Below are positions 1-33,496 of a stretch of DNA of 33,496 nt, piece by piece. The translations under genes were made by a program, and so were the position numbers. This DNA is from Halorientalis persicus (GTDB taxonomy: Archaea > Halobacteriota > Halobacteria > Halobacteriales > Haloarculaceae). Where the stretch lies: assembly GCF_900110215.1 (NCBI RefSeq), contig NZ_FOCX01000033.1, positions 1-33,496 of the forward strand. Direction: 5' to 3'. Every line of letters starts with the position of its first letter. Positions within the stretch are counted from its first letter, which is position 1. The notes under the pieces were generated by a model. It ran no database searches. It was given only the letters and a program-made list of their open reading frames with translations, and was not told where the DNA came from.

Positions 1-535
1 GGTACGCTTGAAAGCGGTGCGAGTAATCCATCGCTGTATGGCGAATGTGCGACTCTACGGTGTTAAAAGCTGCCGTGGGTGTCGGCCTTCACCCCCGCCC
101 ACGGTGGGGCGGGGTACCCGGCCTCGGTCTCTTTATGGAGACGAGACGCCGCTCGCAGGTCCAGCACAGCCCCACAAGTACGAGAGTTCTGTCCGAGAGG
201 ATGAATCCCCCTCGGCCGCGAGTGAGTCCGATGAGAGCGGCGCTGAGCAGTCTGCCTCTCTCGTCGCCCACCGCCTCAGTATTCGCCACCACAAATCGAG
301 CGAAAACGATGACCAGTACCGGTTCTTTCTGCGGCGGGGCAAGATCCGCAGAATCGAACGGCAGCACCAGCTGGGCCCGTCCAGCCAGTTCGATCCCGCC
401 GGAACGTGTTCACTCGCGGCAGTCCCCGAGCCGGTTCGCGTCGAAGCCGCCGAACAACTCGACGTCGACGCGCTCGATGCGGTCGCCGACCGTGACAAGA
501 TCGCCAAACACGCCGACGCGGAGTAGCAATTCCAG
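1..535. other. Unassigned stretch, no convincing gene
   Basis: Open frames exist on both strands but none is convincing. The + frame from position 8 to 526 ends in an acidic, haloarchaeal-looking tail (about residues 135-172) and is in the same frame as the next ORF, separated only by a TAG at 524-526. The same triplets read on the minus strand give a hydrophobic sequence with an internal stop. GNC-type codon bias is symmetrical, so it cannot decide the strand. I see no family motif. It may be the remnant of a gene that runs off the left edge, or decayed DNA. Confidence 0.3.
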
Positions 536-898
536 ATGTCTCTTTCGCCGTATGCGGAGCGTTCAGAGACGCTTTCGGCCGTCTACCGCACGCTCGAAGA
601 ACTGGCCAGAGCAATCGACGGGCCGTATTTCCTTCGAGAGTGCGACGGCACGATGTCCTTTCCTGGCCGGGGGGTGTATTTTTTCTTCTCGCTAGGAACT
701 GATTTCGATGGACCGCCGTCCCAGTGGCGACTGACTCGCATCGGGACGGTCGGCGTCGCATCGGGCAGCCAGAGTACGCTCTGGAACCGACTCCGACAGC
801 ACCGCGGAAATGTCTCCGGAAAGTATGCCCAGCACGGCGGCAACCATCGCGGTTCGATTTCAGAGTTCCAGCAGTTCGATTTCTACAAATCAAAATAA
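536..898 (+). CDS. GIY-YIG nuclease-like protein, probably C-terminally truncated
   Basis: The ORF encodes 120 residues. From about residue 45 it reads RGVYFFF, then RIGTVGV near 70, then STLWNRLRQHRG near 82-93 and GGNHRGS near 103-109. This spacing resembles the GIY-YIG fold: a GVY strand, a second strand ending in G, then a helix with RL and H. Related haloarchaeal proteins as I remember them continue past the NHRGS motif by about another 100 residues. Here the frame switches to an unrelated tail (EFQQFDFYKSK) and stops, just where the DNA becomes AT-rich. I infer a 3'-truncated gene. A complete but short variant is less likely. Function unknown; no partner gene is visible. Confidence 0.5.
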   Translation: MSLSPYAERSETLSAVYRTLEELARAIDGPYFLRECDGTMSFPGRGVYFFFSLGTDFDGPPSQWRLTRIGTVGVASGSQSTLWNRLRQHRGNVSGKYAQHGGNHRGSISEFQQFDFYKSK

Positions 899-1311
899 TT
901 CTGATGTTTTGGATTACCGTCTGATTCAGCAGTTGCTCAAATCGCTCCCAGGGGCCTTGTGGAGATACTATTACAGTTGAAATATCAAAATATCAAAATT
1001 CGAGGGCAATAGATCTGTGGGTTACCTGATCAACATGAATACCCGTGGTTGATGATCGGTGCGTTACTGAAGAAGTCGAAATCTGCTGAAAGTCAGCGTA
1101 CAAGACCTCTGATGATGGCGTTACTAACCTGAGAATAGAACGGATGCTACGAGAAGTATACTCCCCCACATCACGATCGATAGGAGTGTGCCTGACAATA
1201 GCCCAATCCACACCGACCCCCCACTTCCACGTTCTTGCATATTGGAACGAACCCCAGTCATATCGGTAACGTAGAGAACCAGCCACTAATAGTCAACGTA
1301 TTCTGGCAAGG
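899..1311. other. Low-coding spacer after truncated GIY-YIG gene
   Basis: This AT-richer spacer holds no recognisable long gene. A 97-residue minus ORF (993-1286) has no motif that I know and overlaps, in another frame, the more protein-like 45-residue membrane peptide described separately. An AATATCAAAATATCAAAATTC stretch near 980-1000 contains a short tandem repeat (AATATCAA repeated). No terminator or tRNA is evident. Confidence 0.4.
1124..1261 (-). CDS. Possible 45-residue single-pass membrane peptide
   Basis: This frame starts at an ATG at 1261, runs 45 codons and stops at TAG (1124-1126). An in-frame TAG lies just upstream, so the start is forced. The product has a short polar N-terminus (MTGVRSNMQERGSGG) followed by about 28 hydrophobic residues (VWIGLLSG to LLVASVLFSG), which fits one transmembrane helix. 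A TATTAG sequence about 25-30 bp upstream could serve as a TATA box for a leaderless transcript. No family is recognised, and a hydrophobic run of this kind can arise by chance. The overlapping 97-residue ORF in another frame is the alternative. Confidence 0.25.
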   Translation of the reverse strand: MTGVRSNMQERGSGGSVWIGLLSGTLLSIVMWGSILLVASVLFSG

Positions 1312-2421
1312 TTAATTCGACAGACTCTGCTGGATCTGATCTTCATAATCTGGAATAAGGGCGTCTGGCGCATAGTGTGACTTTACTGTTTGTCGAGTAC
1401 TCTCGTATCGATCCACCAGAGGCATACGCTCAGAAAATTGGGTAATCATTGTGTTCAATTCCTCAAAGCTACCTGTGGAGGTATGCGCATCTCCACGGTA
1501 TGGAATCTGCCCTACAGCGTTGTGTCGTGAGAGTGTTGGTGTACCATATGCCCACGCCTGAACAAGCGGCGCTGGAAATCCCATCCTTTCGGCAGTACTT
1601 ACAACAGCAATTGCCCCACTGTACAGCGCTGGGAGTTCGTCAACCGGGACAAAGCCAACGAAGTTGACGTTTTCGGTAGCCTGAGCGCGCTCTTTGACCT
1701 CATTGTGGAACTCATTCGTGTCTTCTATCGGCCCATACATCCGGAATTGAAGATCAGGATGCTGGTCAGCGAGATCAAGAAATCGCATCGGCTTCTGGCT
1801 GGGTTGTAGGCGGTTGACCCAGAGGAAGTATTTCCGCTCTCCTGGTGATGTGAGGGTTTCCTTTGCCGGGAGATCGTAGCAGTCCCAGAGTACGGTCGCT
1901 TCACGACCGTATTGAGACTGTAGTGCCTCCTGATGTTTCTGAGTTTGCGCAACAAGAGTTGTCGCATCGTCGATTGCAGTATCGAAAATGTCTCTGACTT
2001 CACCGAGCCGACTATCGTTCTGATCGGGATACACATTCATGTCCGTCATGTGGAAAATATATTCGGCATCAGTGAGTTGCGTATACTTCCAGATTAGCGG
2101 AAGGAACCCACTCTGGCCATGTACGTAATATACATCGCTGTCGGTTTTGCGAAGGGCATCCAGATATGCACTCCCCCTTTCGAGAGGGTCTTTCGTGAGA
2201 TCTGCGTTTGATGGGATCCCAATGTGATCTATGTCATGTTGTTGGAATGTGGTTGGAGTTGGTTTTGGTGAAACAACTGTGACATCGTAGTCCCGCGTAG
2301 CGAACTCTCTTGCAAGTACAATGAGCGGTCGCCGCGTCCTCCCAAACCCCTCACTATGAATCCATTCGGTAATCGTCGGCAACCCGAGAAAGCAGATAGA
2401 GTGAGACCCTTGTGCAGACAT
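1312..2421 (-). CDS. GT4-family glycosyltransferase
   Basis: The protein has 369 residues, usual for a GT-B glycosyltransferase of family 4. The N-terminal half carries a glycine-rich start (CFLGLPTITEWIHSEGFGRTRRPL) and the typical acceptor-domain pattern. The C-terminal half carries YFLWVNRLQPSQKP (start of the GT1/GT4 donor domain) and STAERMGFPAPLVQAWAYGTP, the nucleotide-sugar-binding motif with E and Q where most members have E-x7-E. It probably transfers a sugar from a nucleotide donor at the cytoplasmic membrane face. It stands alone, divergent from the small membrane gene at 2520, and is about 9 kb from the main glycan locus. Substrate is unknown. Confidence 0.8.
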   Translation of the reverse strand: MSAQGSHSICFLGLPTITEWIHSEGFGRTRRPLIVLAREFATRDYDVTVVSPKPTPTTFQQHDIDHIGIPSNADLTKDPLERGSAYLDALRKTDSDVYYVHGQSGFLPLIWKYTQLTDAEYIFHMTDMNVYPDQNDSRLGEVRDIFDTAIDDATTLVAQTQKHQEALQSQYGREATVLWDCYDLPAKETLTSPGERKYFLWVNRLQPSQKPMRFLDLADQHPDLQFRMYGPIEDTNEFHNEVKERAQATENVNFVGFVPVDELPALYSGAIAVVSTAERMGFPAPLVQAWAYGTPTLSRHNAVGQIPYRGDAHTSTGSFEELNTMITQFSERMPLVDRYESTRQTVKSHYAPDALIPDYEDQIQQSLSN

Positions 2422-2519
2422 TTCTTATTCTGAAAGTTGGCTTGGCTTGGCAAGTATTTGCCTGTATTGTCTGAGGAATGTCGATACATTCTAACGATGG
2501 GGTACGCAAAAACAGGTAG

Positions 2520-2795
2520 ATGGTTACACGCAGGCGACAGCAATTTCTTTACGGGCAAATTGCCTGGATGCTATCTACTTTGGTACTTCTTGCGGTCCTG
2601 GGTGCCCTATCTATGGATCTCTACTTTGTCATTTCGCTCATTGGTTTTTTGGTACTCGTAGAGCTATCTGCACCGTTCAACATAACCCCACAATGGCGAT
2701 CACGACTGAAGTGGCCAATCTTCCTCGGACTAATCGGTTTTTCAGCTATAGTCGTCAAACGAATCCTCGAAATCCTTCCGCCGGGACTGATCTAG
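2520..2795 (+). CDS. Small three-helix membrane protein
   Basis: The 91-residue product has a basic N-terminus (MVTRRRQQ) followed by three hydrophobic segments at about residues 14-31, 34-50 and 67-82. Its TAG stop (2793-2795) is directly followed by the ATG of the DUF4350 gene, so the two are almost certainly cotranscribed and translationally coupled. Small membrane proteins commonly begin haloarchaeal DUF4350/MoxR/DUF58 clusters. I infer a structural or assembly role at the membrane; no enzyme motif is present. The ATG at 2520 is the first good start, and an overlapping frame from 2437 is a shadow. Confidence 0.65.
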   Translation: MVTRRRQQFLYGQIAWMLSTLVLLAVLGALSMDLYFVISLIGFLVLVELSAPFNITPQWRSRLKWPIFLGLIGFSAIVVKRILEILPPGLI

Positions 2796-3917
2796 ATGCC
2801 GGACCACAACTATCCACGACTGGTTCTACTCGTGGTACTTTTTGCGATTAATCTCGCAATTCTCGGTGCAACAGTTACGTCTGCTACCCCATATGGCCCG
2901 TATAATGGAAACTGGGATGGGGCGAGCGAGCTCAGAACAATTGCAAGTGAGGAAAGTACGGTCACACTGGCACATACTACGACTGCGTACGAAGATGCAA
3001 CAGCTGACAGTACCGCGTTCATTTTGGCCCCGCAAGATCAGTATCGGGCAGCTGAGAGCGCACGCGTTCGACAGTTTGTGCAACGGGGCGGTACTCTGGT
3101 GATTGCGGCCGAGGCCAATCAAACGAACGACTTGCTGGTCAATCTCGGTCTCACTGCGCGTCTTGATGGGCGACTACTCCGAGACGAACAGGAGCATTAC
3201 CGCGATCCAGCACTCCCTATTGCTACCGAGGTCCTTGATCACAACGTGACAACCGGTGTTGATCAACTCACCCTCAATTATGGAACTGTGATTAATCTCA
3301 CGACTACCACTGCGACGACCGGATCGGCGTCCCGTGATAACTTGAATACGGATGACGCTTGGAAAGGTGAGTTCCTGATTAATTCATCTGGATTCGCATA
3401 TATTGATTCAAATAATAACAGTCAACTCGACGACAGTGAGCGCGTCCGTGAACGTCCCGTAGCAGTGACTGAGCCCGTCAGTCAGGGGCGAGTCGTCGTC
3501 GTCAGTGACGCGAGCGTGTTTACGAACGCGATGTTCGAACGGACGGGAAATGACCGGTTCGCACGGAACCTTGTCGAGAGTGGCGACCGCGTGCTCCTCG
3601 ACTACTCTCACGGACATCCACTGCCGCCGCTCGTGTACGCACTACTGGTCGTCCGATCGACGCCGCTACTACAATTCGGGTTGGGGTTGCTCGCTCTCGG
3701 CTGTGTCGCCATCGGAGTGCGCCTCTCTGACCGGTCCCTTCCGGACTGGCTGTCCATGGGCGAGACAGCGACAGACGGGGACAGCGTCGGTCAGCTTGAC
3801 GAGGACGAACTCAGCGCTTTCCTAACCGATCGTCATCCGGAGTGGAGTGATCGGCGCGTCCAGCGTGTGACGAAAGCGATTATACGTCGGCGGGAGCAAC
3901 GCGGTGACAATGACTGA
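2796..3917 (+). CDS. DUF4350-domain membrane-anchored protein
   Basis: The protein has 373 residues. An N-terminal hydrophobic helix (about 6-26) is followed by an extracytoplasmic domain with a DUF4350-type pattern: FILAPQDQY, then VRQFVQRGGTLVIAAE (about residues 90-107), and a later strand GRVVVVSDASVFTNAMF (about 231-247). A second helix lies at about 275-305, followed by an acidic/basic cytoplasmic tail rich in R. DUF4350 resembles the GATase/IFT52-like fold and is typical of MoxR/DUF58 clusters. Its stop overlaps the MoxR ATG by 8 bp. GC content varies inside the gene: block 3361-3420 is only 19/60 GC, while 3421-3540 is about 61%. Function is not established. Confidence 0.8.
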   Translation: MPDHNYPRLVLLVVLFAINLAILGATVTSATPYGPYNGNWDGASELRTIASEESTVTLAHTTTAYEDATADSTAFILAPQDQYRAAESARVRQFVQRGGTLVIAAEANQTNDLLVNLGLTARLDGRLLRDEQEHYRDPALPIATEVLDHNVTTGVDQLTLNYGTVINLTTTTATTGSASRDNLNTDDAWKGEFLINSSGFAYIDSNNNSQLDDSERVRERPVAVTEPVSQGRVVVVSDASVFTNAMFERTGNDRFARNLVESGDRVLLDYSHGHPLPPLVYALLVVRSTPLLQFGLGLLALGCVAIGVRLSDRSLPDWLSMGETATDGDSVGQLDEDELSAFLTDRHPEWSDRRVQRVTKAIIRRREQRGDND

Positions 3918-4923
3918 TCCCGCCGCCCTGTACGATACGGTCTCGGAGGAGATCGGGAAGGTCCTCATCGGCAACGAGACGGTCGTCGAGAGTCTCACGA
4001 TCTCGCTGCTTACCCGTGGTCACATCCTCCTTGAAGGTGTTCCGGGTGTCGCCAAGACGACGGTCGCGAATCTCTTTGCTACGGCGACCGGTCTCGGATA
4101 CAATCGTATCCAAATGACGCCGGACATTCTACCCGCGGACATCACCGGCACCTCCGTCTATCGCGAGCAAACCGGCGAATTCGAACTCCGAAAGGGACCC
4201 GTCTTCGCAAACCTCGTCGTCGCGGACGAAATCAACCGTGCGACTCCGAAGACCCAGAGTGCGCTCCTCGAGGCGATGCAGGAACGGCACGTCTCCATCG
4301 AGGGGGAGACACTGGATCTCCCGGAACCGTTCATGGTCATCGCGACACAGAACCCGATCGAGATGGAGGGCACCTTCGAGTTGCCCGAGGCACAGCGTGA
4401 CCGCTTCCAGCTGAAACTGACCGTCGACGTGCCCGACCGGGAGGACGAGAGTACACTGTTGGAACGGTTCGACGACGACCCCGATTTGGGCCCGGACCGT
4501 ATCGAACAGGTCGTCACGACCGACGAAGTCCTCTCGGCGCGGGAGACGGTTTCGGAGGTGTATATCGACGAGACTGTCCAAGAGTACGTACTCGACATCG
4601 TCGAAGCGACGCGCGCGAGTCCCGACCTCGAATACGGGGCATCACCCCGAGCCTCGATCGCGTTCCTCAATACGACGAAAGCTCGTGCCGCGGTCGAGGG
4701 ACGCGACTACGTCATTCCGGACGACGTGAAAGCGCTGGCACGGCAAATTCTCGTCCACCGCGTCGTCCTCAGTACGGACGCGGAGCTCAGCGACATGACG
4801 CCCGCGGACGTGATCGACTCGATACTCGACTCGATTCAGCCGCCCGGGCAGGAGACGGTCGAACATGCGGCGAACCGGGCCGTCGGCGACGGTGGGAGCC
4901 GTGACGACGCTGATTCGGAATAG
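3910..4923 (+). CDS. moxR: MoxR-family AAA+ ATPase
   Basis: From the ATG at 3910 the product has 337 residues, the usual size for MoxR. Walker A is GVPGVAKT at residues 43-50. Walker B is the hydrophobic strand ending ADEINRA near 105-111. Sensor 1 is ATQNP at about 145-149, and the arginine-finger region is PEAQRDRF at about 159-166. An upstream GTG (3904) would add only two residues, so the ATG overlapping the DUF4350 stop is preferred. MoxR ATPases act as chaperone-like remodelers, usually with a DUF58 or von Willebrand-type partner. Here DUF58 is encoded on the opposite strand 1.4 kb downstream. Which target complex it assembles cannot be read from the sequence. Confidence 0.93.
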   Translation: MTDPAALYDTVSEEIGKVLIGNETVVESLTISLLTRGHILLEGVPGVAKTTVANLFATATGLGYNRIQMTPDILPADITGTSVYREQTGEFELRKGPVFANLVVADEINRATPKTQSALLEAMQERHVSIEGETLDLPEPFMVIATQNPIEMEGTFELPEAQRDRFQLKLTVDVPDREDESTLLERFDDDPDLGPDRIEQVVTTDEVLSARETVSEVYIDETVQEYVLDIVEATRASPDLEYGASPRASIAFLNTTKARAAVEGRDYVIPDDVKALARQILVHRVVLSTDAELSDMTPADVIDSILDSIQPPGQETVEHAANRAVGDGGSRDDADSE

Positions 4924-4996
4924 CGCAGGAGTACAGTCATCTCAGTTCCGGAACGTCTCGGAGCGATTGTAGCAACGGTGTGATCAGTCCCGAACG

Positions 4997-5857
4997 TCAC
5001 CCGTCGGATTCCCACTGGCAGGTGACGAGATAGTCGACCCGGTCGTCACCCGTCGAGACTTCGGTCGTCACGGCCGTATCGAGTGCGCTGGCGAGTCCTA
5101 CGGCGAGAAGCGACGTCACGGGATGATCGAACCGGTCGACGGGGCCGTACACGCTCTCGGTGACACCGACGGTGGCCCGTCCTGCGTCGGGATCAACATC
5201 GGCATCGGCGCTCTCGACAAGTTCGAACTGCTCAACGAGTGCATTCGACAGTGCCGTGGCGATCTCTGGAGTGTCGTCGACATCTCCGGTGGCGGCCTGT
5301 CGAAAGTCGGCAGCCAACGGTCCGCCCGTCGGTTCGAGGGCGACCCCCCGGGCCGCCTGCTCGTCCGGGACGACGAACGTATCAGCGAGAGCGTCGGCAG
5401 CCGGGAGTTCGTACTCGTCGCGCTGGGGCACGAACAGCCGAGCATCCTCGATGGCGTCGCCGACCGAGACGTACACGCGGTCGTTCTGGAGCCCCAGCTC
5501 GGAGACGGCAGCGGCTTCGTTCTGCGCCAGGGCCTCGTAGACGCGCCGGCCGACGTCGGCCGAAATGAACTGCTCCGGAGAGAGGTAGTAGACGAGCACG
5601 CCAAAGAAGACGCCAGTTCCGCTAAGTGCGAACAGGACGGTTCGCGCATCGGCGAAGAGAACGCCGGCAATCCCGGCCAACACACCAATCCCGGCCAGCA
5701 TGAGCGCTGTGCGGCGATACTGCGTCCGCCGCGCACGTGCGAACTCCTCCCGGAGGCGGCGGTTTTCCTCCCGTAGCACCTCCACTTCGGCAGCGAGGCT
5801 CTCTTCCGGGGGGTCCGACGGCGTTTCCGAGAGGTCCGTGGGAGTGTCAGCGCTCAT
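4997..5857 (-). CDS. Coiled-coil plus two-TM haloarchaeal membrane protein
   Basis: The 286-residue product has an acidic N-terminus, a predicted short coiled coil (EESLAAEVEVLREENRRLREEFARARR, about residues 18-44), two helices at about 50-68 and 72-90, and a soluble domain of about 190 residues without a motif that I recognise. It is the last gene of a minus-strand operon with DUF58 and a small membrane protein. Its ATG overlaps the stop of the preceding gene by 11 bp (5847-5857), which suggests translational coupling. The soluble domain repeats patterns such as GLASALDTAVTTEVSTGDDRVDYLV at its end. Role inferred only from context: a membrane component of the MoxR/DUF58 module. Confidence 0.75.
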   Translation of the reverse strand: MSADTPTDLSETPSDPPEESLAAEVEVLREENRRLREEFARARRTQYRRTALMLAGIGVLAGIAGVLFADARTVLFALSGTGVFFGVLVYYLSPEQFISADVGRRVYEALAQNEAAAVSELGLQNDRVYVSVGDAIEDARLFVPQRDEYELPAADALADTFVVPDEQAARGVALEPTGGPLAADFRQAATGDVDDTPEIATALSNALVEQFELVESADADVDPDAGRATVGVTESVYGPVDRFDHPVTSLLAVGLASALDTAVTTEVSTGDDRVDYLVTCQWESDG

Positions 5858-6221
5858 CGGGATCCCCTACCAGTCCAAGCGCGACCAGTTCGTACCGGTG
5901 GAGGCCGTAACTACAGAGTGTAATCCCACCCGCGAGCAGTACCATTGTGGTCGCGAGCGTCTCCACGACGGTCGACAGCACCCACGTCATCGCGGTGAGC
6001 GAGAGGGAGACGAGCAAGAATGCCCCGACCGATCGCACCGTCGCGTCGGTGGCCAGTTCCGTACCGGCCAGCACGAGCAGTGCACTCGCTACGACGGCCA
6101 ACAAGACCGGGCCGCTGGGCCCGGACGGTAACGCGACGAGGGTCGCGAGATAGCCGAGTGCGACGACGCCGACCGCGGTGAGCGTCGGATCGACGCGTCG
6201 CGACAGCACCTCGGTTGTCAT
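5847..6221 (-). CDS. Small multi-pass membrane protein of the DUF58 operon
   Basis: I chose the ATG at 6221 (MTTEVLSRRVDPT), giving 124 residues. The longer frame to 6332 adds a low-complexity basic stretch that would overlap the DUF58 coding end. The product shows four hydrophobic segments, at about residues 13-30, 33-51, 56-76 and 81-100. It follows DUF58 by about 88 bp and overlaps the next gene by 11 bp. Small membrane proteins of this type are common next to haloarchaeal DUF58 genes. No catalytic motif is present. I infer that it is a membrane subunit of the same complex. Confidence 0.7.
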   Translation of the reverse strand: MTTEVLSRRVDPTLTAVGVVALGYLATLVALPSGPSGPVLLAVVASALLVLAGTELATDATVRSVGAFLLVSLSLTAMTWVLSTVVETLATTMVLLAGGITLCSYGLHRYELVALGLVGDPDER

Positions 6222-6309
6222 CGCCTTACTTCGCAGGCGGGTCGGTGGTAAGACTGTCGCTCTGCGTCGATCCGGACGATGGGCTGAGGTAGTCTCCGAT
6301 CGGTTGCGC

Positions 6310-7761
6310 TCACCGCCGCCGGCCGGCGTCAAGAACGGCTTCGATACGGTCGGCGGGACTGACCTCGAATGCCGTCACGCCCTCCATTCCGCTCAATTCA
6401 CGCCGGAATTCCTCAAATTCGACGTATTCGTCGTATGTCCCTTCGAGATCGGCGAGACTGGTCCGCTCAAACAGCGCCTCCGGCGCCAGAAAGACGAGAA
6501 CGCCTGCGGACTCCCTGCGTGCGAACTTGACGGTCTCTCGCAACTGTCCACGGTCGGTATCGTCGGTGAACAGGAGCGTCCACGTCGAACCCGGGACGCG
6601 AGCCAACCGCGTCCGAACCGTCTCGAACAGTTGATCGTCTGCCATGCGCTGGACGTAGCTCTCCGAATCGCCGTAGAACGACCGTAACGTCCGACCGTAC
6701 GCGGAGTCGTCCCCGGCCAGTCGGGACCGCTTTCGCTGTGCCGCTGCCGGACCCTGCCGGCCCGGACTCGACTGTCCGGTGTCGGCACGGACCAGCGCCC
6801 GTTCGCCGCGGTTCCGGGTCACACGCAGTTCGTGGAGTCGATCCCGGACCGAATCGTACGCTTCCGGGGTGGTTCCGGGCGATTCCCAGTCCGTGGTTCC
6901 ACCCTTGTCGATGGTCGCGATCCCGATCGGGTCGTTCACCTGTGCCGCGTTGTCGACGACAGCGAGCGCGACGGTCCTGAGGTAGTCGAGTTTCGTCTCA
7001 CCGGGCTGGCCAGTCTGCAGTGGCGATCGGTGGTCGACCACGAGGAGCGTCCGATGATCGGTTTCGACCTCGTACTCCCGGACGTGGGGGTAGTCCAGGC
7101 GCGCCGTCGCCTTCCAGTCAATGTCGCTGACCGAATCGCCGGGGACGTACTGCCGGAGTTCGGCTGGATCCGTCCCCGACCCCACCTGATCGGATCGGTG
7201 GCCCCCGTACGCGGCCGTCACTCGGTCGCCGCCCTGGCCGACGTGGACAGACCGGGGCGTCCGCGGTTCGACGGTTATCGTCGGCGTCGGCCCCCGTGGC
7301 AGGCGCTCGCGAAACAGCCCGTCCCGATCCGTGACGGTGACCGTCGCCGGATCGAACGTGGCCCGGCCGACGATCGACCAGGTGACCGGGACGGTCGTCG
7401 ACGCCGTCTGCTCTCCCGCCGGCAGTTCGATCCGTCGATCCGCCGCATTGGGCCCGTTCGCGACCAGCGGGAGCGACAACTCGACGGTCAGGTTGACTCC
7501 CGAAGGGGCGGCCAGTTGCGCGGTGAGCGTGACGGGGACTTCCTCGTTGCGTGCGACAGTCTGGGTCGGGAGCGACTGCTCCACCGTCAACGCGGCGTCC
7601 ATCTCCGCAAGCGATCGATAAAACTGGTACTGGCGTGCCACGAGAACGGCGGCGATACCGACAGCGCCGTACAGCAGGACCGGGCGGGCGAAGAGAACTG
7701 CGAGTCCCGCGAGTATCGTCGCGACACTCACAATGGTCCAGAAGCGGCGCGTCACCTCCAT
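6310..7761 (-). CDS. DUF58-domain protein
   Basis: From the ATG at 7761 (MEVTRRFWTIVS) the protein has 483 residues. Upstream in-frame codons to 7998 are antisense to the divergent DUF4129 gene and look non-coding, so the longer start is rejected. Two hydrophobic helices occupy about residues 8-42. A beta-rich region follows, then the diagnostic DUF58 signature LRQYVPGDSVSDIDWKATAR at about residues 200-220 and a von Willebrand-A-like segment with LLVVDHRSPL (MIDAS-like DxxxS replaced by DHRS). DUF58 proteins are the common partners of MoxR ATPases. A Ser/Arg-rich insertion near residues 310-350 is unusual for the fold. Gene order and convergence with MoxR suggest a shared module despite opposite strands. 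Confidence 0.88.
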   Translation of the reverse strand: MEVTRRFWTIVSVATILAGLAVLFARPVLLYGAVGIAAVLVARQYQFYRSLAEMDAALTVEQSLPTQTVARNEEVPVTLTAQLAAPSGVNLTVELSLPLVANGPNAADRRIELPAGEQTASTTVPVTWSIVGRATFDPATVTVTDRDGLFRERLPRGPTPTITVEPRTPRSVHVGQGGDRVTAAYGGHRSDQVGSGTDPAELRQYVPGDSVSDIDWKATARLDYPHVREYEVETDHRTLLVVDHRSPLQTGQPGETKLDYLRTVALAVVDNAAQVNDPIGIATIDKGGTTDWESPGTTPEAYDSVRDRLHELRVTRNRGERALVRADTGQSSPGRQGPAAAQRKRSRLAGDDSAYGRTLRSFYGDSESYVQRMADDQLFETVRTRLARVPGSTWTLLFTDDTDRGQLRETVKFARRESAGVLVFLAPEALFERTSLADLEGTYDEYVEFEEFRRELSGMEGVTAFEVSPADRIEAVLDAGRRR

Positions 7762-7820
7762 CGGTCGAGTCGAAGACGCTCCGGCAGTTGAAGATGACGG
7801 TCCCCCGACGAAGAGAAGAG

Positions 7821-7828
7821 TTTTATCG
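7821..7828 (+). promoter_or_regulatory. TATA box for the DUF4129 gene, leaderless
   Basis: TTTTATCG at 7821-7828 is centred about 25 bp before the GTG at 7850. In haloarchaea transcription starts about 25 bp after the TATA centre, so the transcript would begin at or next to the start codon. This supports a leaderless mRNA and the choice of GTG 7850 over the upstream ATG at 7733. Confidence 0.5.
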
Positions 7829-7849
7829 CGTCCCAGACGTGTTTCGGCT

Positions 7850-10042
7850 GTGACCTCCGGTGACAACGTGGTCAATCGGACGATCGCCGTTCTACTGCTC
7901 GCAGGAACGGTGATCCTACTCGCCGGTGTCAGCGTTGGCTTCCTTGCGACCGACGCGTCCATCGCCGGCGACCCGGGTACGTCGGCGAGTGGGTCCACGG
8001 AGCAGCGCGATCCCGCCGAAGTGGGTGGCGAGGGGAGCCTCAGCCCGGTCGAACGTCAACTTGCCCAGCAAGCAGCCGGGCGTCTTCGGAGCGGGTCGAT
8101 CAACATCAGTAGCGGTGACTACGATCAAGTGAAACGCTCGCTCGAAGACTCACAGTACGGCGACTTACTGGACAGGTACGCCGAGGTCGCCTCGCAAACG
8201 GGGAACAAAAACCGCGCGGAACTCCTGCGGTCGCTCCGGGAGAACCAACGCGACTACGCCACCGCTGCGGATGCATACTGGCAGCTCTATCGCGTATACA
8301 ACGACACAGCAAACCTCTCTACCGAGGACAACCGGACGACGCTGACCAATCTCCGGTTCGTCAACGAGTCAAACGTGAACGCGTCGATCAACCGGTCACT
8401 GCGGTCGGCCGGGCCAAACGCCACGATAACACCCGGCGACGTGATATCGTTCAACGACAGTGAGTATCAGCGACTCGCGCGGGCGCTCGATAACCGATCC
8501 CGTCGTGCCGACGAGACAGGGACGGACCTCGTTCGGAACTACCGACGGTTGGCAGAAAACAGCGCGACGAACTACTCGGCGGCCATCGAGTCGGTACGGG
8601 AGGACCGCGAAAACATTGTTGAGACACAGCAAGTCGTTCGAGAGACCTGGTTGACCGTCGTCTCGATCGCCGCACGGACGGACGATCCCCAGGGGTCGTT
8701 CATCGATCCGATCCGCGTCGACGGCCGGCTCACGCTCCAGAACGACACGGCACTCGCCAGCGAACGGATTCGAATGCGGATCGGGGCTCAGACCTATCGG
8801 GCGCAGACAGATATGAACGGAGAGTTTACCGTCCCATACAGGCCGGCGACGATACCGCTGAACGCCACCAACGCCACCGCCCGTTTCGTTCCCAATAGCA
8901 GTTCGGCGTACACGACCGTCGAAACGAACGTCTCTATCAACGTGACGCAGATCCAGCCGACTGTCGACGTGGACGTCAAGCCCTCGGAGGTTCGGTTCAA
9001 CGAGACGCTCACCGTGAACGGGTGGGTCGGACACGAAGACGCCGGCGCGGCGAACGTGTCGGCCGCCGTCGTCGCCGACGGGGAGTTTCTCGCGGTCAAT
9101 CGAACCGACTCGAACGGGACACTCCAGACGAACGTCTCTCTCCCGGCAGCGATCGACTCGGGGTCCCAGCAGGTACGACTCGCGCTGCTGGCACGCGATC
9201 GGGCACTCGCGCCGGCGAACGGGACCACCGCGCTCCAGGTGGCAGAGACCCCGACCGAACTGACGGTCGCCGCGACACAGACCGAGGGGCGTACACTCCG
9301 TGTGTCAGGCCAACTCGAAGCCGATACGCAGGGTGGCGTCGCCGGACAGGTCGTCGAGATTACCGCCAACGGGACGACGCTCGGGACGGCGACGACCGGC
9401 CCCGACGGCCAGTTCCGGACGACAGTCGTCGTTCCGGACGAATTGCTCGCGTCCGGCCTCGGCGACGCCGCGACGACACTGAACGTGCAGGCCGCCTATC
9501 AGGGCTCGGAAACGAACCTCGGATCCAGCAGCGCCAGCGCGACTGCACTGGTCACGCAAGCGGGGATCCTGCTGTGGATCGGCGCGCTCGTCGCCGGAGT
9601 GCTGGTACTGGTCGGTGGCTACCTGGGCTATCGCTGGTGGCGTCGGCGGAGTCAGAACCGGGACGCTGACCGATCACCGACCATCGACGAGCCGATGGTG
9701 AGTGTGACCGGGGACGACGGGCGGACACCCGACTCCCTGTTCGGCATGGCACGCGAGCAACTCGCGGCCGACCGACCGGACGCAGCCGTCGAACTCGCGT
9801 ACACCGGACTCCGCCGTGACCTCGAACGTCGGTCCGGAATCGAAGAGCCCGCAACCCACTGGGAGTTCTACCGCCGCTATCGACGGGACGGTGACGAGGG
9901 CAGCGTGGAGACGCTCCGACGTGCCACCGAACTGTACGAGCGGGCCGTCTTCGCCTCGCGGTCCGTGTCGTCCGACTCAGCGGCGGAGATCCTCGATACC
10001 CTGGACGGGATCGGATCCACCGGACGTTCGGCCGACGATTGA
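7850..10042 (+). CDS. Large surface-exposed protein with C-terminal DUF4129 domain
   Basis: From GTG 7850 the product has 730 residues. The N-terminus has a hydrophobic helix (about residues 8-30). A long extracytoplasmic part follows, rich in N-x-S/T sequons, with helical repeats first and beta-sandwich (Ig or carboxypeptidase-regulatory-like) repeats at about 280-560. A transmembrane helix (ILLWIGALVAGVLVLVGGY, about 572-590) and RWWRRR stop-transfer come next. The cytoplasmic tail (about 625-730) has the DUF4129 pattern: a helix SLFGMAREQL, then AVELAYTGLRRDLE and THWEFYRRYR. DUF4129 often accompanies MoxR/DUF58 and transglutaminase genes. The last 36 codons recur as a diverged copy at 10939-11046. 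The upstream ATG at 7733 would overlap DUF58 and is rejected. Confidence 0.8.
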   Translation: MTSGDNVVNRTIAVLLLAGTVILLAGVSVGFLATDASIAGDPGTSASGSTEQRDPAEVGGEGSLSPVERQLAQQAAGRLRSGSINISSGDYDQVKRSLEDSQYGDLLDRYAEVASQTGNKNRAELLRSLRENQRDYATAADAYWQLYRVYNDTANLSTEDNRTTLTNLRFVNESNVNASINRSLRSAGPNATITPGDVISFNDSEYQRLARALDNRSRRADETGTDLVRNYRRLAENSATNYSAAIESVREDRENIVETQQVVRETWLTVVSIAARTDDPQGSFIDPIRVDGRLTLQNDTALASERIRMRIGAQTYRAQTDMNGEFTVPYRPATIPLNATNATARFVPNSSSAYTTVETNVSINVTQIQPTVDVDVKPSEVRFNETLTVNGWVGHEDAGAANVSAAVVADGEFLAVNRTDSNGTLQTNVSLPAAIDSGSQQVRLALLARDRALAPANGTTALQVAETPTELTVAATQTEGRTLRVSGQLEADTQGGVAGQVVEITANGTTLGTATTGPDGQFRTTVVVPDELLASGLGDAATTLNVQAAYQGSETNLGSSSASATALVTQAGILLWIGALVAGVLVLVGGYLGYRWWRRRSQNRDADRSPTIDEPMVSVTGDDGRTPDSLFGMAREQLAADRPDAAVELAYTGLRRDLERRSGIEEPATHWEFYRRYRRDGDEGSVETLRRATELYERAVFASRSVSSDSAAEILDTLDGIGSTGRSADD

Positions 10043-10128
10043 GTCAGAGACGACACAGCCACATCGGCTGTATTCACTGTTCCCAGAGGGCAGAAAGCTG
10101 ACTGGGAAGTGGATTGAACCTGTAGTTC

Positions 10129-10455
10129 TCAGACCCAATTCCCAGGAATGCTCTCAACAATTTCTGACGGGTTGGCATACACTTCGTTGATCTGCTGGGC
10201 TGCCTGAACGATATCGCCGGGCTGTGGATCTTCAATCTGATCGAACAGCAGGAGACCGTGATTTCCACCGGCAACGAAGAAATCTTCGTCGTTCGTGAAG
10301 ACGACCCACTGGTTGCGCTCGGCGTGGGCCGCGATCTCCGCGTCGGCGGTATCGTGTTCCAGTTCGTCCTCGACAGTAGCGACAGTGACGCCGTCGGCAT
10401 CCCGAAATGCCGCTACGTATTTCGCCGGGACATTCTGATCACAGAGAATTCGCAT
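10129..10455 (-). CDS. DUF5615 PIN-like toxin
   Basis: The 108-residue protein begins MRILCDQNVPAKYV, with the conserved DxN of DUF5615/Mut7-C PIN-like proteins at residues 6-8. It has acidic residues in the middle (DADAEIAAHAE) and WVVFTNDEDFF near 50-60, the second acidic metal-binding cluster. Members are predicted Mg2+-dependent RNases acting as toxins. The ATG follows the TAG of the DUF433 gene with no spacing (10456-10458 then 10455), so the antitoxin is translated first. The pair lies between an intact and a diverged copy of the DUF4129 gene end. RNase activity is inferred from the family, not shown here. Confidence 0.85.
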   Translation of the reverse strand: MRILCDQNVPAKYVAAFRDADGVTVATVEDELEHDTADAEIAAHAERNQWVVFTNDEDFFVAGGNHGLLLFDQIEDPQPGDIVQAAQQINEVYANPSEIVESIPGNWV

Positions 10456-10731
10456 CTACTCGTTGGCGCGACTGTGTGACGCGGCGGACTGCTGACGCGC
10501 CTCTTTCTGGGCCCGAAGCGTCTCCATCAGCTCCGGGTGATCGTCGTAATACTCTGTGGCGGCCCGAACCTGATCGATGTCGAGGTCCAGTTGGTCTGCA
10601 ACCTCGTGAAGATTCCACTCCCGCTCGCGGACCAACTCACCAATCTGGAGAACGCTGACACGCGTACCTTCAAGGCGAGGCTTTCCATGGAGTACATCGG
10701 GCGTCTTCACGACCTGGACCGTCGAGCTCAT
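10456..10731 (-). CDS. DUF433 antitoxin
   Basis: The ATG at 10731 gives 91 residues starting MSSTVQVVKTPDVLHGKPRLEGTRVSV. The HGKPRLEGTRV segment is the DUF433 signature (GxPxIxGTRI), followed by a helical part with a helix-turn-helix-like pattern (EVADQLDLDIDQVRAATEYY, about residues 42-61). An upstream in-frame ATG at 10836 adds 35 residues that lack acidic character and is rejected. DUF433 proteins neutralise DUF5615 toxins and usually repress their own operon. The C-terminal tail (residues 70-91) is flexible and likely binds the toxin. No strong TATA box is seen; a CTCTTAGTG about 25 bp upstream is a weak candidate. Confidence 0.85.
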   Translation of the reverse strand: MSSTVQVVKTPDVLHGKPRLEGTRVSVLQIGELVREREWNLHEVADQLDLDIDQVRAATEYYDDHPELMETLRAQKEARQQSAASHSRANE

Positions 10732-10938
10732 TGTATCACGACATACTGCCTGCGGCACTAAGAGTGTTCGGAGTAGACTACATATCCTCATTAGCCTTTG
10801 TCTTGAAGCAGGGCCATCCTGTTTCCACAACGTCATCTACCCACCGAAATTCGTGGACTTCCATGCTGCTACCGCTGTTAAATCCCTAACATGAACACAT
10901 CACCTGTCGAGAAGACACGCTGCCGTTCGATAGGATCG
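10732..10938. other. Spacer upstream of the toxin-antitoxin operon
   Basis: This stretch should contain the promoter of the minus-strand toxin-antitoxin operon. It ends at the DUF4129 fragment. No long ORF or clear repeat is seen. Confidence 0.4.
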
Positions 10939-11046
10939 TATGAACGGGCCGCCTTCGCCTCACAGTCCGTCTCGGCCGACTCGGCAGCAGAGATCCTCAA
11001 CACCCTGGACGAAATCGGTTCCACCAGTCGCTCGGCCGACGATTGA
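10891..11046 (+). pseudogene. Diverged 3'-end fragment of the DUF4129 gene
   Basis: Nucleotides 10939-11046 align without gaps with 9935-10042, the last 36 codons of the DUF4129 gene. By my count 18 of 108 bases differ (about 83% identity), mostly synonymous, and both copies end with SADD and TGA. An ATG at 10891 opens the fragment in frame with 16 unrelated codons. The divergence shows it is not a recent tandem copy. It more likely came from a related strain or species, together with the toxin-antitoxin pair between the two copies. It is unlikely to make a functional protein. Confidence 0.8.
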
Positions 11047-11097
11047 ACGCTCGTCATATCAAGAGGCTTTTGACACCCACACGACAAAGACTCCCCA

Positions 11098-12123
11098 ATG
11101 CCTACTGCGGACCGATTACGGCTTCTCCTCCCTCGACAACTCCGGGAACTCCCGGCGGATCTCGGAGCTGCGCTTGCGGTTCTCCTCGTGACGGATCTGT
11201 TCGTACTCGTGCCGGTGCTGAACGAGACGCCGCTGCGTGTCGTCCTCGGCTTGCCGCTCGTGTTGTTCGTCCCCGGGTACGTCTTTATCGCCGCGCTGTT
11301 TCCCGAAGCCGGCGAATCGCCGGCTGATTCCGAGAGCGACCCCGCCGCGACGGACTCAGAATCGTCGGGCATCGACGGAATCGAACGCGTTGCTCTCTCG
11401 TTCGGGCTGAGCATCGCCATCGTCCCGCTGATCGGCCTCGTGTTGAACTTCACGCCGTGGGGTATCCGACTGATCCCGATTCTGACCGCCCTGAACGGCT
11501 TCACGCTGGCGGCGACGGCCGTCGCCGCCCGACGCCGGTGGGCGATCCCGGAATCGGAACGGCTCGCAGTCCCGTACCGTCGGTGGCTGGCGGCGGGAAA
11601 GGCCGAATTGTTCGAGCCGAACGGTCGGGCCGATATCGCGCTGAACGTGTTGCTGGTGGTGAGCGTCCTGCTGGCGTTCGGGAGCGTCGCGTATGCAGTG
11701 AGTGTCCCACAGCAAGGGGAATCGTTCACCGAGTTCTATCTGCTGACCGAAAACGAGGAAGACGAACTCATCGCCAGTGAATACCCGGCGGAGTTTACGG
11801 TCGGTGAGAGCCAGTCAATCACCGTCGGAATCGAGAACCACGAACACGAGACGATAGATTACACTGTCGTCACTCTGCTACAGCGCACCCAACGTTCGAA
11901 CAATTCCACGACGGTTGTCGCGGAGCGCGAACTATCTCGTGTCAGCACTACCCTCTCCGATAATGAAACCTGGCGCGAAAAGCAGGAGGTAACACCAACG
12001 ATGACAGGCGACAATCTCCGGCTATTATATCTCTTATACAAGGGAACACCACCCCAGAATCCTTCGATCGAGTCATCTCACAGGAATAACTACATTTGGA
12101 TCAACGTGTCTAGTAGGCGTTGA
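11098..12123 (+). CDS. DUF1616 membrane protein
   Basis: The 341-residue protein has four or five hydrophobic segments at about residues 22-42, 47-70, 98-120, 126-148 and 186-207. A charged loop separates the second and third. A soluble C-terminal domain of about 130 residues follows, containing FYLLTENEEDELIASEYP and a beta-rich portion (VGIENHEHETIDYTVVTLLQR). The VLGLPLVLFVPGYVFIAALFP segment after the first helix is the DUF1616 hallmark (LPFVLFLPGY). DUF1616 genes often sit in archaeal glycan and surface-structure loci. Function is unknown. GC content falls in the last 250 bp. A CTTTTGAC at about -30 is a weak TATA candidate. Confidence 0.85.
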   Translation: MPTADRLRLLLPRQLRELPADLGAALAVLLVTDLFVLVPVLNETPLRVVLGLPLVLFVPGYVFIAALFPEAGESPADSESDPAATDSESSGIDGIERVALSFGLSIAIVPLIGLVLNFTPWGIRLIPILTALNGFTLAATAVAARRRWAIPESERLAVPYRRWLAAGKAELFEPNGRADIALNVLLVVSVLLAFGSVAYAVSVPQQGESFTEFYLLTENEEDELIASEYPAEFTVGESQSITVGIENHEHETIDYTVVTLLQRTQRSNNSTTVVAERELSRVSTTLSDNETWREKQEVTPTMTGDNLRLLYLLYKGTPPQNPSIESSHRNNYIWINVSSRR

Positions 12124-12217
12124 AATTCGACTCCTGTAGGTATCGTAAGATGGCACACATCACTGGCTATTTGTACCTCGAAAACGAGAAGTCGAAATGA
12201 TTAGGAGTCGTTGTTGA

Positions 12218-13516
12218 ATGACTGAGGTTAAAAACCGTCGGGAGGATCTCTCTATCCCGTTTGGTTCGCGAGAGAAACCAGCGGTCGGGATTTTCACCGC
12301 TGGGAACGACGCCGGAGACATTATCAAGACGATACTACGGGCGAAACGCCACGATCATCACATCTTCGTCTGTTACCAGACCGACGATCACCTGGAATCG
12401 GTGGAATTCGCGATGCAGTTAGATGCGACAGTTGTTGAATTCGATAGCGGCGTTTCTAACCCCAGTGAATCTCTCACAAGAGAAGTCCGGAAGCACGGGT
12501 TCCCTGGGCTTATTTATCACGAAACCTGTACAGAGACAATTGATTTCGATCGTAGCGTCGATCTGCTCAAGGATTCCTCCGAATACACCGTCTCGAGTAT
12601 CGTCCAGACAAACGGGAGTGCCCGTTCGGGGATCATCGTCGGTATTCCGACATACAACGAAGAAGTCGGCATCGGGAGTGTCGTATTGCGTGCAAAGGAG
12701 GTCGCCAGTGAAGTTATCATCGTAGACGACGGAAGCACGGACAATACTGTCGAGCTCGCTAAAAAAGCAGGGGCGACGGTGATTCAACACTCCGAAAACC
12801 AAGGGAAAGGAGCGGCAATCAAAACACTACTCGAGGAGGTTCGTGAGCGAACGTTTGAAACATTCGTCCTCCTCGACGGTGATGGACAACATAATCCCGA
12901 TGAGATCCCGGTTGTAGCGAATCCAGTTCTGGAGGAGGGAGCCGACCTCGTTATCGGTAGCCGGTACTTACAGAACCACAACGCGGACGAAACGCCGACG
13001 TATCGACGGATCGGACAGCGGGTCCTCGACCTCCTCACGTTTGGCCCGTCGCAGACTCGCGTAACCGACTCACAGAGCGGGTTTCGGGCACTCTCGCCGC
13101 GAGCGGTCGACGAGCTCGCTATCACGACGGACGATTTTGGGGTCGAAACCGAAATGATCGATACAGCCTCCAGGAACGATTTGACGATCGTCGAGGAACC
13201 CATCGAGGTCCGATACGAGGGAATCGACGGTCAGACGCAGCATCCGCTTCGGCACGGACTGACGGTCGTCGTCTTCGTGTTACAACTCGTTCGCGATCGC
13301 CATCCACTGCTGTTTTTCGGAGTGCCGGGGCTGCTCTTCCTCGCTATCGGGGCATACTTCGGATTCGATGCCGTTCTCGTGTATCAAAATTCGGGTCGAT
13401 TCTATCCCGCAAAGGTCCTCGTCAGTGGGTTTGCCACGGTGATCGGATCTATCGGGATCTTTCTTGGGCTCGTGCTAAACCGGATAAGCAACATGTTCGA
13501 ACGGCTGGACGCGTAG
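12218..13516 (+). CDS. GT2 dolichyl-phosphate sugar synthase-like glycosyltransferase
   Basis: The protein has 432 residues. The GT2 catalytic domain starts at about residue 138 (IIVGIPTYNEE) with IIVDDGSTDNT (167-177), the DxD-type LLDGDGQHNPDE (218-229), and SQSGFRALSPRAV near 286. These fit the DPM1/AglJ-type dolichyl-phosphate hexosyl transferases. Two C-terminal helices occupy about 367-387 and 402-424. The first 130 residues form an extra domain that looks like a degenerate copy of the GT2 start: GIFTAGNDAGDIIKTILRAK resembles GIPTYNEE to RAK in the second. It would load a nucleotide sugar onto the lipid carrier on the cytosolic side. It leads the wecB/wecC/DUF354 gene series with a 32-bp gap. 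The donor sugar is unknown. Confidence 0.85.
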   Translation: MTEVKNRREDLSIPFGSREKPAVGIFTAGNDAGDIIKTILRAKRHDHHIFVCYQTDDHLESVEFAMQLDATVVEFDSGVSNPSESLTREVRKHGFPGLIYHETCTETIDFDRSVDLLKDSSEYTVSSIVQTNGSARSGIIVGIPTYNEEVGIGSVVLRAKEVASEVIIVDDGSTDNTVELAKKAGATVIQHSENQGKGAAIKTLLEEVRERTFETFVLLDGDGQHNPDEIPVVANPVLEEGADLVIGSRYLQNHNADETPTYRRIGQRVLDLLTFGPSQTRVTDSQSGFRALSPRAVDELAITTDDFGVETEMIDTASRNDLTIVEEPIEVRYEGIDGQTQHPLRHGLTVVVFVLQLVRDRHPLLFFGVPGLLFLAIGAYFGFDAVLVYQNSGRFYPAKVLVSGFATVIGSIGIFLGLVLNRISNMFERLDA

Positions 13517-13548
13517 ATTCGTAGAATACTGATAACCCCCTACCGATA

Positions 13549-14664
13549 ATGAACACTGACATACACATCGCAATCGTCCTCGGAACACGGCCGGAAATCA
13601 TCAAACTCTCACCGGTGATCCGGGAATGCGAACGACGCGATCTACCTTACACACTGATCCACACTGGCCAGCACTACTCCGACGAACTCGACAGTGTCTT
13701 TTTCGACCAGTTGGAGCTTCCGGAACCGGACTATCACCTCGACGTCGGCTCCGACTCACACGGTGCACAGACCGGGAAGATGCTCGCCGAGATCGAACAG
13801 GCCCTTCTCGACGTGGAGCCGGACGTAGCTCTGGTTCAGGGCGATACGAACTCCGTCCTCGCTGGCGCTATCGCTGCAAGCAAACTCCCCGTCGAAATCG
13901 GTCACGTCGAGGCTGGACTCCGTAGTTTCGACCGAGAGATGCCCGAAGAGACGAACCGCGTCGTCACCGACCACGTTGCGGACTACCTGTTTGCACCGAC
14001 GGATACGTCGGCGGACAACCTCCGAGACGAGGGGTTCGACGAGAGTCGGATCCACGTTACGGGGAACACCGTCGTCGATGCTGTGCACCAACACCGGACA
14101 CTCGCGACCGAGAAGAGCACGATTCTCGATGACCTCGATCTAACGCCCAGGGAGTACGCGCTCCTGACGGCCCACCGTGCGGAGAACGTCGACGACCGTG
14201 CTCGATTTGCCGACCTCCTCAACGGCGTCGAGCGTATCTCAACTGAACTCGGTGTGAACATCGTGTATCCGATTCACCCGCGAGCACGAAACCGTCTCGA
14301 CGAGTTCGGTCTCGATGTCCCATCGTGCATCGAACTGATCGAGCCACAGGATTACCTAGACTTCCTCGATCTGGAGCAGGCGGCGACAGTCATCCTCACC
14401 GATTCGGGTGGCGTTCAGGAGGAAGCCTGTATCCTCGGTGTGCCCTGTGTCACGCTTCGGGACAGTACCGAGCGTCCGGAGACGATCGACGTGGGAGCAA
14501 ACCGACTGGTCGGTATTGATCCAGACGCCATCCGGAACGGTGCCGTCGAGATGGCCGATGTCGCAACCGACTGGGAGAATCCCTTCGGCGACGGGAATGC
14601 ATCAAAGCGGATACTAACAGCGCTGTGCCAATCACCAGCGGACGATCAGCAGGTCATACAATGA
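13549..14664 (+). CDS. wecB: UDP-N-acetylglucosamine 2-epimerase (non-hydrolysing, WecB-like)
   Basis: The 371-residue protein interconverts UDP-GlcNAc and UDP-ManNAc. It shows VLGTRPEIIKLSPVI at residues 9-23, then TGQHYSDEL, then HVEAGLRSFDREMPEETNRVVTD (residues about 121-143), then the C-terminal donor-binding TDSGGVQEEACILGVPCVTLRDSTERPET (about 283-312). All are strong family motifs, and length is normal. Its TGA overlaps the ATG of the dehydrogenase by 4 bp (ATGA at 14661), indicating translational coupling. With that partner, UDP-ManNAcA is the expected product, a common archaeal glycan building block. Assignment to this exact sugar is inference. Confidence 0.95.
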   Translation: MNTDIHIAIVLGTRPEIIKLSPVIRECERRDLPYTLIHTGQHYSDELDSVFFDQLELPEPDYHLDVGSDSHGAQTGKMLAEIEQALLDVEPDVALVQGDTNSVLAGAIAASKLPVEIGHVEAGLRSFDREMPEETNRVVTDHVADYLFAPTDTSADNLRDEGFDESRIHVTGNTVVDAVHQHRTLATEKSTILDDLDLTPREYALLTAHRAENVDDRARFADLLNGVERISTELGVNIVYPIHPRARNRLDEFGLDVPSCIELIEPQDYLDFLDLEQAATVILTDSGGVQEEACILGVPCVTLRDSTERPETIDVGANRLVGIDPDAIRNGAVEMADVATDWENPFGDGNASKRILTALCQSPADDQQVIQ

Positions 14665-15956
14665 GTACGATATACGTCCACGGACTCGGTTACATCGGAT
14701 TGCCGACAGCGGCGATGTTCGCCAATTACGACCACGAGGTTACCGGATACGACACTGACGAGGCAGTTATCGAAGGCCTCGACGATGGCAACGTCCACAT
14801 CGATGAACCCGGGCTCAGAGCGTTCGTGACCCAGGCGCTCGAATCCGGCAACTTGACTGTGAGTAACGAGGTCGACGAGGCAAAGTATCACATCATCGCC
14901 GTTCCCACGCCGTTCGACGACGAGACCAAAGAGCCGACACTTGAGTACGTGGAGGCCGCCGGCGAAGCTATCGCCCCTCACCTCCGGCCCGGTGATACGG
15001 TTATCCTCGAATCGACTGTTCCGCCGGGTACGACCGTCGAAACGCTACAGCCGGCCCTCGAACAGTCCGGACTAGATGCGGGTTCGGATTTCGCGCTCGT
15101 CCACTGTCCCGAGACCGTCCTCCCGGGGAACATTATTACAGAGCTCAAGGAGAACGACCGCATCATCGGCGGCGTCAACGGTGTATCAACTGAGGCCGCA
15201 GTACGGCTGTACGAGTCCTTCGTCGAGGGCGATATCTATACGACCGAGAACGCGACGACGGCCGAGTTCGTCAAGCTCATCCAGAACACCTACCGTGATG
15301 TCAACATCGCGCTAGCCAACGAACTGGCGCTGATCGGCGAGGACTACGGTATCGACTCCCGTGAAGCCATAGAGATGGCGAACACCCATCCTCGGGTCGA
15401 TATTCACCACCCGGGACCGGGCGTCGGTGGCCACTGTCTTCCGATCGACCCCTGGTTCCTCGGCCAGAATTCGGATAATCTTGATCTCATCGAACGGGCT
15501 CGAGCGATCAACGATGGAATGGCCGATCACGTCGTCGAAACGTTGCGAGACGAGTTGGGATCGCTCGAAGGACGGACGATCGCTGTGTTCGGCGTCGCAT
15601 ACAAAGGGAACGTCGGGGATACCCGACAGAGTCCCGGACTGGATCTCGCACAGGCGCTCCAGAAAGCCGAAGCGGAACTGGCGAGTCCGAAGCCCGACGG
15701 CGGCGTACCACCTTCGGCCGTCGGCGTTCGGCTCCACGATCCGCACGTCGCGGATCAGACCCTCGATCTCGTCGATCGCAAGTCAGCGATCGCCGGTGCC
15801 GACGCAGTCGTGATCACCGCAGATCACGACGAATTCGAGCATCTGGATCCCGCCGCGTTCGCCGACGCGATGGCCGAGCGGGTCGTCGTCGACACGAAGG
15901 ACGTTCTCGACCCGTCCGAGTGGAAGTCGGAAGGCTTCTCAGTCCGCCGTATCTGA
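14661..15956 (+). CDS. wecC: UDP-sugar 6-dehydrogenase, probably UDP-ManNAc dehydrogenase (WecC/AglM-like)
   Basis: The ATG at 14661 gives 431 residues beginning MSTIYVHGLGYIGLPTAAMF with an NAD-binding Rossmann motif. The longer frame from 14625 lies wholly within wecB and is rejected. Catalytic features are FVKLIQNTYRDVNIALANELALI near residues 200-222 (Lys and Asn) and the nucleophile Cys259 in GVGGHCLPIDPWFLG. A C-terminal Rossmann-like domain includes VFGVAYKGNVGDTRQSP. The enzyme oxidises C6 of a UDP-sugar twice with NAD+. The wecB neighbour suggests UDP-ManNAc to UDP-ManNAcA, although UDP-glucose or UDP-GlcNAc dehydrogenase cannot be excluded by eye. Confidence 0.9.
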   Translation: MSTIYVHGLGYIGLPTAAMFANYDHEVTGYDTDEAVIEGLDDGNVHIDEPGLRAFVTQALESGNLTVSNEVDEAKYHIIAVPTPFDDETKEPTLEYVEAAGEAIAPHLRPGDTVILESTVPPGTTVETLQPALEQSGLDAGSDFALVHCPETVLPGNIITELKENDRIIGGVNGVSTEAAVRLYESFVEGDIYTTENATTAEFVKLIQNTYRDVNIALANELALIGEDYGIDSREAIEMANTHPRVDIHHPGPGVGGHCLPIDPWFLGQNSDNLDLIERARAINDGMADHVVETLRDELGSLEGRTIAVFGVAYKGNVGDTRQSPGLDLAQALQKAEAELASPKPDGGVPPSAVGVRLHDPHVADQTLDLVDRKSAIAGADAVVITADHDEFEHLDPAAFADAMAERVVVDTKDVLDPSEWKSEGFSVRRI

Positions 15957-15964
15957 ATCCGGTC

Positions 15965-17014
15965 ATGGCCACCCCTACCGCATGGGTCGATCTCGCCAGT
16001 CCCTCGCACCCGTTCTTTTTCAAATCGCTGTCCGATGGCCTCCCAGACGTCGAGGTTCGAACGACCGTTCGGGACAAGACGGAGACCGTCGATCTGACGA
16101 GAGAAGTCGGATTCGAATACGACGTCGTCGGACGCGACTTCGATAACACGCTCCTCCGGAAAGTCGGGATTCCGCTTCGGACCGGGCAGCTCGCGCTATC
16201 CGCACCCGACGCGGATGTCTCGCTCTCGTCCCGGAACGCGATGTGTATCCTCGCCTCGAAGGCGCGCGGAATCCCGTCGATTCACTTCACGGACAACGAT
16301 ATCACGGCACACGTGGACGGGCTCACCTCCGAAAAGCTGTATAACCGACTGGAAGCGATGGCGACACACAACGTCGTCCCGGCCGCCTTTGAGACGACGG
16401 AATTGACCAAGCGTGGAGCCGATCCCGATAGTATCCATACATATGATGGATACAAAGAGGACATCTACATCGCCGGTTTCGACCCCAACCCGGAGTTCAC
16501 TGACCAGTTCCCGTTTGAGGAGTACATCGTGGTGCGCCCGGAGGCACTCGATGCCGCCTACGTCGACGCCGAGCGCTCGCTGGTCCCCGAACTCCTCGCT
16601 GGAGCCGCCGAACGCGACCTCCCCGTAGTGTATCTGCCACGCGGACGCGGCGACGAGGCGTACGCGGATCCGTACGACGGCGACGAGGTGTACGTCCCCG
16701 ACAGCGCGCTGAACGGATTGCAACTGGCGTGGCATTCCCGGTGTATGCTCACCGGGTCGGGGACGATGGCACGCGAGGCGGCATGTATGGAAAAACCGGC
16801 CGTCTCCTTCTTCCCAAACACGCTGTTATCCGTGGACCAAGAGTTGATAGCAGATGATAGAATGAAACATTCCAGAGACGTCGATGAGATTCTGGAGTTC
16901 ATAGACTCCCTCACCTCTTCTGATGTAGAGCCCGATCTGTCTGGATCTAAGCGGGTCTCGAATGAGGTGGCAAAGTTGGTTACCAGATTAATAGACAATT
17001 CGGCCAAGAACTGA
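15965..17014 (+). CDS. DUF354 glycosyltransferase-like protein
   Basis: From ATG 15965 the protein has 349 residues and follows the dehydrogenase by 8 bp. DUF354 proteins have a GT-B fold similar to UDP-GlcNAc 2-epimerase and occur in archaeal glycan loci. Visible patterns are VDLASPSHPFFFKSLSDGL at the start, IHFTDNDITAH near 103-113, YDGYKEDIYIAGFDPNP near 143-159, YIVVRPEALDAAYVD, and LTGSGTMAREAACMEKPAVSFFP near 257-279, a donor-binding type motif. GC content falls sharply after the last motif: 16741-16800 is 38/60 GC and 16861-16920 is 27/60. The last 70 codons therefore look foreign or recombinant. Activity is unknown. Confidence 0.85.
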   Translation: MATPTAWVDLASPSHPFFFKSLSDGLPDVEVRTTVRDKTETVDLTREVGFEYDVVGRDFDNTLLRKVGIPLRTGQLALSAPDADVSLSSRNAMCILASKARGIPSIHFTDNDITAHVDGLTSEKLYNRLEAMATHNVVPAAFETTELTKRGADPDSIHTYDGYKEDIYIAGFDPNPEFTDQFPFEEYIVVRPEALDAAYVDAERSLVPELLAGAAERDLPVVYLPRGRGDEAYADPYDGDEVYVPDSALNGLQLAWHSRCMLTGSGTMAREAACMEKPAVSFFPNTLLSVDQELIADDRMKHSRDVDEILEFIDSLTSSDVEPDLSGSKRVSNEVAKLVTRLIDNSAKN

Positions 17015-17108
17015 ATTTATACATTTATACCAGCATAATGATCACTACGCCAGAATCGTATTGTATGAATAGGCTTATGAACGATAGAACTCTGCTGATA
17101 GATTAATA

Positions 17109-18113
17109 ATGCCCGTTGATTTTACGCAGTGGGTTGACGAGTTCCGGGAGAACTTTTGTGACTCCCCTAAACGTGCGATCATGCAGGCTCTTTGGTGTTC
17201 TTATCTCGGACTGTGGTTCACTGTAACATCGCGGTTCACTTTCGGTCAAAAAATATACGAGCGCGATTGGGATGCGCTCATACTCTTGGATGCATGCCGC
17301 TCTGATGCGTTGAGAGAGGTAGCTCCGGAATATGACTTTCTTGACCAGTCGGAGATAGAGTCGGTCTGGTCTGTGGGCAGTGGGTCACTGGAGTTCATGT
17401 GTAAGAATTTCACGTATGAATACGAAGACCAAATCAACGAGACTGTTTACACTGCTGCGAACGGATTTCTGAACCGAGCGTTCGTTGAGCACGAGTATGC
17501 ACCCAGCGTAGCCATTCCATTTGGATGGCCCAGATACAATGTAGTGAGGGCGGATGATTTCAAAGAACTCACTAATGTTTGGGACTCCCGGTACTCGGAG
17601 CAACTAAAGAATGTCCCTCCCTGGGAAATGACAGATGCGGCTATCTCTGCGGGGCGTCGTAATCCCGACGCGAGTAGGTATATTTTCCATTTCACTCAGC
17701 CGCATATCCCCCATATCAGCGAGGCAGTTGAAGAGGAACGATCGGTAACCGAAAAAGAAGCTGACCCTTGGAAGTACATTCGACGCGGTGATCTTAGCTA
17801 TGAGGTGGCGTACGAACGATATCTAGATAATCTCCGAATAGTGCTGGACAATGTGGAGACTCTCCTGGAAAACTTGGATGTAGATACGGCTGTGATATCT
17901 GCTGATCATGGCGAAGCCTTTGGGGATTGGAGAATTAACGGTCACCCGACCGCCTTCCCACATCCTAATGTAAAGAAGGTCCCATGGATAGAGGTGACAG
18001 CAGAGGACCGTAATACTCGCCAACCCGAACCTATCCCAGAGGAAGTAAACAATTGCAAATCGATTTCAGAATCTACTGTACAGCAACAACTTGAAGACCT
18101 CGGATATATATGA
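17109..18113 (+). CDS. Sulfatase/alkaline-phosphatase superfamily protein
   Basis: The 334-residue protein has the pattern of this superfamily. RDWDALILLDACRSDAL at about residues 49-65 is the metal/nucleophile strand, FHFTQPHIPH near 196-205 is the usual second motif, and VISADHGEAFGDW near 258-270 gives the D-H-G metal ligands. The nucleophile candidate is Cys in DACRSDA. The formylglycine consensus C-x-P/A-x-R is not met, so a classical sulfatase is unlikely. A phospho- or sulfo-group transfer or hydrolysis on the glycan is possible. Its stop overlaps the following ATG by 4 bp (18110). An AGGCTTATGA near 17071-17080 is a candidate TATA region. Confidence 0.8.
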   Translation: MPVDFTQWVDEFRENFCDSPKRAIMQALWCSYLGLWFTVTSRFTFGQKIYERDWDALILLDACRSDALREVAPEYDFLDQSEIESVWSVGSGSLEFMCKNFTYEYEDQINETVYTAANGFLNRAFVEHEYAPSVAIPFGWPRYNVVRADDFKELTNVWDSRYSEQLKNVPPWEMTDAAISAGRRNPDASRYIFHFTQPHIPHISEAVEEERSVTEKEADPWKYIRRGDLSYEVAYERYLDNLRIVLDNVETLLENLDVDTAVISADHGEAFGDWRINGHPTAFPHPNVKKVPWIEVTAEDRNTRQPEPIPEEVNNCKSISESTVQQQLEDLGYI

Positions 18114-20032
18114 AGACTGGGCTGCGAAAGTATTCCACAACCGCGCTAAAAGATTATAAAATACTCTCTATAATCGCTATTATTCTTGGAATAGTCGGAA
18201 CCTCACTCAATATCGTCGTTACAAACCCCTATATTGTGACTTTTCCACCCGCCTTGTTAATTTCTGGACTGATTAGCTATACGACTGAGTACAGAGCAAA
18301 TCAACCTACGCTATCCCCAGATTTAGGTATCAAACCACTACTCTCTCTCCACCTCTTTATTAGCGCACTAATCATAGTCCTATTTAGTTTGACAAAAACC
18401 CGGGGAGAGATAGTCTTACTACTGTCTGCAGTACTCGTTGGCCTAACAGCACTCTCGATCGTCAAAACTGACAACCTCTATTTTCAGCTCGCGCTGATAC
18501 TGTTAACCGGCCTCGTAATTCGTGCAACTATATTATTCTCATCGCCTGTTCCTCTGGGAAATGATACACTCTTCCACCAAAGAATGGCGGGAGAGATTGC
18601 ACAAGCAGGTGATCTTGTTCCCTTAATTGAAGAAAACTCGAAACACTTCGATATACCGCTCTATCACGTGTTTGTCTCATCTGTTGTAATACTAGTGGAC
18701 CTGGACCCACAGCTTAGTTCTTTTATCGGCATAACTATTCCGAGTCTGGTTGTACCAGCACTGGTTGTTACCTGGATAGTAAACCGGCATTTTGACTCGA
18801 CCGCTGCGGCTATCTCTGCTTTCCTGGTCGTCACCACCGATTCAGTCATTCGGTGGAGTATCACACCCTCTACGACTACGTACGGATTCATACTTGGTGT
18901 GCTGATACTAATGACAGTGATTTTGCAGCGGGAGCACAGAATTCGCTATATATTCGCTTTCTTGATTATCGCACTTACCTTCTCACATCAGACTACCAGC
19001 GTTATAACCCTATCAATTGTCATATTATACGCTATTGGAAAGGTTTTGTCAGAAGATGAAATACACATCACTACACCAATTCTATTTGGTCTATTAGTAA
19101 TCGGATCGTTTCTTTTTGCGCGAATTAATGGACCAGGTGGGGACTTGACCGTCCTGGGAAAGCTAGCTTTGGTCATCGGGTCGTCTATTCAATTACTATC
19201 CGTTGACACAGGTGCCAGCTTTCAGATTCCACCGATGGTCAATGCACAACCGGGAGGGACAGCCTCTCTGTCTTCTATTCAAGTCCTCGGACCTGCCCTG
19301 TTATTTCTATTCGGAACGATCGGCTCACTCACTGTTTTAAGATCTGATTCTATTTCGGATCACGCCTGGAACCAGATCTACAAACTTCTCTTGGTTGCGG
19401 CAGGACTCTTTATACCAATATTTATCGGCCCACTAGTTGGGTTCACTCTACTTCTCCCGTACCGCTGGTTCCCATTTGCGTATTTTGTCCTTGCAATACC
19501 AGCGTCTCTCGGGTTGATAGTAATTAGTAAAAAAATTCCGTCAATCTCGTCTGGCTACTTAATTCTGGCATTGCTATTAGTCTCCGGACTTGTTATGGGA
19601 GGAAACTACTTCGGCAGCTATGAGGATCCAGTGTTTGATGAGGATCCGGGCGCGATTCGCTACGAATACACTGAACAAGAAGTGAGTATGTTCTACCATG
19701 CAGCCAGATATTCAACTGGGCCCGTTCGTGGCGACACTGTAGCAACGATAGTGGTAAATCGCCATTTTGACACTAAGACTGCTCGAGGGTTACACTACAA
19801 CTATGACAAGCGGGGGTATTCTGGTGTTCCCCGGGAAACCCTCGTCATTGACCGACCATATGCCCATACAAACCACGCGTGGTATTGGCTAACGTATAGG
19901 GGGAAAACTGGATCAGTCATCGGTGAGTTACCTCGAAATGCACTAAGCTGTGCTGAAGATATCGTTTATGATTCAGGAGGTGAGAGGTATAATGGACACC
20001 TTCTACGCTATACGCGGACTTCCTGCTACTGA
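18110..20032 (+). CDS. Large polytopic membrane protein, GT-C-like
   Basis: The 640-residue protein has about a dozen hydrophobic segments through residue 500, then a soluble extracellular C-terminal domain of about 140 residues. The early loop PLGNDTLFHQRMAGEIAQAGDLVP near residue 148-171 has D152 and H156, resembling the acidic first-loop motif of GT-C glycosyltransferases that use lipid-linked sugars. It is translationally coupled to the sulfatase-superfamily gene (ATGA overlap at 18110-18113). I infer transfer of a sugar from a dolichyl-phosphate donor on the outer face, or a polymerase role. No closer family is identified. It is AT-rich like the rest of the cassette. Confidence 0.6.
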   Translation: MKTGLRKYSTTALKDYKILSIIAIILGIVGTSLNIVVTNPYIVTFPPALLISGLISYTTEYRANQPTLSPDLGIKPLLSLHLFISALIIVLFSLTKTRGEIVLLLSAVLVGLTALSIVKTDNLYFQLALILLTGLVIRATILFSSPVPLGNDTLFHQRMAGEIAQAGDLVPLIEENSKHFDIPLYHVFVSSVVILVDLDPQLSSFIGITIPSLVVPALVVTWIVNRHFDSTAAAISAFLVVTTDSVIRWSITPSTTTYGFILGVLILMTVILQREHRIRYIFAFLIIALTFSHQTTSVITLSIVILYAIGKVLSEDEIHITTPILFGLLVIGSFLFARINGPGGDLTVLGKLALVIGSSIQLLSVDTGASFQIPPMVNAQPGGTASLSSIQVLGPALLFLFGTIGSLTVLRSDSISDHAWNQIYKLLLVAAGLFIPIFIGPLVGFTLLLPYRWFPFAYFVLAIPASLGLIVISKKIPSISSGYLILALLLVSGLVMGGNYFGSYEDPVFDEDPGAIRYEYTEQEVSMFYHAARYSTGPVRGDTVATIVVNRHFDTKTARGLHYNYDKRGYSGVPRETLVIDRPYAHTNHAWYWLTYRGKTGSVIGELPRNALSCAEDIVYDSGGERYNGHLLRYTRTSCY

Positions 20033-20212
20033 GTTTATCTGGACTTAAACTCAAAGTGTATGTGCGCTTGTTCAAAAGCGAGTGATATTCATCTCCTCCT
20101 CCATGTCTAATATGTCTATCTGAATTGGCAAAGTTCATTGCCTCGTTAATATAGCTTCCATACAACACAGATCTCCAAGACAACGAATGTATAGCAGCTA
20201 CTTCATCTAAAT

Positions 20213-21625
20213 ATGAGATTTAAAAGAGAGATAATAACGGTATTCGGCTCTTCGATTCTCCGAAATGTCGCCACTTTTGTTGCTGTGGCCTATTTCTCCA
20301 GAGAGTTGGGCCTGGCCACCCTTGGTAGCTTTTTCCTCTTCCAATCAATTCTGCTGACAGTTTCGATACCAGTTGATTTTGGGATAAAGATCGGAGTTGA
20401 GAAACGCATTAGCGAGGGAAATTCTCCTGCTGATACACTCGCTACAGCAATCGTGGTAAAATTTATTTTACTACTGTTGTCAATCGCTGCTATATTTGGA
20501 TTTAGTGGTGTAATAAACTCTTACGTGGGTGAAAACGTTGCTATCCTACTTGCTATTGCTCTGATTCTGAATGAGTTGGGCCAATTAGGAAAACACACAC
20601 TTCGAGGGGAACAACGGGTGGGGGTGGGAGCGATACTTCAATCCATTCAAACTTTGATTTGGGCCCTATTTGGTGTTGGCCTTACGTTATTGGGTTTCAC
20701 GAATTTTGCCCTCTTTTGGGCTTACCTGATAGGACTGTTCGTTATCTCCTTTTTCTATTGGTATCAGGTAGATACGAAAATAGGGAACCCATCAATATCC
20801 CATGCAAAGGCTATCGTAGGCTATTCAAAATTCGCACTAATCGGATCCCTTGGAGGATTAACATACAACTGGGCCGACATTATACTCTTGGGATTTTTCA
20901 TCTCTCAATCTGCAGTCGGCGCATACGAGGTCGCATGGCGGGTGTCTGCAGCGTCACTGCTGTTAACTAACGCTGTACGCACGACGGTTTTTCCGAAGGC
21001 AAACGAATTAGGCGAAAAAGGCGAGATCGAGCAGCTCGAACGTCTCGTCGAGTCATCCCTGATCCCTTCTTTTTATTTTGTTATCCCTGCTGCGATAGGA
21101 GGTTCAATTATTGGCGGCGAAATTCTATCTCTTGCATTCGAAGCGGAATACCCCTTGTTGAATATCGCACTGGTGATTTTATTGATCGAAAAGGTGCAGA
21201 GAGCCCTTCTGTTACCACTGATTGGGCCAATGCATGGAATCGGTCACGTAGACTATGGTGCATACACGACTATATTTGGACTTGTGACAAATATAATGTT
21301 TAATTTATTACTAATACCTCCGTTCGGAATTCTGGGAGCAGCAGTTGGGACTACTATAGGAAGCACCGCTACCACCACCTCATATGTTTGGTTGCTGTCG
21401 AATGAAATCTCGATATCAATTCCCACCAAAGAAATAATTTGGCTTGGTTTATCTGGGTCAGTTATGGGAGTAGCGATATTTACTGTAAAACCATTATTGC
21501 TCCCAATATCTCTGATTGATCTTACTGGAATTATAATTGGAGCCGCAATAGTATATATAGTAGCATCTCTATCAATTCGCAAAGTGCGAATTGAACTTCG
21601 AAATACTCTCCAATCGATCATTTGA
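20213..21625 (+). CDS. PST-family oligosaccharide flippase (Wzx/AglR-like)
   Basis: The 470-residue protein is hydrophobic throughout, with about 12-14 helices. It starts MRFKREIITVFGSSILRNVATFVAVAYFSRELG, a typical polysaccharide-biosynthesis (RfbX/Wzx) N-terminus with a following GLATLGSFFLFQS. The helix near the middle (VGAYEVAWRVSAASLLLTNAVRTTVFPKANEL) also matches this family. It should move a lipid-linked glycan from the cytoplasmic to the outer face before AglB acts. A 180-bp spacer separates it from the GT-C-like gene, and it is the last + gene before the minus-strand half of the locus. It resembles AglR in general type only; orthology not claimed. Confidence 0.85.
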   Translation: MRFKREIITVFGSSILRNVATFVAVAYFSRELGLATLGSFFLFQSILLTVSIPVDFGIKIGVEKRISEGNSPADTLATAIVVKFILLLLSIAAIFGFSGVINSYVGENVAILLAIALILNELGQLGKHTLRGEQRVGVGAILQSIQTLIWALFGVGLTLLGFTNFALFWAYLIGLFVISFFYWYQVDTKIGNPSISHAKAIVGYSKFALIGSLGGLTYNWADIILLGFFISQSAVGAYEVAWRVSAASLLLTNAVRTTVFPKANELGEKGEIEQLERLVESSLIPSFYFVIPAAIGGSIIGGEILSLAFEAEYPLLNIALVILLIEKVQRALLLPLIGPMHGIGHVDYGAYTTIFGLVTNIMFNLLLIPPFGILGAAVGTTIGSTATTTSYVWLLSNEISISIPTKEIIWLGLSGSVMGVAIFTVKPLLLPISLIDLTGIIIGAAIVYIVASLSIRKVRIELRNTLQSII

Positions 21626-22031
21626 GGACTCCGTTGAAAGCGGTATGCCGAGAGCGGAGAAACCAATCTAGTGAGTTGAAAAAGACGGTAGTTTTATGCT
21701 AGTGAGTACACCGTTATTTGATATAAGATCCACAGTTGTCGCTTGTTCAGAAGGCGACCGCTGGCTGCTAGCGATACCACGCCGCTTCCAATTGACTTTA
21801 AGTCACCGGGAGGACAAGTCCCTAGTCGCTACTCCCCACTTGCGGCGTGACGTTTCTTTTCGCCAGAACTTTTGATATAATATAATTTAATAAGTAACAG
21901 TATATAAGACGAAACGACTGACTGCATCAAAACGGTTACAAACTGTTGCGAGAAAGATTCTTGAGCCGATCTGAACAGCCAAAAGGGTGATACGGATTTG
22001 AAAAGCCTGCTGAGTCACCTTCATGCAAAAA
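21626..22031. other. Intergenic region between convergent genes, with a palindrome-rich patch
   Basis: This 406-bp gap separates the convergent flippase and methyltransferase genes. It holds no long ORF. The stretch 21740-21860 is locally GC-rich and full of inverted repeats: CACGCCGC (21778-21785) pairs with GCGGCGTG (21842-21849). Inside are TGACTT-T-AAGTCA and GGGA/TCCC arms, and just left is CGCT(7 nt)AGCG. It resembles the structured end of an IS200/IS605-type element or a small structured RNA. Both are candidates only. A 14-bp direct repeat TATAAGATCCACAG starts at 21722 and recurs at 22933. Confidence 0.4.
21778..21849. repeat. Nested inverted repeat, possible RNA hairpin or IS end
   Basis: Outer arms CACGCCGC and GCGGCGTG are 8 bp and perfectly complementary with a 56-nt interior. 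Interior arms GGGA and TCCC flank GGACAAG, and TGACTT-T-AAGTCA is a palindrome. The composition contrasts with the AT-rich surroundings. Read on the minus strand, it resembles right-end structures of IS200/IS605-type elements, but no tnpA or tnpB remains are seen. It could act as a bidirectional terminator for the convergent genes, although it lies 150 bp beyond the flippase stop. Confidence 0.35.
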
Positions 22032-22778
22032 TTATGATTCAGGTGGGTCATTCCGAGCTATATAATATTGGTACAGACCAAAATTTGGAGCGAGATTCCG
22101 TTCTGTAATAGCATCAGATATTGGCCGGAGTGTACGTTCTAATCCTGTATTGAAGCCCGGGAGTGAGTAATAACTACCTCGGGCCTCTTTTATTTGCAAA
22201 TCATTTAATATTGCATTTTTCAGTTCCTGAGGTGGTATCCAGTTCTCAACGAGTTGACCATCAGCACTTTCATACGCGCCGGTAAACTCAGCAAAATTAA
22301 GAATAAAATTCATAATACGAGAATATGGGGAATTTGGGTTTGGTGTTGATATAACCAGCCAGCCACCGCTGGTAAGAAGCCTTGTGATTTCTTCGATAGC
22401 AGCTAACTGTAGCGAACGCTCCGGAATATGTTCGATTACTTCAGAGCATACGACAAGATCAAAGGTTCCGGATTTGAATGGTAGGTATGGCAAAGCAGCT
22501 TCTGCAAAAGATGCATCCGTCTTTTCGATTGTTTCCTCCATGAGTGGTGGTTCTGTGATATCAATCGCCATCACATCCTCGAATCGGGTACTGAGAAAGG
22601 TCGTGTTCCGTCCAGAGCCAGAGCCGATGTCAATCACCGAGGCCGTACTGTCAAGGGGGATTTCGTCAACAAGCGAGTGAAGAATTTCATATCTCTGCTG
22701 ATTATCGTATGTAAGATCTGAAGCCTCGGAGAAGTACTCCTGATAAAACTCTCGTGATTGTCGCATCTCCTCGTTCAT
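22032..22778 (-). CDS. SAM-dependent class I methyltransferase
   Basis: The 248-residue protein has the Rossmann-type motif I VIDIGSGSGRN at residues 48-58, an acidic motif II residue in AIDITEPP (D73), and the post-motif FDLVVCSEVIEHIPE (106-120), typical of methyltransferase domain 11/25 proteins. It likely methylates a sugar hydroxyl in the glycan, as methylated hexoses are common on haloarchaeal S-layer glycans. Substrate cannot be read from sequence. It stands on the minus strand, convergent with the flippase. A TTATAT box (minus strand, 22801-22806) is 23-28 bp before the ATG, so the transcript should be leaderless. Confidence 0.85.
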   Translation of the reverse strand: MNEEMRQSREFYQEYFSEASDLTYDNQQRYEILHSLVDEIPLDSTASVIDIGSGSGRNTTFLSTRFEDVMAIDITEPPLMEETIEKTDASFAEAALPYLPFKSGTFDLVVCSEVIEHIPERSLQLAAIEEITRLLTSGGWLVISTPNPNSPYSRIMNFILNFAEFTGAYESADGQLVENWIPPQELKNAILNDLQIKEARGSYYSLPGFNTGLERTLRPISDAITERNLAPNFGLYQYYIARNDPPES

Positions 22779-23104
22779 ATATTATTGGGGGAGTGGAACA
22801 ATATAAGCTAATTTCGACTGTAGAATCTGACCCGGAAACATCGATACAACAGGCTGCGAATATTCGTCTTCGCCTGAGAGCACTCAGGTCTATTTAATGC
22901 GTTACTGCTGGCTATCGTTGAATAGTCACATGTATAAGATCCACAGGTTAACAATCTCTCCGAAATATATAAGATATTAAATCTTAGTAAGACATCCGCA
23001 TGTTTTTCAATCCACACTATTTGTGGGCGCATCACATATAGATGCCCCCAGGAGTATTGGTACTCCCTCTCACCCGAATGGGATATTAGTATCCAAGAAC
23101 AGGT
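22779..23104. other. Spacer between methyltransferase and GT4 genes
   Basis: The 326-bp spacer is AT-rich and contains no supported gene. It carries the methyltransferase promoter at its left end and the second copy of a 14-bp direct repeat (TATAAGATCCACAG, 22933-22946). TGAGAGCACTCA (22876-22887) is a perfect 12-bp palindrome. Confidence 0.4.
22801..22806 (-). promoter_or_regulatory. TATA box for the methyltransferase gene
   Basis: TTATAT (read on the minus strand, within GCTTATATTG) lies at -23 to -28 from the methyltransferase ATG at 22778. The spacing fits a leaderless archaeal transcript. Confidence 0.5.
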
Positions 23105-24286
23105 CTATTCATTGAGTACCGTCCTTTCGTGTTTGTCTACAATGATCTCCCAGTCATAATTCTCAGCAATTTTTAAACCACGTTTGCGGATATCTCGATT
23201 TTTCTCATTAGATTCGATCGCCTGCTCAAGAGTGTTTAACAGCCCTGGCTGAGTTCCATCGTAGAGATAGCCACTAACGCCATGTTCTATAAGGGACTCA
23301 TGGGCAGGTATTTCGGTGGCGATCACAAGACATTCTGCAGCCATATATTCTAGAATCTTTGCTGGGAAGCTGACTTGATACGACTCAATATCTTGAAGCG
23401 GGGAAATGGCGAAGTCAGCTGCGGAGAGTAGTTCCGGGACAGTCTCATGCGGAACTCGCCCCACCCACTCTATGCTATCCGTAACATCGCGGTCTACGGT
23501 CAGTTGTTTAAGGGAACTAACATACGCTTCCGGACCATCTCCAACTACCTTGAACTGCAGATCATGGTTACTGTTTGAGACAGTTTCGATCACATGTTCT
23601 ATGCCCCGGTTCTCTGTAATCGATCCCACATAGACTATTTCCCAACCGGTTTTGTTTTGAGTGGTAGTAGGGTTCTCTCTCGAAAACAAATCCAGATCTA
23701 CACCCATCCCGATTATCGTAGCATCTGACATATCCACTTCATACATCTCCTCAGTTAGACATCTGATTCCATCAGTCAAGCATATAATACGGTCACTCGA
23801 TTTCAAGATGTGACCAATGATCTTCGAATAAAGTTGATACCCGTATTTATATACGTACGATGAAATAGATCCCTCTCTGTCTCTCCCACTCAAAAAGTCC
23901 TGACTCTGCCTGACAGGAACAGATTGCAGCCCGGCTACTAATCTACCAGTAGAAAATTTGGATGCAACCCACCCTTGGATAAGAGACGACTGGAAACAGT
24001 ACACACAATCGTAATCACCTTTCAAAGAGATTATTGTCGACAGAATAGATGATATCAGAATAAAAAGAACCCCAGAAACGATAGGTGTATTACCGACATT
24101 AATCGCTGTCAAGTTCACGTCTTGAAGTGCTTCCCTGTTATGGCCATCGGGGTATTTTCGGCAAATAACACTGATTTCCTGAGATCGGGCCATCCTCTTG
24201 GTTAAGTTATGTGGAACTGTTGTTCCGACTGGATTCGTTACATCCTGATGGTGTATAAATAGGATGCTGTCCTTTTTTTGTACCAT
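23105..24286 (-). CDS. GT4-family glycosyltransferase
   Basis: The 393-residue protein is the usual size for GT4. The N-terminal domain has LFIHHQDVTNPVGTTVPHNLTKRMA, then VYCFQSSLIQGW. The donor domain has WEIVYVGSITENRGIEHVIE near residues 206-225, FKVVGDGPEAYVSSLKQL near 235-252, WVGRVPHETVPELLSAADFAISPL near 262-285, and KILEYMAAECLVIATEIPAHESLI near 298-321, with the E of the EAMA-type motif. It would add a sugar to the growing lipid-linked glycan on the cytosolic face. It has no immediate operon partner; gaps of 223 and 326 bp surround it. AT-rich. Confidence 0.88.
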   Translation of the reverse strand: MVQKKDSILFIHHQDVTNPVGTTVPHNLTKRMARSQEISVICRKYPDGHNREALQDVNLTAINVGNTPIVSGVLFILISSILSTIISLKGDYDCVYCFQSSLIQGWVASKFSTGRLVAGLQSVPVRQSQDFLSGRDREGSISSYVYKYGYQLYSKIIGHILKSSDRIICLTDGIRCLTEEMYEVDMSDATIIGMGVDLDLFSRENPTTTQNKTGWEIVYVGSITENRGIEHVIETVSNSNHDLQFKVVGDGPEAYVSSLKQLTVDRDVTDSIEWVGRVPHETVPELLSAADFAISPLQDIESYQVSFPAKILEYMAAECLVIATEIPAHESLIEHGVSGYLYDGTQPGLLNTLEQAIESNEKNRDIRKRGLKIAENYDWEIIVDKHERTVLNE

Positions 24287-24509
24287 GATGTATTAAGTGA
24301 TCAAGTTACAGCTAGTGTCGCAAAGCCGACTAGAGTTTATCTCTGGTTGATTCAACTGAGATGTCACAGCCCATTGCTGTTTTGGTCGATTGTTGTAGTA
24401 ACTTGTTAACTTAACCTAGTACAGTTAAGCCGAAGAAGTACTGATCAGGAACGGTAAGAGTAACTGCAGAAGCACGTTGAGAGGCGTAGATCGCAAATAC
24501 AGTTCCATA
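24287..24509. other. Spacer between two GT4 genes
   Basis: No ORF or clear promoter is visible here. GTTAACTTAACCTAGTACAG near 24405-24424 is AT-rich. The junction side at 24450-24500 is GC-richer. It may carry a promoter for the 24286 gene, but I could not identify a TATA box with confidence. Confidence 0.3.
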
Positions 24510-25448
24510 TCATTGACGACTCAGTGAACCGGAGAGGACCTCCTTGTATACGTCCAGAATTCTATCACCCATCGTTTCAAGACCGAATTTATCAGCTTCA
24601 TCTCGTCCGTTTGATCTGTCTCCCATAGATAGAACGGTTGTTAGTGCCGTTACTAACTCGTCATTCGTTGAGACGACTTCTGACGGAGTCACTCCACTTA
24701 GCATCTTTCTTATATTCCCTACGTCCCGTGAGATAACCGGGAGGTTACATGCCATAGCTTCTTTGACTGTATTCGGAGACCCTTCATTATCCGAGGTGAT
24801 CAACAGTGCATCGGCGGCGTTCATATAGAATGGCATCTCTTGATACTCGACATCGTATACAGCCTGCAACTTGACCCCTGTTTCCATTTTATCATCGACT
24901 TCATCGACAACGTCCTTTGCAAGTTGATAGTTTTTATTTCCTCTGTAGGGAGCATATGGAAAGAGAACGTGTTTCCCGTCATCCCACCCAACCCTCTCTC
25001 GAGATCTATCTCTGGGGTATGGCTTAAACTGGGCAAGATCAATACCGTGCGGAATAACGTAGGAGTCCACGGGCAGCTGTGAGGCCATCTCTTCAGTCAT
25101 GACAATTACTGCGTCGAAGTATTTTGCAGACTGTTTTCCCACTATGCCGTAGCTATCGTGTACGTCACTTCCCCAGAGTGATAGAACGATAGGCCGGCTT
25201 GGTTGAGCTATTGCGAACGGTCCGGTCAGCCCAAAATTCGCATGGACTATATCGTAGTCTCCCAAGGATTCCCTGAGAACATTTGGGTAGAAAGAGAGGT
25301 AATCGAAACCACTTCGGGAGTCAAATTGGTCTTCTCTCCCGGGTACCTGTAGCGTTACCTGTTCAATCCCTCTAGATTCCAATATAGATACCTGTTGTCT
25401 GTAGAATGGACGCGGGTCAGTAACTAAATTAAGTATTCTCAGGTCCAT
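24510..25448 (-). CDS. GT4-family glycosyltransferase (short)
   Basis: The 312-residue protein is shorter than most GT4 enzymes. It has VHANFGLTGPFAIAQ at about 69-83, LSLWGSDVHDSYG near 88-100, VIPHGIDLAQFKPYPRDRSRERVGW near 131-155, and the donor motif SDNEGSPNTVKEAMACNLPVISRDVG near 219-244. The ATG overlaps the formyltransferase stop by 10 bp (25439-25448), so this is the third gene of an operon with the deacetylase and formyltransferase. I infer that it adds, or acts directly after, the sugar that carries the N-formyl group. The specific donor is unknown. Confidence 0.88.
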   Translation of the reverse strand: MDLRILNLVTDPRPFYRQQVSILESRGIEQVTLQVPGREDQFDSRSGFDYLSFYPNVLRESLGDYDIVHANFGLTGPFAIAQPSRPIVLSLWGSDVHDSYGIVGKQSAKYFDAVIVMTEEMASQLPVDSYVIPHGIDLAQFKPYPRDRSRERVGWDDGKHVLFPYAPYRGNKNYQLAKDVVDEVDDKMETGVKLQAVYDVEYQEMPFYMNAADALLITSDNEGSPNTVKEAMACNLPVISRDVGNIRKMLSGVTPSEVVSTNDELVTALTTVLSMGDRSNGRDEADKFGLETMGDRILDVYKEVLSGSLSRQ

Positions 25449-26236
25449 TTCTCTTTCAAGATTCCTTTTGTATTTTTTAATATAAATAGTAGCACGGGCT
25501 TTCCTTTCGGGGTTGAATACAGCTGCCCAAGAGTTTTGGGTTCCTGAATATCACCATCTTGAACAGCACGTACAGCATCTATGATTACATCGTCTGAAGC
25601 CCGGTATAATTCCTGCTTGATCGACTCCCATGTGTACTGATCACTTATGTCAACAGTCTCTGATGCTGCTACCTTCCCTGCATCAAGTTCTTCAGTGAGC
25701 TGTTGTACAGTGACACCTGCGGTTTTTTCACCATGAATGAACTCCCAGAAGCCCATTGGACGACCACGGTATTCCCGTATATCACCGTGATGGTAGCTAA
25801 GAACACCATACTCTAATTCCGAAAGGATAGGCCCTACCAGGAACCCAAAGCCGAATCGAACACCGACATCGGCATGCTTTGCAGCTTTCTGGGCTGTTTC
25901 CGTTGGAATCTTTTGTTTCCAGCCATCAATTATTTCAGGTTTGACCGATATTTTATACAGATTGTCTGCATCTATGATTGTTTTTATAGGGACTTTTTCT
26001 TCACCCTTGATGTTGTCCGATGCTAAAGTGCTAACTATGTTAGCAACTGCCCACTCACGGATCTCGATACCACGTTTCACCGTCTCAAATAACGTCCGGG
26101 TATTCTGGTACTTGCTATACACTACCATTTTAATATCGATCCATTCACACTCTTTCAATTGTTCTACCGTATTTGCCTGCCACTGACAAACCTCTTTTCC
26201 ATCAACCAATAAACATACATCCATACAATTACTCAT
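25439..26236 (-). CDS. Formyltransferase-fold protein, likely sugar N-formyltransferase
   Basis: The 265-residue protein has the methionyl-tRNA-formyltransferase-type catalytic pattern. YHHGDIREYRGRP at residues 148-160 corresponds to NxHxSxLPxYRG, and GVTVQQLTEELDAGKV at 174-189 corresponds to the TGVTxHxMxxxxDxGxI loop with its catalytic Asp. The usual Asn is Tyr/His-shifted, so activity should be tested. It would move a formyl group from N10-formyl-tetrahydrofolate (or an archaeal equivalent) to an amino sugar. It overlaps the deacetylase by 8 bp and the GT4 by 10 bp. An alternative ATG at 26224 would remove four residues. It is not the housekeeping Met-tRNA enzyme, which archaea lack. Confidence 0.75.
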   Translation of the reverse strand: MSNCMDVCLLVDGKEVCQWQANTVEQLKECEWIDIKMVVYSKYQNTRTLFETVKRGIEIREWAVANIVSTLASDNIKGEEKVPIKTIIDADNLYKISVKPEIIDGWKQKIPTETAQKAAKHADVGVRFGFGFLVGPILSELEYGVLSYHHGDIREYRGRPMGFWEFIHGEKTAGVTVQQLTEELDAGKVAASETVDISDQYTWESIKQELYRASDDVIIDAVRAVQDGDIQEPKTLGQLYSTPKGKPVLLFILKNTKGILKEKWT

Positions 26237-27164
26237 ACATATCGGGAAGTTCTGACATTGTTTTAATCATAAGATCACTCTCCTGTATACCATCTAAATA
26301 ATCAAAGTATTTATCGATGACTTCCCACTGGTGCTCATTGCTTAGGTCGTACAGATGACACCACAGGTGGAGTGGTGTCCCTGAAAGAAATGCACGTTTG
26401 GTTGACTTTTTCAGATACTGTAGATGGATCTTTTTACGTAGTGAGACTGGAATCGGTCGAAATACAGGGTGAATCTTGCTGGACTGTCCAGCAGGGAGTG
26501 TCCCCGCGGTCAAAGACGGATATCTTGTACAGTAAGTCTCGAGGATACCATCACTAAACTTCGGCTCCCACATCGGATGGGGACCGATAGTTAATTGCTT
26601 AAGTCGGTGTAGTGGTGTGAGAGTCTTATTCTCCTTAGCATACCGTGCTACTTTGATTCCGTTCTGTTTGAGGGTCCTATTAGAAGGTTGCCGGTGGCGA
26701 GGCGGAACAAAAGACCTTACTACTTCATTGTGTAGATGTTGGTGAAGTTCCTGTATCTGTTGCAGTTCTTTTTCTATTAGCTCATTTGAAGCATCATCAC
26801 AGAGGATATGGGAGAACGTATGTGTACATAATTCGTGATTAGCATTCGATCCAAGAACTTTATTCGCTATGTCTGGTGCATAGAAGAGAGGGTCAGACCT
26901 CTTGTCGGTTCCTGAATCTGCCTGAAACCACCCCTCTGGATATGGTCCATCATGATTCCCATCACACTCAGATAAAAGGAGATGCCCAACGATATCAAAT
27001 GAGATAGGTATATCAATTTCCTCACTCTTTTCTATAATTTTGTCAAGATACTTTCGCTCTTCTTTCCCATCCTCTGACAAGTGGCTGCTTTTACGGATAT
27101 CATGAACACCCCATCCTAGTTCAACTTCGATACTAATTGTTAACGTTGACATGGTAAGTGCCAA
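26229..27164 (-). CDS. Polysaccharide deacetylase-like (CE4/NodB-type) protein
   Basis: From ATG 27164 the protein has 311 residues; an alternative ATG at 27152 is possible. It starts with ISIEVELGWG, the strand that in this family carries the DD/ExE-type catalytic acid, followed by HELCTHTFSH at about residues 110-119 (H-x4-H metal site) and FVPPRHRQP near 152-160 (PxRxxxG-like). It likely removes an N-acetyl group from a lipid-linked or nucleotide sugar. Overlap with the formyltransferase stop (8 bp) makes a deacetylate-then-formylate pair likely. The TATA box at 27187-27194 favours the 27164 start. AT-rich. Confidence 0.75.
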   Translation of the reverse strand: MALTMSTLTISIEVELGWGVHDIRKSSHLSEDGKEERKYLDKIIEKSEEIDIPISFDIVGHLLLSECDGNHDGPYPEGWFQADSGTDKRSDPLFYAPDIANKVLGSNANHELCTHTFSHILCDDASNELIEKELQQIQELHQHLHNEVVRSFVPPRHRQPSNRTLKQNGIKVARYAKENKTLTPLHRLKQLTIGPHPMWEPKFSDGILETYCTRYPSLTAGTLPAGQSSKIHPVFRPIPVSLRKKIHLQYLKKSTKRAFLSGTPLHLWCHLYDLSNEHQWEVIDKYFDYLDGIQESDLMIKTMSELPDMYE

Positions 27165-27186
27165 ATTGGAAGCATTCTAGTTTGTA

Positions 27187-27194
27187 CATATAAT
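27187..27194 (-). promoter_or_regulatory. TATA box for the deacetylase operon
   Basis: ATTATATG (minus strand of CATATAAT at 27187-27194) lies 23-30 bp before ATG 27164. This fits a leaderless transcript for the deacetylase-formyltransferase-GT4 operon and favours the longer start. Confidence 0.5.
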
Positions 27195-27228
27195 CTTATT
27201 GTCTATACATACATTAATAGGTTGGTAT

Positions 27229-29598
27229 TTAATTTGGGATTCGCTCAGGCCCGGAATTGTCACCCTGGGACGGATCTGTGTCTACTCTTTCCCCAGACAA
27301 TATATCACTGACGGTAACATTGTATGTTGAACCTCTGACCTCATAACTCCCCGGATATGAAACGACTACATGGAACTCACCGGTTGAGTCCACGTTAGTA
27401 CTCCTTCTATAGGATATTTTTTGGGACTCAATACGGACAGTTGTATTTATAGCAATCGTTGTGTTAGGAGTCGCAGTTCCGACAAATCGCACTCCCGGCA
27501 CTACTCGGAAAGCTTTTTTCGAACCATTGTTAGTTTGTCCGATAAACATGAAGTGACCTGATCCCTCCACGGACTCACTTGTGCTTCCGAATTGGTGGTG
27601 GAGGAGTTGATGAACTGAGTCTCTGGGTGAATCTCGCTGCTCTGTGACGATGAATCCGACACGGTCCATGTTGTTTCGGGCCCACTGGTCCGGATCCTGG
27701 TTCAGTAATAGGCCATGGTATGTTCTCCGGGCATAATCGTATGATTTGGACTCCCCGTTGACGAAGTAATTATAGACTCTGTTATCGCCCCAGTTACTGA
27801 GTACATAATTACGAGGATACTCTAACTCCTGCTGATCGGTATATTCAGAAATTTGCATCGACATCTGGTATGTATCCTCATCAACGGAGATTTGAGCTGT
27901 CTTCACGTACGTCTGCAATAGTCCCATACCGGCGAACAACAGAAATACTACAGCAAGCAGAGCGATCGAATGACGGTCTGGGAAGTGCAAATTCCGCGTT
28001 TTGTTACTGAATATCTCCTTTGATCGGGCGAGATCGACGCTTTCTGAAATATGGACTAGTCCAACTCCGGCGAAGATAGCGATGAATAACGAAAGTTCTC
28101 CTGAAAACCGTAATTTGACAATGGAGAGAGCGAACAGATACCATGTAAATGATACTGGGACAAGCCATGTAGGCTGACTTTCTCTGTATACTCGCAAAGT
28201 CACCAACCCAAGGAATGGGAGTGCGAGAAAGAGGAACAGACCGAATACCAAGACTGGCCCGAAAATCGAACCGAGCTCACCTGAGAATATTGATTGTGTC
28301 TCGGCAATATTATTCCGTACGGTAAGAAAGGTTACAAGCTGGTCTAAAGATCCTCTCAGGGCGGGCGCTCCGACCCAAATCGCCATGGGTCCTACAATAA
28401 TCATCGATACAAAAATCGCGGATAACTCACTGGCAGTTCGATCATATCGGAGCCAGGTTTCACCGAGTATAACTGCGCCCAACCCACCGACAAACAGCAA
28501 TAGAGGAGCAATTCCACGGTATAGGGCCATCCAATCAAGATAGTTGTAAGCCAGAAACGTAGGGACACTCCCAATAAACAATCCAAGCAATATTGACTGA
28601 TTATTTAATAATGGCGAGATACCTGATCGAACGTCATCTAACACACGCCCAAGAACGAAAATACCAATCGGAACCAGAAGCAATGGACCACCACGCCAAG
28701 CGGCAGTCTGTGTGAATACGCCAATTCCAAGGCAAATAATTCCCAGTGGCGTGACCCAATTTGGCCACGCTCTCTCGGATTTGTTTGCGGCCAATACTGT
28801 AAGCGCGAGTGCCATCAGCCCCAGCCAAACGAAGTCGAACGCGTGGTGGTCGCCGAACCCAAGGGCTGTCCGATAGGCGTGGGCGGGTGTGACCGCCAGC
28901 GTCACCACCGACGCGAATCCGACCCGCCTGTCGTTCGTGACGGTAACTGCCAGGAGATACACCAGTACCCCGGAGAGCACAGCGGCGATCACTGGATACC
29001 ACGCCAAGACAAGCCCCGACGCGGTCTGGCCGTCGCCGAGCAGGCTCGCGGCCCACCAGGTGACCACAATCAACAGGATGTCGCTGTTCGCCGCGTCCAC
29101 GGGCAGCCGCGTGAGCGAGCCGGGATCAAACGCCTGGAGATCGCTCGCGAGCAAGGTATCGATCCAGTAGCGGTAGTAGTAGGGATCGTTGCCCGCCAAT
29201 ACGACGTGTTCACCGCGAAAGACGCTGTTCCACATGAAGACGATCCGCACTAGCGCGACGAAAGCCAGCGCACCACCAACCAAGAGGACCACCCGTCGAT
29301 CTACTTCCGGAACAGAGAGATCCGACAGCGAAAACCCTTGGTCGGGTTCTTCGTCGGGCTCGACCGACTCGCCGTCGAGTGCGGCACGAATGGCCTCTCT
29401 ATCCGCTACTTGATACCCGTCGTCGACTTCCTCGACAATACCACGTGAGACGACTTCACCGAACGTACCGGAGTCAAGCGAGATTTCGTCGAATGTCCAA
29501 GGTTCCTCGTCATCGACGTCCAGAAGCGCTTCGAGATCAGATTCGAGGTCGGGTTTCTCTGCGAGGAGCGAATCTACCACCTCGCGTACGTCGTCCAT
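27229..29598 (-). CDS. aglB: Archaeal oligosaccharyltransferase STT3/AglB-like, divergent
   Basis: The 789-residue protein has a cytosolic N-terminus (1-100), then about 13 helices, then an extracellular C-terminal domain. The first-loop acidic motif is GNDPYYYRYWIDTLL (136-150; D138). GDHH lies at 249-252, and the EL5 segment is AETQSIF (432-438), with R497 in KLRFSGELSL as a candidate sequon-binding arginine. In place of WWDYG there is SNWGDNRVYN (601-610). The catalytic fold is intact by eye, so transfer of lipid-linked glycan to Asn in NXS/T is likely. The N-terminus resembles a winged-helix domain. GC drops near 28,780 (residue about 273), so the gene looks chimeric. It is the terminal enzyme of the locus. 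Confidence 0.85.
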   Translation of the reverse strand: MDDVREVVDSLLAEKPDLESDLEALLDVDDEEPWTFDEISLDSGTFGEVVSRGIVEEVDDGYQVADREAIRAALDGESVEPDEEPDQGFSLSDLSVPEVDRRVVLLVGGALAFVALVRIVFMWNSVFRGEHVVLAGNDPYYYRYWIDTLLASDLQAFDPGSLTRLPVDAANSDILLIVVTWWAASLLGDGQTASGLVLAWYPVIAAVLSGVLVYLLAVTVTNDRRVGFASVVTLAVTPAHAYRTALGFGDHHAFDFVWLGLMALALTVLAANKSERAWPNWVTPLGIICLGIGVFTQTAAWRGGPLLLVPIGIFVLGRVLDDVRSGISPLLNNQSILLGLFIGSVPTFLAYNYLDWMALYRGIAPLLLFVGGLGAVILGETWLRYDRTASELSAIFVSMIIVGPMAIWVGAPALRGSLDQLVTFLTVRNNIAETQSIFSGELGSIFGPVLVFGLFLFLALPFLGLVTLRVYRESQPTWLVPVSFTWYLFALSIVKLRFSGELSLFIAIFAGVGLVHISESVDLARSKEIFSNKTRNLHFPDRHSIALLAVVFLLFAGMGLLQTYVKTAQISVDEDTYQMSMQISEYTDQQELEYPRNYVLSNWGDNRVYNYFVNGESKSYDYARRTYHGLLLNQDPDQWARNNMDRVGFIVTEQRDSPRDSVHQLLHHQFGSTSESVEGSGHFMFIGQTNNGSKKAFRVVPGVRFVGTATPNTTIAINTTVRIESQKISYRRSTNVDSTGEFHVVVSYPGSYEVRGSTYNVTVSDILSGERVDTDPSQGDNSGPERIPN

Positions 29599-29609
29599 AT
29601 TGGGTTAGA

Positions 29610-29624
29610 CCCTGAGTCTCAGGG
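29610..29624. promoter_or_regulatory. 15-bp odd-centred palindrome, candidate operator of aglB
   Basis: CCCTGAG-T-CTCAGGG lies between the aglB TATA box (29626-29633) and its ATG (29598), overlapping the expected transcription start. A repressor dimer could bind here, or the short leader could fold into a stem. The site is separate from the divergent epimerase remnant. Confidence 0.45.
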
Positions 29625-29625
29625 G

Positions 29626-29633
29626 AATAAAGC
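29626..29633 (-). promoter_or_regulatory. TATA box of aglB
   Basis: GCTTTATT (minus strand of 29626-29633) is centred about 32 bp before ATG 29598, so a transcript start near 29604 is expected, leaving a very short leader. Confidence 0.5.
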
Positions 29634-29769
29634 CACCGAAGCAAGTCATCTCCGCAACCACTTCGTGTCGAGTGGTTCGAAACACAATCTGATTCTGCGA
29701 CAGATATTCGATCGGAGCGGAGAATACGTGCGCTTCGTGTTTGAATGCGAAGACATACAGGAAAAGTGC

Positions 29770-30700
29770 GTGCTTGTGACAGGAGGTGGGGGGGTTTATT
29801 GGTTCGAATCTGGCGAACCACCTAGCGGCCGACAACGAGGTGATCGCGCTGGACGACGGCTACCTCGGGACGCCCGAGAACCTGGACGACAGCGTGGAGT
29901 TCGTTGAGGCGAGCGTCCTCGAGGTAGACCTCCCCGTCGACGTGGACGCCGTCTTCCTCCTGGCGGCGCTGTCCTCGCTCCAGATGCACGAGGACGACCC
30001 ACAGCGTGGCGCTTCGCGTCAACGTCGAGGGGTTCGTTAACACCGTCGAACAGGCCCGCTAGGCCGGGTGTGAGACAGTCGTCTACGCCTCGACTTCCTC
30101 AATCTACGGCAGTCGGACCGAACCCTCGCCCGAGGATATGCTCGTCGCCACGAACACCGGTTACGAGGCCTCCAAGCTCGCCCGTGAGCGCTACGGCGAG
30201 TACTTCGCCAACTACCACGACATCAATATGGCGGGCCTGCGCTTTTTCTCGGTCTATCAGGGCTACGGCGGCGCGGAACAACACAAGGGCGAGTACGCCA
30301 ACGTCATTGCGCACTTCGGAGACGACATGGCCAACGGCGAGTCGCCGGTCCTGTACGGCGACGGCGAGCAGACACGGGATTTCACCACGCCGACGACATC
30401 GTGCGCGGCATCGAGACGACCGCCGACCACGAGTTGACCGGCATCTACAATCTGGGCACTGGCGACGCCTACTCGTTCAACACCGTCGTCGAGATGCTCA
30501 ACAACGAACTGGGGACCGACATCGACCCCGAGTACGTCGAGAACTCGATCCCCGAGGACGTGTATGTCCACGACACCTGCGCGGACTACTCGAAGATCCA
30601 CGCGGCGACGGGCTGGGAACCCGAGGTCGATTTCGAAGAGGGCATCGAGCGCGCCTGTGCCCAGTATACCAATACTGCCCCGGACTCAGGTGTCGGTTAG
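29770..30700 (+). pseudogene. NAD-dependent sugar-nucleotide epimerase/dehydratase pseudogene
   Basis: An extended short-chain epimerase can be rebuilt across three frames. It has CVLVTGGGG-FIGSNLANHL (NAD site), then VNVEGFVNTVEQA, SSIYGSRTEPSPED (catalytic-region Ser), TGYEASKLARERYGEYF (YxxxK), LRFFSVYQGYG and IYNLGTGDAYSFNTVVEML. Four lesions break it: one extra G in a run of seven (29779-29785), an extra T near 30013, a TAG at 30060-30062 (probably from CAG), and a missing C near 30384. The normal relatives act on UDP-glucose, galactose or related sugars. Its start is uncertain. It overlaps the end of the regulator gene by 15 bp. The intact ancestor may have served this glycan locus. Confidence 0.85.
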
Positions 30701-31135
30701 ATAATCATCCAGACGCTGTTGCATCTCGAAGCGTTCGGTTTCGATATATGAGTCAATCTCGTCTTGCCAATCGGCATCTTCCGGCGACACCGACTGAAGT
30801 ACAGCATTTTCTGCATTCCGCACACGTCGAACTGCATCTCGTCTCGCCATGTGATACTGACGGAGGTTTTCGTCCTGAGCGAACTCCCATACTTCCTGCC
30901 CGATGTCGGTCAGTTCATACACTTTTTTTGAAACACCATTTGGACGCTGCTCCAGTGTCTGTTCCCACAGTTCATGCTGAACGCCGACTTTGAGACGATC
31001 GTGGACAGTACTCGAACTTAGTAACAATTTTTCGCGAAGGTCCGTATGTCGCTGGGGTTCGTGGCCTATTTCGACTACGATCTCCATTGCTCCCTTCCTT
31101 TGGAGGAACTCAATAATCTCCTTGTCCTCAATCAT
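30686..31135 (-). CDS. Winged-helix DNA-binding regulator
   Basis: From ATG 31135 the product has 149 residues; the frame upstream to 31213 looks non-coding. MIEDKEIIEFLQRKGAMEIVVEIGHEPQRHTDLREKLLLSSSTVHDRLKVGVQHELWEQ gives a winged helix (first segment is the start of the fold, recognition helix about residues 35-50), followed by a wing (VSKKVYELTDIGQEVWEF). Similar proteins are called HxlR/MarR-like helix-turn-helix regulators in haloarchaea. The C-terminal part is charged and helical. It may regulate the adjacent glycan genes, for example aglB, but no evidence beyond proximity exists. Effector is unknown. Confidence 0.8.
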   Translation of the reverse strand: MIEDKEIIEFLQRKGAMEIVVEIGHEPQRHTDLREKLLLSSSTVHDRLKVGVQHELWEQTLEQRPNGVSKKVYELTDIGQEVWEFAQDENLRQYHMARRDAVRRVRNAENAVLQSVSPEDADWQDEIDSYIETERFEMQQRLDDYLTDT

Positions 31136-31304
31136 TGTGTGATTTGAACATCGTCCGTTGCCGAAGTACTTTTGTGTTGCGAGCCAATATACAATATTGC
31201 TTGATTCAAACATAGTACTCTAGCAAACACAATCCGGCAGAGATTAAGTACGATATCATCACGGCTAACGATGCTCTCTGCCACTCCCTTTCGCTCCAAA
31301 ATCT

Positions 31305-31802
31305 ATGTCATCTGATGTACCTGCGGTTGCGGAAGCCCTGGTCACTCACGCAGAAGCAGTCTGTGACTACGCTGATCACCTTTGGCGGGTCGTCGGGAAC
31401 CTCTCGGTTCCAACGGACCTACTGACAGACACACGAGATACGGCGAAGGTCACGTATAGTACCGAGCAGATGGTGCGCTGTTTCCTGTACGCAGAGATTC
31501 GAGAATTCTCACACAATGGATTGGCTGACCGACTCCATACGCGTCCGGCATTGTGCAAACAGTTTGGGTTCACGACGCCGCCGACACAGCAAACTCTCTC
31601 GGAGACGTGGCGGGCCCTTGATGACGAGACACAGCGTGTTATCGACGAATCGGCAATTGCTATCGCCCACGTCGCACATGAGAACGACGTAATCTCGGAG
31701 GCACTTCTGCCGACAAGTCCCGACGAAGACAAAAGAGACACCGACGAACAAGCTGCCAAGCAAGACCGCGAGTGGAAGCGCCAGAAGGCCACGAAGACCA
31801 TC
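31305..31802 (+). pseudogene. N-terminal part of an interrupted transposase
   Basis: The reading frame starts MSSDVPAVAEALVTHAEAV and runs about 166 codons before the inserted element; the stop is created within the insertion. The sequence continues after the insertion (33198 on) with ATKTIELARRYAFPVFDSGRADNRTYDDKAILEMVARICTMGES. The two parts form one protein of at least 250 residues that resembles a haloarchaeal DDE transposase, with the VFDSGRADNR acidic residue visible. Family not assigned. It is non-functional as it stands. Confidence 0.65.
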
Positions 31803-31867
31803 CGTCTTTAGCTAAGAGCAGAACCACGTGACAGCGACGGCTTATCGAGGCTTCTTTTCGAGAGGAA

Positions 31868-31904
31868 TGAGGAGGCGACGGCTGTGCACACCAAAGCCTC
31901 CTCA
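31868..31904 (+). repeat. Hairpin just upstream of the ISH8 transposase start
   Basis: TGAGGAGGC (31868-31876) and GCCTCCTCA (31896-31904) form a 9-bp stem with a 19-nt loop, ending 9 nt before ATG 31914. IS4-family elements often have a hairpin that shields the start from read-through transcripts. This site fits that role. Confidence 0.5.
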
Positions 31905-31913
31905 TCGAGAATC

Positions 31914-33188
31914 ATGCGTCGGCTCACTACACTGTTTCCCTCCGAGTTCCTCGAAGAGCACGCCGAGGAACTCGGCGTGGTCGAGCGTGAGGGGAAGCTT
32001 CAGATTCCTGTCCTCTTGTGGGCGCTCGTGTTCGGCTTCGCCGCAGGCGAGAGCCGAACACTCGCTGGGTTCAGACGCTGCTACAACTCGACAGCTGATG
32101 AAACGATCTCTCCCGGTGGCTTCTATCACCGGTTGACACCGACGCTGGCGGAGTACCTCCGCGACCTCGTCGAGCACGGTCTCGACGAGGTCGCTGTTCC
32201 CGACACTGTTGACGCTGATATCGACCGATTCAGGGACGTGATGATCGCCGATGGAACGGTATTGCGGTTACACGAGTTCCTTTCTGATGAGTTCCAAGCC
32301 CGTCACGAGGAGCAGGCTGGAGCGAAGCTCCACCTGCTCCACAACGCCACCGATGAGATGATTGAACGGATCGACGTGACGGACGAGAAAACGCACGACA
32401 GCACGCTGTTCAAGACGGGATCGTGGCTACAAGGACGGCTCGTTCTGTTCGATCGAGCGTACTTCAAGTACCGCCGCTTCGCGTTGATCGATGAGAACGA
32501 CGGCTACTTCGTGAGTCGGCTGAAAGAGAACGCGAACCCGGTGATAACGGTGGAATTGCGGGAATGGCGCGGCCGCGCCATTCCCTTGGAGGGCAAGCAG
32601 ATCCACGATGTGGTCGATGATCTCTCGCGGCAGTACATCGACGTAGAGGTCGAAGCGGAGTTCAAGCGAGGCCAGTACGAGGGAACGCGGTCGCTGGATA
32701 CGAAGCGATTCCGCGTCGTCGGCGTCCGCGACGAGGACGCCGACGACTACCATCTGTACATCACGAATCTGCCGCGAGATGAGTTCTTCCCAGAGGATCT
32801 AGCAACGTTGTATCGGTGTCGGTGGGAGGTAGAAACGCTGTTTCGTGAACTGAAGACGCAGTACGAGTTGGACGAGTTCGACACAAGCGACCCGGATGTG
32901 GTGAAGATTCTGCTGTATGCGGCGTTGCTGTCACTGCTGGTGAGTCGTGAGCTGTTGGACCTGGTCACCGAGCAGGCCGACGATGAGATTGTGTTTCCGC
33001 CGGAACGCTGGGCGGCGACCTTCCGGTCGCACGCCCAGCTCATCCTCCACGAACTCGGTGAGTATCTCGGCTACTCGCCACCGCCGTTGCTGGAGCGGCT
33101 GATCGAGGACGCTCAGAAGATCCACCAACAACGACCAATCTTACAGGAGACGCTCGCTACCGCTACACAACCGAGGTGTGAGTCTTAG
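31914..33188 (+). CDS. ISH8-type transposase
   Basis: From ATG 31914 (MRRLTTLFPSEFLEEHAEELG) the product has 424 residues, typical of ISH8. Upstream codons to 31884 are in the hairpin and are rejected. It has the IS4-type DDE pattern: D in MIADGTVLRLHEF (about residues 104-116), D in LVLFDRAYFKYRRF near 178-191, and E in the signature LYRCRWEVETLFRELKTQYELDEF near 300-323 (Y-x2-R-x3-E-x6-K). It appears intact and may be active. It splits another transposase. An in-frame 26-bp palindrome lies at 32560-32585. Confidence 0.9.
   Translation: MRRLTTLFPSEFLEEHAEELGVVEREGKLQIPVLLWALVFGFAAGESRTLAGFRRCYNSTADETISPGGFYHRLTPTLAEYLRDLVEHGLDEVAVPDTVDADIDRFRDVMIADGTVLRLHEFLSDEFQARHEEQAGAKLHLLHNATDEMIERIDVTDEKTHDSTLFKTGSWLQGRLVLFDRAYFKYRRFALIDENDGYFVSRLKENANPVITVELREWRGRAIPLEGKQIHDVVDDLSRQYIDVEVEAEFKRGQYEGTRSLDTKRFRVVGVRDEDADDYHLYITNLPRDEFFPEDLATLYRCRWEVETLFRELKTQYELDEFDTSDPDVVKILLYAALLSLLVSRELLDLVTEQADDEIVFPPERWAATFRSHAQLILHELGEYLGYSPPPLLERLIEDAQKIHQQRPILQETLATATQPRCES
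32560..32585. repeat. Perfect 26-bp palindrome inside the ISH8 transposase
   Basis: The 26-bp sequence beginning GGGAATGGCGCGG reads identically on both strands and contains a central GCGGCCGC. It is coding (REWRGRAIPLE). It could be a chance palindrome, a recombination scar or an inverted duplication. Confidence 0.7.
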
Positions 33189-33197
33189 CTAAAGACG

Positions 33198-33488
33198 AAT
33201 GCCACGAAGACAATCGAACTCGCGCGCAGGTATGCCTTCCCTGTCTTCGACAGCGGTCGAGCAGACAACCGCACCTACGATGACAAAGCGATTTTGGAGA
33301 TGGTTGCTCGGATCTGCACGATGGGCGAGAGCGCCCACGGCGAAGGCGAATACGGCTGGCTTACCGATGATGATACCACTGCCTCCGGCGATACGATTCT
33401 TCGAGTACTCAGAGGGTGTCATAGAACGAGTAGCACACCAAAGAGCAGGGTGAATGCTGAGGTGGATGAGCTCAGCGACCCTGCAAGA
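33198..33488 (+). pseudogene. C-terminal part of the interrupted transposase
   Basis: After the IS element the frame AAT GCC ACG AAG ACA ATC GAA continues as ELARRYAFPVFDSGRADNRTYDD and runs to TGA at about 33488. It is the second half of the transposase that begins at 31305. Codons after about 33410 (RGCHRTSSTPK) look unlike the preceding protein, so the 3' end may be rearranged. The window ends shortly after. Confidence 0.6.
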
Positions 33489-33496
33489 TGATCCTT

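Follow-up and report, generated by a model that had tools for sequence, protein, structure and literature searches.

The 33,496-nucleotide stretch of the Halorientalis persicus genome analysed here (the window) very probably carries a surface-glycan replacement island that has been swapped between haloarchaeal lineages through homologous recombination. The edges of the exchanged DNA lie inside genes, these genes are hybrids, one exchanged tract is nested within another, and relatives carry the same locus. Two operons, assigned from gene order and spacing, converge and meet at approximately 21.6–22.0 kb. The plus-strand operon has the order DUF1616-GT2-wecB-wecC-DUF354-(334 aa)-(640 aa)-wzx, and the minus-strand operon the order aglB-deacetylase-formyltransferase-GT-GT-methyltransferase. 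The features are the following (G261, G372 and G378 are other genomes):

11098..12123, plus strand: DUF1616 gene, head of the plus-strand operon (PF07760, 4.2e-121)
12218..13516, plus strand: family 2 glycosyltransferase (PF00535, 6.3e-27; 66–68% amino acid identity to G261/G372)
13549..14664, plus strand: wecB-like UDP-GlcNAc 2-epimerase (PF02350, 5.6e-114)
14625..15956, plus strand: wecC-like UDP-sugar dehydrogenase (PF03721/PF00984/PF03720)
15920..17014, plus strand: hybrid DUF354 gene, 364 residues (PF04007, 1.4e-26)
16856..28826, no strand: inner AT-rich cassette, 44.6% GC
17109..18113, plus strand: unannotated 334-aa protein, no Pfam hit
18110..20032, plus strand: 640-aa protein with multiple membrane passes, no family hit
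20213..21625, plus strand: Wzx-type flippase (PF13440, 5.1e-16)
22032..22778, minus strand: SAM methyltransferase (PF08241, 1.8e-16)
23105..24286, minus strand: GT4 glycosyltransferase (PF00534, 1.2e-22)
24510..25448, minus strand: GT4-like glycosyltransferase (PF13692, 6.1e-10; 51% to G378)
25439..26236, minus strand: formyltransferase (PF00551, 3.5e-11; 48% to G378)
26229..27164, minus strand: polysaccharide deacetylase-like protein (PF01522, 2.4e-5; 56% to G378)
27229..29598, minus strand: predicted aglB-type oligosaccharyltransferase gene, 789 residues, three-part mosaic

Several products of the cassette can be assigned only a putative role. The 334-aa protein, in which LDACRSD and ADHGEAFGD motifs were spotted by eye, may be sulfatase/alkaline-phosphatase-like; its homologues (28–39% identity) lie in other glycan loci. 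The 640-aa protein, with homologues at 24–35% in L130, L148 and G016, is a possible candidate for a GT-C-type glycosyltransferase or polymerase. Neither protein gave a meaningful match to solved structures. The formyltransferase is probably a sugar N-formyltransferase, and G378 also has a deacetylase-formyltransferase pair, with a GT4 gene and a homologue of the 640-aa protein adjoining it, suggesting that this module may make an N-formylated sugar. Traces of mobile elements and pseudogenes occur near the cassette: an IS, an epimerase pseudogene, and an IS-like remnant of 84 bp (24315–24398). The IS has an 11-bp duplication, GCCACGAAGAC, at 31788/33201. No tRNA was found within the window; a candidate at the contig end was rejected because ARAGORN detected no tRNA either at this place or in G372. 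The 86-bp contig end, present in several copies per genome, looks like the end of a mobile element.

The GC content of the cassette (16856–28826) is 0.446, compared with 0.605 (13700–16855) and 0.606 (28827–30500) in its flanks. Maximum-likelihood analysis placed the left change point at 16,783 (support 16,762–16,861; LLR 48–66) and the right one at 28,742 (support 28,638–28,851; LLR 22 when aglB is scanned alone, and 57 when scanned over a wider region). Both lie inside open genes, DUF354 and the STT3/AglB-type gene, and the GC profile is thus stepped and not smooth. An earlier sequence-only reading of this DNA had counted GC in sampled 60-bp blocks and proposed an AT-rich cassette with one edge in the 3' part of DUF354 and the other in aglB near residue 273. 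Recounting reproduced its values of 38/60, 41/60, 19/60 and 21/60, and gave 22/60 instead of 23/60 for the block 18121–18180. The interior is lower in GC than the flanks, as proposed, with a range of 39–50% per 500 bp in place of 32–45%. The left edge proved to be where it had been put (change point at 16,783, end of identity at 16,854), and the right edge is indeed inside aglB, nearer residue 257 than 273. Further low-GC stretches are present in the window at 0.75–3.4 kb, 11.75–13.7 kb and 30.75–31.5 kb, together with an additional GC step of 0.126 near 10.02 kb. Therefore, composition alone is insufficient proof of exchange.

G261 and G372, which belong to another genus of the same family, share the locus: DUF1616-GT2-wecB-wecC-DUF354, a variable middle, and aglB on the opposite strand. 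In blastn comparisons the window matched both genomes over 12639–16854 (75–76%) and from 28828/28831 to 29599 (67–69%), with a single short match (67%) between the inner edges; apart from short motifs, the cassette (16856–28826) had no DNA match to relatives. If the middle had been swapped, the sequence-only reading expected conserved flanks with an abrupt loss of identity, and this is what the alignments with G261 and G372 show: the flanks end at 16,854 and 28,828–28,831, and identity does not extend across either inner edge. The two relatives themselves are 82% identical in DNA up to the DUF354 stop codon and 78% over the full aglB. On the left, identity was lost at 16,842–16,848 against G008, G037 and Natronomonas gomsonensis, and on the right at 28,823 against G002, a genome of the same genus as the window. 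Dozens more genomes match the window solely up to 16,839–16,855 and from 28,802–28,823. Loss of the match at the same points in so many genomes marks a general end of conserved stretches, and controls were therefore required. Indeed, both edges coincide with points where a conserved stretch ends in every homologue, which would fit vertically inherited genes whose 3' parts drift AT-ward beside the cassette, so that the edges are gradients of conservation and composition formed in the absence of any crossover. The finding that the GC3 of the 3' part of aglB tracks downstream GC in 55 genomes fits this explanation as well. However, control pairs of equal N-part identity do not show a comparable drop. 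In DUF354, amino acid identity between the window and G261/G372 decreased from 88% (residues 60–312) to 35%/42% (residues 312–360), whereas in 19 control pairs with a first part 80–90% identical the second part stays at 60–81%. The reading frame is open across the join, and the crossover range is approximately 16,783–16,855, DUF354 residues ~288–312. No exceptional conserved block adjoins this edge (rank 55/348). The GC3 step in DUF354 is weak (LLR 5.0, no higher than in homologues) and was dropped as evidence on its own, as similar steps occur in homologues. The DUF354 tail and the stretch after the GDHHAF motif of AglB are variable in all homologues, which inflates the raw identity drop.

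The protein encoded at the right edge matched the AglB_L1 (1.2e-5), STT3 (2.7e-5) and TIGR04154 (1e-31, below its cutoff) families. As it scores 110 bits where TIGR04154, the archaeosortase-associated AglB subfamily, requires 450, it is a divergent AglB-type paralogue outside this subfamily. Its GNDP and DHH motifs align with the solved AglB structure 3waj_A, GDHHAF being aligned to LGFNDHH; we take DHH to be the catalytic metal-binding motif. A candidate equivalent of WWDYG, SNWGDN at residue 601, was identified by eye. From these domains and motifs the gene is predicted to encode an STT3-type oligosaccharyltransferase. Identity between the window and G372 decreased from 66% (residues 66–258) to 40% (residues 258–775), whereas in 20 control pairs with a first part 65–70% identical the second part stays at 52–64%. 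Against G261 (63% to 40%), the second-part value lies at the lower bound of the corresponding control band (40.5–61.8% for 60–65% pairs), and the comparison with G372 therefore carries most weight. A maximum-chi-square scan located a break at residues 256–257 (28,827–28,830) with either relative (0/1000 permutations), and no break at these residues in the G372-G261 comparison. The GC3 of the gene is 0.60–0.82 over residues 1–258 and 0.40–0.56 thereafter; it is low over all 530 downstream codons, conserved catalytic blocks included, and no gradient precedes the step, which argues against gradual drift. Of 60 homologues, G016 alone shows a stronger step. The reading frame is open across this join too. 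The inner right crossover falls at the end of residues 244–259 (28821..28869, minus strand), the 16-codon block with the highest conservation in aglB (rank 1/773), just past GDHHAF.

Comparison with G002 revealed a second pair of edges further out. The left flank common to both genomes, 872..11470, comprises the MoxR/DUF58/DUF4129 region and the 5' part of DUF1616, with blastn identities of 90% (872–4910), 78% (5010–10042) and 84% (10938–11885), and of 98–100% at 11341–11460. Nucleotide identity in DUF1616 is 91–99% over residues 1–124 and then falls from 78 to 52%, which locates the outer left crossover near 11,470 (residue ~124); between G372 and G261 this gene is steadily 77–86% identical. 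The right flank common to G002, 29400..30584, comprises the aglB 5' end, the aglB promoter region and the epimerase pseudogene. Per 60 bp, identity is 80–97% over 29,401–29,760, across the aglB start, mostly 78–98% beyond, and 57–67% inside the edge (29,221–29,400). AglB residues 1–66 are 86% identical to the G002 gene and 64–68% to those of G372/G261, and residues 66–258 are nearest to G372/G261. The outer right edge, at ~29,400, adjoins the sixth-ranked conserved block (residues 54–69). Between the outer edges, the ~25 kb present in G002 differ from those of the window and include a separate, full AglB-type gene, and the G002 aglB copy at the outer right edge is a frameshifted remnant. These outer steps against G002, from 98–99% to 78% on the left and from 87% to 57–59% on the right, are again not what a gradient of conservation would produce, and we consider that explanation improbable. 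Altogether, the alignments indicate that aglB is a three-part mosaic, in which residues 1–66 are resident (G002-like), residues 66–257 resemble G372/G261, and residues 258–789 represent an AT-rich divergent allele. The locus as a whole is likewise nested, with resident ends, a G261/G372-like middle layer and an AT-rich core. The edge genes are thus chimeric, as the sequence-only reading had anticipated: their parts differ in closest relatives or are of very different divergence. The swapped middle that it had proposed is borne out for the AT-rich block, which is however nested within a larger tract exchanged relative to G002, ~11.47–29.40 kb.

Given the frequency of IS elements and pseudogenes in the vicinity, we considered that the hybrid genes are accidental products of homology-assisted illegitimate joining or of IS-mediated insertion. 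This is very unlikely, because neither inner edge bears an IS or a repeat, the two hybrid genes are still in frame and in alignment register, and each replaced part is a homologous allele of the gene in question. Integrase, tRNA and IS hallmarks were looked for at 16.85 and 28.83 kb, and none were found. An assembly chimaera formed from two related organisms is least credible of all. The genome is a draft of 121 contigs with an estimated contamination of 4.1%, but such an artefact would need two in-register joins in coding sequence that leave both genes open, between alleles that are too divergent for k-mer joining (~50% nucleotide identity past the join). Moreover, a comparable intragenic step is present in G016 on a 400-kb contig.

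To analyze the origin of the incoming DNA, trees were built of AglB residues 66–258 and 290–775. The window grouped with G372 and G261 in both (support 91 and 98), and its distance to them increased from 0.73–0.85 to ~1.74, with that between G372 and G261 steady at 0.3–0.4. The same grouping with a much longer branch indicates that the C-terminal part of AglB is derived from an allele that is divergent but belongs to the same type of locus. The topological conflict expected between the two halves was not found; only branch length differs, and the claim of exchange therefore rests on divergence and composition and not on a different sister group. No high-identity donor of the AT-rich part was found among 146 family genomes (best 41%). 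A near-identical copy of the island in a divergent genome, a supporting sign in some described cases only, was found in none of 392 order and 146 family genomes, and the locus is therefore not an example of recent exchange. Scanning named genomes with AglB alone gave no matching locus, and scanning them with DUF354 retrieved loci, but no DUF354-cassette-aglB architecture within ±10 kb other than those of G261 and G372. Plasmid collections contained just distant AglB-type genes.

We infer homologous double crossover as the most economical account of these observations, because the hybrid genes are in register and crossovers lie beside conserved blocks. Recombination in the flanking genes, as first suggested from the sequence, is supported to this extent. 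In both operons, crossovers within genes close to the resident end would have exchanged the distal half for that of an AT-rich, divergent allele of this locus. Because the operons converge and the edges are near their resident ends, promoters and start codons would be kept and everything distal replaced; DUF354 and aglB would thereby have become in-frame hybrids that retain the resident promoter regions and start codons, and the incoming genes could be expressed at once from resident promoters. The order of events would include at least 2 nested rounds, an outer one at ~11.47–29.40 kb (DUF1616 and aglB) and an inner one at ~16.85–28.83 kb (DUF354 and aglB), and an altered surface glycan would be the consequence. 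A point against homologous exchange is that recombination at 70–80% identity should be rare.

A comparable edge is found in a third genus. In G016, an AT-rich cassette of ~13 kb lies between a wecC-like gene (left) and aglB (right), and at codon 633 of this aglB the GC3 drops from 0.76 to 0.39; no close aglB is present in its own genus. In G022, aglB shows a smaller GC3 step at codon 670. Across 55 aglB genes, the difference in GC3 between the 5' and 3' parts correlates with downstream GC (rho -0.60, kinship ignored). The two steps and this correlation suggest that aglB may serve repeatedly as a point of exchange. We tentatively propose, as a possibility with the odds against it, that aglB is a recurrent exchange hinge, at which crossovers beside conserved catalytic blocks swap the C-terminal part together with the cassette behind it.

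Variable glycan islands were said by the sequence-only reading to be known in haloarchaea, and published work agrees (PMC4033161, PMC4535781, PMC5867893). Replacement flexible genomic islands swapped by homologous recombination have been described in aquatic prokaryotes including Haloquadratum walsbyi (Lopez-Perez et al. 2014, PMC4033161). Like these, the locus is a surface-structure cluster at a fixed position with differing content, recombination in similar bordering DNA and a recombination signal inside boundary genes. It occupies the same position with shared flanks in G002, G261 and G372; glycosyltransferases, a flippase and AglB-type genes are found in each, although these interiors have little or no DNA similarity to the window; and breaks lie in DUF1616, DUF354 and aglB. 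However, the described islands differ between strains of one species and show border peaks of mostly synonymous SNPs, whereas the window shows exchange between distant lineages, hybrid cassette genes as edges, and two nested exchanges. Cell-wall genomic island 1 of H. walsbyi, diversified via homologous recombination and mobile elements (PMC4535781), is likewise a mosaic haloarchaeal surface island, but at a different locus and with different content; a text search of that paper found no mention of an oligosaccharyltransferase. In Haloferax, aglB lies at the edge of variable N-glycosylation clusters and has undergone within-gene recombination events (PMC5867893), as in the window. The Haloferax case is within a genus, whereas the window aglB is a three-part mosaic with its inner edge on the border of an AT-rich cassette. 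The locus thus joins the known haloarchaeal replacement islands as an unusually well-resolved case.

Viruses have access to the surface glycans of haloarchaea, which also play a part in mating, and the swapping of whole glycan clusters at fixed loci has been only partly resolved so far. Here, crossover positions are narrowed to ~100–200 bp, and to tens of bp where the identity to relatives is used. In the arrangement described, incoming genes would inherit resident promoters, and the predicted glycan-transferring enzyme would be built from three sources. The comparable edge in another genus makes aglB testable as a general exchange hinge. If it is one, every new glycan would come with a partial rebuilding of the predicted oligosaccharyltransferase, whose resident promoter and N-terminus would be retained.

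At the same edge, the same-genus genome sharing the outer flanks of the window (G002) retains a broken aglB remnant (L040:14429-15600, on G002:C2), which consists of a 332-aa frame followed by a frameshift, with homology reaching approximately residue 356, and which adjoins a cassette different from that of the window. An independent AT-rich glycan cassette (35-50% GC) was observed in a genome of another genus (G016:C3:28000-52000, L182 and L184); its edge falls within aglB, where GC3 drops from 0.76 to 0.39 at codon 633.

Five further features were considered in the window:

10043-10937, stretch with a DUF433 gene, between DUF4129 and DUF1616
24315-24398, intergenic stretch of approximately 84 bp separating two glycosyltransferase genes
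29768-30666, frameshifted NAD-dependent epimerase pseudogene
31788-33211, insertion sequence with DUF772 and DDE_Tnp_1 transposase parts
33411-33496, 86-bp terminal sequence of the contig

G002 lacks the DUF433 stretch and, at the corresponding place, the insertion sequence. The latter is flanked on both sides by an 11-bp direct repeat (GCCACGAAGAC), its transposase ORFs are split or frameshifted, and several haloarchaea carry near-identical copies (89-96%). A paralogue 87% identical to the epimerase pseudogene is present on G000:C48, and most of the searched Halobacteria have relatives of it. No tRNA was predicted in the contig end, repeats of which occur in several haloarchaeal genomes (85-98% identity); in G372, a genome of another genus of the family carrying the same locus, this sequence lies immediately upstream of aglB. 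Within the cassette, the intergenic stretch is 79-84% identical to repeated sequences of many haloarchaea, frequently close to contig ends, and is probably a mobile-element end.

Follow-up and report, generated by a model that had tools for sequence, protein, structure and literature searches.

A two-gene unit, in which a gene for a CE4/NodB-like deacetylase is followed by a gene of the Formyl_trans_N family, is conserved beyond chance among 195 related genomes. The copy that we analysed lies on contig NZ_FOCX01000033.1 of Halorientalis persicus, within a stretch of 33,496 nucleotides that is hereafter called the window (Table 1). A sequence-only reading of this DNA had described three overlapping genes, for a deacetylase, a formyltransferase and a GT4-type glycosyltransferase. 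The overlaps, 8 bp between the deacetylase and formyltransferase genes and 10 bp between the formyltransferase and GT4 genes, are both exact, and the gene order and the three family assignments hold, all above the Pfam cut-offs. For the deacetylase gene, the more probable start is the ATG at 27152 rather than the TTG at 27164, since its relatives start with MxxxTISIE.

Table 1. Features of the glycan gene cluster on contig NZ_FOCX01000033.1, with their profile matches.
Feature	Position	Strand	Profile match
CE4/NodB-like N-deacetylase, Glu-x-Glu subfamily	26229-27164	minus	PF01522 (Polysacc_deac_1) 24.7 bits
Formyl_trans_N-family N-acyl(formyl)transferase, Ser-type	25439-26236	minus	PF00551 43.6 bits
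GT4-type glycosyltransferase, outside the conserved pair	24510-25448	minus	PF13692 39.9, PF00534 39.1 bits
Divergent STT3/AglB-like oligosaccharyltransferase, next gene upstream	27229-29598	minus	TIGR04154 110 bits; Pfam AglB_L1, STT3
wecB-wecC-like pair (UDP-GlcNAc 2-epimerase, UDP-sugar dehydrogenase)	13549-15956	plus	PF02350 381; PF03721 164, PF00984 85, PF03720 74 bits
Oligosaccharide flippase-like protein, same cluster	20213-21625	plus	PF13440 59 bits
Second GT4-type glycosyltransferase	23105-24286	minus	PF00534 80.7 bits

Could such neighbours have met by accident? Three unrelated enzymes might lie together in a horizontally acquired glycan island and share no pathway; the GC content of the island is about 43 to 49%, against 54% for the whole window, and such islands reshuffle. 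However, the formyltransferase gene adjoins the deacetylase gene at 17 of the 27 places where the deacetylase subfamily occurs, while about 0.01 would be expected by chance; these 17 cases all come from one archaeal order and are not independent of each other. Moreover, the pairwise distances of the two proteins are correlated with r = 0.94 (17 pairs), and none of 5000 permutations gave a value as high. Accidental neighbourhood, which we consider very improbable, is already disfavoured for the deacetylase and the formyltransferase, and holds for the GT4 gene.

Wherever a paired locus was read, the deacetylase gene lies upstream of the formyltransferase gene on the same strand, and at 10 loci, of which the window is one, the two genes overlap by exactly 8 bp. 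The pair is also adjacent in G331, a genome outside the set of 195, and a search of genome contigs gave one relative, L033, which covers the same piece of contig as L046. These statements on neighbours are based on phmmer or blastp relatives, and the choice of genes in GC-rich loci is crude. At L079 another CE4-like protein (motif read by eye, no Pfam family above cut-off) overlaps the formyltransferase by 4 bp, and a relative lies upstream at L077. Judged by the listings of literature searches, with subscription journals partly covered, no paper describes an archaeal deacetylase that is paired with a formyltransferase. The Bordetella O-antigen genes wbmS and wbmT are not supported as a model of such a pair, because the accessible part of PMC3849452 makes no mention of deacetyl or formyl.

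The GT4 gene is not part of this conserved unit. Its product belongs to the family assigned to it, with the C-terminal Glycos_transf_1 domain above the cut-off of 26.4 bits, and relatives are present in 96 of the 195 genomes; the family is generic in haloarchaea. Among the matches listed, only five, the window included, lie by eye no more than about 5 kb from a deacetylase or formyltransferase gene of these kinds. The GT4 gene is consequently a generic neighbour, and the earlier proposal that it forms an integral third step is not borne out.

The deacetylase subfamily has a second kind of partner. At 10 of its 27 places the formyltransferase gene is not adjacent; a GNAT gene (Acetyltransf_9) adjoins instead at four places, on the opposite strand in all four cases, and no place has both. 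Among 83 more distant relatives of the deacetylase, 22 adjoin a GNAT gene, with 0.08 expected by chance, and none adjoins a formyltransferase gene. The deacetylase is recurrently paired with an N-acyltransferase, whichever one it is, and acyl exchange is therefore favoured. In our estimate there is an even chance that the first two genes form an N-acyl exchange pair, by which the acetyl group of an amino sugar is replaced with formyl. The CE4-like enzyme would remove N-acetyl by hydrolysis from an amino-sugar residue (either HexNAc or HexNAcA, carried by a nucleotide or by dolichyl phosphate), the PF00551 enzyme would formylate the freed amine with N10-formyl-tetrahydrofolate as donor, and a glycosyltransferase, here the overlapping GT4, would use or extend the product, which may be destined for a surface glycan made by the low-GC island. 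We infer formyl as the acyl group, the sequence of the steps, the identity of the sugar and of its carrier, and attachment via the neighbouring STT3; an N-glycan would be the destination. The sequence-only reading had the removal of N-acetyl, the addition of another N-acyl group and a GT4 step; the logic of exchange is supported, and strengthened by the two kinds of acyltransferase partner, while the GT4 step is not supported. More tentatively, the pair may belong to a portable haloarchaeal cassette, in which a Glu-x-Glu deacetylase strips N-acetyl from a sugar that the glycan pathway already contains and an interchangeable acyltransferase (Ser-type formyltransferase or Acetyltransf_9 GNAT) adds another acyl group.

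In the modification of lipid A with Ara4N, a PF00551 formyltransferase (ArnA) and a CE4-like hydrolase (ArnD) likewise act on the same sugar nitrogen. ArnD is a deformylase. The order is thus opposite there, formylation preceding deformylation, and the amine comes from an aminotransferase, none of which is found near the pair here; in addition, ArnA retains the Asn-x-His motif that the family of the window formyltransferase lacks. If the window followed an Arn-type route, the formyltransferase would act first, on a sugar amine, a glycosyltransferase would transfer the formylated sugar onto a carrier lipid, and deformylation by the CE4-like enzyme would leave a free amine and no formyl group. 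The three kinds of gene resemble ArnA, ArnC and ArnD in outline, ArnA is among the nearest solved relatives of the formyltransferase, and ArnD is described as a CE4-like (NodB) protein (PMC10967932). However, no DegT-type sugar aminotransferase was found within 10 kb of the paired formyltransferase at any of the 17 loci, with only strong matches (>140 bits) counted. Around the weaker, mostly unverified formyltransferase matches the count is 7/19; this set includes G106:C13, and G103, which was outside the aminotransferase search, was set aside. Furthermore, the GNAT replaces the formyltransferase beside the same deacetylase subfamily, although a deformylase would not need a GNAT, and the glycosyltransferase is not conserved with the pair. 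Since the aminotransferase is absent around the 17 pairs, the Arn-type route is disfavoured, and we regard it as rather improbable. The same absence implies that the amine comes from elsewhere, as deacetylation would supply.

Does the second enzyme transfer formyl? Its Formyl_trans_N match, with a cut-off of 26.1 bits, covers only the catalytic, C-terminal half of the protein (profile 72-181), and the N-terminal half lies outside the profile. In a profile search the best matches were Met-tRNA formyltransferase (4iqf, E 3.6e-16) and ArnA, all of them N10-formyl-THF enzymes. The Asn-His-Asp triad is the defining feature of N10-formyl-THF-dependent formyltransferases. When the family is aligned to solved enzymes, the complete triad is absent: His149 and Asp185 are invariant in 41 of 41 members, but the position of the catalytic Asn holds Ser in 38, Gly in 3 and Asn in none. 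The exchange might take place on the sugar with a group other than formyl, or with another donor. The replacement of Asn by Ser, that of His-x-Ser by His-His-Gly-Asp, with Asp152 or Asn152 after the catalytic His in all 41 members, and the unmatched N-terminal half all point that way. However, the invariant His and Asp and the nature of the nearest profile matches argue for formyl, and PurN variants without the catalytic Asn retain some activity. We therefore hold transfer of a non-formyl group, or use of a different donor, to be unlikely. A FolD-type gene, for the formyl donor, exists in the genome. The AlphaFold2 model of the formyltransferase, built from 3 sequences, is too poor for use (mean pLDDT 36.7).

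The search of viral contigs with the formyltransferase gave one locus, L098, where an FMT-like domain is fused in a single protein to GINT1_N, a domain of a glucosamine-transferase family. This FMT-like domain shares the His-His-x-Asp variant of the catalytic motif with the window formyltransferase, but is only 25% identical to it and scores 11.7 bits against PF00551, under the cut-off. GINT1_N genes also adjoin the formyltransferase gene at L073 and L074, and these associations speak in part for a sugar context.

The deacetylase deviates from its family as well, its Polysacc_deac_1 match being barely above the cut-off of 23.1 bits. With CE4/NodB de-N-acetylases (PMC10967932) it shares, besides this weak match, the His pair of motif 2 and, as read by eye, His in the region of motif 5. 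His115 and His119, conserved in 22 of 22 deacetylases, align with the H-x-x-x-H of 2j13, while Pro155 (22/22) with Arg156 (21/22), and His266 with His270 (both 22/22), were equated by eye with motifs 3 and 5, respectively. Motif 1, however, is Asp-Asp in the described enzymes and Glu-x-Glu in 29 of 29 members of the subfamily, which thus lacks the tandem Asp serving as base and metal ligand; four of four more distant relatives have Asp-x-Glu. The region of motif 3 reads PPRH here, and RPPYG in the described enzymes (PMC10967932). An AlphaFold2 model built from 2 sequences (mean pLDDT 45.3) is too poor for use, a PDB search with the single sequence as query gave chance matches only, and no relatives of the deacetylase were found in viral contigs. 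The missing Asp pair of motif 1, together with the missing catalytic Asn and the half-match to PF00551, counts against exchange. The 10 deacetylase places without the formyltransferase gene, the opposite strands of the GNAT-paired genes and the paired loci far from relatives of the window's glycan genes count against it too.

A further question is whether the substrate is a glycan at all. The pair could act on a non-glycan amine, such as an aminolipid, a cofactor or another small molecule, and its location in glycan islands could be confined to some species. No relatives of the window's glycan genes were found within about 10 kb of the pair at 11 of the 17 paired loci, as judged with window proteins as the only queries, and at L047-L053 stand-alone pairs lie next to unrelated genes. 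However, relatives of glycan genes surround the pair in the window and at L033, L054, L058, L061 and L063, a sulfatase gene overlaps the deacetylase gene by 4 bp at L058, and glycan modifiers are often not linked to glycan clusters. We thus give little credence to a non-glycan amine as the substrate. For a glycan substrate, the N-acetyl sugar might be supplied by the wecB-wecC-like pair; relatives of wecB and wecC accompany the formyltransferase at L079 and L081. Of the 73 window ORFs listed, 27 were scanned with Pfam, and these include no NeuB/LegI-type synthase, CMP-sugar synthase or legionaminic-acid gene.

The STT3 gene beside the deacetylase gene scores well under the TIGR04154 cut-off of 450 bits. 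It was rejected as the main AglB of the organism, which is encoded on another contig (888 bits, against 92 bits for this divergent second copy). In the 41 other neighbourhoods scanned, no AglB relatives were found (phmmer, E <= 1e-4).

N-formyl sugars, which the sequence-only reading did not count as established in haloarchaeal glycans, are in fact on record. In Halorubrum sp. PV6 the S-layer N-glycan is capped by 5-N-formyl-legionaminic acid, according to mass spectrometry on the S-layer glycoprotein, and HrrPV6_1050 is the presumed sugar N-formyltransferase (PMC6137143). A haloarchaeal sugar N-formyltransferase, that of pHILL-c2, had also been predicted earlier (PMC11431627). Because of these two reports the premise of novelty fails, and the window cannot be claimed to show N-formyl sugars in haloarchaeal glycans for the first time. 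The PV6 pathway resembles the window in placing the gene of a presumed sugar N-formyltransferase in a haloarchaeal cluster for N-glycosylation, but its amine comes from the aminotransferase LegC in a nonulosonic-acid pathway, and the accessible part of the report mentions no deacetylase (PMC6137143). The pHILL-c2 enzyme, which is also predicted beside glycan genes, was matched to the dTDP-4-amino-4,6-dideoxyglucose formyltransferase Rv3404c, and has no deacetylase partner in the main text (PMC11431627). Both enzymes are compared with the window formyltransferase here by their published descriptions.

Formylated sugars being already known in haloarchaea, the pair would be another way of making them. 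If the cassette reading is true, N-formyl sugars would be made without a dedicated aminotransferase and with both active sites off the textbook, and the changes from Asn to Ser in the formyltransferase and from Asp to Glu in the CE4-like hydrolase would be fresh test cases for enzymology. Haloarchaea would then vary the N-acyl group of their surface sugars by a movable two-gene cassette, the second gene of which can be swapped. Glycan caps influence virus binding in haloarchaea; for example, sialic acid lowered the production of HRPV-1 on its PV6 host (PMC6137143).

The window is one contig (G000:C69) of a 4.87 Mb genome of haloarchaeal type. The three overlapping genes described in the sequence-only reading are present, with overlaps of 8 and 10 bp, and the assignment of each to the deacetylase, formyltransferase or GT4 family is backed by Pfam, as listed in the table. 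The true start of the deacetylase is probably the ATG at 27152.

Features in the window and in other loci compared
Feature	Position	Strand	Remark
GT4-like ORF	window, 24510-25448	minus	Pfam GT group 1, 39 bits
Formyltransferase-like ORF	window, 25439-26236	minus	PF00551, 43.6 bits
Deacetylase-like ORF	window, 26229-27164	minus	PF01522, 24.7 bits, barely above cut-off
STT3/AglB-like gene	window, 27229-29598		64 bp upstream of deacetylase
Transposase-like ORFs (DDE_Tnp_1, DUF772)	window, 30686-33188		window end, past STT3
DUF4350, MoxR-type AAA, DUF58 and DUF4129 genes	window, 2796-10042		adjoining the low-GC island
Two adjacent PF00551 genes	L042:9037-10803 (G000:C70)		one standard Asn-x-His, one Ser-type; DegT aminotransferase ~3 kb away
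Asp-x-Glu deacetylase relative	L043:1627-4233 (G000:C70)		adjoined by Acetyltransf_9 GNAT
Formyltransferase-like domain fused to GINT1_N	L098:2575-4278 (viral contig IMGVR_UViG_3300044718_000027)		contig also carries apparent phage tail genes

Searches of 195 related genomes with the window proteins gave matches to the formyltransferase in 81 and to the deacetylase in 84. The deacetylase matches split into a subfamily of 27 places scoring >210 bits and 83 places of distant relatives scoring <=110 bits. In these genomes the formyltransferase adjoins 17 of the 27 subfamily places and 0 of the 83 distant ones, whereas a GNAT N-acyltransferase (Acetyltransf_9, 361 aa in locus L091) adjoins four other subfamily places and 22 of the 83 distant ones, against 0.08 expected; both partners together were seen at 0/27. 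GNAT places number 94 in total, 27 of which are near a deacetylase relative. Based on these adjacencies, an N-acyltransferase is a recurrent companion of the hydrolase group, and the window subfamily has switched its partner to the formyltransferase. The deacetylase comes first at every locus where the order was read, and the two genes overlap by exactly 8 bp at 10 loci, window included. The two proteins also diverge together (r = 0.94 for 17 pairs; 0/5000 permutations), and they are adjacent in G331, a genome outside the 195. Among 294 phylum-wide genomes, the formyltransferase group (E <= 1e-25) occurs in 12 and the deacetylase subfamily (>300 bits) in 8, all from the taxonomic order of the window; one of those 8 deacetylases (G427) has an in-frame stop. 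No published description of an archaeal deacetylase and formyltransferase pair was found among the papers listed in a literature search.

The catalytic triad of formyltransferases is Asn-His-Asp. The His and Asp are conserved in 41/41 aligned formyltransferases, and the Asn is replaced by Ser in 38 and by Gly in 3, at a position aligning with the Asn of the solved enzymes Met-tRNA formyltransferase and ArnA; an acidic or amide residue follows (Asp152 in 38, Asn in 3). For the deacetylase, 22/22 sequences keep the motif 2 His pair and two His close to the C-terminus. However, motif 1 is Glu-x-Glu in 29/29 subfamily members and Asp-x-Glu in 4/4 more distant relatives, where a passage in PMC10967932 gives Asp-Asp for CE4 enzymes. 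Because of these departures, both enzymes are variants of their families, with putative activities. The AlphaFold2 models, built from few sequences, are of a confidence too low to be usable (mean pLDDT 45.3 for the deacetylase and 36.7 for the formyltransferase).

The same kinds of enzyme, a formyltransferase and a CE4-like hydrolase, act in the Arn pathway in the opposite order, and the amine there is produced by an aminotransferase. A strong DegT-type aminotransferase was found within 10 kb of 0/17 paired formyltransferases, compared with 2/23 unpaired Ser-type members and 7/19 weaker matches (Fisher p = 0.008 for 0/17 vs 7/19, and 0.048 for 0/17 vs all unpaired). This result and the GNAT swap favour, but do not prove, that the hydrolase would remove an N-acetyl group before the acyltransferase re-acylates the amine. 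A FolD-type gene shows that the genome has a one-carbon folate route. The proposed interpretation is partly supported: the acyl exchange is favoured; its extension by the GT4 as a third step is not, since that gene is a generic glycosyltransferase overlapping the pair by happenstance. GT4 relatives (E <= 1e-30) occur in 96/195 genomes and, among the matches listed, five places have by eye a Ser-type formyltransferase or a deacetylase of the subfamily within ~5 kb (G000 C69, G000 C70, G106, G179 C6 and G194).

As for the substrate, a HexNAc or HexNAcA residue may be guessed from weak hints. In L079 and L081 the formyltransferase has relatives of the window's wecB- and wecC-like genes in its neighbourhood, and GINT1_N, a glucosamine-transferase-family domain, is encoded next to it in L073 and L074 and fused to a formyltransferase-like domain in L098. 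L079 also encodes a second CE4-like protein, whose gene shares 4 bp with that of the formyltransferase; this protein has no Pfam match above cut-off, and its assignment therefore rests on a motif reading. It is also possible that the pair acts on a non-glycan amine, as no relatives of the window glycan genes were found within ~10 kb at 11/17 paired loci, and L047-L053 are apparent stand-alone two-gene units. The link to N-glycans depends on the window alone, since no AglB relative was found in the 41 other neighbourhoods examined. The STT3 of the window is a divergent second copy, given its 92-110 bits on the archaeal model TIGR04154 (cut-off 450) vs 888 bits for the main AglB on contig C52. 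A third divergent copy is on C64. Also encoded in the window are GT2 and GT4 enzymes, a flippase and a DUF354 protein. An acquired glycan island is suggested by the GC content, which is 43 to 49% for the genes at ~17,100 to 27,200, below the 54% of the whole window and the ~60% of wecB, wecC and the DUF1616 gene.

The novelty premise of the sequence-only reading, that N-formyl sugars were not established in haloarchaeal glycans, is incorrect, as such sugars are in fact published. Parts of PMC6137143 report 5-N-formyl-legionaminic acid both on VP4 of the virus HRPV-1 and on the S-layer glycoprotein of its host, Halorubrum sp. PV6, and name HrrPV6_1050 as the possible formyltransferase; a sugar N-formyltransferase on a haloarchaeal plasmid was predicted in 2024 (in a passage of PMC11431627). 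The better finding is a putative conserved N-acyl exchange pair, whose two members depart from the standard catalytic motifs.
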